Origin: Lampris incognitus
Taxonomy: Eukaryota; Chordata; Actinopteri; Lampriformes; Lampridae
DNA: 64,000 nucleotides
NCBI RefSeq assembly: GCF_029633865.1
Contig: NC_079219.1
Coordinates: 52,044,416 to 52,108,415 of the forward strand
Direction of reading: 5' to 3'
The stretch's first letter is position 1; each line of letters starts with the position of its first letter. Below the pieces are notes generated by a model, which saw only the letters and a program-made list of their open reading frames with translations, did no database searches and had not been told where the DNA came from. A program made the position numbers and the translations under genes. Below, piece after piece: positions 1 to 64,000 of this stretch.

Positions 1-221
1 CCTGCCCCGCTTCCACGTCCTATCAGACCACCTTCAGCGTTACTTCTTTGGGCACAGCTCTGGGCAGGGCCGTGGTCCCTGGGCTCACAGGACGCAGCAG
101 ACCAAGCTCTCCCAGCCAATCCAGCACCAGCTCTCCCGGCCATCAAAACAAACTTAAACGCAGACGTGGACAAACACACTGCATGAACGGTACTGGGTGA
201 GGCCGCCGCAAACGTGAATTC

Positions 222-413
222 GCGCCACCATCCCCCAGCCCCCATTTTTCTTCCCAAATGTACTTGGCCAATTGCCCTACTCTTCACATCCGGCTTCCCA
301 CCCGCAGACACGGCCAACTGTGTCTGTAGACACCCGACCAAGCCGGAGGTAACACGGGGATTCGATCCGCCGACACCCGTGTTGGTAGGCAACGGAGTAG
401 ACCGACCTGGGCG
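222..413 (-). mobile_element. tRNA-derived SINE (family A), internally deleted
   Basis: Read on the minus strand this has a tRNA-like head (around 355-410, with the B-box-like GGATTCGATCC on the + strand reading) followed by the family's central segment (ACAGACACAGTTGGCCGTGTCTG-like, 300-330) and tail. The same family recurs at 8020-8400, 15845-16223 and 57121-57493. The middle section present in those copies is missing here. No target duplication was identified. Confidence 0.7.
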
Positions 414-1824
414 CCATTCGCGCCGCCATCTTCCCAGAAGGTGTTGTGGCGATCACATCATGGAGCCATGTCGTTTTACCACCTCTCTCTCCACGTCAGT
501 CTATATTATTGATGCTGCTGTTGACCGTCGATGTCGAGCAACAGCTGCCTCCTCTTGACCGAGTTAGATAGCCGACATAAATATTTCTCCTTTCCCTCTC
601 TGAAGCAGCGTCACAGTGGGGCTTTCTATCCCAGAATATGTTCATAGAAGAGGAAGGAAGATACAAACTAACTCTCTCCACAGAACGTGATCCAACATTT
701 GCTCTTCCCTGATTTGTGCAGAAGAGCCCGCATGCAGCCACCCAATAGATAACCGTCGACTTTGGACGAAAAGGGATTTATAGGCAAAGCATCAAATGAG
801 CACCTGGCAGGGAAGGAAAAGATCCTTCATGTTTCATTCATAACTGTTTTCAGTAAACCTCGTTGCACAGGAGAGCTGGATTTAAAACAAAACAGCTGTG
901 ATGAGAGACGACACCACGGCAGATAAAGTGTGAATGATGATGCCTTGCAAAAGACTCGAAAATATGTTCTTCCTGTTAGACACTGATATATCAGGGAATA
1001 TTTTCCATCTATTTGTTCACTTGTGTTATACACACATGATAAAATATTTGCCACAATTTTCCCTCTGCAGGCTTAACCGCGGGGTGGGGGGTGTGGGGGG
1101 GTAATCTTTGTTATTTTTGTTAAGTTACTGTTTCCCATGAAACAGTTGTTATAGTGTTAATCAGCCTTAATGGATGATATATTGACATATTCGTTGCCCA
1201 AGCTGTTGAAGATCACCCAGCATCTCTGTAATCACCTATATTGATCTGGGATACGATAAACAGGGAAATTACACATCCTCACACAGCCCACATCCACCAA
1301 GACATAAATATTTACCTACATCAGTTCACTTAGGGGGATAATAAACGCTGCAATAAACGCTGTTTGTTCAACGTGCTTGCAAAGCTTCTGACAGGACGCC
1401 CACGTGAGGACCAAAACAGTGGCCTTGGACCAGCAGTATAAATAGAAGCCGGAGCAAAGGCCCTGAAAGAAGCTTTAGGAAGGTGGTTTTCACGCTGGGT
1501 AAGTATTCAACCCAACACAACCCAACACAGTGACGGGTTAAAGAGGAGGGCATCTGGCTTTAGGGGAAATATTCGTCATCTTTTCCACAACAGTGTATGA
1601 ATAAGGGTGATAGCTTACTCATGGTACCTCTGCTGCCTGATTCACACAGTGGTTGAATACTGAATGTGTAATTGTAGAGCGACATTGGTTGAGGGTATAA
1701 GAGAACTAAGTGGCTGCTTAGGGCGGCAGTATCAGAGTGGTGCTGGGACATGGGGGGGGGGGGCTCACATTAGATCAACTCAGATTAAATTCTAGTTTTT
1801 ATTCTGTGCTGTAATGCAAATCTG
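414..1824. other. No gene recognised
   Basis: Only short unconvincing open frames are present, with no recognisable domain or splice structure. G-rich runs occur at 1080-1100 and 1753-1763. The first 220 bases of the window are GC-richer and could belong to a gene outside the window, but nothing supports that directly. Confidence 0.4.
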
Positions 1825-2754
1825 CATTCCATGCAGGATATGTATGAGGGCAGTGTGACAGTGGTGAGGTGTGCGGTTGGAATGACAGATGGGTTCAAGG
1901 TGGACGTGGGATTACACCAAGGATCGGCTCTGAGCCCTTTCTTGTTTGCAGTGGTGATGGTCAGGTTGACGGATGAGATCAGGCAGGAGTCTCCGTGGAC
2001 TATGATGTTTGCGGATGACATTGTGATCCGTAGCAAGAGTAGGGTGCAGGTTGAGGAGAGCCTGGAGAGGTGGAGGTATGCACTGGAGAGAAGAGGAATG
2101 GCACTCGGTGGGAGCAAGACGGAATACCTATGCGTGAACAAGAGGGAGGACAGTGGAATGGTGAGGATGCAAGGAGTAGAGGTGATGAAGGCATGTGAGT
2201 TTAAATACTTGGGGTCTACTGTCCAAAGTAATCGGGAGTGCAGAAGAGAGTGCAGGCAGGGTGGAGTGGGTGGAGAAGAGTGTCAGGAGGGATTTGTGAC
2301 AGAAGGGTACCAGCAAGAGTTAAAGGGGAGGTTTACAAGATGGTTGTGAGACCAGCTATGTTATATGGTTTGGAGACAGTGGCACTGATGAAAAGACAGG
2401 AGGTGGAGCTGGAGGTGGCAGAGTTGAAGATGCTAAGATTTTCATTGGCAGTGACGAAGAGGGACATGATTAGGAACGAGTATATTAGAGGGACCGCTCA
2501 GGTTGGATTGTTTGGAGACAAAGCAAGAGAGGCAAGATTGAGATGGCTTGGACATGTGTGGAGGAGAGATGCTGAGTATATTGGGAGAAGGATGCTGAAT
2601 ATGGAGCTGCCAGGGAAGAGGCAAAGAGGAGGTTTATGGATGTGGTGAGGGAAGACATGCAGGTGGCTGGTGTGACAGAGGAAGATGCAGAGGACAGGAA
2701 GAGATGAAAACGGATGAGCCGCTGTGGCGCCCCCTAACGGGAGCAGCCGAAAAT

Positions 2755-2795
<41 letters not shown>

Positions 2796-2808
2796 TAGTA
2801 GTAGTAGA
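1825..2808 (+). mobile_element. RTE-clade LINE, 5'-truncated 3' end
   Basis: The translation (1831-2349, then a shifted frame 2238-2648) shows the C-terminal half of a non-LTR reverse transcriptase: GLHQGSALSPFLF, the catalytic FADDIV motif (about 2010), the KYLGSTVQ motif (about 2203), then the thumb and C-terminal region with RWLGHVWRR. At least one frameshift separates the two parts. The element ends with a conserved 3' tail at 2720-2750 followed by an (AGC)n(AGT)n tract. A longer copy of the same family with the same tail is at 58159-61672. It is a truncated, inactive insertion; the family name is inferred from the RT motifs. Confidence 0.8.
2747..2807 (+). repeat. (AGC)n(AGT)n tail of the RTE LINE
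   Basis: Trinucleotide tract immediately after the LINE 3' tail: about seven AGC units followed by about nine AGT units. The family copy ending at 61672 terminates in the same AGT repeat, so the microsatellite is the element's own 3' terminus rather than a chance neighbour. Confidence 0.8.
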
Positions 2809-3794
2809 TGTAGTAGCTGTAATGCAAATCTGATTTTAACCATTGGAGAGGTACAGATGCCTCTCACCCCCCATAAATACTCCAATCCCAAATTTCTCCG
2901 TTTGATTTCTATTCTTTTTTTTCCTACTTTACAGAAATGAAGCACAATAAAACTAAAATCAAACTAGAAATCTGAAACATATGACAAAACTAATATATTA
3001 ACAAAAACACTCATGTATCTGACCGAGATGTGATCTGGTGGTAGTGTATTTAAAAAAACAAAAACAAAAAACAAGTGGTCTGTGTAGTAACATCCCCCAC
3101 AAGCCATTGGGACATGATGTAATTTAAATCCGGGCTGCATTACATTTTAGCTGTCGTAAGCAGGGTGTTTATTTCCAAGCAATGCAATGATGTCGTAAAA
3201 CAAGTCATTGCTTCAGCTGTCTGTCAGAACAAACAGAGATCCTGGTGTCATTAATTAGTGGGACCTGCGTTTTTCTCGCTGAAAAGCATTCCAGCAAACT
3301 GGCATGACCTGCCGTCCACAGCAGGTGAGTTTGTATTGTGCAGCACAACTTGCAGTGAATGTGAACTACACCAGTACAGTGGGAAGTGAGTTTGTAATGT
3401 TTAGCAGCTGAATTAACTTAACTCCTTTTCCACCATGTAACAAATAATCTGATGTATATGGAGATTTGTTCACTGAGTTTAATGTGTTGATTTGTTGATC
3501 ACTTCAGATTATTGGCAATGGATTATCTGTATGTTATATCCTGCTTGTTTACATGTTCAGATTAAATCATTATTCGTTCATGTGCTGATTGCTAATTCTG
3601 AAGCCTACACAGTCAGATGATTGATAAGAAGGCAGATCAGACCTACAGTGAGCTAAGCAGCAGTAGCAGTATAGACTACCACTGAGTTTATATAGTCTGT
3701 ACTGCAGTATAGTCTACATATATCGTTATATATACTATACTATACTATGACTATATATATAGATAACACTATTATTATTATTTATATATATTTT

Positions 3795-3838
<44 letters not shown>

Positions 3839-3981
3839 TGACAGCTGATAATTGCTTATGGCATGAAACAGGGCTTGTACTGTCTCATAAAGATTTTACT
3901 TGACTCACTGGATTATTTTGCTCCTTATTTGTTGAGCACTTTCCCTACCACTGAGTGTTTCTTTTAACAAAGTTTTGTGTA
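2809..3981. other. AT-rich stretch without a gene, with a TA microsatellite
   Basis: No coding potential was recognised. A (TA)n tract lies at 3799-3835, within a broader TA-rich block from about 3715. The TA-rich ground leads directly into the Tc1 foldback, whose ends are embedded in TA dinucleotides. Confidence 0.6.
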
Positions 3982-4366
3982 TATATACACTACCGTTCAA
4001 AAGTTTGGGATCACCCAAACAATTTTGTGTTTTCCATGAAAAGTCACACTTATTCACCACCATATGTTGTGAAATGAATAGAAAATAGAGTCAAGACATT
4101 GACAAGGTTAGAAATAATGATTTGTATTTGAAATAAGATTTTTTTTACATCAAACTTTGCTTTCGTCAAAGAATCCTCCATTTGCAGCAATTACAGCATT
4201 GCAGACCTTTGGCATTCTAGCTGTTAATTTGTTGTGGTAATCTGGAGAAATTGCACCCCACGCTTCCAGAAGCAGCTCCCACAAGTTGGATTGGTTGGAT
4301 GGGCACTTCTTTGAGCAGATTGAGTTTCTGGAGCATCACATTTGTGGGGTCAATTAAACGCTCAAA

Positions 4367-4561
4367 ATGGCCAGAAAAAGAGAACTTTCCTCTGAAACTC
4401 GACAGTCTATTCTTGTTCTTAGAAATGAAGGCTATTCCATGCGAGAAATTGCTAAGAAATTGAAGATTTCCTACACCGGTGTGTACTACTCCCTTCAGAG
4501 GACAGCACAAACAGGCTCTAACAGGTACTATTTAATGAAGATGCCAGTTGGGGACCTGTGA
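4367..4561 (+). pseudogene. Tc1 transposase, N-terminal fragment (left arm)
   Basis: Mirror copy of the minus-strand fragment: the first 52 or so residues (MARKRELSSETRQ onward, same helix-turn-helix) are identical, then the frame leaves homology at the edge of the inverted arm (4521) and stops at 4561. No catalytic domain. It exists because the arm was duplicated in inverted orientation. Confidence 0.85.
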
Positions 4562-4805
4562 GGCGTCTGTTTCTCAAACTAGAGACTCTAATGTACTTAT
4601 CTTCTTGCTCAGTTGTGCAACGCGGCCTCCCACTTCTTTTTCTACTCTGGTTAGAGCCTGTTTGTGCTGTCCTCTGAAGGGAGTAGTACACACCGGTGTA
4701 GGAAATCTTCAATTTCTTAGCAATTTCTCGCATGGAATAGCCTTCATTTCTAAGAACAAGAATAGACTGTCGAGTTTCAGATGAAAGTTCTCTTTTTCTG
4801 GCCAT
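4518..4805 (-). pseudogene. Tc1 transposase, N-terminal fragment (right arm)
   Basis: 95 codons beginning MARKRELSSETRQ, with the paired-like helix-turn-helix (MREIAKKLKISYTGV) that binds Tc1 termini, then a GRPR-like motif (RSGRPRCTT) and the start of the second DNA-binding half. Family transposases are about 340 residues and end in a DD34E catalytic domain, which is absent. The reading frame runs into the palindrome spacer, so this arm keeps about 40 more residues of the transposase than the other. Confidence 0.85.
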
Positions 4806-5205
4806 TTTGAGCGTTTAATTGACCCCACAAATGTGATGCTCCAGAAACTCAATCTGCTCAAAGAAGTGCCCATCCAACCAATCCAACTTGTGGGAGCTGC
4901 TTCTGGAAGCGTGGGGTGCAATTTCTCCAGATTACCTCAACAAATTAACAGCTAGAATGCCAAAGGTCTGCAATGCTGTAATTGCTGCAAATGGAGGATT
5001 CTTTGACGAAAGCAAAGTTTGATGTAAAAAAAATCTTATTTCAAATACAAATCATTATTTCTAACCTTGTCAATGTCTTGACTCTATTTTCTATTCATTT
5101 CACAACATATGGTGGTGAATAAGTGTGACTTTTCATGGAAAACACAAAATTGTTTGGGTGATCCCAAACTTTTGAACGGTAGTGTATATATATATATATA
5201 GACTA

Positions 5206-5846
5206 CTAGAAGAACCCCGCTACAATGTAGCGGTTTGGTTATCCACCCGTCTAATTCTCCCTCCTCTTCATCCTGCCAGCTAACCGCCTTCCCCCTGCCC
5301 CTAAACCCCCCTCCACTCCAACTCCCTCCCCCCAAACGCTCAGAATCCTCTGAAATGCTGAGAAAAGTGTTTTTTAGCCATTTTTAGAAAATGCATATTT
5401 TGCATAATTATGCATAATTATTATAATTATTTTAATTTTCTGTTATTTTTCTGGTCCTCTCTGAAACAATACCTACCACCTCCAAAAAAAATGAGGATCA
5501 TAAGTGCATTTTTGCAAAAATGCATTTATTTTGCATAATGCCAAAACATTTCTAAGTCCCAGAAAAAAGTTATAGGTGAAAAAATCAAAGATGCTCAGAA
5601 TCATCTGAAATGCCGAGAAAAGTGTTTTTTTTAAGCCATTTTTAGAAAAATACATATTTTGCATATTTATGCATAATTAATTATGCATAATTTTAATGTT
5701 CTGCTATTTTGTATAGGTGCCCCTGATCATCCCCAATAACCTCCAAAAAGAATCAAGGCCCCAAGTGCTTTAGTTTGGCCGTTTATAGACTCTCACACAG
5801 ACACACACCACACACCAGACACACATTGTGAAAATACAGGAGTAGA
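5206..5846 (-). mobile_element. Non-autonomous Helitron
   Basis: Read on the minus strand the element starts with TCTACTCCTGTATTTTC (5' TC terminus) and ends with a 17-bp hairpin (CCGCTACATTGTAGCGG, at about 5217-5233) followed about 8 nt later by CTAG. The flanks are A on the 5' side and T on the 3' side, the hallmark Helitron target, with no target duplication. The copy at 40811-41444 has the same ends and flanks, and a third at 28100-28661 shares the 3' end. The body is AT-rich with repeated TTTTTAGCCATTTTTAGAAA-like blocks and no ORF for a Rep/helicase, so it depends on an autonomous partner. Confidence 0.85.
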
Positions 5847-6535
5847 TACTGCACTAAACTTCAGCTGCAACATAGATAGACTACCACTGATCTCGGATGG
5901 TAGCTGTGTCATTGTGCCACAGTGAACAGCAGAGACACACGGGTGCCTTTATTGTAACATAGAGTAGCAGTTTAGCAACTGTGGGGGTAAAATCAAATCT
6001 TTTACTTGGGTTTCGCTCCAGATCGAGACACGGTACAGAGAAAAAAAAAAAACTTTTAGTCCTAATAGGTGGTTGTCAGTTGTAAAAATAAAAGTTATAA
6101 AGTAATTAGCTTTCTTTTTTTCTTTAGGCCTCTGCCTAAAAAAAATTTTTTTTAAAATCATACAGCAATTCATAACTTTTTGGAAATATCTAAGAACTTT
6201 TTTTTTTTTTTTTTTTTACACACTAATGTGAAGGTTTTTAGAATGAAACACCCCATTTGTAGTGGTCTGGTTTGTTTAACTGGACATGGTGCTGAGTGAG
6301 AGGACTGGAAAGTGTCACTAATATAAACCCTTTGTTTAGTACATCCGCTTGATTATTACTCAAATGCAGAAGATGAGGTATCACTTCTCTCTTTTGACAC
6401 GGCAATGTAAAGTTGTGGCCACAATGCAATACGAACACACAAACTGAAGCAACCTCAGACACAAGTCAGCATCGGTCACATTTGTGCAATGAAAGACTGA
6501 TGTTTCATTTCCTGCTCTCCTCCTCTCCTTTTCAG
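5847..6535. other. Upstream region of the TLR gene
   Basis: No coding exon was recognised. Poly-T/poly-A runs occur at 6041-6052 and 6199-6217. A splice acceptor (pyrimidine-rich tract then TTTTCAG) ends at 6535, ten bases before the TLR start codon, implying that at least one non-coding 5' exon lies upstream. Its position is not resolved. Confidence 0.5.
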
Positions 6536-6545
6536 GTCCCTCGCC

Positions 6546-7534
6546 ATGATTTTGAAACTGGTGAGTTTTAGTGCTCTCCTCCTCGGAGCCCTCACATCCC
6601 CGTTGCCAGCTACACTCTCTCCCACCACAAACGCCACAGGAGGCCTCTGTCGCATATACAACTATGGCCGCTCTGCAGACTGCCTTGGGAGACAATTCGA
6701 CCATGTTCCGTGGACACGTCTTCCCTCCACATTGGAGGAACTAGATCTCTCCTACAACATACTTCCAGCCATCCATGCCAACGACTTCCTCCACTTCCCG
6801 CGGCTACGCACCCTTCTGCTGTCGTACAATAACATCTCATACATCCACGATGATGCTTTTAGGAGCAACCCCCTCCTGGAGCATCTCAACATCTTCAACA
6901 ATTCCCTGCAGGAAATTCCTGCCACTCCTCTGATGCCCCTCACCAACCTGAAGAAGCTCTACATGTCCAATAACCTTTACAAACAAGCCACTTTGGCAGA
7001 TGGCTTCTCCAAATTTGCCAAACTCCAGGTCTTGTCCATGGGCGGTCCCCTGGTGCTTGGCTTAAAGAAAGGGGACTTCAAACCCTTGAAGAATATTAGG
7101 TTACAGGGTTTTGCCATCAAATGCTCTTCCAATCTGAGTTACTATGAGCCTGGTAGTTTAGAGGTTATCCAGACAACCCAGATGGGTTTTGACATGGTGA
7201 TAGACCAAAAGCCAAACATTCTCCCTCTTATGCTTCGCGACCTCGCCAACAAGACCTTCAGCGTCATCCAGTTCCGCAACCTCTTTGAGTTCATGTACTA
7301 CATGGCTGAGGAGGACATTTTTAAGAATCTGAGAGACATTACAGCCCACCAACTCATCTTTCACCGTGGTAAATTCAACGAAAACTTGCTGAGGATGATT
7401 TTGATAAACTTACAAGTGGCCCCCATCAAAAGGCTGAGACTTCAGTACATTGACTTTGCCCGTTCACCCACTTTTGTGGACGACGGAGCCAGCTCCAGGA
7501 TAACAGACCTAAAACTGGATAAACTGGATCTGTG
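6546..7534 (+). CDS. tlr18: Toll-like receptor, TLR1 subfamily (TLR14/18-like), coding exon 1
   Basis: The gene encodes an innate immune pattern-recognition receptor that senses microbial ligands outside the cell and signals through its TIR domain. Three coding exons (this one, 9385-10567, 12250-12702) join in phase to 874 codons. This exon gives a signal peptide (MILKLVSFSALLLGALTS), a short N-terminal cap with cysteines (GLCRIYN...ADCLG) and the first LRRs (LEELDLSYNILPAI, LRTLLLSYNNISYI, LEHLNIFNNSLQEI, LKKLYMSNNLY). The start is the first ATG after a good acceptor at 6535. The donor TGTG|GTAAGT leaves two bases of a Trp codon. The long C-terminal tail and overall length favour TLR14/18 over TLR1 or TLR2, but a tree is needed; the symbol is provisional. 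The ligand is unknown. Confidence 0.85.
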
Positions 7535-7607
7535 GTAAGTTTCTTCTGTTACATAGCATTCACACACTTGTTTCCAAAAATGTAAAAAAATGGCAACAGT
7601 GAATACT

Positions 7608-7655
7608 ATTACTACTACTACTACCACCACAATAATGATAGTAATAATAATAATG
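7608..7655. repeat. ACT/AAT-type trinucleotide microsatellite
   Basis: Within TLR intron 1: (ACT)n followed by CACCAC and (AATAAT)-like units. Nothing functional can be inferred. Confidence 0.6.
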
Positions 7656-8019
7656 AATTAGAGTAGGCTACGTCAACAAATACAATGAAACAGTCAAAAT
7701 GCCAGCAAAAGACACGAAATGGCATTTAATAACAGATAACATTGATTTAGTTATCCTGAGCTCCTCCAGCAAAAGCCTTGTAGCCATGATACTGAAGGCC
7801 TGGTCACCTTTGGGGGCCAACAGAAGGGGCCCTGCTCAGGGGCCCTCAAGCAGGTCATTAGATACAGGTCTGATATGAAGACAGTCACCAGGACCTGTTG
7901 CTCTTTACCAGTTAGAAGGAAAATCTTTATTTCAATTCTTAAACTATAAATAAGAGGGAGTTATACTGGTCTTAATGCAGCGATAAAAACATGGAGCAGA
8001 ATCAGAAATTTTTTTATTC

Positions 8020-8400
8020 CGTGTTACCTCCGGCTTGGCCGGGCGTTCCTACAGACACAATTGGCCATGTCTGTGGGTGGGAAGCTGGATGTGGGTATGT
8101 GTCCTGGTCGCTGCACTAGCGTCTCCTCTGGTCAGCCGGGGCGCCTGTTCGGGGGGGGGGGACTTGGGGGAGGGATAGCGTGATCCTCCCATGTGCTACG
8201 TCCCCCTGGTGAAACTCCTCACTGTCAGGTGAAAAGAAGCGGCTGGTGACTCCATATGTATCAGAGGAGGCATGTGGTAGTCTGCAGCCCTCCCCGGATC
8301 GGCAGAAGGGGTGCAGGGATGGCTCGGAAGAGTGGCGTAATGGGCCAAGTACAATTGGGGAGTAAAGGGGGGGGGGGTAATCCAAAAAACAAAAAAAAAA
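8020..8400 (+). mobile_element. tRNA-derived SINE (family A), head truncated
   Basis: Plus-strand copy in TLR intron 1. It begins within the end of the tRNA-like head (CCGTGTTACCTCCGGCTTGG) and continues through the central block (CACTGTCAGGTGAAAAGAAG, about 8221) to a tail with GGGG and A-rich runs. The A/B-box region is lost. It matches the full-length minus-strand copy at 15845-16223. Confidence 0.78.
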
Positions 8401-8528
8401 TTATTTTATTGCCGTGTGCATTACACGCACTAAGAATTTTGCTAGACATTGTTGGTACAGAGAATAAAATTAAATAAAATGAAATTAAAATAAAATGAGT
8501 ATGTGAAAAAAATATACAAAACACACAC

Positions 8529-8568
8529 ATGTATATACACACACACACACACACACACATATACATAC
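8529..8568. repeat. CA dinucleotide microsatellite
   Basis: (CA)n of about ten units with flanking TACA-rich sequence, in TLR intron 1. Confidence 0.8.
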
Positions 8569-8589
8569 ATAAAACAGATCTAGAAAAAA

Positions 8590-8790
8590 TAAAAACAGCA
8601 AAAAGTAAGTCTTTCAGCGGGGGGCTGGGGGGCCTTTTGATTTGTCCAATTGCAACAGGGAAGAAACTGTCCTTGTGGTGTGAGGTTTTGACCCTGATGG
8701 AGGTGGTGTCCAGGGTGGGAGGGGTCAGCGATGATCTTCTCTGCCCACCTCAAGGTCCTGGATACACTTTCAGAGGTCAGGGAAGGTTAA
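8590..8790. repeat. Possible LINE 3'-end fragment
   Basis: Contains AACAGGGAAGAAACTGTCC and GACCCTGATGGAGG, phrases I associate with 3' ends of Rex1-type fish LINEs. No coding part remains. Named from memory of repeat style, so weak. Confidence 0.3.
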
Positions 8791-9384
8791 AAGAAATAAA
8801 TGAAAGATATTTTAAACGGCTCTCTCGTCCCCCTCATTTTAACTTACCTGAGTCAAATACACCACCTGACTTTCTGGCTCCGGAGCTCACATTCATGACC
8901 TGGTTTCCAATGTTGTCTTGAATCTGGTTAACTGTTTGCCTTGGAAGGGCAAACAGAATAAACTCAGATGTATTTTCTTTAAGCTAAAGGAATATTAAGG
9001 ACATCTAGAACAATATCTGAGGGGAAATTCTTGAATCTGCTGGAGTCTCCTGTTTTCTGTGGATAGAATTCTGTATGTCATTTGCATAACTCTGGAAACT
9101 GATTTTACAGTCTGCCTACAGATAATGTCACCAAATGGGAGCACATCAACAGAGCAAGGGCGGGACCATGTTGTGGGAACACCATGAAGCAAATACCATC
9201 TGTTAGCAGTTATAGCTTTCATGTTGTATTATATTGCTTATTAAAGTAGAAGTATGCATGAAATATTCTAACATAAATATTAGAGGCAAAGTGGAAATGA
9301 CATGACAATGCAAAGACAGAGTATGTATAGTGCAGTATACACCTGACATGAACACTTAACACTTAAAATCTCCAATTCTTGTAG

Positions 9385-10567
9385 GTATATAAGTAATCCC
9401 GATGTGCTGCGGTTTGACTGGCGCTTCACCTGGTTCAACAAAATTCAAGATCTCTCCATCCAGTATGTGTACTTCAACAGTGTGCCTTGCGATTCCTGGG
9501 TAGAGATGGAGGGCGTGGAGTCTCTGGATGTCTCCAACAACCGCCTGCACAACACAGCCATCTTCAACCAACGCTGCGATTACAAGGGCAGAATGCGGAG
9601 CCTTCATAACTTCAACATGAGCAACAACGAGCTGTCCAGCTTGAGAGACTTGTCATATCTGACCAGGGAGTTCCAGCGACTACAAGTGATCGATATAAGC
9701 AACAACAAACTGGGCTCTGCTGAAGAAAGCCAAAACTGCGCCTGGAGGCAAAACATCACCAAGGTGATCGCTCACCATAACCAGTTTGTGAGCCAAGCCT
9801 TACAATGTCTGCCAACCACAGTGCAACTCCTGGACCTGTCTTATTGCAGTCTGGACCAGCTGGACATGACTTACTTTGAGAAAACCACCAACCTCAAAGA
9901 GCTCCTTCTCAGTGGGAACAAAATCAAGTTCATCCCCTCTCAGTGGAGAATGGCATCCCTGCAGGCACTCACCCTGGATGGTAATTCTTTTGGCCTCATA
10001 AGTATGGAGTCCTTCCAGGACATGCCCCAGCTATCTCAGCTGAAGGCTGGCAACAACCCTTATCACTGTACCTGTGAAATCCATGCTTTTATCCAGGGAA
10101 CAATGTCAAAGAGGAAGATCAACCTCACAGACTGGCCTGACAGTTACAAGTGTTACCATCCTGAGGCCTTGCTCAACACTGTCATATCTAATTACTTCCC
10201 AGGTCATGTGGCCTGTGACATCAGACTAGTCATCATCATTTCTGTGGCCACCACTGCAACAGTGGTGCTGATACTGATGCTGATCTGCTACCTCTTTGAC
10301 GTTCCCTGGTATACGAAAGCCACCTATCAGATCCTTAGAGCTAAATACAGAGCTCACAAGGAGAAAGCGGTGGAAGGAAGGGAGATTTTCACCTATCACG
10401 CCTTCATTTCCTACAGCCACTCTGACGCCGACTGGGTGAGGGACCAACTCTTACCCTGCATGGAGAACAACAGGAACCCCTACCGCCTTTGTATTCACGA
10501 GAGGGACTTCATGCCAGGAAAGTGGATTATTGATAACATCATTGAGAACATTGAAAGCAGTCGCAAG
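9385..10567 (+). CDS. tlr18: TLR14/18-like, coding exon 2 (LRRs, membrane segment, TIR start)
   Basis: Residues about 330-724. The acceptor TTCTTGTAG|G completes the Trp codon split by intron 1. The exon carries the remaining LRRs (VESLDVSNNRLHN, LQVIDISNNKLGS, VQLLDLSYCSLDQL, LKELLLSGNKIKFI), an LRR-CT cap (NPYHCTCEIHAFIQ), a hydrophobic membrane segment (LVIIISVATTATVVLILMLI, about residues 611-634) and the first part of the TIR domain from about residue 663. Box 1 is YHAFISYS; box 2 is LCIHERDFMPGKW and keeps the BB-loop proline needed for adaptor contact. The exon ends at ESSRK with donor AAG|GTAATG, so an intron interrupts the TIR domain. The preceding intron (1.85 kb) contains a SINE. 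Confidence 0.88.
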
Positions 10568-12249
10568 GTAATGTAGGTAACATGCAGTATAATTTATACT
10601 GAGTTTGACACTACATTACATTGTTTGGCACACCACAGGAAAGCTTTCCTACATGAGTTCTCTATGCTTCACTAAACACCCAGCTACACTTTAATACATA
10701 CTTGTGAAACTTCATCAGCCGTGATGTCAAAAAAAGCTTTACAATACTTCAAATATAACATAAAGTATTTTAACTCAGACACTAGCCTTTTCTTTAAAGG
10801 CAGAGTCTGTAATAGTGTGAAACAGTGGCTTCTCGGCAAATGAGCCCCACTTCGTTACTGCATTTTGTTTACATTTTTTGTTTTGTTCTGACATTTGGCC
10901 GTGTGTGTTAAGTGAGAATAGAGAAGGGATTGTGAAACTGGGAGGACACTTTTTACAATGGCAGACAGAGGAAAGCATTATGAGCTTGTCACCGCTCCTG
11001 CCATCGTATAAATAAATATTGGATATGCTTTCCTGAAATGGAAATATGTTAACCTGATGCGCTTTGGTAGAACCGCCTGCATCCAACATTTCCTTTTTTT
11101 CTGTTTGTAGCACTAATATGTCAATTAGTGCTCCTATACAATAGGATGGGTTAGATGCAGAGAACAAATTCGTTGTAAGAACACGATGACAAAATGAAGT
11201 GGCTTTCTTCTTCCTCTTACTGTAGGCCAATCAAGACACAAGCTTGCCGAACTCCGGAAGCCTTCCTACTTTCATAAATGTATTTTACTTTGCACAAGAC
11301 ATGCCTAGAGATATAATATAACATTTTTCTGTGACCGTCATATTGACAATCTTGCAACATTTCATGGGCTAATTCGTGGGTTTTGGTTGAACTACCATAT
11401 TTGACATGACAGACGCAACAAAAAAGAAAGGCAGTGTTGGACGCAGGTGGTGCTGAAGAAGTTCTGTCACGTCAAGAGCAGGAAGTGAGGACCCAAATGT
11501 AGATGCGGTAATGGGTGAAACAGAAGGTTTACTAGTAGGAAACATGAGGGTATCAGGAACACATATGACGAGAACATGACAGAGACGCGGTGACGTGGTG
11601 GTGACACGGTACAGATGTGGAACGTTCTGACAATGAACAAAGTAAACAGCCAAACTTAAATACACAGAAACTTGATTGAATAATCAATGACAGCTTTGGG
11701 TAAATAGATAACAGAGGCAGACTGGGCAGGACTCAGGACCGGGATGGTGTTGTCAGAGCAGAACAAGACATGAGACATAGAAGCCAGGGCTGGAGTGGCT
11801 GGAATCTGGAGCAGACAAGTTCATCAGGTGAAAAACAAAAGAGGATTCGAAACTGATTCCGTCTTTGCAGCATTTTTACAGTGCAAGTAATCAATAGCTC
11901 GACTTTTTTACCCTACGCTAGGGGTAGCTAACAGTTTGCTATGTTTATTTAGCTTGGCAAACTGTTGTGCTCAAGGTCAGCTAATTAGCTTGCTGCGATT
12001 TCCCCTCTTAGCCCTGGAGAGAGAGAGCGCCATCCAGAGTTTACGCCAAAAAAAAAATGTGTAGTCATTATGAAATAATAACTTGAAGAGTGAAGTTTCA
12101 CACAATTACAGATTCTATCTTTAATAGCCAAGTTGTGTTTTATAGTTCACAGAAGTTCCCCCTAAAAATGCATCACTGGTTTAATTTGATTCTGTGTGTT
12201 GTAAATATCACATCGAAAGTTTTATGTCTCTTGTTTTCTCCATTTGTAG

Positions 12250-12702
12250 GTCATTTTTGTCCTTTCGCGGCACTTTGTGAACAGTGAGTGGTGCAACTAT
12301 GAGCTTTACTTTGCCCAGCAGAGAGCCATGAGCAAGACCTTCAGTGACGTCATACTGATCGTGAAGGAGCCAATCAATCCCAACTCACTGCCGAGCAAAT
12401 ACTGCAAGCTCAAGAAAATGTTGAGCACTAAGACCTACCTGGAATGGCCCCAGCAAGCCAAACAGCAGGCATTTTTCTGGGCACAGCTGAAGAGCGTTCT
12501 GGGCAAGCCAACGCTGCCAAGAGAGAGAGCGCACAGCACCAGAAGCACAGCCTCCTCAGTGGGTGCTGTGTCAGTGATAGAGCTCCCCCTAGAGGATGGG
12601 AGGCCAGAAACAGCCCAGGCTGATGAAACGGAACTTCAACAAGAGTTTACTCTAATGAATAATGAGCAGCACAACCAGACGACAGTCTCTACAGTAGCTT
12701 GA
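12250..12702 (+). CDS. tlr18: TLR14/18-like, coding exon 3 (TIR end and C-terminal tail)
   Basis: The acceptor TTTGTAG|GTC is in phase 0. The exon continues the TIR domain (VIFVLSRHFVNSEWCNYEL, the central strand and helix region typical of TLR1/2/6/10 relatives) through KTYLEWP and the box 3 FW (FFWAQLKSVL). The TIR ends near residue 809. About 65 further residues follow, rich in Ser, Thr, Gln and Glu. A tail of this size is not seen in TLR2 or TLR1 and is one reason to prefer TLR14/18. Stop TGA at 12700-12702. All structurally expected TIR motifs are intact, so the receptor is probably functional. Confidence 0.88.
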   Translation, partial: VIFVLSRHFVNSEWCNYELYFAQQRAMSKTFSDVILIVKEPINPNSLPSKYCKLKKMLSTKTYLEWPQQAKQQAFFWAQLKSVLGKPTLPRERAHSTRSTASSVGAVSVIELPLEDGRPETAQADETELQQEFTLMNNEQHNQTTVSTVA

Positions 12703-14092
12703 GAGTGAGAGGGGGAAAAAAACTATTTTGTTATGATCAAATGAGTGCTCAGCTCTTCAGACCCTTTGTCAGTAAAAGTCCGAGTTCGTGTGTACTCTTA
12801 TCGGTCCTGTGATAGAGTGTGGGGCTTGCCAAAGCTGGCAGCAAGAGCTGTTACGGCACTATCATTTTTACAAGGCTGTTGCTCCATTGATAACCGCTAT
12901 TACTGCCTTTCATCTGTTAGCCTTTCTTGTTGTGCGTTGCCATTCTGCAATTATCCCAAGGTTGTATGCATATCAGCACGCAACATCACATCGTAGATGG
13001 GCGGTGACCTGCACATTTGGTTTGTTGTTGTACACATTTCCTCATTTAATGAAGTCACCAAAAGCCAACATTAGAGCAGTTATGTATACTTTAATGGCAC
13101 TGATACTGTGGATTTAATACACTTACTGTCAATATTATACAGCATGGCCCCTAGAAAACTACCTGTTGGGGTGAAGTCTGCTGGCAGCAAAAGCCAATGT
13201 CTCATTATAATAATGGAGAATAACAAGATCCCCCAACTGCCTCTTGCATTCTGTCATGTTATCCCCTGCTCCATGTGCCCTCTGAGAGACACAGGCTCGC
13301 CAACCCATCTGACAGACACTAAGAGGCCATAAACCCAACAGCGCGAATGAAATCCAACATGTTGCACTCCGGATAACAAGGGAGGTGTCAGGACGATGTA
13401 GTGACAGATATCCCCCTGCAAAAGGGGCTGTATCCCATTACATTCTCACCAAAGCCGTACTGCAGGATGCGCTGCTGGATGCAACGGCTCCCAAGTCATA
13501 TGTGCCAAAGACTTTGCAAATTCAAAGTCAGGTTTTATAAGCTTTAATGTGGTCAAGTGTTATCACACTTCTTGCATGTATGGTTGTACCAAGTTACAGA
13601 AAACAACTTGATTGGGACATTTAGAGGAGAAGACATTATTTAGGGTTTTAAATAACAGCTTTTTGTATTTGTCAGTTTATTTGAATAGCACTCCTAAAGT
13701 GCCAACCTAGTTGGCGTCACAGTGGTTCACAAGTCAAGGCTAAATGTAGGCCGCACTTAAGAGATGAATGACAGAAGATGAAAACAGAGGACACAGATGA
13801 CAGATGAAAATGTTTTTAGATTCATCACACTTGTGCATAAAACTTACTTAAAAAGGGAAGTTCACGGTGAGGATGACTTCATAAAAGCAAGCAAGCAAGA
13901 GGCAAATAAAGGAAATGCTTCTTTCATGTAAAAAAAAAAGGGTTTACAAAAGACTAAGTCTTATAGGCTTGTCCTTTGACAGAGAATGTGTTTTTAAAAA
14001 GATTTTGGGAAACTATGTCCAGGATTTTTTAGCAGTTTTTATCTTTCAAAAAAGGATACTTTTATTGTACAACTGCATTGGATCTTTCTTTT
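12703..14092 (+). other. Probable 3' UTR and downstream flank of the TLR gene
   Basis: No conserved coding sequence. A possible poly(A) signal AATAAA lies at 13905-13910, 1.2 kb past the stop; whether it is used is unknown. Short open frames at 12745-13332 carry no recognisable domain. Confidence 0.4.
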
Positions 14093-14738
14093 CTTTTTTT
14101 TTTTTACCTCTTTTTATTTCAAATAGTCAGTGTAGCGAACATTGGATATGACCAGATTCAAAGCAGTGTCATCACTTCAGTCATGCAACACAGAGTGAAA
14201 TGGGACAAAGATAAGGAACATAGGAAACAAAGAGAAAACAAGAAAGGAATATTATAAAAAAGGATATAACAAATGTCAACACAAATAAAATTAATATAAA
14301 TCAGTGATAACATACAGTAAGGGTTATACAGTCATTAAGCTGTCATAATATTTGAGAACCAGAACATTTTTTTGTCAATTACCGTTCTGAGAGACAACGA
14401 GAGATATTCAAATTCTATTCAAATACATCCAGTGTTGGAGTGGTTTTAAGATGTTTGTGGATGAAGAATTAACTTGAGAGAATTGAAAAGTTAAGTGACA
14501 AATTCAACAGCTTTGTTGTGATGTGTGTAGTAACAAAGAACATATTTTGCTGTGAATATATACAATCTATTCAGAAAATGAGCTACGTGGTGTTTTAGAT
14601 CCACCCAGCAATTATGGACATTACATTCATAAAAGATACGTATCATAGATTCTTCAGTGTCACATAAAGGACATGTATTGTCTGTCGCTGTGTATGTATT
14701 TAGATATCTCATTACATGGATAAATGTTGTGTAACAAT

Positions 14739-14883
14739 GTCCACCCATCCATTATCCAAGCCGCTTATCCCATTTGGGGTTGCGGGAGCCTATCCCAGCA
14801 GTCATCAGGACGGGGGGCAGGCGGGGAGACACCCTGGACAGGCTGCCAAGCCATCACAGAGAGCGCACGCGCACACACACACG

Positions 14884-14980
<97 letters not shown>

Positions 14981-15203
14981 GGACAATTTAGTATGGCCAG
15001 TTCACCTGACCTCCATGTCTGTGGACTGTGGGAGGACACCGGAGCACCTGAAGGAAACCCACGCAGACATGAGGAGAACATGTAAACTCCACACTGAGGA
15101 CGACCCGGGACGACCCCCAAGGTTGGACTACCTCGGGGCTCGAACCCAGGACCTTCTTGCTGTGAGACGACCGCACTAACCACTGCGCCACAGTGCTGCC
15201 CTG
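14739..15203 (-). mobile_element. tRNA-derived SINE (family B) with expanded CA tract
   Basis: On the minus strand it begins with a tRNA-like head (GGCAGCACTGTGGCGCAGTG, then TTAGTGCGG and a B box GGGTTCGAGCC), continues through the body and ends in GGATAAGCGGCTTGGATAAT followed by GGATGG. A (CA)n tract splits the body. Other copies: 19775-20164, 22086-22440, and tails at 16655, 18244 and 46138. It interrupts the L1-type LINE. Confidence 0.8.
14867..14976. repeat. CA dinucleotide microsatellite inside SINE
   Basis: About 110 bp of CA with a few CG interruptions at its left end. The family carries a short CA stretch at this position (see 19915-19932), so this is an expansion of an internal SINE microsatellite. 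Confidence 0.85.
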
Positions 15204-15844
15204 TGTAAATGTTGAAATGTATTTCTTTTATTTTATTAGAGATAAAACATTTACGTGGAAATAGCCAAGCTTTTTTTCCGACTCAGTTCCACAAATTAAA
15301 TCATTTGTGAAGAATTTTCCTCCAGGAGAACATTTCTTTTTGGCATGGGGAGCATTCTGTATAAAGCTAATGTTGCATTTCCTGTCCAGAAGTGATGTAA
15401 TGAGCTGAGAGGCAATCCTGACATGACTACCATACACTAAGAGGTATTTCATTAGCTGGGTGATACCAGAAGGAACAGCCTTGTGTTTAAGGCTAAATTC
15501 TTGGGATCGTACAGGAAATTTATAGGTTTCTAGGAATTTCTCATAAGAGAGACGGTTCCCATTTTTATCAAATAGTATAAAACAAAGGAGACGCCTCTCG
15601 CATTCCAGGTAGGAAAGAAGATGGATTTGTTCTCTTTGTTGTTCCACAGAAGGGCTTTATGAGGGGGGAACTGTGACCGTAAAACAGTTTCCATGCTAAA
15701 AGAGCTTGTTCTGGAAACTTGGAAAGCTTTAGAGGAATCTCAGCAGGTGTGTAGTTACATGTCAGCCAGCAGATATTGTAAACCACCACATGTTTTAAAG
15801 GTAGTACATGGGATAGAATGCAATGAAGACCCTTTTAGCCAAGT

Positions 15845-16223
15845 TACCCCCCCTTTTTTTCTCCCCAATTGTGTCCGGCCAATTTCCCCACTCTTCCGAG
15901 CCGTCCCGGTCGCTGCTCCGCCCCCTCTACCGATCCGGGGAGCGCTGCAGACTACCACATGCCTCCTCCATTTCCAGTCGCTTCTTTTCACCTGACAGTG
16001 AGGAGTTTCACCAGGGGGACGTAGCACGTGTGGGAAGATCACGCTACCCCCCCCCCAAACAGGCACTCTGACCAACCAGAGGAGGCTCTGGTGCAGCGAC
16101 CCACATCCGGCTTACATGCAGACACAGCCAGTTGTGTCTGTAGGGCGGCCCACCAAGCGGATTCGAACCGGCGATCTCTGTGTTGGTAGGCAACGGAATA
16201 GACCGCTACGCTACCCGGACGCC
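15845..16223 (-). mobile_element. tRNA-derived SINE (family A), full length
   Basis: The most complete family A copy. Read on the minus strand: tRNA-like head starting GGCGTCCGGGTAGCGTAGCG (A box within GTAGCGTAGCGG) with B box GGTTCGAATCC, then the central conserved block, then a tail ending in AATTGGGGAG plus a poly-A-like run (T7 on the + strand at 15854-15860). It sits inside the L1-type LINE remnant. Confidence 0.8.
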
Positions 16224-16372
16224 CTAGCCGATTGATCGTGAAGTTGATGTTAATGTCCATGAAATAAACTCCTTCGACACCACCTTCTGATCAAACGTTT
16301 GACAAGACAGATTCTTTTCAGCTTGTGTTTCTTGTTATGCCTTATAACAATTGAGAAGGTTTTAGTAAATAT

Positions 16373-16529
16373 TGTAACGTGCATGGATAAGTAGACACGC
16401 TGGCCGCTGGCTCGCGGGTCTGAGCCTTTAGTCGAGCGGTTAGCGATGCCTCCTGCGGTGCGGGCGATACGGGTTCGCTTCCCGGCCGCGGCAGTTCCTG
16501 TGGTTGCGTTGTCCCCCGAATTCGCTACA
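16373..16529 (+). mobile_element. Solo LTR of tRNA-bearing miniature LTR element
   Basis: 157 bp, starting TGTAACGTGCATGGATAAG and ending CGAATTCGCTACA, flanked by the 4-bp duplication ATAT (16369-16372 and 16530-16533). Its interior has a tRNA-like block with A-box-like TTAGTCGAGCGGTTAGCG and B-box-like GGGTTCGCTTCC. Same family as the complete element at 29711-30109. It lies within the L1-type LINE; removing it plus one ATAT keeps the LINE frame continuous (with one in-frame stop). Confidence 0.85.
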
Positions 16530-16654
16530 ATATTCACAAGCTGAGTCTGTAGCAAACAAGGGGCAAGGCAGCATAAACTAACCGAGAAAGACCGTTTGCC
16601 TTAGAAAGAAGCACTCTACCGATAATAGCGAGATCTCTCTGAGGCCACTTATTA

Positions 16655-16845
16655 AAAGTCCATCCATCTGTTAACTGAACCGCTTATCCTGCTCTCGGAG
16701 TCGCTGGAGCCTATCCCAGCAGTCACTGGGCGGCAGGCGGGGAGACACCCTGGACACACACACACACACACACCCTGGACACACACACACACACACACAC
16801 CCTGGACACACACACACACACACACATACACACACACACATTCAT
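16655..16845 (-). mobile_element. SINE family B tail with CA minisatellite
   Basis: The tail (CCGCTTATCCTGCTC on the + strand) followed by three units of CACCCTGGA plus (CA)n, each about 30 bp. The head is missing. The repeated CCCTGGACACAC unit shows that the SINE-internal CA tract was duplicated with a little flanking SINE sequence. Confidence 0.65.
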
Positions 16846-17280
16846 ACCTAATCTGATTATTGTAGTAATCGCATCCTCGTGTGTTATATGAGCTAATGAG
16901 GGCAATGGTAAAACTTATAAAGTTATTTATTTCACCTCCTGACAGGCAATCAATCTTCCAGCCTTCGATGTACGTAAGCAAAGGGACTCCTGAATGAAGC
17001 TTTTTCTCCCCTCCCCTCTCTTCTCTCAGATTCCTCACCAGCGGCCAACGCCTCTCTCTTGGCGGCCCTGTCCTCCGGAGTCAAAGCCTCCACGATGGGA
17101 AGTTTGTTGTCGCGCGGGAGTTCGGAAAGCTTTGCCTCTCGCTAGATGACGTCCCTGCAGAATTTCGTGGAACATCTCATCACCGTTGTATGGGGGGAAC
17201 CATCCTCCCTTTGGGACCCAGGCGATGAACAACGTCAACCACATTCGGCAGCTTGTCACAGATCCCAAGGGCAACGTTAG

Positions 17281-18243
17281 GAAGAATAGTTATGGTTATT
17301 CTCCTTATGTCCTCACCATTCTCCTCTTACACTACATATAACTTCAATTTCCGTCATCTGCCGTAGAATTGCACCTCATTCATTTTCATGTTTTTAGCTG
17401 ATGGTTTTCCTTTTGAAGCTTCTCGGTTTCTGAATCTATCGGTTGTATTTTCTACTGTGTATGGTCTCCTGGTTTAGCAGGTTTTGTACAGTAGCCGCGA
17501 GCGAGTCCACAACTTTGGCAGTGGCCTGAGAGGGTTTCTCAGTGGAGGCACGCTTCTCGAGGAGGGCACGAGCCATTCCATTCGAGTCATAATTGATTGC
17601 CCTGAATTTGGATGGGGGGGCTTTTACTGGGGGTGAGACGAAGGGGTTGTTTGATTGTGATACCCCCCCCCCCCCCAATGAAACTAGTGAAACATGGGTA
17701 TAGATGGGTATAGATCACCTTCTGTGTTAAATAAATGAAACTATTTTCAGGTAGCAATTAGAGTGAAAAGTTCATCGCGTACTCCAATACTGCACGGACG
17801 GTCGTTCAAACGCTCCCGCTCACAGTGACGTCATCTATGACCGTCTGAGATCAAGTGAGAAAAAAAAGTGACTATCTCTGGAAAACCCCCATGCTGTACA
17901 CTGCACTGTGTACAAATGGCCAGCAGGTGTCACCCTTGTTTAGCACTTCAACTTTTCTGGCATATGATTCACTTTACCTCAGTGTGCGTGTCTGTGCTTG
18001 CGTGTGTGTGTGTGCACGTATGTTTGTTAGTTTTGCGTGGTTAATGCAAAGGGCGTTTATAGTATTTACGGTGAAAGTATATGTATATGTAAATCATGAA
18101 ACCAAACAGCAAGTACCTCTTTAACATAGCAGGGTTACAGCCTGGGCAAAGCTCTGCGGGGCTCAAACCGCATTTAGATTGCTAACGAGTGTCCTCATGT
18201 CAAATTCATATTTAATATTCAGGGTGCATTTCTGGCATACTAA
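17281..18243. other. No gene recognised; possible degraded LINE ORF1 sequence
   Basis: A minus-strand open frame at 17436-17678 (containing ALLEKRASTEKPSQATAK) may be part of a mobile-element ORF1, since it sits just upstream of the L1-type pieces, but I do not recognise it. A C-run lies at 17662-17675 and a TG-rich tract near 17985-18015. Confidence 0.3.
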
Positions 18244-18392
18244 CTTGTCCCTAGGTGTGAATGTGTCTGCCCTGAGATGGACTGGCGACCTGTCCAGGGT
18301 GTCTCCCTGCCTTCCACCCAGTGACTGCTGGGATAGGCTCCAGCATCCCGCGACCCTTATAAGGATAAACAGCTTGGAAAATAGATGGATGG
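18244..18392 (+). mobile_element. SINE family B, 3' portion only
   Basis: Plus-strand tail: CCTAGGTGTGAATGTG, CTGGCGACCTGTCCAGGGTG, GACTGCTGGGATAGGCTCCA, ending in GATGGATGGA. The tRNA-like head is missing. Confidence 0.7.
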
Positions 18393-19774
18393 ATATGTCA
18401 TCCCAGTGGATAACAGAATTTTCATATTGTTCAAAGAGCTCATAAGTCAGGTCTCTTCTCGTCCTTATCTTCCAGCTTGTAGTTCTCCAGGGCCGTTCCT
18501 TCAGACCGTGTTACACTCAGATGAGTTCCCCATACATTCCTCTGATATAAAGCTGACAGCTAACAATAGACCTTTATTTGTTCATATGGAGAAGACCCTA
18601 TAATGCTGCCCTTGTTCTACCACACATGAGCTGTAAGCATCTATCTAAGCAATACAGACTGAAGTTAAACATAATATAGACCATACATGGTCAAGATGAA
18701 AAGTAAGCAAACATCATATATGCTTATATGGCAGACAAATTGCCTTTGCACTCATTAATGCTGGTTGTCATAAGGTAATACACCTAGTAATAAACTGAAG
18801 AAAGAGGAAAATATGGTGGGGGGAGGAGGCAATAAGGCGACGCTCGCAAAAGAAGAAAGGGCCAAAGAGCCACACGGGACAGGGACATTTTGAGATCCGA
18901 GATTAAACCAGCAAGTCCGAGGGTAAACAGATGACTGGCAAAATGAGTGTATATTCTTGTATGGATTTTTCAAATTGTCCAGCGACCCACTCGGAGGCCA
19001 CTTGCAATCAACTGGTAGCATACAAAGACATGATGGCCCACCCCTGCCGTAGAGGGGTATCATAAAGAGGGGGTGATGATAGAATCGAGCCACAGCGAAG
19101 ATGGACAAAGCGAAGTATCGCTATAACAGAAATATCCGTTCAACAAGGGAATTTGATGCAGGTACTAGAGGGGCACAACAGTAGACTCGGGTCAAAACGG
19201 TGTGTAAAGGCAAGTGCTGACTAGGCAACTATTATCGCTTTCCCAGGCACCGCTCCTTACACACAGGTCTCGCTGCTGCGGTGTACTTCACACTGTGTCA
19301 GTGTGCAAACTCAGATGACACAACTCTGGGCACTCTGGAAGTGGAACATTACAAAAAAAATTGTATTTTAATAAAGCAATTGTTGCAGTCTTGGCTAGAA
19401 ATTTCAAATAGATGCTTGCTCTATCTCCCCAAATGTTACACAAGGCAGAGCAGCAGGAATGACTGACATTGATGATGTTGTCAACAAATAAAAGTCTGTT
19501 CCTTGAGGAATGGTAGGATGTGTTTACCAATGTACCAATAATGATTAATATGTTTCTTTGGGGCAGACAGAGGAACTGACCAGAATGACCAGTAACTCTG
19601 TTTGGGACAAGCTGAGCTGGAGGTGCTGTTCCCTCATCCAAGCAGATGTTTCAGTCCGGCAAGCAATAATCTTTGCCAACACCTCAGCATTTTCTGGGGG
19701 AAAAGATAGAATTGAGCAACATTAGCGTATAATTGGTTGGAAATCTGTGTGCAGAGAATGTTAAACCAAGAGAT
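18393..19774. other. No gene recognised
   Basis: Open frames here (for example minus strand 18755-19108 and 19288-19641) lack recognisable domains or splice context. Nothing else was seen. Confidence 0.4.
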
Positions 19775-20164
19775 CCATCCACCCATCCATCCATTATCTC
19801 AACCCCTTATCCTGCTCCCAGGGTCACGGGGATGCTGGAGCCTATCCCAACAGTCATTGGGCGGCAGGCGGGGAGACATCCTGGACAGGCCGCCAGGCCA
19901 TCACACAGGGCCCACACACACACACACACACACTCATACCTAGGAACAATTTAGTACGGCCAATTCACCTGACCTACATGTCTTTGGACTGTGGGAGGAA
20001 ACCAGAGCACCCGGAGGAAACCTACACAGACATGGGGAGAATATACAAACTCCATACAGAGGACGACCCAGGACGACCCTCAAGGTTGGACTACCTCGGG
20101 GGCTCAAACCCAGAGCCGTCTTACTGTGAGGCAACCGCGCTAACCACTGCACCACCGTGCCGCC
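19775..20164 (-). mobile_element. tRNA-derived SINE (family B), near full length
   Basis: On the minus strand: head GCGGCACGGTGGTGCAGTGG with TTAGCGCGGTTGCC, degraded B box (CTCTGGGTTTGAGCC), body with TCCTCCGGGTGCTCTGG, short CA tract (19915-19932) and tail ending in GATGGATGG. It abuts the L2-like LINE to its right. Confidence 0.78.
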
Positions 20165-20980
20165 ACCAAGAGATGTAGTAGAGAATTTATAATGGAGTGG
20201 GCCTAGCACTGAACCTTGAGGCATGCTTCTTTTTTTTCCCTTTATTACATTTATTTCTGATTTTTCCCTTTTTTCTCCCAATTTAGTGGCCAATCGATCC
20301 CTATTTTAATTCAAACACCCACCCTCGTACTGCATGCGTTCGCCAACTGCATCTCTCCGGCCGGCAGTCTCGAAGGAGACGCCTCCCCACTTCCGTGACA
20401 AGGCGACTCCAGGCCGAACCACTGTTTTTTCAGACACACACAGAGACGCGTTCACGTGACGAACACAAGCCGACTCCGCCCCCCTCCCGAAGACAGCGTT
20501 GCCAACGATCGCTGCTTCATCGAGTCCGGCCATAGTCGGATCTGACGAGACCGGGGCGCGAACCCCAGTCCCCAGTGGGCAGCTGCATCGACACAAAGCC
20601 GATGCTTAGACCGCTACACCACCGCGGACAAGGCATGCTTCTTTTAACTTGTCGAGGGGCACCTGACCCCTCCATGACGCATGGTTTGACGTCCGTGTCA
20701 GGTATGATTTGAACCACTTGGGTGCAATGCAAACAATGCTTAGGCCCGAAAATGTCAACGGTTGAATCTAATGATTCACTCTGTCAATTGCAGCAGATAG
20801 GTCAGTGAGGACAACTGTTGAGGTCCTGCCCACAACTTTGGCTTTGGTGAGTGCCTCAGTAACAGCAAAAGGAGTGGTTTCACTGGAGGGACCATTCTTG
20901 AAACCAGAATTACTTAGATCAAGTTTTATTTTTTGTGTGTGTTTGATAGAAACAAAGAGAGCTGATTGCATGCCTCTTGC
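20165..20980 (-). mobile_element. L2-like LINE fragment (reverse transcriptase core)
   Basis: Minus-strand pieces: VVLTDLSAAIDRVNH (20768-20971; the catalytic-palm motif normally AFDTVDH), a WF/SYL-type segment with DTDVKPCVMEGSGAPRQVK near 20650-20720, and MPQGSVLGPLHY near 20200-20235. The family's QGSVLGPLLF motif is thus split from the rest by the SINE at 20235-20630. Frameshifted and truncated at both ends. Confidence 0.65.
20235..20630 (-). mobile_element. tRNA-derived SINE (family C) with 15-bp target duplication
   Basis: Flanked by direct repeats AGGCATGCTTCTTTT (20219-20233 and 20631-20645). On the minus strand the head GTCCGCGGTGGTGTAGCGGT with TCTAAGCATCGG resembles a tRNA with a long variable arm, and the B box is GGGGTTCGCGCCCC. 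The body ends in AAATTGGGAGAAAAAAGGG. It interrupts the L2-like LINE between two RT motifs. Confidence 0.85.
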
Positions 20981-22085
20981 TTGAGCTTTGGGACCGGCTG
21001 GCAGTTATGAGCCAAAGTGATGGGGTTTTTTTTCTTCCAACAATGAGGTGATCCTAGCAAGTTTAAGGTCAGATGGAGGAATAGATGTTAACTCTTTAGC
21101 CAAGGCAAGACAAGAATTGTTAATAGCACATTTTAAACACAATGGCAACCCAAAGTGCTTTGCCTTATGCGTGAAATAAGGACGAGATAAAAAGAAATAC
21201 AAAGATGGCATTAAAATCATAAAAGGAGTCAAAGTGCAAGGGTCAAAGTGCAAAGCGAATGAGGGTCAAAGTTCAGTTCTCAGTAGGCTTAAATACAATG
21301 TGAAATGGCATTCAGGGGAATGTGATTTGATGCTTCAGGGTTTGTGTGGACTGTGCAAAACATTTTATTGGTTGGGAGTGTTGCTCACCCGCCCGCTAGG
21401 ACTCGGTGACGCAATCACAACGTCTCGGCCGTTTCGGGGGATGTTCAAGTGATTAGATTTTGATGTAAAATAAGTAAAAACTGAATTTTTGTGGGAGGTT
21501 TTGCATAAACTCCTGAATAGGTGTCTAATGTGATTGGGGAAACTAGCTAAAAAGTTAAAACACAATTCCTGTTTTCATTTCAAGTTTATTCAGTCAGTGG
21601 AGAACGTCAGCGTTTTTAACCTAGTTTTACAAGAGGCCACTGTTGGGGCAAGCCTTCGGCCTTCTGGAAGTTTATTCCAGCTATGTGAGGCAATGCAGCC
21701 TCACCATATATTAGTGTCATTTGTTCAGCTTTCTTATCTTTGTCAGGACACTAGCAGCAGTCTTCTGAATGAGCTGAAGTTACCGGCACCTTTTTGGAGA
21801 GACGTTATAATAAAGAAGACCATTGTAATAGTTTTAATGCGTGGAGTCTTTCTAAACATTGTTATGCCGCTGACCATTTAATTCTTACTATATTCTGAAG
21901 ATTATAATAGACTGATTTTGTTATTGACTTAACGTTGTGACATTTTTCATCACAGCCCACAGTTGCACCAAGTTGTCTGACTTGATTTTTAATCCTCAAA
22001 GACGGGGAGTCAAGATGACCCCTGATTTTCCGCTTTTGGCGCCAGATATCCCAGATGTGCTTTTGTTTAGCTGACGGAAATTCAG
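20981..22085. other. Low-information region with LINE-like traces
   Basis: 20981-21250 on the minus strand may continue the L2-like LINE (weak LEEKKPHHFGS-type reading). 21600-21720 contains GGAAGTTTATTCCAGCTATG, a phrase typical of LINE 3' ends in fish. No host gene was recognised. Confidence 0.35.
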
Positions 22086-22440
22086 TGGCATGGTAGTAAC
22101 AGTGGTTAGCGCAGTCGCCTCACAGCAAGAAGGTCCTGGGTTCGAGCCCCGGGGTAGTCCGACCTTGGAGGTCGTCCCAGGTCGTCCTCTGTGTGACGTT
22201 TGCACGTTCTCCCCGTGTCCGTGGGTTTCCTCCCACAGTCCAAAGACATGTAGGTCAGGTGAATCAGCTGTATTAAATTGTCCTTAGGTCTGAATATGTG
22301 TGTGTTGGCCCTGTGATGGTCTGGCGGCCTGTCCAGGGTGTCTCCCCACCTGCCGCGCAATGACTGCTGGGATATGCTCCAGCATCCCGCAACCCTGAGA
22401 GCAGGATAAGCGGTTTGGATAATGAATGAATGGATAGATA
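22086..22440 (+). mobile_element. tRNA-derived SINE (family B), near full length
   Basis: Plus strand: degraded head GGCATGGTAGTAACAGTGG then TTAGCGCAGTCGCC, B box GGGTTCGAGCCCC (22138-22150), body with CAAAGACATGTAGGTCAGG, tail AGCAGGATAAGCGGTTTGG and GAATGGATAGATA. It lacks the CA expansion. Confidence 0.8.
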
Positions 22441-24036
22441 GATAAAGTCATTTACATCCACTGATAGTACGGGTGTCCAAAGTGGAGAGCAACCTAAGCT
22501 TTACCAGTTGATCTTAATGACAGTATGACTTAAGAAGGACATTTTTAGTATGGTTATTATTTTTACAGTGCAGGAGCAGCTCTGTCACTTGTTTGTGTAG
22601 GCTATTGCATTTAAAAAAAAATTTTTTTAGGGAAATGAGGCTCCATGTAAAACATGCAAACAGGTTGCATGTAAATTTTCAAGAGGCCTGTACCCTGGCC
22701 ACCTGGACTTACCCATGAAGATTAAAACCTCAATTTTGCATTCAATAAACAGAAGAGTCAAGAGGACTAGTCTGCTCTTAATTTTTATGGCCTCTTCAGT
22801 TAAATGATCTTGTCACAATCTTTTGAGCTGGACCGCAGGCGCCAACCACTTTGGTCCACGTCGCTCAGTATTCCCTCTGCCTACATGTGTGCGGTGATGT
22901 TTTTCTGTGACCAGCACAACGAGTTCCTCAACAGGGCAATTCTAAACCTGCGGATACTGTAGAGATTCTCCCTATTTATTTCTGGCCTTCTCATCTGTAA
23001 AGAAGGATATCTCTCACGTTCCTTCACTCGCTCACTAACTTATCTTCAGGTATCTAGATGCTTTCTTATAGACGCTCTGAGACACCCTTTTTTGTTCTAC
23101 TTTAGTAAAAATGGAGTTATTGCCTTTGTCTAAAGCAACATGTCACACACCAACCACACAAACTTGGTAAGGCTGCAACCTACCCTCACTCTCATTTATA
23201 TGATAGGTGACTTATTTGCTTCACGCCCTCCCCACCCCCCATTCAATTCAGTGTTACAGCAGCTTTCTTTTGGTATCTTTTACAATTGCAATTTTGCTTA
23301 CCCAGCATGTATTTGCCAGTTTTTAAACACGGTGTAAATACTGCCAAATATTTGTGTGCATGCACATAAGTATACTAGCTATCACGCAAAACTTGCATCT
23401 ACACAAACTGCATGCCTATAATTGGGCTCTTGGCCTGAATGGTTTACCTTGGATATGCTCACTACTGCCACTTTAAGGTTAGTGGCGAAAAGTTGCATTA
23501 TCCAATGTTAACGCTGGCAAAGTGAAAGGATGTCATGTTAATTTATTAAATTCTGTTTTAAGCCATGCAAGGTTTGCTGTCAAGCTAAGGAGGAATATAG
23601 CCCATTATGAAAAGAGGAAAGATGAGGTGTGGAATATGTTTAGGCGTATAGGTGAAAGAGGTGTTAATATGTTGTGGTTGTGTTAGAGAAGAAGAGTTTG
23701 CTGGTGGATTTGTAGAGGGGAGCACTTTTGTTGTGATTGGGGATGGAGGGAGGGTGATGTTGGATTTTGGTTGAACAGTATACTGTGTGTGGTATGTGTG
23801 TATTTTTTGTTTGATTTCTTTGATTTGGAGGGGGTCCATAGGGTGGAAGCCATGCCGGGGCCTGCAGGTTGCATAACTATTTTCTGTTTTGTCGACCTGT
23901 GTTGTAATTTTTGATTCTTGTCCTCTTCGATTCTGTAGAGTTCCATGGGGTTGTGAAATATTTTGGTTTGGTATATGTGTTTTGTATTTTGAATGTTTTT
24001 TTTTCCTATATAGAATAAAAGAGTGAGAAAAAAAAG
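22441..24036. other. No gene recognised
   Basis: Open frames at 23140-23337 (+) and 23585-24039 (-) have low-complexity, non-conserved-looking translations. Nothing else was seen. Confidence 0.4.
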
Positions 24037-24039
24037 CAC

Positions 24040-24115
24040 AGTCGCCCGTAGTGCGGGCGACCCGGGTTCAAATCCCGGCTGCGGCGGTTCCTGGCTACCC
24101 CCCTGTATTCGCTGT
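24040..24115 (+). mobile_element. Fragment of tRNA-bearing miniature LTR
   Basis: CAGTCGCCCGTAGTGCGGGC, then the B box GGGTTCAAATCCC (24065-24077; best canonical match in the window), then CGGCTGCGGCGG and a terminal-like TATTCGCTG. It matches the 3' half of the LTR at 29711-29865. The LTR start and A box are missing, and no target duplication is visible. Confidence 0.55.
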
Positions 24116-24369
24116 GTACAGTGTCTTCAGTTTACAAACTCTATGTGTTCTGGTGGTTCATTTCAGAATAAAATTGGCTGTTATTTTTATGTCATGATCT
24201 ACACACTAGCTAGTTAGCTAACAAGTTAGCATAGATGACTAGTGACTGTATGTGCAACATTGCCGTTTATAATCCATCAATTAATTAATTCAGCGATAAA
24301 AATCGAATGTGCGTTGATTATATATCAAGTTTTTGTCTGTTTAGCTGTGAATCACACGGCTTCACACCC

Positions 24370-24401
<32 letters not shown>

Positions 24402-24432
24402 TAACAATGATGATAATAATAATAATAATAAA
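24370..24432. repeat. AAT trinucleotide microsatellite
   Basis: (AATAAT)n interrupted by AACAATAACAATGATGAT. Confidence 0.8.
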
Positions 24433-24658
24433 TGAGGAATTAAAGTGCTACATGTGTGTCAGGTAGCTTATTCCAGCCATCTGAGGATGTTTTTAGACGT
24501 GTCAGAACCAGTGAACAAAATAAGCTGAATAGAAAACCACCAGTGGCCTATAAACTGAGAGCAGGTATGAAGATATGAAGATGAACAAGTTCACAGGACA
24601 GTCGAGTCAATCGACTGTTAACGTTTCCCTTCTTCTGTTATCTATGTCAAAACGCTCT

Positions 24659-24662
<4 letters not shown>

Positions 24663-24739
<77 letters not shown>
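24663..24739. repeat. GT dinucleotide microsatellite
   Basis: About 38 uninterrupted GT units, some 240 bp upstream of the S100A1-like TATA box. Confidence 0.9.
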
Positions 24740-24741
<2 letters not shown>

Positions 24742-24899
24742 CAGCCTTGAGGCCAAAGGGAAATGAACCGAGTTTTTTGTTGTTGTTGTTGCTTTAAACA
24801 AGGTTAAGTATCTTTATCTGAATGCGGACAAAGTTGCGCACAGAAGACGCATGGCCTCCCGCTAATAAAACAATTAACTAATGACCCGGCCCGCGTCGC

Positions 24900-25051
24900 C
24901 CAATATAGTCAGGTGAGTGACGTGCGTGCACGTGACGCGCACGCTGCTGCCGGAGGTGTTGCCCTCGCGGGGCAGCGCTATAATATATAACCGGCGAGTT
25001 AGAGGCTGAAGCCACTTCCTCCTAACGGCTGCTAGCAGCGTCCACGGTGAG
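24900..25051 (+). promoter_or_regulatory. Putative promoter and non-coding first exon of the S100A1-like gene
   Basis: A GC-rich segment with an E-box-like GCACGTGAC (24928-24936) leads to a TATA element TATAATATATAA (24979-24990). Transcription would start about 25-30 bp later. A donor GAG|GTGAGT at 25051/25052 would close a short untranslated exon 1. This matches the usual S100 organisation (untranslated exon 1, start codon in exon 2). Positions are inferred, not observed from transcripts. Confidence 0.55.
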
Positions 25052-26265
25052 GTGAGTCCGCTCGTTTTGCTGCTCTCGCAATTTCAGAAACCCGGCGAAG
25101 TCAGTCAGACGTCAGACCTGCGGATGAACACCGCGCAGGCGGCTGCTGGAAGTCGCCTGTCAGCAGAAGTAGACCCGCACAACGTGATGCTGAGGTGTTT
25201 CCATAGGGGACGTGTTGCATCTGTAGCTCCTGTGTCCTTAACGGTGTCGCGGTGGATCCAGACTCCACCTGGAGAAACTAAGACGCCTAGGGAGACGGTT
25301 CCGTTACTATTAACAATGCATGAAGTGGCACGCAGCTTGTTTAATCAGCCCAATGAGATGCTCCTTTCTTGGCTGATGTGTCATGCATGGCTCCAGATAT
25401 TACAGGTATTCGGAATCTTTTTCAGAGTTTGGGTTACTCATCTTCCTGCACACAGTGGCGCAGCGCTGCATTATTAATGCTGCATGTTGCATGTCTGCCT
25501 GCTGAGGAGAGGACTCGTCTGCTTGCCAGACCCCAAATGCTTCCAAAGTTCCATATGATCTGGGACACCCCAACTTTGTTGAGTGATCCTCAGGTCAAGA
25601 GGCTCGAAGCTTCATTTTGTTTAATGTGATAAACCCCATCTTTATCTGCAACCAGTCATGACGTCACCTGCCTCGCAGGGGGCCTCTCCTTTGTCCTCTC
25701 CTGGGAAATGGAAATAGGGTGAAATGACCTGCTGCCCCCCATGTAGGACTGTCTCAGATGTCTGCTTCATGAAGGCCGGTGTAATGTTAGATATTTAAAT
25801 GTTCTGACTCTGTCGGTGACGTTTGGCCAGCTCTCCCTGCAGAGTTTGAACCTTCACAAAGTGTTATCAGTGTTTGGGCTTTTTTACACTCTTGAGATTT
25901 TCATGCCTCTGATGTTTTGCCCGGCCAAAGGAGGGCAGAGGAAAGTCATGAGTCTTCATGAAAGATGGCGGTGGAGATACCGCAGTCGACAGTAAAGCCT
26001 ACTAAGACTGACTATTCAAAACCAAGAATGAACTCTGTCAAGTTTTTTTTGTTTCAGCTGCCACCAAAGGCAGGTTCATTTCCACAGCGGAAGATAATTT
26101 ACATGTAGGTCTGCTGGAGCCAACTCAACAAGTTGACTTTAAAAATCGGCTGTTGGTCAAATCACTCCTCTGTTTGTTTTAAATCTTTCATAAACTGCAT
26201 TTTGGTAGTGAAACTCTTTCTGGGTTTTCATTCACAGGCCTGAAATTAAAAAAAAAAAAAAAAAA

Positions 26266-26406
26266 ATGAGTTCCCAGTTGGAAAAGGCAATGGAGGGCCT
26301 TATCATGGTGTTCCATAACTATTCTTCGAGAGAAGGCGACAAATACAAGCTGAGTAAAATGGAGATGAAGAACCTTCTCCATGGGGAACTCGGTGGCTTC
26401 CTGTCG
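26266..26406 (+). CDS. s100a1: S100A1-like calcium-binding protein, coding exon 1
   Basis: S100 proteins are small dimeric EF-hand calcium sensors inside the cell. This exon encodes residues 1-47, beginning MSSQLEKAMEGLIMVFHNYS, with the S100-specific pseudo-EF-hand (SREGDKYKLSKMEMKNLL) in which calcium is bound mainly by backbone carbonyls. An acceptor ending at 26237 precedes an A-rich leader directly before the ATG. The donor is CTGTCG|GTGAGT, phase 0. The pattern E-A-M-x-x-L-I, GDKYKLSK and the downstream exon fit S100A1 better than S100B or other members, though fish have lineage-specific S100 genes. The 96-residue total matches the family. Confidence 0.9.
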
Positions 26407-27308
26407 GTGAGTGTTCTTTCAAATCTAAAGCCCCTTTCCCCGCAGGTCCAATGTGAAGCAGCAGTCTCCAACCCTGCCGGGTTTTCACTCCAACTCTAAT
26501 TCAACACAACTTATTCCACTGACTATCTGCTGGCCAGGTGGATGAGTTAAATTAGGGTTGGAGTGAAGACCAGCAGGACAGGAGCTCTGCAGGAGCAGGG
26601 TTGGTGGCCACTGACGTAAAAGGGTCAACACCATAAACCAAGTGCAACATTAACTGAAATGGTCCCAGAACCCTAAAAACAAGTTGAAGTTGTGTTGCTG
26701 AAGATTTTCCATGCAAACAAATGTCCATTTTGATACTTTTGCATTTCAGGTGTTGAGATGATGGCTAAAACACAAATGTGGGCGACGATGTTGGACTAAA
26801 TAAAAATGCACATCAGGGCTGCTGTACAGAACAGCCTTTAAAGACGCTTTGCAAAACATAACTATTCGCATCGTGGATAAAAACTCTTCACATCGCAGCT
26901 TGTCTTTGCCTTCATTTGCATATCGGCTAGTGTTGAACACGGCACTGACTAGCAAATACAACTTAAACATCTCCCGTTGTTACATGTATCAGCACTTGTT
27001 ACATAATGTTCATGTTTTCAAACGGATCATGGTATGATTTGAGTCAACTGTTCAATGGCACATCACTCTGCCAAAGTCTGTTCGCATGTATGACACCTGA
27101 ACCGATGACGATGAGGCAGATTTACACTTCATCAGAGCATTTGCATCTTCAGATAAGTCAAAGCCGCAGTTGAAAAGGCTTGTCAATGTTGTGTCGTCCA
27201 CAAGGTTCACTTTGAAAGCGAGTTGCTTCCTAAAAGTCCCTTTATCTTATCTGCCTTCAGAGAAATGGGTACTAACATTAATTGTCCTTTTCTATTGCTC
27301 TCGCTCAG

Positions 27309-27458
27309 TCCGGGAAGGACCAGGTGGTGGTGGACAAAATCATGACTGACCTGGATGAAAACCAGGACGGGCAAGTGGACTTTCAGGAGTTTGTTGTCCT
27401 GGTGGCTGCGCTCACTGTGGCATGCAACGAATTCTTCGTACAGAGCCAGAAGAAGTGA
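27309..27458 (+). CDS. s100a1: S100A1-like calcium-binding protein, coding exon 2
   Basis: Residues 48-96 plus stop. The acceptor CTCGCTCAG joins in phase 0 (FLS then SGKDQ). It holds the canonical EF-hand loop DENQDGQVDFQE (residues 63-74), with acidic or polar ligands at all expected positions, followed by VVLVAALTVACNEFF. The cysteine in TVAC is the position corresponding to the conserved S100A1 cysteine. Stop TGA 27456-27458. The two-coding-exon layout with the intron between the EF-hands is typical of the family. Confidence 0.92.
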   Translation, partial: SGKDQVVVDKIMTDLDENQDGQVDFQEFVVLVAALTVACNEFFVQSQKK

Positions 27459-27680
27459 AGGCCGAGCTCTGACTCGACTCTTTCTGCATAACCTCCCTGC
27501 CTAATGAAAATGCTAGCAAGTCCTCACTATGATACATTTAACCAATGAAAACTGTTTTCATGTTGCAATTTTGATATTTGGAACATTAGTCATGCTGGCG
27601 ATAAAAGAAATACCCCAACTTCTACATTAATCATGGTTCTCTGTACTGTTTTAAACAGGCTTCATTCAAATGTGCAACCT

Positions 27681-27886
27681 GTGCGCTCTAAATTCTAAAA
27701 GTTTACTTTAAAAGAATTAGGAAACCGATTACGCTTGGGAAAAGTAACTAAATGAACTTAATGGTGTCAAGTTCATTTCACATGACTTGACACAATTAAA
27801 TTAATTTACTTACTTTTCCCAGGTGTAATTGGTTTCCTAAATTTTTCTAAGTAAACTTAACTTTTAGAATTGACGGTGTGCGCACA
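27681..27886. repeat. 206-bp imperfect inverted repeat (hairpin/MITE) in S100A1-like 3' UTR
   Basis: Outer ends GTGCGC (27681) and GCGCAC (to 27886) face each other. The arms then pair: ATTCTAAAAGTTTACTTT with AAGTAAACTTAACTTTTAGA, AGGAAACCGATTACGCTTGG with CCAGGTGTAATTGGTTTCCT, and the centre GGTGTCAAGT with ACTTGACAC. It lies between the stop codon and the AATAAA at 27925, so it would be transcribed as a long hairpin. It resembles a MITE; a clear target duplication was not identified. Confidence 0.7.
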
Positions 27887-27924
27887 TCTCCCTGTAGACC
27901 CTCAAAGGAATCCTGTCTGAATCA

Positions 27925-27930
27925 AATAAA
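27925..27930 (+). terminator. Poly(A) signal of the S100A1-like gene
   Basis: AATAAA 467 bases after the stop codon, in a context (TCAAATAAAAACC) with a downstream T/G-rich stretch. It is the first strong AATAAA on the plus strand after the gene. Confidence 0.6.
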
Positions 27931-28099
27931 AACCTCATGCCTGATGCGGATCAGATTTGTCTTAATTATAACAGGAAAGGTGGGTCACTTGTTAATTCAG
28001 CGTTACTATGATACCTGAAACATGCTACCAGTCTTGCATATACATCTACTCGTATATTTTCGTAGTGTGTGTGTGTTAGTTAGTGTAGATAGTGGGACT

Positions 28100-28661
28100 G
28101 AAAACTAAAGCACTTATGATCCCTATTCTTTTTGGAGATGGTAGGTATTGTCTCAGAGAGTAAGGGAAAAATCCCAGAAAATTAAAAATTATGCATACAT
28201 ATGCAAAATATGCATTTTCTAAAAATGGCTAAAAACCACTTTTCTCGGTATTTCAGATGATTCTGAGCATATTTGATTTTTTTCCACCTATATAAAAAAA
28301 AATTTCTGGGATTTAGAAATGTTTTGGCATTATGCCAAATATGCATTTTTGCAAAAATGCACTTATGATCCCAATTTTTTTTTGGAGGTGGTAGGTATTG
28401 TTCCAGAGAGGGCCAGAAAAATAGCAGAAAATTAAAATAATTATAATAATTATGCATAATTATGCAAAATATGCATTTTCTAAAAATGGCTAAAAACCAC
28501 TTTTCTCGGCATTTCAGATGATTCTGAGCATTTGGGGGGGAGGGAGTTGGAGTGGGGGGGGTTTAGGGGCAGGGGGAAGGCGGTTAGTTGGCAGGATGAA
28601 GAGGAGGGAGATTTAGACGGGTGGATAACCAAACCGCTACATTGTAGCAGGATTCTTCTAG
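28100..28661 (+). mobile_element. Non-autonomous Helitron, 5' end unclear
   Basis: The 3' terminus is intact in form: hairpin CCGCTACATTGTAGCAG (28633-28649, one mismatch from the other copies) and CTAG at 28658-28661 followed by T. The AT-rich body repeats the AAAATGGCTAAAAACCAC block twice (28222 and 28484), duplicating part of the element. The TCTACTCC 5' end of the other copies is not present; homology begins near CTAAAGCACTTATGATCC (28106). Confidence 0.75.
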
Positions 28662-28679
28662 TATACTTTATATTTACAT

Positions 28680-28905
28680 AACCCCCCCCCCCGGGGAAAT
28701 CCACCCTCTGCTTTTAACCCATCCTATGGTGCTGGAGCAGCCCGGGGACCAACTCCAGTTCTTCTTTCCATTGCCTTGCTCAGGGGCACAGACAGGAGTA
28801 TTACCCCTAACATGCATGTCTTTTTGATGGTGGGAGGAAACCGGAGCACCCGGAGGAAACCCACGCAAACATGGGGAGAACTTGTTAACTCCGCATGGAA
28901 AGCAA
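28680..28905. repeat. Repeat fragment related to SINE family B body
   Basis: GGTGGGAGGAAACCGGAGCA and GAGGAAACCCACGCAAACAT match the family B body, preceded by a unit (CAGCCCGGGGACCAACTCCA, TTGCCTTGCTCAGGGGCACA) not seen in the other copies here. It may be a different SINE sharing a body module. Confidence 0.5.
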
Positions 28906-29710
28906 GCAAGCAAAATTTCATTTTTATAGCAATTTTAAAAAAACACACAGTTACAAAATGCTTTACACTCCATACACAAAATACGAATGAATACGTGAAT
29001 TATTATAAAAAGATGGTATCGGGAGTAACAGATAAAGCTAAGAATGAAACAAAACAGAAGTCAGGGGTGGGAATCTATGAGAAGGCTTGTCTGAATAGAT
29101 GGGTTGTTAGAAGCCGCTTAAAACAGTCCAAAGATTCAGCAAATCTAATGGATTGGGGAAGATTATTCCAGAAGCTTGGGGCTAGAACTGCAAAGGCGTG
29201 GTCACCTTTTGTTTTGCAGTTGGCGTGAGGGACGGATGTAAGACCGAGGTTTGAGGATCGGAGTGGTCGGGAAGAGGAATGAGAAGATCAGATATATAAC
29301 GGGGCAAAATCATGCAGTGCTTTGAATGTAATCAATAAAGTCTTATAGGTTATTCTGAATTTTACGGGGAGCCAATGGAGGAATGCGAGAATATGCAAGA
29401 ATATATTCTTGGATCCCTCCATTGGCTTCCCATATTACATATTACATATTGGGTCCCATATTACCCCTAGGACGTAGTACTAGTTAGTAGTCTAGCAGCT
29501 GCATTCTGAACCGACTGTAGACGAATTTAAAGTAGCTTGGTTGAGGCTAGAGTAGAGGGAGTTACAGTAATCTAGACGAGAGAAAATGAAAATGTGAATT
29601 TTTCGACAAAATATTTCTGATTTTTGCAACATTTCGTAGCTGAAGAAAGCGGGATTGGACAAGTTTAGTAACATGGTTATCGAAAAACATATTCTGGTCA
29701 AAGATAATAC

Positions 29711-30109
29711 TGTAACGTGCATGGATAAGTCGACATGTTGGTCCTTGACTAAGGGGTCGGACCCTTTAGTCGACTGGTTAACGTTGTCGCTTGCGGAGCG
29801 GGAAACATGGGTTCGCGTCGCGGCTGTGGCGACGGTCTCCCAGACTGCTCCCCGAATTCGCTACATTGGTGTCAGAAGTGGGCTGGTGAGGTCATTGGAA
29901 GCGCGTGCGCTCAGATGCCCGAGGGAGCTGATATGCTGAAGCGCGGGAGCGCGCTTCCCGAAAGAGGGGAGGGGGGTAGTGTAGCGTGCATGAATAAGTC
30001 GACACGTTGGTCCTTGACTAACGGGTAGGACCCTTTAGTCGACTGGTTAACGTTGTCGCTTGCGGAGCGGGAGACACAGGATCGCGGACTGCCCTCCGAA
30101 TTCCCTACA
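29711..30109 (+). mobile_element. Complete miniature LTR retrotransposon (TRIM) with tRNA-like block in its LTRs
   Basis: 399 bp with every structural part of an LTR element but no coding capacity: target duplication ATAC (29707-29710, 30110-30113); 5' LTR 29711-29865 (TGTAACG...CGCTACA); primer-binding site 29867-29882; a 97-bp spacer; polypurine tract AAAGAGGGGAGGGGGGTAG (29961-29979); 3' LTR 29980-30109, shortened by a deletion across its B-box region. Each LTR carries a tRNA-like segment (A box TAGTCGACTGG at 29767-29777; B box GGTTCGCGTCG at 29810-29820, 33 nt apart as in tRNA genes). Transposition must rely on another element's proteins. Pol III transcription from the LTR is an inference. 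Confidence 0.85.
29867..29882 (+). other. Primer-binding site of the miniature LTR element
   Basis: TGGTGTCAGAAGTGGG begins 2 nt after the 5' LTR. Its complement ends in CTTCTGACACCA, which matches the 3' end (with CCA) of vertebrate tRNA-Leu(CAA) as I remember it. The same motif in inverse orientation occurs at 61330-61344 in a second copy, and a related one at 39811 in the Gypsy element. Confidence 0.75.
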
Positions 30110-30253
30110 ATACCAACATTTTTAGCGGTAGGTTTGATGATTGAATGAAGTGGACCAATAAACTGATCAACTGCAGGGGCAAAGTTCTGAGGACCAACTA
30201 AGAGAACTTCAGTTTTGTCGGGGTTTAGATGGAGGAAATTAAGGGACATCCAC

Positions 30254-30370
30254 ACAGTAAAAAACTGAGTGTTAACTTAATTCTGAGAGTGTACAAATGG
30301 ATCCTTTCAGGTCCCTTTCGGGTCCATTTGTACACTCTCAGAGTTAAATTAACACTCAGGATTTTACCGT
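30254..30370. mobile_element. Short palindromic MITE
   Basis: 117 bp folding almost end to end: the left arm ACAGTAAAAAACTGAGTGTT, AACTTAATTCTGAGAGTGTA, CAAATGGATCC pairs with the right arm from GGGTCCATTTG to ACCGT with few mismatches, around a 13-base centre. No coding content. It sits at the 5' edge of the L2-like LINE. Confidence 0.75.
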
Positions 30371-30384
30371 ACATACTTTGGTGG

Positions 30385-30474
30385 CAGAAAGGACCTGGGA
30401 CGGCCTGGGGTGCGAACCCATGACCTTCTTTCTGTGAGGCAACAGTGCTAACCACTGGGCCACCTTGCTGCCTT
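30385..30474 (-). mobile_element. SINE head fragment (family B-like)
   Basis: Minus strand: GGCAGCAAGGTGGCCCAGTG, GTTAGCACTGTTGCCTC, B box GGGTTCGCACCCC. Only the tRNA-derived head and a few bases after it remain. Confidence 0.6.
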
Positions 30475-30570
30475 GAGGTTTTATTTATTTTATTTATTTT
30501 TAAGTATAAGCTTTGTTTGACATGTTTGACGTTGCACTGGCGCGCCGGGTGATCTGAGCCTTCTGAAATC

Positions 30571-33500
30571 AGTTCATCTCATCTCATCTCATCTCATCAT
30601 CTCATCAGCCGCTTCTCCCGGTTCGGGTTGCTGTGGCAGCAAGCTAAGTATAGGCATTCCAGATGTCCCTTTCCCCAGCAACGTCCTCCAGCTCCTCCTG
30701 GGGGATCCAAGGCGTTCCCAGGCCAGATCGGACATGTAGTCCCTCCAGCGAGTTCTGAGTCTACCCCGGGGTCTCCTCCCAACTGGACGTGCCCGGAAAA
30801 CCTCCAAAGGAAGGCGTCCAGGAGGCATCCTAATCAGATGCCCGAACCACTTCAACTGACTCCTTTCAACGCAAAGGAGCAGAGGCTCTACCCAGAGCTC
30901 CCTCCAGATGTCCGAGCTCCTCACCCTATCTCTAAGGCTGAGTCCAGAAACCCTACGGAGGAAACTCGTTTCAGCCACCCAGAGCTCATGACCATAGGTG
31001 AGGGTTGGAATGAAGATTGACTGCCCTCTGGCTCAGCTCCCTCTTCACCACAACGACCCGGTAAAACGTCCGCATTACTGCTGATGCTGCACTAATCCGC
31101 CAGTCAATTTCCCGCTCCAGCCTACCCTCACTCGTGAACAATACTCCTAGATAATTGAACTCCTTCACTTGAGGCAACAACTCATCCCCAACCCAAAGGG
31201 AGAAAGCCACCATTTTCCGGTAAAGAACCATGGCCTCAGACTTGGAGGTGCTGATTTTCATCCTGGCCATTTCACACTCAGCTGCAAACCGCCCCAGTGC
31301 ATGCTGGAGGTCGCGTTCCCATGAAGCCAACAAAACCATATCATCTGCAAATAGACGAGATGCAATTCTGCAGTTCCCAAAACGGACACACTCCTCACCT
31401 TGGCAGCGACTTGAGATCCTGTCCATGAATATCACAAACAGAATCGGAGACGAGGAATAACCTTGGCGGAATCCGACACCCACCGAAAACGTGTTTGACT
31501 TTGTGCCGAGAATGCGGACACAGCTCTCACTTCAGTTATACAAGGACCAGATGGTTTGTAGCAACTGCCCAGGTACCCCATACTCCTGCAGTACCTCCCA
31601 CAGAGTGCCCCGGGGTATACAGTCACAAGCCTTCTCCAAGTCCACAAAACATATATAGACTGGCTGGTCAAACTCCCATTACTCCCTCAGCACTTCCACA
31701 AGGGTAAAGAGTTGTTCCACGGCCAGGACAGAATCCGTATTGTTCCTCCTGGATCTGAGGTTCGACAATCGGTCCGAGCCTCCTTTCCAGCACCTTAGAG
31801 TACACTCTCCCAGGGAGGCTGAGCAGTGTGATGCCCCGATAATTGGAGCACAGTCTCTGGTCCCCTTTTTTAAATATGGAAACCACCACCCTAGGCTGCC
31901 GCTCCACTGGTACTTTCCCCGACCTCCACGTGACACTACAGAGGCGTGTCAGCCAAGACAGCCCAACAATGCCCAGGGCCTTCAGCATCTCAGGGCGAAT
32001 CTCATCCACACCCGGTGCCTTGCCACCTAGGAGCTTCTTAACTACCTCAGAGACCTCTGCCAGGGATTGGGTGGGTCTTTCCCCGAGCCTTCATACTCTA
32101 CTTCCTTCACCGAGGACGCATTAAGCGGGTTCAGAAGTGCCTCAAAGTGTTCTTTCCACTACCCAAAAACATCCCCAGTCCGGGTTGGCAATTCCCCTCC
32201 TTGGCTGAACACAGCCTGAGTCAAGCCCTGCTTCCCATTCCTGAGTTGCCGGATGGTCTGCCAGAACTTCCTTGAGGCCAACCGAAAGTCCTCCTCCATA
32301 GCCTCACTAAACTCCTCCCACACCAAAGTTTTTGCCTCCGTGACCGCCAAAGCCACAGCCCTTCTGGCCTCCCGGTACCTGTCTGCTGCTTCAGGACAGC
32401 CCTGGGCCAACCAAGCCTGAAAGGCCTTCTTCTTCAGCCTGACGGCTTCCCTCACTGCTTGTGTCCACTAGCAGGTTCTTAGGTTGCCACCTCGACAGGC
32501 ACCGATGACCCTATGACCACAGCTCCTACCTGCAGCATCTGCAATAGAGGCTTTGAACATGGCCCGCTCAGACTCCATGTCTCCAGCCTCCCTTAGGATA
32601 CATGAGAACTTCTTTTGGAGGTGGGAGTTGAAAACCTCACAGACAGGGGCCTCCGCCAGATATTCCCAGTTCACCCTCACTACACGTTTGGGTTTGCCAG
32701 GTCTGTCCGGCAGCCTTCCCCGCCATCTGATCCAACTCACCACCAGGTGGTGATTAGTTGACAGCTCTGCTCATCTCTTCGCCCGAGTGTCCAAAATATA
32801 CGGTCGCAGATTTGACGATATGACCACCAATTCTATCATCAATCTTCATCCTAAGGTGTTCTGGTACTTGGTACCACAACCTTATGTTCAAACCTTATGT
32901 TCAAACGTGGTGTTTGTTATGGCCAATCCATGACTCACACAGAAGTCCAATAACAAGGCACCATTCGGGTTCCAATTGAGGAGGCCGTTCCTGCCAATCA
33001 TGCCCCTCCAGGTTTCTCCATCATTGCCCACGTGAGTATTGAAGTCCCCCAGTAGAAATATAGAGTCCCCGGGCAGAACCCTATGCAAGACACCTCCCAC
33101 AGACTCCAAGAAAGCCGGATACTCCAAACTGCTATTTGGTGAATAAGCCCACGCAACAGTCAGAGCCTTCCCCACAGTGACTCGCAGTCATATAGAGGCG
33201 ACCCTCTCATTCCCCGGGGAGAACCCCAACACGGCGGTGCTCAACCGGGGACTTGCGAGTACCCCTACGGCCGCCCAGCGCCTGTCACCTTGGCCAACTC
33301 GGAAAAGTAGAGTACAGCCCCTCTCCAGGAATTTGGTACCAGAGCCCATGTTATGTGTGGAGGTGAGCCCGACTATATCTAGTTGGTACCGCTCCACCTC
33401 CCGCACCAGCCCAGGCTCCTTCCCTGCCAGAGAGGTGACAGTCCACATCCCGAGGACCAGTCTATGATGCCGGAAGTCGGCACGCCCCGGTCCCCGTCTT

Positions 33501-33697
33501 TGCCTGCCGCCCGGCCTGCATTGCACCCTACCCCAATGCTCATCCCAACGGGTGGTGGGTCCATGGGGTGGAATCAGTTCTGCTTCTATTAAATATGTCT
33601 GACAAGTCTGATTTCTACAGCTGTGTAAACACAGCCTTAATGTCTTCTTGGTGACTCTATTCAATGGCTGGAGTGGATGTTGGTCTTCTGCTGTCAT
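30571..33697 (-). mobile_element. RTE-clade LINE, Rex3-like, nearly full length but broken
   Basis: Minus strand, 5' to 3': endonuclease region with LVREVERYQLDIVGLTSTH (about 33400) and [12 protein letters not shown] (about 33040); linker; reverse transcriptase with NYRGITLLSLPGRVYSKVLE (about 31830), VDLEKA-like region near 31640, LFADDMVLLAS (about 31340, catalytic ADD), FNYLGVLFTSEG (about 31150); C-terminal SQLKWFGHLIRMPPGRLPLE (about 30860) and RTRWRDYMSDLAWERLG. The 3' end is a (GATGA)n-type tail (CATCT repeats on the + strand at 30574-30607), as in Rex3. Several frameshifts and stops make it inactive. Confidence 0.78.
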
Positions 33698-35026
33698 TTA
33701 TTCCTCAGTATCCTCCACCGCTGCTCCATTTACTTTGTATTGCATTGAAAACACTGGCTGTGTGTAGCATCACATTTGAGAATACGATGACATCAGTCTT
33801 AACACATACATTACATCACGTGTCTTAATGGGTCATCCACCATATAAGATGCTACTGATCTAAATTAAAGAATAAATAAATACACCAAGATACGTAAATC
33901 TGCTTGAAGGGGGGTAGATGATGCACACTGCTTGCCTTCATTAAGGCTTTCTGAAACAATTTGCAGACTGAATTTGTCTTTGTTATTGCACATGCAGTCT
34001 GTGCTAAACAGCACTTTAGCTATCCATCAACTTTACTGATTTGCCTTGATTTTAACAAGAATTATTCTACAGTGTAAATCCCTCGAACCAGACTCACCAG
34101 CTCACTTCACTTATTACCTGCTCATCTGAAGTCATGTTAATTATTGAAACTGGCTGGTTCATTTCATGGGGAAAAAACGTTATGCATGTTAAACACCTGT
34201 GGCTGGCAGTTTAAAAAAGAGCTGTTTATTGTGTTATAGGATGGGTCCGAGAAACTGAATCAGGTTAATATTAAATCCATTTAAAGGTTTATTCAGGGAT
34301 TTTCTGGTTATACCATATGATCATAGTATATGAAATTCCTCACCACTTACAGTTTTTACATTTCAACAGGAACGAACCGTTTCATAGCTTCCAAACCCAT
34401 TGAAAATTCTTTTAGTTATCAGTTGGTAAAAATAACTTTAAGCCATGAAAAAACCTTAACATCCACTATCAGAGGTCCCTTTTTCATGTCTGTTAGAGAT
34501 CTACTTCCATTTCAAAACTCCTGTTGACACCATGTTACAGACGCACAATGTAAAACATGGAAACGTTGAATGTATGATACATTTGTATCAGAGTTAGCTC
34601 TCTAGTGATGTAAATCAAAAATCAAAGGGGGGGGGGGTGAGTATTAAAACTGTCATACATTTTAGTGTAAAAATATCTGAAAACGATAATAAATTCCCAC
34701 GCAGTGAGAGCCGAATGAAAAGCACAGCTTGAGTTCTCCATCTTAGAGCCGGCCTTAGATCCTGTGTCCGTCCTCATTAGCACAAATGGCCAAAGAAGCA
34801 GTGAGGTTGAACTGAGTCTTCAAAAGAATCTCAACACAATACAGTCTGTGGGAACTCAATACTGCAATTGCCACGTCTTGAAGCTTCTTCAATTATGTAA
34901 CAGCCACTTGTCTGTCAATCATTTAGACTGAACTACTCCCAGAGAAAAAGGGGCCTTTCATAATGATGCTGGCCCAGGTGTGCAGGCTGCTGAATGCAAA
35001 GCAGTGATGGAAAGTTAGTTCAATGG
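33698..35026. other. AT-rich region without a recognised gene
   Basis: No conserved coding sequence, RNA gene or recognised repeat. A G-run lies at 34627-34636. Confidence 0.45.
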
Positions 35027-35181
35027 TTTGACCTAGATGATAGCAGAGATGATAGATATAGATGACAGCAGAGATGCTAGTTAAAGATGCTACCAGAGAT
35101 GCTAGTTATAGATGACAGAACAGATGCTAGTTATAGATGACAGAACAGATGCTAATTATAGATGACGGCTGAGATGCTAGC
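35027..35181. repeat. 25-bp minisatellite, left outlier block
   Basis: About six units of the same TAGTTATAGATGACAGCAGA-GATGC motif as the main array, separated from it by about 345 bp of non-repetitive sequence (35182-35526). Confidence 0.8.
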
Positions 35182-35526
35182 AGAGCAGGTTTCTATAAGA
35201 CAACGGGTGAAGCAGCGCTTCACCAAAAACAAACAAACAAAAAACACAACACACATATAACATAAAATATCATTTTTTTTAGACGCCAAAATTTCATTAG
35301 AATGACTATTTCCCCTGTGAATCAAACAAACAAAAGTGTCACTGTTAAAAACAAAAAGTGTCTGGGGTATTGTGCGACTCATCCCACACATGCATGTTCC
35401 TTACAAATGTGACGCCATTTAAAGGGGAAATAACCAGGCTTTCCAACGGTATAAGAATTGCCAAGAAGCGTTGTTACAACAAAGAAATAATCTACTAAAC
35501 ACAAATTTCCTTACTTTTTGTGCTAA

Positions 35527-36658
35527 GTATACGTAGATGATAGCAGAGATGCTGGTTATAGATGATAGCAGAGATACTAGTTATAGATGATAGCAGAGAT
35601 GCTAGTTATAGATGACAGCAGAGATGCTAGTTATAGATGATAGCAGAGATGCTAGTTATAGATGACAGCAGAGATGCTAGTTACAGATGATAGCAGAGAT
35701 GCTAGTTATAGATGATAGCAGAGATACTAGTTATAGATTATAGCAGAGATGCTAGTTATAGATGACAGCAGAGATGCTAGTTATAGATGACAGCAGAGAT
35801 ACTAGTTATAGATGACAGCAGAGATGCTAGTTATAGATGATAGCATAGATACTAGTTATAGATGATAGCAGAGATGCTAGTTACAGATGACAGCAGAGAT
35901 GCTAGTTATAGATGATAGCAGAGATGCTAGTTATAGATGATAGCAGAGATACTAGTTATAGATGACAGCAGAGATGCTAGTTATAGATGACAGCAGAGAT
36001 GCTAGTTATAGATGATAGCAGAGATACTAGTTATAGATGACAGCAGAGATGCTAGTTATAGATGATAGCAGAGATGCTAGTTATAGATGACAGCAGAGTT
36101 GATAGTTATGGATGATAGCAGAGATGCTAGTTATAGATGACAGCAGAGATGATAGTTATGGATGATAGCAGAGATGCTAGTTATAGATGACAGCAGAGAT
36201 GCTAGTTATAGATGACAGCAGAGACAGATGACAGCAGAGATGCTATTTATAGATGACAGTAGAGATGCTAGTTACAGATGACAGCAGAGATGCTAGTTAC
36301 AGATGACAGCAGAGATGCTAGTTACAGATGACAGCAGAGATGCTAGTTACAGATGACAGCAGAGATGCTATTTATAGATGACAGTAGAGATGCCAGTTAC
36401 AGATGACAGTAGAGATGCTAGTTACAGATGACAGCAGAGATGCTAGTTACCGATGACAGCAGAGACAGATGACAGCAGAGATGCTATTTATAGATGACAG
36501 TAGAGATGCTAGTTACAGATGACAGCAGAGATGCTGGTTATAGGTGACAGCAGAGCTGCTAGTTATAGATGACAGCAGAGATGCTAGTTACAGATGACAG
36601 CAGAGATGCTAGTTATGGATGATAGCAGAGATGCTAGTTATAGATGACAGCAGAGATA
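35527..36658. repeat. 25-bp minisatellite array
   Basis: About 45 tandem units of roughly 25 bp: TAGTTATAGATGACAGCAGA followed by GATGC. Units vary at a few sites: GACAGC or GATAGC, GATGCT or GATACT, TTATAG or TTACAG. Variants cluster: GATACT units occur only before about 36030, and TTACAG plus TTTATAG units dominate after 36230, where a longer compound unit with an extra AGACAGATGACAGC appears twice (36222 and 36463). Unit length is not a multiple of three and there is no ORF through it. Confidence 0.92.
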
Positions 36659-36664
36659 GCCTCG

Positions 36665-36757
36665 TATCAGAATCAGAATCATGTTTATTGGCCATGTAGG
36701 TTTGCACTACATGGAATTTGACTCCGGTTTCGTGGCTCTCTCAGTGTATCTAACATA
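36665..36757. repeat. Interspersed repeat interrupted by the Tc1 element
   Basis: TCAGAATCAGAATCATGTTT, ATTGGCCATGTAGGTTTGCA and GAATTTGACTCCGGTTTCGT form the left part; the repeat appears to resume after the transposon at 38391 (GAATAACAAGACTACAACAC). The same TCAGAATCAGAAT motif starts another piece at 45586. Family not identified. Confidence 0.5.
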
Positions 36758-38388
36758 CAGTGCATCCGGAAAGTATTCACACCCCTTCACTTTCCCCACA
36801 TTTTGTTATGTTACAGCCTTATTCCAAACAGATTAAATTCCTTTTTTCATCAATCTACACACAATACGCCATAATAACAAAGTGAAAAAGGTTTTGTAGA
36901 ATTTTTTGCAAATTTATTAAAAATAAAAAACTGAAATATTGCATGTACATAAGTATTCATACCCTTTGCTATGACACTCAAAATTGAGCTCAGGTTCATC
37001 CTGTTTCCACTGATCATCCTTAAGATGTTTCTACATCTTGATTGGAGTCCACCCGTAGTAAATTCAATTGACTGAACATGATTTGGGAAGGCACACACCT
37101 GTCTATATAAGGTCCCACTGTTGACAGTGCATGTCAGAGCAGAAACCAAGCCATGAAGTCAAAGGAATTGTCTGTGGACCTCCGAGACAGGATTGTATCG
37201 AGGCACAGATCTGGGGAAGGGTACAAAAACATTTCTACAGCTTTGAAGGTTCCGAAGAGCACAGTGGTCTCTATCATTCATAAATGGAAGAAGTATGGAT
37301 CCACCAGGACTCTTCCTAGAGCTGGCCGCCCAGCCAAACTGAGCAATCGGGGGAGAAGGGCCTTGGTCAGGGAGGTGACCAAGAACCCGATGGTCACTCT
37401 GACAGAGCTCCAGCGTTGCTCTGTGGAGATGGGAGAACCTTCCAGAAGGACAACCATCTCTGCAGAACTCCACCAATCAGGCCTTTATGGTAGAGTGACC
37501 AGACGGAAGCCTCTGCTCAGTAAAAGGCACATGACAGCCCACTTGGAGTTTACCAGAAAGCACCTAAAGGACTCTCAGACCATGAGAAACAAGATTCTCT
37601 GGTCTGATGAAACCAAGATTGAACTCTTTGGCCTGAATGCCAAACGTCACATCTGGAGGAAACCAGGCACCTCTCATCACCTTGCTAATACCATCCCTAC
37701 AGTGAAGCATGGTGGTGGCAGCGTCATGCTGTGGGGATGTTTTTCAGTGGGAGGAACTGGGAGACTAGTCAGGATCGAGGGAAAGATGAATGGAGCAAAG
37801 TACAGAGAGATCCTTGATGAAAACCTGCTCCAGAGCACTCAGGACCTCAGACTGGGGCGAAGGTTTACCTTTCAACACGACAACGACCCTAAGCACACAG
37901 CCAAGACAACTAAGGAGTGGCTTTGGGACAAGTCTGTGAATGTCCTTGAGTGGCCCAGCCAGAGCCCAGACTTGAACCCCATTGAACATCTCTGGAAAGA
38001 CCTGAAAATAGCTGTGCAGCGACGCTCCCCACCTAACCTTACAGAGCTCGAGAGGATCTGCAGAGAAGAATGGGAGAAATACCCCAAATATAGGTGTGCC
38101 AAGCTTGTAGCTTCATACCCAAGAAGACTTGAGGCTGTAATTGCTACCAAGGGTGCCTCAACCAAGTACTGAGTAAAGGGTGTGAATACTTATGTACATG
38201 CAATATTTCCGTTTTTTATTTTTAATAAATTTGCAAACATTTCTACAAAACCTTTTTCGCTTTGCCATTATGGGGTATTGTATGTAGATTGATAAGAAAA
38301 AAAGGAATTTAAACCATTTTGGAATAAGGCTGTAACATAACAAATTGTGGGGAAAGTGAAGGGGTGTGAATACTTTCCGCATGCACTG
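36758..38388 (+). mobile_element. Tc1-like DNA transposon with intact transposase frame
   Basis: 1631 bp, flanked by TA (36756-36757 and 38389-38390). The ends CAGTGCATCCGGAAAGTATT and its near-complement AATACTTTCCGCATGCACTG define inverted terminal repeats that stay similar for about 215 bp (36758-36972 and 38172-38388), including GGTTTTGTAGAA-like and GTACATAAGTATTCA motifs just outside the gene. Length, TA target and repeat-flanked single gene all match Tc1/mariner elements of fish. Confidence 0.92.
37153..38172 (+). CDS. Tc1-like transposase
   Basis: 339 residues with no internal stop, the full family length. The N-terminal paired-like domain (LSVDLRDRIVSRHRSGEGYK, STALKVPKSTVVSIIHKW helix-turn-helix) is followed by an AT-hook-like GRPAK, then the DD34E catalytic core: first Asp in WSDETKIELFG (about residue 152), second in FQHDNDPKHTA (about 244), Glu in SPDLNPIEHLW (about 279, 34 residues after the second Asp). 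The glycine-rich box GGGSVMLWGCF is present. It would bind the terminal repeats and cut and paste the element at TA. Whether it is still active cannot be judged from sequence alone. Confidence 0.92.
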   Translation: MKSKELSVDLRDRIVSRHRSGEGYKNISTALKVPKSTVVSIIHKWKKYGSTRTLPRAGRPAKLSNRGRRALVREVTKNPMVTLTELQRCSVEMGEPSRRTTISAELHQSGLYGRVTRRKPLLSKRHMTAHLEFTRKHLKDSQTMRNKILWSDETKIELFGLNAKRHIWRKPGTSHHLANTIPTVKHGGGSVMLWGCFSVGGTGRLVRIEGKMNGAKYREILDENLLQSTQDLRLGRRFTFQHDNDPKHTAKTTKEWLWDKSVNVLEWPSQSPDLNPIEHLWKDLKIAVQRRSPPNLTELERICREEWEKYPKYRCAKLVASYPRRLEAVIATKGASTKY

Positions 38389-38903
38389 TAGAATAACAAG
38401 ACTACAACACAACAATCTTCAGATATATACACACGGATTGACTTATACAGGTGGAATAAGAGGTGAGAGGTTTGTTTATAAAGCAGCAGTGCCCTCCAGT
38501 GTCAGTAGATGGACTCCATGCAGTCTTGTGTATTGATAGGCAGGCTTTTGTATAAATGTTGTCTCCCTTTTTTATTTTTGTCTGTGTAATAAATTTGTCT
38601 TGAGAATTATTTAGGCCATAGGGTCTTAATGGATTTTAGAGATTGGCTGCAGAGGAAACGGTTCGTCCAAATAGCCGGCCTAATGATTATATTTACTAAT
38701 GAGCTAACCATAACAAGTTAAACCTTGGAAAAACTTCAAACCAAAATTAAACAAAGCCTTCAAGAAACTGGAGGCACAGCTCCTCTCTCTTCAAATGAAG
38801 AAACACACCGAATTTTATTGACATCTCATTTAAGCAACTAAATTTTCAAGGGGACACAATCCTCTCTGCATGAATGTTCATTTCATCTAATCCAATGACA
38901 ACA

Positions 38904-39510
<607 letters not shown>

Positions 39511-39635
39511 GTGTGTGTGTGTGTGTGTATACTTGTGTCTACACTCTTCACACTGTTATATTTCATTATGACGTGTTAATGTTTTCGAATGAAAAAATAA
39601 ACAGGCTATCCTACAGGCTAACGTTGTGTGCATTC

Positions 39636-39810
39636 TGTCATATATGGTAGTCAAATATGCTTGCGCATATACTGTGTGATATACGGGAATACGGGAACAA
39701 CGTAGGGGGCTGACCTCGGGGAGTTCCGGAAGAGTGTACGTGTGTTCCCCGGCGGTGATTCACTAAAACCGAAAAAAAGCTAAATAAAGCCTCCATCGCA
39801 ATTATTTACA
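39636..39810 (+). repeat. 5' LTR of the Gypsy-type element
   Basis: 175 bp, TG...CA ends (TGTCATATAT to TTATTTACA). It contains AAATAAAGCC (39782), a likely poly(A) signal, near its end. The copy at the 3' end differs by numerous substitutions and small indels, indicating an old insertion. Confidence 0.85.
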
Positions 39811-40231
39811 GGGTGTCAGAAGTAAACAACGAGAGGAGTCGTGGCTAAATTCAATCCCCGACGAACCTTTCCTTCGATAAACCAGGCGAGTGGCCGGATT
39901 GGAAGCAGCATTTCGTGAGATTCAGAACCACCACTAAGGGAGACAAAGAAGATGGCGCCGTGCAGGTGAGCAGCCTGATATACGCTATGGCAGATATCTT
40001 CAACAGGGGGTCCTCAGAGTTACTGCAGGGGGTCCGCCAAATTATTTGACTCCAAACTTTTTTTCTCCCCAAAATATGCCCCAAAATATGCCCCAAAATA
40101 CACATTAACCTATAAAAAGCAAAGATAAATCTTCCTATTCGTTAAAAAATTACAACATCGAAAATGCCCATGAATCCTCGTGCAATAATGCGATCACCCT
40201 GAAAGCCGAACACCAGCTAGCTATCCCATTG

Positions 40232-40345
40232 TAACCGGTTATCTTCTTGCCCGGTGCGGGATTCGAACGGGGTGTACTGCACCAAAGGCGACATCATTAA
40301 CCGCTTGGCTAAAGGGTCAGACCCGTTAGCTAGGGGCTAACGTGT
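40232..40345 (-). mobile_element. Diverged relative of the tRNA-bearing miniature LTR
   Basis: Minus strand shows TAGCTAACGGGTCTGACCCT, an A-box-like TTAGCCAAGCGGTTAATG and a B-box-like CGTTCGAATCCC. The order and spacing match the LTRs at 40441 and 29711, but sequence identity is much lower and the ends are not clear. It could instead be a separate tRNA-derived SINE that shares ancestry with the LTR's tRNA-like block. Confidence 0.45.
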
Positions 40346-40440
40346 CTTATTAGTAGTTTACACTATGCTAAACCACTCTTGGCGGCGCCAATAAAACACT
40401 GGAAATAATTGCATGCCATATTAGCCAAATAGGTACGTAT

Positions 40441-40597
40441 TGTAACGTGCATGGATAAGAAGACACGCTGGCCGCTTGTTGGTGAGTCTGACCCTTTAGT
40501 CTAACGGTTAGCGATGTCTCCTGCGATGCGGGCGACACGCGTTCGCTTCCCGGCCGCGACAGTTCATGTGGTTACGTTGTCCGCCGAATTCGCTACA
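40441..40597 (+). mobile_element. Solo LTR of tRNA-bearing miniature LTR element
   Basis: 157 bp, TGTAACGTGCATGGATAAG to CGAATTCGCTACA, flanked by GTAT (40437-40440 and 40598-40601). A-box-like TTAGTCTAACGGTTAGCG; B-box-like CGTTCGCTTCC. Inserted in the hAT/ZBED fragment. Confidence 0.87.
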
Positions 40598-40810
40598 GTA
40601 TTATCAGCCAAAGTATACGGCCATTCTTACGTTAATGTGATCTACAATGGATCACTTTGTAACCTCTCGACCAAGAAACTCTGACAGACCCTGGACTTTA
40701 TCACGAACCACTGGCGAAAGTACAGAGGATGAGGCTAACGCAGCTGCTAACAGCCATGCTACAACTGCTGCTAAGCACAAACGAGAGAAGACCCGAAAAT
40801 ATTCAGAGAA

Positions 40811-41444
40811 CTAGACGAACCCCGCTACAATGTAGCGGTTTGGTTATCCACCCGTCTAAATCTCCCTCCTCTTCATCCTGCCAGCTAACCACCTTCCCCC
40901 TGCCCCTAAACCCCCCCCCCACTCCAACTCCCTCCCCCCAAATGCTCAGATTCATCTGAAATGCCGAGAAAAGTGGTTTTTAGCCATTTTTAGAAAATGC
41001 ATATTTTGCATAATTATTATAATTATTTTAATTTTCTGCTATTTTTCTGGTCCTCTCTGGAACAATACCTACCACCTCCAAAAAAAAATTGGGATCATAA
41101 GTGCATTTTTGCAAAAATGCATTTATTTTGCATAATGCCAAAACATTTCTAAGTCCCAGAAAAAAAAATGTATAGGTGAAAAAAATCAAAGATGCTCAGA
41201 ATCATCTGAAATGCCGAGATAAGTTGTTTTTAGCCATTTTTAGATAAATGAATATTTTGCATATTTATGCATAATTAATTATGCATAATTTTAATTTTCT
41301 GCTATTTTTTATAGGTGCCCCTGATCATCCCCAATAACCTCCAAAAAGAATCAAGGCCCCAAGTGCTTTAGTTTGGCCGTTTATAGACTCTCACACAGAC
41401 ACACACCACACACCAGACACACATTGCGAAAATACAGGAGTAGA
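40811..41444 (-). mobile_element. Non-autonomous Helitron inserted in the ZBED-type ORF
   Basis: Minus-strand termini TCTACTCCTGTATTTTCGCA (5') and hairpin CCGCTACATTGTAGCGG plus CTAG (3'), inserted between A and T. It lies within a codon of the ZBED-type frame, and joining the flanks A and T without losing a base keeps that frame open on both sides: direct evidence for insertion without target duplication. Very similar to 5206-5846. Confidence 0.9.
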
Positions 41445-42707
41445 TTGTCTCAGGTTTGGATTTACCTTTAAAGAGAATGAGGGCGTTGAATGACCAGTGT
41501 GTGTCATCTACTCTGCTGTGCTGTCAGTGCAGAGACTGGGAGAGAAAGCTGAGACTTTTATCCGGACTATGAACTGCGACTTCGGCACGAGCAGAGATGA
41601 GAATATCCACGACCTGACGCTAGCACTGACCTTAGAGATGGTCAGGCAGTCTGAAGAGGTTGCTTCGTAAGTCAGCATGCAACGAGAGGCAACTGGGGTA
41701 ATACATGAAGTCACTCACAAGTGCAGCAAATACACCAAACACCACGGTAAGCCAAAAGGGGGAATTAATGGACAACGTGGATAGTGTAGGAAACTGCGGC
41801 AAAGTAAAGATGAAAATTGCTCAGCTAGAAAATCCAAATGCAATACGTGCAACAAGGTTGGACATTGGAGTAGAGTGTGTAGCGTCAGGAAAGCAATGAG
41901 TGAGGTTACAGAGCAAACAGAGCAGCTGCAGTCATATTTTCTTGGGGCTGTGAGTAAAGCAGATGGGTCATCAGAGCAAAGGGCCATCAAGTTGCTGGTG
42001 GGCTCCGCACCAGTTGAATTCAAAATTGACACGGGAGCTGATGTTAACATCATCCACAAGGAGACCTACCACTCACTCATCCCCAAAAGACCACTGGAGC
42101 CTGCAGATATTCCACTGGATAGCCCAGGCGGCAAGCTGCAGTGCGTAGGACAGATCCAGAACACTGCATCCTACAAAGGAAAGACTCACCCACTCACAGC
42201 ATATGTCATCCGCGGACACACTGTAAACAACTTACTCAGCAGACCACTGTCTGTAAAGGTGAATCTGGTGTGGAGAGTGGATGAAATGGTGTGCAACAGA
42301 GGACACCTACAGGCATATTGTGAGCATGGGACATTAAAGACTGAACCTGTGAGAATACAGCTGAAAAACAATGCTCAGCCATGTGCTGTACACACAGCAT
42401 GGCACATACCTCTCCCTATGCTGAAAAAGGTAAAGTAGGAGCTCCTGAGGATGAAGAGAAATGGCATAACTGAGGATGACGCAGCCCACCAGCTGGTGTG
42501 CACTTATGATGCCAGTCTTGAAGAAGTACACAGGTAAAGCCCGCATCTGTGTTGATCTCACAAGGCCGAACGAGGCTGTGAAGAGAGAATAGTATATCCT
42601 GCCTACAACTGATGAGATTACAGCAAAACTAAGCGGGGCCAGTCTTTTCTACACTCGACGCCGCCAGTGGATTCTTCCAGATACCGCTGCATCCAGACAG
42701 CCTAAGC

Positions 42708-43050
42708 CAGTGTTACTCTGTACGTGGCTCGCGAGCCGCATGCGGCTCGTGAGACTTTATTTTGCGCCTCATATAGAGCCACTGATAACAATAAGAACAT
42801 AGCTATAACTTACTTCTATAGGTTCCGTTTGTGTCCTGTTTTAGCACATTGAAATGAAGTATCCAGCAGATGGCAGCATACTGAAGATACGTCAAAGAAC
42901 GTAGGCTATGTAACAGCGTGGGGTCATGGGTAGACGTATAGCCTATGTGTGTAGTTTTGTATTTGCGAAATGTTTTGCAAGCTCTGTGGCTCTTTGAGGA
43001 ATGGTCTTACTCATAAGTGGCTCTCCTAAGAAAATTAGTGAGTACCACTG
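42708..43050. mobile_element. hAT-type MITE in the RT region
   Basis: 343 bp with terminal inverted repeats CAGTGTTACTC and GAGTACCACTG (one mismatch) and an 8-bp target duplication GCCTAAGC/GCTTAAGC (42700-42707, 43051-43058; one mismatch). The interior contains GTGGCTCGCGAGCCGCATGC, itself palindromic, and no ORF. The 8-bp duplication and CAG...CTG ends fit hAT. Confidence 0.75.
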
Positions 43051-43054
43051 GCTT

Positions 43055-43450
43055 AAGCTCATGACCTTCATTACGCCGTTTGGCCGATTCAACTTCCAGC
43101 GGCTACCGTTTGGAATTACGAGTGCACCCGAAATCTTCCAGGGGAAGATGATGGAGACCCTGCAAGGGCTGGAGGGTGTTGAGGTCTTCATGGATGACAT
43201 TCTTGTCTTTGGGGCCACAGAGGAGGAGCATGACAGTCACCTGGAGAAGGTAATGCAGCATATAGAGACAGCTGGTTTGAAGCTCAACCGTGAGAAGTGC
43301 TCCATCAGGCAGAGTCAGCTGCAGTTCCTCGGGTATCTCATTGACTGGTCTGGGATCCGGCCTGACTCCTACAAAGTGTACGCTATTCGGCAGCTGTCAC
43401 CACCAGCAGACGTGCAAGAGTTGAAAAGGATACTGGGAATGGTGAATTAG
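43055..43450 (+). pseudogene. Reverse transcriptase fragment of the Gypsy-type element
   Basis: Contains FGRFNFQRLPFG (about 43078) and the catalytic FMDDILVFG (about 43186), then LGYLIDWSGI and an LGMVN-type end with a TAG stop at 43448. The N-terminal part of the RT is separated from it by the hAT MITE (42708-43050) and is itself frameshifted. Confidence 0.82.
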
Positions 43451-43573
43451 TTAGGAAGATACATCCCCAACCTCTCAACAGTAAGACAGCCACTGTATGA
43501 GCTCCTGAAAAACAAGAATGCATGGACATGGAGTCACGCACAATAAACAGCCTTTGAACACATCAGGGAGCTG

Positions 43574-43985
43574 TTGACAACTGCGCCAGCACTTGCTTAC
43601 TACGACGTTAACAAGCCCACTGCTGTGTTGACAGATGCAAGTAATTATGGATTGAGGGGTGTACTCCTTCAACTCCATGGGGAGGAGTGGAAACCTGTGG
43701 CATATTGCTCCAGACGCCTCACAGAAGCAGAAACACACTATGCTCAGAGAGAAAAGGAAACTCTGGCTGGTGTGTGGGCGTGAGAGAAGTTTGACAGATA
43801 CCTCAATGAACTGGAGCAGTTTAAGCTTGTAACTGACCACAAGCTGCTAGTGCCTCTCATTAACAGCCACAGCATGGACAATGTACCTTTACGATGCCAA
43901 CATCTTCTCATGAGGCTCATGAGATTTAATCTAGTATTAGAGTATGCTCCAGGGAAAACTGATCGTTGCAGACACCCTGTCACGC
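43574..43985 (+). pseudogene. RNase H fragment of the Gypsy-type element
   Basis: AVLTDASNYGLRGVLLQ carries the first catalytic Asp; EAETHYAQREKETLAGVWA the Glu region, ended by TGA at 43783; then TDHKLLVPLI and LEYAPGKTD in a continuing frame. The stop after GVWA breaks the domain. Confidence 0.8.
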
Positions 43986-44329
43986 AGTCCACTGGCTAGC
44001 ATATGCACAGAGACTGACACACAGTGAGTTAGCCTGTTATGTGGCTAGTGTAGTGGAGGGGATCCCTGTGTCTACAAGCAAAATGGATAAAAACAGAACA
44101 GCAACAGTGGCTGATGCCGAACTGCTGTCAGTCATGAAGCTCATAAAGACTTGATGGCCTGAACACTTAAGCAGTGTGCCTATGGATGCGAGAGAGTATG
44201 TCCAATCGAAATCAGAGTTGTCAGAATACAATGGCCTTGTCCTCAGAGGAAGCAGGATAGTCGTGCCGAGGTCAATGAGAGGTCAGATCCTTCAGAAAAT
44301 TCACGAAGGGCCTAGTTAAATGTAGGGAG

Positions 44330-45376
44330 AGAGCGTGTTCATCTGTGTGGTGGCCCGGACTCTCTATGGAAATAAACAAGCTCGTGACGTCATGCCAGGT
44401 GTGCCGTGAACTGAGAAGAACACAACAAAAGGAACCTCTCATCTACAACACTTCCGGAGCGACCCTGGAAGAGAATTGTAATGGACCTCTGTGAGCACAA
44501 ACACCACAGCTCCCTGGTAATTTCAGATTATTACTCCATGTTTATAGAGATACTGCACCTGCCCTCAACAACATGTGCACAAGTTATCCAAAACCTGAAA
44601 ACAGTCTTTGCTAGGTTTGGCACTCCAGATGAGGTGGTGAGCAATAATGGATCCCAGTTTTCAAGTGCGGAGTTCCAGGAGCTTGCGAGGCAGCTGGACT
44701 TCAAGCACTGCACATCCAGCCCTGACCACCCACAGGGCAATGGGCACGCAGAGAGAGCTGTACAGACGGCAAAGAAAATGCTCACGCAAGAAGATCGTGT
44801 GATGGCTCTAATGAACTATAGAGCCACTCCCTGCTCCACCGCAGGCAACAGCCCAGCTTGTCTGTTGATGCGGAGAAAAATCAGAACCACGCTCCCCACT
44901 TTAGAGAAAAATTGCCTACCAAAATGGCCCAGCAGAACAGCTGTGGAAAAAACAGGATGGGAGGGAAAAGGCTAAACACTCACTACTTCAACCGCCATCA
45001 TGGAGCCAGGCCCTTACCTGCCCTGCAACCAGGAGATGTATTCTCCAAGTTGGACCATGAAAACTCGTGGTCTTTGCCAGTGGTGATCTTAAGTGAGAGC
45101 ACCACCCTGAGATCCTTCGTCATCAGGACACAGCAAGGGGCAGAGCTGAGGCAGAACCACCATCACCTCCAACCAGGGCTGGTTCCCCAGCCTATCCCAG
45201 CAGCGCCCGGTGAGAACACAGGGACAGACACCCACTCTGATGGAGCCACCATGTTAGAGACTGTTCCCCTTCAGTCAGTGTGGCTACACCCACAACCCCT
45301 CTACCCGGTCAGACTGTGGCCAGATCTGGACGGGTGTGCAAGCCAGTCAACAGGCTTGACTTGTAGACAATTTTGA
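44330..45376 (+). pseudogene. Integrase fragment of the Gypsy-type element
   Basis: Zinc-finger region remnants (CQVCRELRRTQQKEPL near 44395) precede the core: VISDYYSMFIEI with the first catalytic Asp (about 44525), SNNGSQFSSAEF where the second catalytic Asp of the usual DNG motif is replaced by Asn (about 44645), and GHAERAVQT with the Glu (about 44750). A frameshift follows near 44880, after which a C-terminal region continues to 45376. The Asp-to-Asn change alone would inactivate the enzyme. Confidence 0.8.
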
Positions 45377-45677
45377 TCATATGGCCTGTGTGGGGTGGGA
45401 AGGACAGAAAGGTACTAAAAAAAATTTTAAAAAGGGAGGAAACAAAAGGAAATTTGTATTGACATTGATGTCGATAATGTTGATTTGTGTTTATGAAACT
45501 GTAACCCTTGGTTGAGTAAGAAAGAGACCGGTATATGTTCAGTTTGAGTTAATCTTGATTTATGTGCTGTTAAATCAGAATCAGAATGCTTTATTCATTA
45601 CCGAGGGGAAGTTAAAATGTCCATTTCTGTTGAAGTGTTCCTTTGATGTTATAGAAATAACACAAAAGAGGGGGAGA

Positions 45678-45864
45678 TGTCATATATGGTAGTCAAATGC
45701 ACTTGCACATATACTGTGTTATATACGGCAATACAGGAAATACGTAGGGGCTAGATGACCACAGGGAGTTCCAGAGGAGTGTACATAAGTGTTGGTGTAT
45801 TGCCTGACGGTGTTTCATTAAAAGCAACAAAAGCTAAATAAAGCCTCCATTGCAATTATTTGCG
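45678..45864 (+). repeat. 3' LTR of the Gypsy-type element
   Basis: About 187 bp, same start TGTCATATATGGTAGTCAAA and same AAATAAAGCC poly(A)-like motif as the 5' LTR. The exact right border is uncertain because the terminal bases have changed (TTATTTGCG versus TTATTTACA). Confidence 0.82.
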
Positions 45865-46137
45865 CATTTTAACTAAAATCTATCTGACTATTTATTGTTC
45901 ACTAAACCATTGTTCATTATGTTCATAATTGGTTTAATATTTTGGCAAAGGATAGCAAGTAATCCTAACTGAAGTTTAGTTTAGTGGTTGTTCAGCCATG
46001 ACCAGACTGGCTGCTGTGCTGTGCTAAGCTCTGCACAAGTCTCTATGTAGGAATTCAGAATTCAGCAAGATTATTTTTTGATATTATCCTCCCATGCACC
46101 TTATTGGCGCTTAACTAGTCTTACACATTTTAAGATG

Positions 46138-46252
46138 GCCTGTCCAGGGTATCTCCCTGCCTGCCACCCAATGACTGCTGGGATAGGCTCCAGCTTCCCC
46201 GGGACCCCGAGAGCAGGATAAGCGGTTTGAATAATTGATGGATGGATGGATG
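46138..46252 (+). mobile_element. SINE family B, 3' portion only
   Basis: GGCCTGTCCAGGGTATCTCC, GACTGCTGGGATAGGCTCCA, GAGCAGGATAAGCGGTTTGA and a GATGGATGGATGGA end. No head. Confidence 0.7.
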
Positions 46253-47984
46253 AGCTCAACTTTTAAGATTTTCAGCATTTTAAGCAATGCATGTTTCCCA
46301 CCAGTTTTGACACTACTTACACTTTTTTTTTTGTTGAGATATGTAACTTTTTTAGCAAATCAGCTTTTATAGAAACAAGTGCAATAATGTGTGGAACCTC
46401 CTGGAGCATGGAGAGATCTGTGGACGTCACAGTTTACAAAGGATTTGATGAGAAGCTATGTAGTATACAGCTTTGACCACAAGGTGTCACTGCGGTACAA
46501 AATTGAAACAATGCGAAAGGCTTCAATTTAATGTGTCTTTATCAACCAATCGCAGTACACGTGCAAAAACAACAAAATATATGATAATATTGAAAATAAT
46601 TACATCTTCCAAAAAAAAAACAACGTTGGAAATATAGCAGGAATACCAAAGATATTCTAATTCTAAATCCTTATTTTCACAACTATACATAATTCTAATC
46701 ATTTTCTCTGTTAAGTCAACCCACATTTTTACTAAAAACGTTTTGCCTGTTAATTTGTTATAATCTCATGAAATAGCTAATAAAAAAGTAACTGTAAACT
46801 TTATTTTAGACCTTTTCTCATTCGTCCTGTTTGCATAGCATCCTTGTTTTCATCTGTGCTGAAGGAAAATTTAAACAGTTGGAACTGCCGAGTCTGTTCT
46901 GCCAAGTTGTCACAGACTTACAGAGGGTAGCATGTTAAGCTGTTATCCCACTAACACACTGGCGACCAGAGCTCATCTTTTCATACAGATCTAGAAGCAC
47001 TGCCATTGTGAAAACCTTTTTCATGCAAACTCAGCCATCATCAAGAATGTGGAGGTATTTAAAGCATGTAATTAATGGAAGAAGAAAAACTATTAAAATC
47101 TATAACTACTGAGTATACCTTGACATGTCTTTCCTAGTCGCTGTTATCACATTGTATGGATTTGACTCGGGGGTCATTTATTTCCAAGACCCACTTAAAT
47201 TGAACTGAACTGAGGAACTGAATAAACAGACGTTCAGCGCTCAACAGTTTAGTTGTCAGCTCTGACAGACTTGAGAAACGTCAGCTGTAAATGTATGAAT
47301 TAAAGGTTTTAAGTCGTTTCTCCATTTAAAAGTTTTCAAGTTTGGCATACGGATTAATGAGAAAAGGCCTCACCGAGGCACTACGGCAGCAGGTCCACGT
47401 GAAGGGAGGTGATGTGGGCCTAGTTAGCACAAGCTGAGTTTAAATGTGTCTCTGTTCAAACATGGTTCTAGTAGACTATTACAGTTTATTTTATATTCGT
47501 CACAACACAACGATTAAAGCAGGTTTCTACAAACGTAGACATTGATCATCAATTAATTCCTTCTTGACACACTCCGACCTCCACCCACACATTTGGTGTC
47601 ATCCATGTTGACAAATGTTGTCGTTTCAGCATCCGGCACTAAAAGAAAGTCGAGGGTATGATGTCCATCCACAACTCCTGGATGGGGTGAATGAAATACA
47701 AGAATTGCGTTTGGACAATCAACACCAGACTCCCTGTCACACGGCACCGCAGCATCACTCAGCCCCGAGGAATGAAACCTGCACGGGTAGGAAGGAGCAT
47801 GGACGCCATGAAAATAAAAATAAATATACATCAATAAATAAGTCGCCTCTCAGGTGAACACTATACACACCACACATTCAACTTTGGTAGAATGAAAATG
47901 AATAATAAAATAGAAGTTGGCAGTGGTATCTCCAACTGAAGTCCAACTGGAGATGTCTTTCCAAAATGGGCTTTGTACAATCTT
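46253..47984. other. No gene recognised
   Basis: AT-rich. A minus-strand open frame at 47553-47834 (CPNAILVFHSPHPGVVDGHH within it) looks less random than its neighbours but I do not recognise a domain, and no splice context is clear. Nothing else was seen. Confidence 0.35.
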
Positions 47985-48016
47985 CATAATAATAATAATA
48001 ATAATAATAATAATAT
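47985..48016. repeat. AAT trinucleotide microsatellite
   Basis: About ten AAT units with one imperfection. Confidence 0.75.
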
Positions 48017-48169
48017 AATAATAGTCTTATTTTTAGAAAGAGAGCATGTGTTCAAAAGGTTTCTCTCTCCAAAGGATCCAATTGGCCCATTTATATTTGG
48101 CGTTTCTTCACCATTATCTGGCAGTTGAGTGAGACAACTTATGCAGAGGTCATTTTCATACTTACATAT

Positions 48170-48280
48170 GCACCGCCAGCAAGGAACCAGGCTTAAACAC
48201 AGTCCTGCACCGCCAGCAAGGAACCAGGCTTAACAGCAGTCCTGCACCGCCAGCAAGGAACCACACTTAACAGCAGTTCT
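48170..48280. repeat. Three-copy 37-bp tandem repeat
   Basis: Three consecutive units each starting GCACCGCCAGCAAGGAACCA and ending CAGT(C/T)CT. The first two are nearly identical; the third has CACACTT in place of GGCTT-type sequence. Confidence 0.88.
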
Positions 48281-49689
48281 GCAGAAGTACTGGTCATGTC
48301 TGCCCTGTGCACATTAAACAAACAAAAGCCAACATTCCTGTCTAATTTCTAACTTATTTCCAAATTTAGTCCCTGGTCGTAAGGTCCACAAACCTATACA
48401 TCCACCTTGGACCGCTGCCCGTTCAGTCTGCCGGTCCATGTCCCTCTCTCCGTCTCTCCCTCTATCCATCTCATTTCATGCAGGACTGGGGTTACCTAAG
48501 AGACTCAGCCTCAATGGAGAAAATCTCCTTTGCTACAATTAACTGTGAAAGTGACAGAGGAGGGAGGGAGGGAGAAGAAGAAAAAGAGAGGGGGGTGGTG
48601 GTGGAAGTGCACATGGCAGGTGGAGAGATGGACAGTTAAAACTTATTATTTGCACTCATTTGGTAAGCAACAGCTTCGTAGATTTCGTGATAAGCAGCGG
48701 CAATGAAAAAAGTCTGTTTTCCAACCGCAGGCCTGTTTTTCAGACCTTGGTTGATGCAATTTAGTTTGGTCAGTGCAGCCTTTTGGCACCAGGCTCGGTT
48801 GAATGAAGTGTATTTTTTCATAGTGGGGGACTCAAAAGGGTTTCTCATATGAAGTCATCATGAGAGGTGCAAATAAGTAAAGAACTTGTTGGGTTCTACT
48901 TATTAGTCTCCTGTAAGTCGAGATTTCTCCGATTTTTCTAATTCTAAGGAATTCGAAATGAATTTTCAGTAACTATATCTTATGAATCATAGTCGCAGAG
49001 TGTCTCATGCTTGAACTGGGATTAGGCCAAATTAGGTTGCATTACACTGATCCCAGTGAAGCTGAATTATGTCTCAGCCTTATCTGTGAAGACGCAGAGG
49101 GAGTGACCACTGCGTTGCCATGGACCCGTGTGAGCACAAAAGGGTGTGGCGTGGGAATGTCTCACGGGGTCAGGAGTGAGGGTGAAGGGTCAGGGGTCAG
49201 AGGCAGCTGGACAGCACACAAGAGGAGATGAGGGTGAGAAAAAAAAGATGGGGGGTGATGGTGGTAGTCCTGAGACTGACTGACTGGACCCATTGGAACA
49301 TTAACATTGAACTGATGGGATGCTCGGTGGCCAATGCCTTTCAGGAAAAAAAAACTAAGCTATGAAACACTCATGTCTAATGGTCCGTGGTAATTGACAA
49401 GTGACAGGCCTCTAAGTGCAGATGCAAATGCGCTATCAAAATTCAGCGGTGGATTACATGCTATACCTTCATTCCATGACTAACCCTATGCAAAAATTAA
49501 CTGATAAAAATTGTTATAGGAAATGTTGTTTTATAAGAGAAGTTTCCTTCAGAACAGGATATTGGAAGCACAGTTCAAGTAGCACAAAACATTATAGTAG
49601 CAACTTCTCCTGTGGATTCTTATAATTGTTTTAAGAGATTTAACAAAACTATTGAAATTAAGAACCACCCCTCACACATTTGTCTGTTT
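48281..49689. other. No gene recognised
   Basis: A purine-rich tract (GGGAGGGAGGGAGAAGAAGA, 48561-48600) is the only notable feature. Open frames lack recognisable content. Confidence 0.4.
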
Positions 49690-50725
49690 CTCGTATTGTT
49701 TCTCGTGTTGGACTGCACTCCAACCTGCAGCACCTTGACTGCCCAGCAACATATGTAAGGATCCTGTTTGTGGACTTCAACACTATCATTCCGGAAATCC
49801 TCTCCTCCAAACTCTCCCAGCTCACGGTATCCTCCACCGTCTGTCAGTGGATCACCAGCTTCCTGACAGGCAGGAAACCGCAGGTGAGGCTGGGGGAAGT
49901 CACTTCTGGTATACGGACAGTCAGCACTGGTGCTCCCCAGGGATGTGTCCTCTCCCCACTGGTCTTCTCCCTCTACACCAATGACTGCACCTCCAAGGAC
50001 CCAGCTGTTAAACTGCTAAAGTTTGCAGATGACACTACGGTCATCGGACTCATCCAGATGGCAATGAATCTGCATATCAGCGGGAGGTTGAGCGGCTGGT
50101 GCTCTGGTGTAATCAGAACAACTTGGAGCTGAACACGCTTGAGACTGTGGAGATGACTGGACTTTAGGAGACACCCCTCTGCACTGCTCCCCCTCACAAT
50201 ATCCAACAGCCCTGTGTCAACAGTGGAGACCTTTACATTTCTGGGGACTACCATTTCCAAAGACCTGGAGTGGCAGTCTAACATCAACTCCATCCTCCAA
50301 AAGGCCCAGCAGAGGATGTTCTTTATATGGTAATTGAGGAAATGTGGTCTGCCACAGGAGCTGTTGAGCCAGTTCTACCCCGCAGTCATTGAATCTGTCC
50401 TGTGCACATTCATCACGGTCTGGTTCGGAGCAGCAACAAAACAGGATAGCAACAGACTGTACCAAACAGTAAGCACAGCAAAAAAAAATCATTGGTGCTC
50501 GCCTGCCCACCCTGCAGGACTTGTACACCTCTAGAGCCTGGAAACAGGCAGGTAGAGTCAGCACAGACCCCCCCCACACACACACACACACACCCAGGAC
50601 ACAGTCTGTTTGAACGTCGACCCTCTGGCAAGCACGATAGAGCAATGTGCCCCAAAACCACCAGACACAGGAACAGTTTTATCCCACAGGCCACCTCTCT
50701 CATGAACACTTAACAGCATGTGCAG
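49690..50725 (+). mobile_element. Rex1-like (CR1-group) LINE fragment
   Basis: RT core: YVRILFVDFNTIIPEILSSK (about 49757; palm motif, with a small deletion before NTIIP), TGAPQGCVLSPLVFSLYTND (about 49930), LKFADDTTVIGLI (about 50018, catalytic ADD), then frameshifted C-terminal parts: RKCGLPQELLSQFYPAVIES (50337), FITVWFGAATKQDSNRLYQT and QEQFYPTGHLSHEH (50664). A CA stretch at 50575-50592 interrupts it. Truncated at the 5' end and frameshifted. Confidence 0.75.
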
Positions 50726-51164
50726 GAATAAACACTTATTATGTAAATATTACACTTTGTAAACAGAACCCTCTGGTCAAGATGTCTCACGTGTACATAT
50801 CTACGATGTGCACTACCTCTTTAAACCAGATGTGCAATACAAATGTACAGTTATAAATACATGTACTACTGCTGTATACTGTATTACTGCTGTTATTGTT
50901 GTGGTTGTAACATAGGTATATGATATAATGTGTAGTTGTGAGGTGGCTGGTAGGTGAATATATAGTTTATACTTCTGGTACATAAGATAATATAGTGTAA
51001 TATAGTGGGAGTATATAGTAGTGTATATGGACATGATGGGTTGTGGAGTCATGGTCTGGTATATGATATAGTGTATGGACAATATAGTATATAAGCAACA
51101 TGGTATAATATATGGGCATAGGTTGTTGATTATTCAACCATAATAAAACCCTGTATAGTAAGGC

Positions 51165-51790
51165 AAGGCAAATTTATTTATAGAGCACATTTCAGCAACA
51201 AGGCAATTCAAAGTGCTTTACATAAAACAAAAAAAGGCATTAAGAGAAGCAAAATAAGGTAATACAATTACATTTAAAGACAAATAGAAAGAGAGTAAAA
51301 GTTACAGTGCGGTGTAAAATAAAAATCAAAAGTTTCAAGTTTTTATTTAATAAAAGGTAGCGACAAAGTGGAAAGTCTTCAGCCGCAGTTTAAAAGAAGT
51401 GAGAGTTGCAGCAGACCTGCAGTTTTCCGGGAGTTTGTTCCAGATATGTGGCGCATAACAACGGAAAGCTGCCTCTACATGTTCAGTTTCGACTCTGGGG
51501 ACAGAAAGCAGACCTGTCCCAGACCATCTGAGCAACATACCTGTTGTGCAGACACGCTTGTCTCCAATAACCTGTTTGTTGTTCCATTTATTTCTTCTGG
51601 GTTTTTTTCTCTTTTGTTTTGTTACCTTTTTTCTTTTTTGTGGGAGTGGCGTCTGCAGGGGCTGGAAGCTGCTGTGAACCGGAGTCAAATTCCTCGTGTG
51701 CATAGACACACGTGGCCAATAAGGTTGATTCTGGTTCTGATCCTGATTCTTATTGTGATGTTGTACTTACGTGTTAAAGTTTGAGTTTGC
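51165..51790 (-). mobile_element. L2-like LINE 3' end
   Basis: Minus-strand frame 51347-51709 ends with AFRCYAPHIWNKLPENCRSA and TLTSFKLRLKTFHFVATFY, the characteristic C-terminus of L2-type LINE polyproteins. The 3' non-coding part follows (AAGTGCTTTACATAAAAC on the + strand). Confidence 0.65.
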
Positions 51791-52723
51791 ATCATTTAAA
51801 ACCTCCGGCCAAATACAGATGTTCGATGTCACCGACAGGCTCTTGGTTCATTATAGTTGCAGCAAGAGCATTCATTATTTTACAGCAATATTTTCTTTAT
51901 TTTTTCTAATATATGGAAAAATGAATTCTCATTGATATTTAGGGATCTTTTTACAAAAGTAGCTATTGTTAATATCGTACAGTTTTCCATACAGGTTGTT
52001 GATTTTCATTACTCGTTGGTTGGAGCCACTTCCTGTGGGTGGATGTGGTCCACAGATCTCAGGGTTTCGACAGGTGAAGGTCCATATGTTCCGTCTTGCA
52101 TTTAGCCGCTAGTGAAGGTCAGGTCAGTCAGGACAGCAGGCAGTCTGGATGGGGTGGGGGTGGGGGGGTACCCCGGTGGTCCAAAGAATACAATCTAGGG
52201 GCTTTACCCCAGCCGGGGTCAACATGCAAATAGTCACCCCAAGTGAAAGGCAAACAGCAGATCAATGTTCTCACATCACTCTTTTGCTGCCCATGGCTGT
52301 GAATGTGCACGCCTACACTCTCCACGGGGGTTTTCTTTTTTCTTATTTTAATATTCATTGAAAGTCACTTACAAGAATAAAACGGACGTAGTTTGACAAA
52401 TATAACACCATGATGGAATAAGTGATATAGGAACAAATGTAGACCCTCTGCGATAGTAGATGCGGAGGGGGTAACATGAATGCATAAATGCGTTCAAATA
52501 AACATTTACATCTCTTTGCGAGTCAGTCGAAATAAACTAAAATGGTGGAACAGTGGAAACATTTCACAGAATGTGTTCGGTGACCACATAAACATCATGG
52601 ATGCTTGATCAAACAAGCATGACCGTCATCAAAAAAGCATTAACAGAATCTTTTTCTTTAGAATATAATTAAAACTCTGTCAACATCTTCAGAAGCTGAG
52701 ATTTACAGGGCCTCCTCTCCGGC
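51791..52723. other. Downstream flank of the C-type lectin gene
   Basis: No coding sequence recognised. It would include the 3' UTR of the minus-strand lectin gene; a minus-strand AATAAA-type signal was not assigned with confidence. Confidence 0.4.
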
Positions 52724-53082
52724 CTAACCGCATGCATAGCAGATGAAATTGAGCTCGTCTGTCTCGGGCAAGCCCACCCACTGTTGCCCCCTAGTGGCTT
52801 TCATTGCACCCGCAACTCCACATCCATATTGTCTCTCCGCTCCGTGTCCCGGGGCCCAGTTCTGGTAGCAGCCAGTATGTGAACTGATCCAAAACCAAAA
52901 ATTGAAGCTACATGAGTAGCGAAGGCCCAGCCAGACATGGGATGATGTGGCGTTCCTGGCATGACTGGACACCCATGCCTGCATCTCTTCAGTAGTGACA
53001 GAGACAAGGTCGACATGGTGCTCCCTGCAGTAACTCATGGCTTCATTCCATGTCATGTTCTCCTGGATTAGTATGAATTTAT
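52724..53082 (-). CDS. C-type lectin gene, last exon (third CTLD)
   Basis: About 119 residues from an acceptor TTTTGAAAG|AT, phase 1, to the stop at 52724-52726. The domain starts DKFILIQENMTWNEAMSYCR and runs through VWLGLRY to NFICYACG, with the conserved cysteines and the WLGL core of the CTLD fold. The loop that binds sugar and calcium in classical lectins (EPN/QPD and WND) is absent: the corresponding stretch is WAPGHGAERQYGCG and QQWVGLP. Calcium-dependent sugar binding by this domain is therefore unlikely. No membrane segment follows, so the predicted protein is secreted. Confidence 0.82.
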
Positions 53083-53183
53083 CTTTCAAAAGGCCACATA
53101 AGAGAGTTATATAGCAATTTATGTTTGTCATTTCATATGAGATTAAAAGGTCTGTTAACACTTGACGGCTATAAGGGACTTAC

Positions 53184-53654
53184 CTGTAGTCCAGCCTTGA
53201 GTATATTCTGTGGGCATCACTGTGGAGGCCTCTGCAGTGCTATAGGTTGTGGTCCTGTCTAATGTTGATAATGCAGTACTCTCTGTACCACTCTCTGTAG
53301 TAATTTGCATAGTGCTCGTAGGGAGTGAATACTGTGTTTCTGCCACGGTAGTGTTTTGTGTAGTTGTGCTATGCAGTGAGTTATTAATTGACGCTGGTTC
53401 TGTGATATGCAATGTGGTGGGTTCAAAAATTGAGGTTTTATTTTGAAATGGGGTTGTTGCTTGTACAGTGGTTATGCTAACTGTAAATTCGGTAGAAGGA
53501 GGCACAGAGGTTGTAGTACTGAGTGTCGTTTTGGTGTTCTGCGATGAACTGACGGGGAGAAGAGTCTGACTAGAGAGCAATTTTGTAGTTGTAACTGCTT
53601 GTTGGGTAGATGTACTCGTCTGTTTGGTGGTTGCTGGTATTGGAGGTTTCTTTG
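53184..53654 (-). CDS. C-type lectin gene, Ser/Thr-rich mucin-like exon
   Basis: 157 residues, phase 1 at both ends, from acceptor CTCTCACAG|CA to donor ACTACAG|GTAAGT. More than half of the residues are Ser or Thr (for example KQTSTSTQQAVTTTKLL, STTTSVPPSTEF, STMQITTESGTESTALS), with several Asn-Xaa-Ser/Thr sites. Such stretches are usually densely O-glycosylated stalks. It sits between the second and third CTLD. Because both splice phases are 1, the exon could be skipped without shifting the frame. An alternative acceptor upstream (TTTATTTCAG) would put the exon out of frame with the preceding one. Confidence 0.75.
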
Positions 53655-53811
53655 CTGTGAGAGTGACAAGAGTCAACTTGAGAGGCTGAAATAAAGACGG
53701 ACTCTCCTTCCACAGTGAGGAGGTAACATCACACATTGCACTATAACATTTACCGATATCAAATGATCGGTTTTCTGTTCATAATATCCCAGACAATGGA
53801 CAACAACTTAC

Positions 53812-54150
53812 CACCTTGGCAAATAAATTTGCGACTGCTATTGCATTTCACGTCATTCCACTCCCCTTTGTGTTTGAATATAGCGGCAGCGCATCGCTGG
53901 TTGGTAAGATAGTTGGGTTGTCTGGGTCTCCAGAAACGGAACGTCGTATTACTTCCATCCGACCATCTCCAGGGATCTTTGAACAGGCCGATCCACACAG
54001 TCTGTGACAAGGACACATTCTGCACCGCCCGATTCTTCTGTCTTGACTGGATGCTGACAAGCTCAGTGGATAAATCCCTGCAATGATTTTGAGCATCCCT
54101 CCATGATTTGGTGCCATCAATAAATGAATGAACTGTGGTACCACCTAAAC
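53812..54150 (-). CDS. C-type lectin gene, second CTLD exon
   Basis: 339 nt, phase 1 to phase 1, from acceptor CTCTCTTGCAG|GT to donor AAGGTG|GTAAGT. It encodes GTKSWRDAQNHCRDLSTELV, VWIGLFKDPWRWSDGS and RCAAAIFKHKGEWNDVKCNS ending KFICQG, a complete CTLD with four conserved Cys. The calcium/sugar site is partial: QPN replaces QPD or EPN, but WND is kept. This is the domain in the protein most likely to retain ligand binding. One module per exon in the same phase fits duplication of a CTLD exon. Confidence 0.86.
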
Positions 54151-54274
54151 CTGCAAGAGAGAGGGTTTATTCTGCTGAACACATTGGTCACACTGGCATG
54201 CTGGATTTCAGTTTAGTCTCTGTCTCCATTCAAACTGGATTTGTGTTATTGCATGTTTTCTTTATTTTACTCAC

Positions 54275-54604
54275 CATCGCAGATGAACCTTCTTTTGGTA
54301 TTACAGTCACTTTCAAACCATTCCCCAGCTGGGTTCATTGCTGCACATGCGTCTTGTTGGTGTCCTCGTGGCTCTCCTGCCTTCCAGTTTAAAAAATCAA
54401 GCCTCTGGTTGGGCAAAGACCAATGCCACTTTGGAACATCTCCAGCCTCCAGTCCTATCCAGGCACTGGCTTGGTCACTTGGAACCAAAGATACCAAACT
54501 ATCCATTTCTGTGGAGTTGCCAACTGTTGCCAAATCTGTGTACGTTTCTCTGCAAAACCTCTTTGCTTCTGCGTAGCTCTTAAACATGTCAACAAAGTGA
54601 AACT
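54275..54604 (-). CDS. C-type lectin gene, first CTLD exon
   Basis: 330 nt from acceptor CGTCTCCTCAG|AG to donor GCGATG|GTGAGT. It encodes FHFVDMFKSYAEAKRFCRET, ASAWIGLEAGDVPKWHWSLP and KAGEPRGHQQDACAAMNPAG ending RRFICDG. CTLD cysteines are present, but EPN is EPR and WND is lost (WFESDC). The exon joins an upstream exon in phase 1; that exon, carrying the start codon and signal peptide, is not resolved. A minus-strand stretch near 54740-54700 encodes a run of hydrophobic residues (IFVFLLLLLLM) in one frame but without an in-frame start, so I do not assign it. Fish have many such multi-CTLD genes; no symbol is justified. Confidence 0.84.
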
Positions 54605-55794
54605 CTGAGGAGACGAATGTGAAGAAAGAAAATCCTGTGGGGTTGACAGTGAGTCAGAATGATCATCAGTGTGTTTTAGGAAAGTCAAGTGAACCGCTGG
54701 TAGGACATGAGCAGTAACAACAGCAAAAACACAAAAATGGTTTCTAACTGCCTTTATGCCATGACACGACATTTGTAGTAATATACTTTCCAAAGGATTT
54801 TAAAGTTCTATGTAAGTGTTTAAATACAAGTCTATAACTGTTGAGATAACTAGCTGCATAACAGCTACCTAACCAATGAATGGAACACCAGGAAAGCGTC
54901 ATTAGAAATTCTTGATTTTACACCAACCTGAGATCAACAACAGCCACAAACTTTGGCTTCCCCTCATCATGATGTTTCTTGGTTCTCAATCTGGATCATG
55001 ACAAACCTCAAAACATGATTGAACTTCGTTAAGGATTAACCTTCGTGATCTGGTCATTCATCCAGTCCTCTCTTTATAAGTCATGAACAACAAACTGACT
55101 GTAACAACGAGGTGTGCTGCTTGTGAGCAACACTGGTAGTCGTTAAAGAATGTCACTGGGCTTGTTTGCAGAAACATCCATGGGATGGTCATGTTGTAAC
55201 ACATGAGGCACTTTGACAAGTTCTTTTCAGTCTTACACATGAAGTGTACAGCATGCTGGTTTGGTGTTTTTTTAAGATGAATGATATTGATATGGCTTGA
55301 TACCAATGTCTTGTCAAGCAAAATAGTCGTCACCTGTGACCAGTGTTATGGAATGACTTGAATCTGTTCACATATAAACAGAAAATGTTTTTTGCACCAT
55401 AAGATAGTTTCCTGTGATGAGGCTGGTGGTGCTGATCATGACAGTGTTTGTTGATGTGTCATTCATCAGACAATAGGTTAGTTAAGAATGGTGGTGAGCA
55501 GGTCTGACTGTGTGATGGAGTCACATTGTACCATAACACTGGTCGTCTGCTTTTCAGCCCTTTGCTGAGACTTGAACTGAAAAACAGGGATAAGGTGAGG
55601 GAATGAATGGAAGTTTCTGAGAAAATTTATTCCGAGTTCACCCGTTCTTAATTTGGAGAAACGAGAATCAAAATTAGAGGGATTAAAAAAAAAGTGTGTT
55701 AAATATTTTAAATGGGGGGGGGGCAGTAGACTATATATAGTAAAACACTAATTGTGCAATATGATACCTTTCCTTTCACAAGGGAACATACCTG
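54605..55794. other. Upstream flank of the C-type lectin gene
   Basis: Should contain the missing first exon and promoter on the minus strand; neither could be fixed. A minus-strand open frame at 54455-54793 overlaps the first CTLD exon in another frame and contains no recognisable domain. Nothing else was seen. Confidence 0.4.
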
Positions 55795-56078
55795 TACCAC
55801 CCCCCCTTCTTTTTTTTCTCCCCTAATTATACTTTGCCAATTACTCCACTCATCATAGGGGTGGGACGATACTGGATCGAATTCAGAATCGTTCGATACG
55901 GTCTTCACGGTTCGAGACGTTCCCCATTTCGCGAGATCGTGTGTTATTAACGCTAGAACGACCGGGATTTCACTCCTACCTAAAACGACCATCGGACCAT
56001 CGGTCATGGTTTTTAAACTCTATATTCTGTCAAGATAGATACCCAGTTGAGATATTAATGCATTGCATATGTTAGTAT

Positions 56079-56219
56079 TGTAACGTGGATGGATAAGTAG
56101 ACACGCTGGTCCTTGACTAACCCTTTAGTCGACTGGTTAACGTTGTCGCTTGCGGAGCGGGAGACACAGGTTCGCGTCCCGGCTGTGGCGGTCCCGGACT
56201 GCCCCCCGAATTTGCTACA
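56079..56219 (+). mobile_element. Solo LTR of tRNA-bearing miniature LTR element
   Basis: 141 bp, TGTAACGTGGATGGATAAG to GAATTTGCTACA, flanked by GTAT (56075-56078 and 56220-56223). B-box GGTTCGCGTCCC intact. About 15 bp are missing between GACTAA and CCCTTTAGTC, which removes the hairpin's left arm and loop. Confidence 0.88.
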
Positions 56220-56266
56220 GTATGTCTGTTAGGAAACGACCGACACCCAAATTAACGTTTTAATAC

Positions 56267-56389
56267 TGTAGCGAATTCAGGAGGCAGCCGAGAAGCCGCG
56301 AACCCGGGTCGCCCGCGCGAACAGGTCTACTAAAGGGTCCGACCCGTTAACCGACGGGCTAGCGATTCTACACATCCATGGTCATTACA
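56267..56389 (-). mobile_element. Solo LTR of tRNA-bearing miniature LTR element, opposite orientation
   Basis: 123 bp from TGTAGCGAATTCAGG to GGTCATTACA on the + strand, flanked by ATAC (56263-56266 and 56390-56393). 47 bp from the plus-orientation LTR, with a different target duplication, so an independent insertion. Confidence 0.86.
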
Positions 56390-57493
56390 ATACTATTTTT
56401 CAAACAATTTAAAATCGCCGCTGTACAACGCCTGTTAATACTGCAACGCCTCGGTGGCAGTCACGGTGCGTCTGAAACGGCGACTGTACATGTTGGAAAT
56501 AATACCTGGAAAACAAAACGGAAATATTGCTCATCTAAAAAAATGTAACAAGGCCTATAAAACGTGAAATGTATAAAAAGAACTGAACGTTCCGCAGGAA
56601 ATGACGCAACAACTTACGTCATAAATAATGACACGATGCGCACGGTGACGCGCAAATTACGTGCGGTCATTTTGACGGCTCATGGTCGTTATAGGTAGGT
56701 CTTATCGTAACTTTTTCGTGTAATCGATCTAAAACTAATTTCAATGCAAATGTAAGCAATTTTAAGAGCATTCAGGGAGCGGCAGGTCTGTACCTTCCCC
56801 CCCCCCACAAAGTTATTAAACTGAAAATACAAAACGGTCAAAATGACCGCCTTGGTCGTTCTAGTAGTTTTTAAAGTTTAAAGTTTTACAGTAAAGCCAT
56901 TGTGTTACACAACAAGAAAAGATGGCACAAAATTTTGTTAGAACTTTTGCACTTGCATTACGTGAATGCCAAAATGTTGGGCCTAATTCTTAAAATAAAT
57001 GAAAAATAGTGAACTGCAATGGTGTTTTGTCTCGTGCCAACCAAGATATCCACTGTATCGTATTGAATCGAACTCGTGAGCCCTGAATCGTGAGACGTAT
57101 CGAACCGTAAGATTTGTGAATCGCCCGAGCCGTCCCGGTCGCTGCTCCACCCCCTCTGCAGATCTGGGGAGGCCTGCAGACTACCACATGTCTACCGTAT
57201 GCCTCCTCATACATGAGGAGGCATACGGTAGACGTTTCTTTTTACCTGACAGTGAGCAGTTTCTCCAGGAGTACGTAGCGCATGGGAGGATCACGCTACC
57301 CCCCCCCCCCCGAACAGGCGCCCTAACTGGCGCCCTAACCGACCAGAGGAGCCGCTAGTGCAGCGACCAGCACACATACCCAGATCCGGCTTCCCACCTG
57401 CAGACACGGCCAATTGTGTCGGTAGGGATGCCCGACCAAGCAGCAGGTAAGACAGGGATTCGAACCGGCAACGGAATAGACCACCACGCCACC

Positions 57494-58158
57494 TTGTTAG
57501 CAAAGGTAGGCAAGCTGTTAGCTAATTCCAAACGTAGGGTGGCGTGGGTTAGCTTAATCATGTGCCATAATCAAATCTAATTTTGTCACCCATACCTTTA
57601 TTGTGTCACCTATTACATGTCCTTACCATCTCACCTTTGAATGTTAAGCTTTAGCCAGCACAACCAACGAAATAAAGTTAGTAAAAATTTCCCGCTGCTC
57701 TAAAGGCACATCTGATGATATTTCTTTTTTTTTTTCCATCACTGAATGAATCCTGGATGGTGTTAAATCGAATAGTCTATAACACGTTCATTTCAATTAT
57801 GATAGCATATCTAAGATCTTCAAGCCAAAAATGTCCCTAATGAAGGGCAAAGTCAAAGTCAAAGTAGGTTTTTATTTTTTAATGAGGCACAAAGTTTAAA
57901 CTTCATAAAGAAAGTGGGGGGGGTATATCCTACCACAAAACAGTATACTCACCATTGTCACATAGTATAATTTTCAGAAAGTATTATAACTAATCCAACG
58001 ATGTTCATTTATCCCCCCCCCCCCTCATTCGCAAGTGATTTCTCATGATTTTTTTCATGCCGGATCAGTCGAGACTCAGGTTACCAATGACCGCCATTGT
58101 ACTGTACTGTTAGTCAGCAGGGTGCTGGTCGGAACTATGCTACTGTCGTCAAAGTAAG
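57494..58158. other. No gene recognised
   Basis: A possible LINE-3'-end-like phrase (AAAGTCAAAGTAGGTTTTTA, 57855) and C/G runs (58012-58023) are the only notable points. Confidence 0.4.
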
Positions 58159-58565
58159 TTGAATCAATTCATCTGGATACAACGTTTATGCTACTGTTGG
58201 GCAAAGGAGAAGGAAGGGGGAAGGTATGTCCAGAGGCAGCAGGGGAGGAGGAAGGGTAGGAGTGTGGAGGTGAGAGTCGGAACTTTGAATGTTGGCACTA
58301 TGACTGGTAAAGGGAGAGAGCTGGCTGATATGATGGAGAGAAGGGAGGTAGATATACTGTGTGTGCAAGAGACCAGGTAGAAGGGGAGTAAGGCCAGGAG
58401 CATCGGAGGGGGGTTCAAACTCTTCTAACATGGTGCGGATGAGAGGAGAAATTGGGTAAAGGTAATTCTGAAGGAAGAGTATGTCAAGAGTGTGTTGGAG
58501 GTGAAGAGAGTGTCGGACAGAGTGATGAGTATGAAGCCGGTGTGGGTTCAATTTCTGCTTGGGTA

Positions 58566-58815
58566 CAATATCGACTCGGGGTCCTTTGACTACATATGAC
58601 ATCACGGATTATGTTGCTAGCTAACGTTGTTTAACGCTAGCTTTATAGTTATTTAGCTGTGTGCTTTTTACAATCCACATTGACATAGAGTTGGTTAGTA
58701 AAGGTGTGAGGGCCGAAGGCCCGAGCTGCGTCTAAGGAGCGAGGCCACAGGCTCAGGACCCCTAGATGAGCGAATGCGCACGAGGGCCAAAGGCCTGAGC
58801 TGCGTCTAACGTCAA
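58566..58815. repeat. Unidentified insertion with a 74-bp-spaced direct repeat
   Basis: Interrupts the LINE endonuclease. Contains GAGGGCCGAAGGCCCGAGCT followed by GCGTCTAA (58706-58733) and again GAGGGCCAAAGGCCTGAGCT with GCGTCTAA (58780-58807). Each copy has an internal palindrome (GGGCCGAAGGCCC). No ORF. Confidence 0.5.
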
Positions 58816-60378
58816 CCTACTGTTTCCCCATGATGAATGTTTTCAGTGCATATGCCCCACAAGTTGGGTGTGAGATGGAAGAGAAAGAAGAATTTTGGAA
58901 TGAGTAGAATGAAGTGGTGGAGAGTGTGCTCAAGGAGGAGAGAGTGGTGATTGGAGCGGAGGTCAATGGGCATGTTGGTGAAGGGAACAGAGGTGATGGG
59001 TAGGTATGGTGCCAGGGAAAGGAATATGGAAGGACAGATGGTGGTGGATTTTGCGAAAAGGATGGAAATGGCTGTCAAGAATAGGAACACAGGGTAGCAT
59101 ATAAGAGTGAATGAAGGTGCACACAGGTGGACTATATCTTATGTAGGAGGCGCGATCTGAAAGGGATTGGAGACTGCAAGGTAGTGACAGGGGAGAATGT
59201 AGCTAGGCAGCATTGGTTGGTGGTCTGTAGGATGACTTTGGAGCTCAAGAAGAGGAAGAGAGTGAAGGCAGTGCCAAGGATCAAATGGTGGAAGTTGAAG
59301 AATGAAGACTGTTGTGTGGAGTTCAGGGTGGGGTTAAGAAAGGCACTGTGTAGCAGTGAAGAATTGCCGAATGGCTGGGCAACCACTGCAGAAGTAGTGA
59401 GGGAGACAGCTAGGAAGGTACTTGGTGTGTCACCTGGACAGAGGAAGGAAGACAAGGAGACTTGATGGTGGAATGAGGAAGTACAGCAAAGTATACAGAG
59501 GAAGAGGTTGGCAAAGAAGAAGTGGGATAGTCAGAGATATGAAAAAAGTAGACAAGGAGTTGCAGCGTAAAGTGAAGATAGAGGTGGACAAGGCAAAGGA
59601 AAAGGCGTATGGTGAGTTGTATGACAAGTTAGACACTAAGGAAGAAGAAAAGGGCTTGTACAGATTGGCTAGACAGAGGGACCAAGCTGGGAAGGATATG
59701 CAGCAGGTTAGAGCGATGAAGGATAGAGATGGAAATGTGCTGACAAGCAAGGAGAGTGTGATGAGAAGATGGAAGGAGTACTTTGAGGAGCTGATGAATG
59801 AAGAAAATGAGAGGGAGAAGGTTGGTTGATGTGGGGATAGTGAATCAGGAAGTGTGGTGGATTAGCAAGGAGGAAGTGAGAGCAGCTGTGAAGAGGGTGA
59901 AGAGTGGAAAGGCGGGTGGTCCAGATGTCATACCTGTGGAGGCATGGAGGTGTTTAGGAGAGATGACAGTGGAGTTTTTTTTAACTAGATTGTATAAAAG
60001 TGAGAGGATGCCCGAGGAGTGGAAAATAAGCATACTGATTTGTAAGAATAAGGGTGATGTGCAGAGCTGTAGTAACTACAGAGGCATAAAGTTGATCAGC
60101 TACAGCATGAAGATATGGGAAAGCATACTGGAAGTTAGGTTAAGAGGAGAGGTGATGATTAGCGAGCAGCAGTATGGTTTCATGCCACGAGAGAGCACTA
60201 CAGATGCGATGTTTGCTTTGAGAATATTGATGGAGAAGTACAGAGAAGGCCAGAGAAAGTTACATTGTGTCTTTGTGGGTTTAGAGAAAGTATATGACAG
60301 GGTGCCGAGAGAGGAGCTGTGGTATTGTATGAGGAAGTTGGGAGTGGCAGAGAAGAATGTAAGAGTGGTACCGGATAT

Positions 60379-60505
60379 TGTAGTGAATTCTGGGGGCAGC
60401 CGGGAATCCGCCGCAGCCGGGACGGGCGACTGTGTTAACCAGTCAACTAAAGGGTCCGACCTGTTAGCCAAGGACTAGCGAGTCTAGTCATCCGTGGTCG
60501 TTACA
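60379..60505 (-). mobile_element. Solo LTR of tRNA-bearing miniature LTR element
   Basis: 127 bp, TGTAGTGAATTCTGG to GGTCGTTACA on the + strand, flanked by ATAT (60375-60378, 60506-60509). It sits in the RTE LINE between the palm motif and MYEGSVTVV. The LINE copy at 1825 begins right after this site and offers part of the empty-site sequence (GATATGTATGAGGGCAGTGT). Confidence 0.86.
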
Positions 60506-61079
60506 ATATGTATGAGGGCAGTGTGACAGTGGTGAGGTGTGCGGTTGAAATGACATATGGGTTCAAGATGAAGGTGGGATTACATCAAGGATCGGCTTTG
60601 AGCGGACGAGATCAGGCAGGTGTCTCCGTGGACTAGCGAGAGTAAGGTGCAGGTTGAGGAGAGCCTAGAGAGGTGGAAATATGCACTGGAAAGAAGAGGA
60701 ATGAAATTCAGTAGGAGCAAGATGGAATACATATGCGAGAACGAGAGGGAGGAGAGCGGAATGTGAGGATGCAAGGAGTAGAGATGATGAAGGTGTATGA
60801 GTTTAGATAGGCTACTTGGGGTCAACTGTTCAAAGTAACGGAGAGTGGAGAAGAGAGGTGAAGAAGAGTGCAAGCAGGGTGGAATGGGTGGAGAAGAGTG
60901 TCAGGAGTGATTTGCGAAAGAAGGGTTTTGGCAAGAGTTAAAGGGAAGGTTTACAAGATCGTAGTGAGACCAGCTATGAGACGGTGGCACTGACGAAAAG
61001 ATAGGTGGCAGAGCTGGAGAGTTGAAGATGCTAAGATTTTCGTTGGGAGTGATGAAGAAGGACAGGATGAGGAACGAGT

Positions 61080-61480
61080 TGTAGCGAATTCGGGAGGCAC
61101 TCGGGAACCGTCACAGCCGGGACGCGAACCCGTATCTCCTGCACCGCGGGCGACAACGTTAACCAGTCGACTAAAGGGTCCGACCCATTAGCTAACGTTC
61201 CTACTTATCCGTGCACGTTACACTACCCCCCTTCTTCGGGAAGCGCGTCCCCGCGCTTCAGCCTATCAGCTCCCTATGCCCTCACGCCTCTGGGCGCACA
61301 TGCTTCCGGTGGCCTCACGGTCGCACCATCCACTTCTGACACCAATGCAACGAGTTAGGGGGGCAGTCCGGGGACCGCCACAGCCGGGACGCGAACCCGT
61401 ATCTCCTGCACCGCGGGCGACAACGTTAACCAGTCGACTAAAGGCCATTAGTCAAGAGCTAACGTGTCTACTTATCCGTG
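61080..61480 (-). mobile_element. Second near-complete miniature LTR element (TRIM), one end lost
   Basis: Plus-strand order: LTR 61080-61222 (TGTAGCGAATTCGGGAGG to GCACGTTACA), inverse polypurine tract CTACCCCCCTTCTTC (61223-61237), internal region, inverse primer-binding site CCACTTCTGACACCA (61330-61344), then the other LTR 61346-61480, which stops at CTTATCCGTG without its last bases. The adjoining LINE sequence is also deleted there. The tRNA-like B box (inverse, GGGACGCGAACCC) is intact in both LTRs. It confirms that the 29711 copy is not a chance arrangement. Confidence 0.82.
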
Positions 61481-61761
61481 GAAGGGAAGAGAAAAAGAGG
61501 AAGGCCAAAGAGGAGGCTTATGGATGTGGTGAGAGAGGACATGCAGGTGGCTGGTGTGACAGGGGAAGATGCAGAGGACAAGAAGAGATGGAAACGGATG
61601 ATCCGCTGTGGCGCCCCCTAACGGGAGCAGCCGGAAGTAGTAGCAGTAGTAGTAGTAGTAGTAGTAGTAGTAGATTCGCAAGTGATTTTGGGGTCTGCAT
61701 ATAGCGGCGGTGTGTGTCGAAATCCAGTGATATTATTCAGACGTAGATATGTTTATTTGTG

Positions 61762-61842
61762 AATAAAATCGTTCAATAAAATAGCTTAATAAAGTCTTAA
61801 TAAAACAGTTTAATAAAATCGGTTTAATAAAATAGTTAAATT
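61762..61842. repeat. Imperfect AATAAAAT-type tandem repeat
   Basis: Six or so units around TTAATAAAATAG/TTCAATAAAATAG of 12-14 bp. Confidence 0.6.
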
Positions 61843-61849
61843 TTCGTCG

Positions 61850-62066
61850 CGGGAGTGTCACGTGACAGTGCTGTGACGGGCGGTCCCACGAGACATTTTG
61901 GCTCAAAGCGGACGCTGGCACCGATCCAACATGGCGCCCGCTCAGCGTGTAAACAACAACAGCGTCAAGTTGAAGTAAACTGGACCGGAGTGTCGGCCTC
62001 TGTACCAGGACATTTCCGAGCAACATTAGAAATGTGGTTTTCAATAATGTATTGAAGGTGTAACCG
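61850..62066 (+). promoter_or_regulatory. Candidate promoter and first exon of a gene running off the right edge
   Basis: A GC/CpG-rich island in AT-rich surroundings. It contains a perfect E-box palindrome GTCACGTGAC (61857-61866) and a YY1-type motif CCAACATGGCGCCCGC (61926-61941), a combination common at TATA-less housekeeping promoters, where the YY1 site sits just after the start point. The ATG in that motif opens only a 15-codon frame, so exon 1 is probably untranslated. A strong donor ACCG|GTAAGG lies at 62066/62067. No further exon could be recognised before the window ends. Confidence 0.5.
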
Positions 62067-63691
62067 GTAAGGATTGTGCATTTAAAATGAGCATTAGTTG
62101 CATTTTACTTGATTATTAAGATATCAACGTTACCAGACGCGTTTGGCCAAATTAAATAGTTCGCCATAATCGCAGCTAACAAGCTAACGTTAGCTGGTTA
62201 GATGTGGTTAGCTAGCCATTGCCTCGGATTTGATAGCTTAGTTAGGTTTCGGCTGAAATATCTAACTACTAGTGGTTAACAACATGCATTTCGTTTTCAG
62301 TCATTGATAATGCAATTTTATCGAGCAAATATAAAGCTGAATCGATCATAATTCCAACCATAGCTAGCTGTTAGCCGCTACTTGAGTTCACTACCCAGCT
62401 GTCCTTGCCTTCGTTAGCTTAATGAGTGTTACCAATCGGCGCTTTTGATTTAATAGGTTAAAATGAGATAGAATTGCAGATTACTGGCCAACAATGTTAT
62501 GTACAGGTAAACTTTGAACAAAATCAACGAGCGATTGTTTGTTAGGCTTTTCATATCTAGAATAATGAGTTTCGCGTTGGGCAATTTCTTTGCTAGCGAC
62601 CGAAAGGGGCGATATTTTGCGAATTAAATTAAGCTAACATTGACCAAAATCCTGCAAACTTCATGTATTTTTGCAAGCCAAGGGACACTTGGTTTGGTTT
62701 TTGCACAAGATGTATTTGTGGACTGTTGGGTTAACATTGTATCGATGGAACAAATGTCAAGCCCCGATGCATTTTCTTTTTTAAATCTGCACGCATTTGT
62801 TTAGTAGAGGGCGTGAAAACAGTCAGTACAAACAGGAAGGATTATGGATTTTACCTTATTTTTTCCGTCAAATTAAATCATACCGACAACGATAACATAG
62901 CGTTAGTTGATGTTAGTTATTACGCTATGGAGAGGACAGTAATGTTTGCCAGTTTTTATTTATCGTTTATTTGGAGGACACGTCTTCCAAGTAGAGCCAC
63001 ACTGCACTGTGGGGGACTTGGCATAAAGCAGGCCTGTTTTCGCTGTTTGGGTTGCCAGTGGTGGTCTCTAGAATGGATACAGGAGGTTTCAGGAAGTGAT
63101 CTCATGAGTGCATCGTCCCCATAGTTACAGTAGAAGGGTCCCATAGGGACTTCACTGGTGCTCTGGCAGCTGTCTGCTGCCTTGTGTACAGAATGTCTGT
63201 AGAGAGATGGTAACCTTGAATAAGAGGCGTCAGTATTCATCAGTCAGTTTCAAAGTCACTGAAAAGTAAAATCGGTGCAATATAGTAATTCATAGTAGGC
63301 AGTTTCAGACAATGTCTGCTTGTTTACAGTGACAAATCTTAACCCCTTTTTGTGTGACAGAAATAGTTCTTTCAGTTTGCACAGTGAAATCATAGGGAAA
63401 CAAGACAACTAGGTGGTTTGATTCTGGAACTATCTTTTTTTTTTCTCGAGCATGCAACATTTGCTCCAGTACACCCCCAGTAATTCTTACTTTAGGCTAC
63501 CATGCATAACCATCATCTTATAGTAAAAACACTAATGAAAAGACAGTAGGGTTCGCTGTACATGAAGAACTCAAAGCTACAATCCTGAAGATTTGTATGC
63601 AAACGTTTTTCTTTATACTATTCAGTGGTCAATTTTAAGAAAAGTCATTCCTCAAGAGTTGAAGTCATCCCACACAAAACTGAGCAAGCAC
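62067..63691. other. Putative intron or intergenic AT-rich region
   Basis: No conserved coding sequence recognised. Words such as GCTAACGTTAGCTGG repeat near 62180. If the 61850 segment is a first exon, this is its first intron. Confidence 0.4.
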
Positions 63692-64000
63692 TAGGGTTGG
63701 GTATCGCCACTGATTTCCCGAATTGATTCGATTCCGATTCACAAGGATCAAATCAGTTTGATTTCTAATTCAATAACGATTCATTTAGGGATATTTCAGT
63801 TACAACACCAATTAGCATTACTAATGCTGTAAATTGTACAAGGAACCCTCTAACCTGGTGTATTATTAAAGATATTAATGTTATATTAAGAATTGACCGC
63901 TAATCAGTTTCTGGTCTGTAATTTTCATAGGTCTGTAATTTCCATTTCACAAGTCAATGGGGGAAAATAAACTTAAGAAGATCGATTCAGAGATTAATCA
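63692..64000. mobile_element. Start of a dispersed DNA repeat, cut by the window edge
   Basis: CTAGGGTTGGGTATCGCCAC followed by GAATTGATTCGATTCCGATT, with inversely related GATCGATTCAGAGATTAATC at the very end. The style is that of the element at 55856. Its far end lies outside the window. Confidence 0.4.

Follow-up and report, generated by a model that had tools for sequence, protein, structure and literature searches.

The element at positions 29711–30109 (+ strand) of the window, by which we mean the whole stretch of 64,000 nt analysed here, raises the question of whether a TRIM can carry a tRNA-type promoter in its LTRs and still move in the manner of an LTR retrotransposon. The sequence-only reading had proposed a miniature LTR–interior–LTR element at this place, and its repeats, TGTA/TACA ends and ATAC/ATAC duplication were all recovered. 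This unit (unit A) has LTRs of 155 bp (left) and 130 bp (right) around an interior of 114 bp (Table 1), with direct repeats at 29708–29817 and 29977–30086 that are 91% identical over 110 nt, and with 9.2% divergence between its first and last LTRs. No open reading frame longer than 114 aa overlaps it, in agreement with the proposed lack of coding capacity. A primer-binding site, TGGTGTCAGAAGTGGG, is found inside the left LTR as proposed, at an offset of 1 nt and not of two; in the window, allowing up to three mismatches, it was found elsewhere only in unit B, with one mismatch. We take this site to be complementary to the 3′ end of a tRNA-Leu. The interior closes with the purine tract GGGGAGGGGGG, followed by TAG and then by the right LTR; the predicted tract is therefore present but does not abut the LTR. 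The A-box-like and B-box-like motifs of the left LTR start 43 nt apart. Such a box pair had been ascribed to each LTR, which is true of the family at large but fails for the right LTR of unit A, because this LTR falls 25 nt short of the left one and has a degraded B box, GGATCGCGGAC.

Table 1. Parts of unit A and further LTR copies located in the window.
Feature	Position	Strand	Description
Left LTR, unit A	29711..29865	+	155 bp, TGTA...TACA
Interior, unit A	29866..29979	+	114 bp, T run of four absent; polypurine tract, then TAG at end
Right LTR, unit A	29980..30109	+	130 bp; 25 nt below left LTR length, B box degraded
Target-site duplication ATAC, left copy, unit A	29707..29710	strand-less	sequence
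Target-site duplication ATAC, right copy, unit A	30110..30113	strand-less	sequence
A-box-like motif TAGTCGACTGG, left LTR, unit A	29767..29777	+	7/7 specified positions
B-box-like motif GGTTCGCGTCG, left LTR, unit A	29810..29820	+	7/9 specified positions
Primer-binding site TGGTGTCAGAAGTGGG, unit A	29867..29882	+	1 nt inside left LTR
Unit B, LTR-interior-LTR	61080..61480	-	LTRs 61346-61480, 61080-61222; 5' LTR truncated at outer end
Solo LTR D	16373..16529	+	duplication ATAT
Solo LTR E1	40441..40597	+	duplication GTAT; within Gypsy element
LTR E2, second family	40230..40362	-	duplication not clear
Solo LTR C1	56079..56219	+	duplication GTAT
Solo LTR C2	56267..56389	-	duplication ATAC as read on +
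Solo LTR F	60379..60505	-	duplication ATAT; tRNA-like block partly deleted
LTR fragment G, 5'-truncated	24033..24118	+	B box GGTTCAAATCC

A profile built from nine LTRs of the window recovered those nine and two partial matches (E 1.2e-16 and 6.9e-10), so that the estimate of about nine LTR units holds, with an LTR of a sister family and a fragment in addition. All six doubly ended copies (A, C1, C2, D, E1, and F) are flanked by exact 4-bp duplications, which read ATAC, GTAT, ATAC, ATAT, GTAT, and ATAT on the + strand, respectively, and all conform to RTAY, a pattern that occupies 1.4% of window positions. We searched the window for empty sites with the joined flanks of these six insertions, and no junction-spanning match was among the matches listed. 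Two pairs of LTRs in opposite orientation are located less than 100 bp apart (56079–56389 and 40230–40597).

We used the 399-bp unit as a query against the host assembly (1.48 Gb) and obtained 4351 first-look candidates; scoring of 40 of them yielded 48 matches, 46 of which cover 348 or more of the 399 bases in the query, showing that the structure recurs as a unit across the genome. Thirty loci, chosen by similarity to unit A, were fetched, and after removal of two duplicates 28 loci with 63 LTRs were analyzed. Two-LTR copies are mostly 417–430 bp long, with LTRs of about 155 bp and interiors of 109–124 bp (mode 117), and arrays of three or four LTRs were found in five of the 28 loci. Divergence between first and last LTRs ranges from 0.6% to 20.1% across loci, and the primer site TTGGTGTCAGAAGTGGGATG is exact in 17/28. 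The family of unit A (family 1) is present in thousands of copies: the 20-mer at the left end of its LTR, TGTAACGTGCATGGATAAGT, has 4219 exact occurrences in the genome, which bears out the earlier view that the family has been successful. This 20-mer is preceded by GTAG, taken as the interior junction, at 1096 places, and by RTAY at 2018, corresponding to 65% of the 3123 left ends outside the interior junction. The junction of TACA with the primer-binding site was found at 4019 places, and the reversed-pattern control was 0 for all four counts. Exact 4-bp duplications flank 15 of the 28 loci, and 13 of these 15 are RTAY. These TRIMs have a strong preference for RTAY targets. In four of the 28 loci (L013, L014, L022, and L028), the left flank reads ATAG and the right flank ATAC or ATAT, the same base next to TGTA being the one that differs, which may reflect primer removal at the purine tract.

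The best A- and B-box matches are 43 nt apart in 62 of the 63 genome LTRs and 42 nt apart in the other one. The A box TAGTCGACTGG is exact in 54 LTRs, with the other nine scoring at least 6/7, and the B box GGTTCGCGTCC is exact in 34/63. The tRNA-like spacing noticed at first withstood dinucleotide shuffling in each of the five sequences shuffled, since only 0 or 1 of 400 shuffles reached the box-pair score of the LTR majority sequence, A5, C1, D, and E2; the other window copies entered the scoring alone, and A3, C2, F, and G have lower box scores. Four other repeats in the window look tRNA-headed and have a like box layout, with a distance of 44 nt. Similarity to tRNA was measured against eight human tRNAs in six sequences, five of which exceed their shuffles. 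The observed similarity was reached by 0 of 300 shuffles for the LTR majority sequence, C1, D, and E2, by 4/300 for B3, and by 39/300, which is not significant, for copy F. In an ungapped comparison with tRNA-Asp, the LTR majority sequence agrees at 37 of 55 positions.

The covariance-model and tRNA-gene checks named in the sequence-only reading came out negative where tried: Rfam gave no tRNA match (E up to 10) for the window, for three short pieces of it, or for five loci from the genome, and ARAGORN detected no tRNA gene in the window or the 28 loci. Relaxed ARAGORN settings gave a sense call on the LTR majority sequence, which we set aside because an antisense call appears too at a lower threshold. 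RNA folding of two LTRs was no better than that of shuffles. Across the 63 LTRs, conservation of the A box at non-CpG positions is 98.8%, compared with 94.9% for the LTR overall, and its two CpG positions are kept in 98.4%, compared with 88.3% for all 34 CpG positions; conservation of the B box is average (94.6% non-CpG, 92.9% at CpG sites). Among 140 stretches ranked by conservation from 0, the A box ranks 4 and the B box 106. In the 11 window copies alone, the most conserved stretch is not significant (172 of 2000 permutations reach it). Because the boxes are kept, yet no Rfam or ARAGORN match was obtained and the RNA folds are ordinary, the promoter boxes seem to have been retained while the tRNA itself was lost.

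From the sequence of this block, we infer that these TRIMs may be transcribed by RNA polymerase III. We also considered a TRIM transcribed by RNA polymerase II, in which the tRNA-like block would be left over from a SINE that once inserted into the LTR and has ceased to act as a promoter; the lack of a tRNA model match where tried and the average conservation of the B box are consistent with this. However, the A box is conserved, CpG included, and the box matches lie 42–43 nt apart in 63/63 LTRs, a regularity that argues against a relic. Polyadenylation signals were found in 0/63 genome LTRs, unlike the LTRs of a Gypsy element in the window, both of which contain AATAAA, and no TATAWA motif is present in the 11 window copies, the set checked. 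We therefore regard polymerase II transcription with a relic block as unlikely. A run of four T residues (T4) occurs in 3/63 LTRs and in 0/28 interiors; for unit A by itself the absence says little, as 129 of 300 of its shuffles are T4-free, and 9 of 200 shuffle sets of the 11 window LTRs are T4-free too. The first T run downstream of unit A is at 30119.

Two further explanations concern the mode of movement. The ends of the unit are short inverted repeats, and 4-bp duplications flank each of five solo units in the window, as would be the case for a small DNA element that moves by cut and paste, has TGTA...TACA ends, and takes its LTR–interior–LTR form from a tandem insertion; but TACA is joined to the primer-binding site at 4019 places and GTAG to the LTR start at 1096, and because neither interior junction would be expected of a DNA transposon, we consider this very improbable. 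A tRNA-headed SINE moved by a LINE, or a SINE dimer, would account for the tRNA-like head and for the arrays of three or four LTRs (5/28 loci), but is hardly credible in view of the constant TGTA/TACA ends, the primer-binding site and purine tract, the 4-bp duplications at fixed ends, and a fixed TACA end without an A-rich tail.

TRIMs with tRNA-derived LTRs were named Helenus by Kojima 2024 and include fish families such as LTR-11_DR, and TRIMp3 is the name proposed for TRIMs with a Pol III promoter (PMC10886601). According to that article, animal members have 4-bp duplications and are mobilised by Gypsy elements, vertebrate members use tRNA-His, -Leu, or -Lys as primers, most Helenus boxes contain TRGCY and YGG in the A box and GGTTC in the B box, and a zebrafish family with tandem arrays has 5575 LTRs (PMC10886601). 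The claim that no named family matches was thus overturned at the level of kind, as Helenus is such an element and is present in several fishes (PMC10886601). Our elements share with Helenus, as far as it is described there, the TRIM form, the tRNA-like A/B-box block in the LTR, a tRNA-Leu primer site (as in some vertebrate members), the purine tract, 4-bp duplications, solo LTRs, tandem arrays, LTRs in the thousands (as in zebrafish), and the general absence of a functional tRNA. The family 1 boxes are TAGTCGACTGG and GGTTCGCGTCC, in which TAGTC is one base off TRGCY, and the second family has TAGCC. Of the features that mark Helenus members, the A/B-box block in the LTR, the TRIM form, the primer site with purine tract, and the 4-bp duplications were found, whereas in place of the tail and variable-length duplications of a tRNA-derived SINE there are a fixed TACA end and 4-bp duplications. 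The elements are Helenus by kind, their likeness to LTR-11_DR and other named families being one of description.

The anatomy, copy number, box spacing, shuffle tests, A-box conservation, and RTAY duplications support the Helenus-type reading. The absence of an Rfam or ARAGORN tRNA, the ordinary folds, the average B box, and the non-significant conservation peak in the window count against it, as do the weak T4 signal in unit A, copy F without tRNA similarity, and a Gypsy partner that was not found. On balance, unit A is likely a non-coding Helenus-type TRIM (TRIMp3) with a tRNA-derived A-box/B-box block in its LTR that works as proposed below.

Differences from the described cases were also observed. 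We judged the host to be absent from Table 1 of PMC10886601, in which the ray-finned fishes are sturgeon, paddlefish, Cypriniformes, a catfish, and milkfish; the available text of that article mentions neither RTAY targets, nor sister families of one genome with different tRNA-Leu primer sites, nor an LTR chimera. Plant Cassandra elements likewise have a small-RNA promoter within a TRIM LTR, but it is derived from 5S rRNA, they are confined to land plants, and they are described as the only validated TRIMp3 lineage (PMC10886601). Literature searches for fish or teleost TRIMs that have tRNA or Pol III features gave no other report by title among the matches listed, and a search for 'Helenus' with 'retrotransposon' gave, beyond Kojima 2024, only a meeting report that cites it, in the text available. 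The 13-base primer-site string was not found in the literature, and the element patterns were not found in viral and prokaryote collections. The present analysis adds a further host, a sister family with another tRNA-Leu primer site, the chimera, and the strong RTAY choice.

In the Helenus-type reading, RNA polymerase III would start just upstream of the A box of the left LTR, and the transcript would read across the interior into and past the right LTR and end at a T run. As T4 is mostly absent from LTRs and interiors, T runs in the flanks would terminate many transcripts. A tRNA-Leu would prime reverse transcription, and first-strand transfer would use the part of the LTR lying downstream of the start, a part that both LTRs contain and that would serve even if the RNA overruns the right LTR. 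The enzymes would necessarily come from an LTR retrotransposon, presumably a Gypsy element making 4-bp duplications that provides Gag, reverse transcriptase, and integrase in trans. The interior contains a stem, GGAAGCGCG/CGCGCTTCC, which is located between the primer site and the purine tract and is paired in 254 of 272 cells across 28 copies, compared with at most 60% when slid; no compensatory changes were found in it across these copies. This stem could be a packaging signal.

A degenerate Gypsy element at 39636–45861 of the window has LTRs about 6.04 kb apart, ORFs for reverse transcriptase and integrase, a protease match below threshold, and a tRNA-Leu-like primer site, GGTGTCAGAAGT; it houses two TRIM LTRs, the solo LTR E1 and the family 2 LTR E2. 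Comparing its reverse transcriptase with the genome gave 21595 candidates, and all of the 150 scored matched (150/150). Four Gypsy regions were fetched, two of which (L053 and L054, one young family) show LTR pairs, 100% and 98.7% identical, with open frames of 1303 and 1327 aa. Like the TRIMs, these two have TGTA...TACA LTR ends and a primer site that starts with TGGTGTCAGAA (full site TGGTGTCAGAATAG), but they differ in their 5-bp duplications (CTGTC and CTTTT), LTR start, and coding capacity. A mobilising Gypsy element with 4-bp duplications was not found among the four regions. Because the duplications of L053 and L054 are 5 bp long, the integrase behind the 4-bp RTAY duplications probably comes from another element. 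The partner would be recognisable by 4-bp RTAY duplications and the primer site TGGTGTCAGAAGTGGGAT or TGGTGGCAGCGGTGGGAT.

At one locus (L016), a related element of a second family (family 2) adjoins a family 1 copy. Its LTR starts with TGTAAGCTACTAATAAGACACG, its block reads TAGCCGAGCGG...ATCGAATCC, and its interior opens with TGGTGGCAGCGGTGGGATC, which we take to be a tRNA-Leu-AAG primer site. The family 2 20-mer CTACTAATAAGACACGTTAG has 5411 occurrences in the genome (control 0), and many of its places are paired about 239 bp apart among the matches listed. The identity of family 2 to family 1 (L003) is 66% in U3 and 74% in the A-box region, but 61% over the remainder of the block and 38% in U5. 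One LTR at another locus (L019) is of family 2 in U3 (96%) and of family 1 from the A box onward (96, 89, and 93%), and the switch falls within GACCCTTTAG, which the two families share and where Pol III is presumed to start. This single chimera (n = 1) shows that exchange occurs at the promoter block and is silent on its frequency. Such a switch could arise by strand transfer between co-packaged RNAs at GACCCTTTAG. Since the two families have the core in common but diverge in their U5, their interior, and their tRNA-Leu primer site, and since L019 switches at the block, it is conceivable, though doubtful, that the tRNA-like core of the LTR is a promoter module that can be transferred and that TRIMs change their Gypsy partner by swapping everything outside the promoter.

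If so transcribed, TRIMs with Pol III-type promoters would extend, with thousands of copies, to another branch of bony fishes, and this genome offers a testing ground for their promoter use, partner choice, and target choice. It also illustrates a way in which an abundant vertebrate repeat could join SINE-like transcription to LTR-type integration.

The window also contains a TLR18-like gene (6501–12699, +) with several ORFs (6501–7535, 9347–10573, and 12250–12699) that have leucine-rich repeat or TIR domains. The ORF 6501–7535, the one compared with other proteins, resembles fish TLR18, in keeping with the fish host that had been proposed. Of 86 homologs, five (P0082–P0086) were left out, and in the resulting tree of 82 rows, seven of them named, the query is grouped with acanthomorph and salmonid (euteleost) sequences and away from Sinocyclocheilus, a cyprinid; support for the inner branches is weak. 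Judging from this one gene, the host would be a euteleost outside Ostariophysi; we give this placement only as a judgement, because the inner branches are weak and only seven rows are named. At L020, an Rfam match to the twister-P1 ribozyme (2884–2964, − strand; 51.2 bits, E 4.5e-9, below the gathering score of 67.2) is located about 1 kb from a TRIM copy. Elsewhere in the window are a mir-219 precursor (47650–47729, − strand, 66 bits), a 353-aa open frame for a Tc1/Sleeping Beauty-type transposase (37111–38169, +), and a minisatellite (35534–36657) with about 45 copies of a 25-bp unit.
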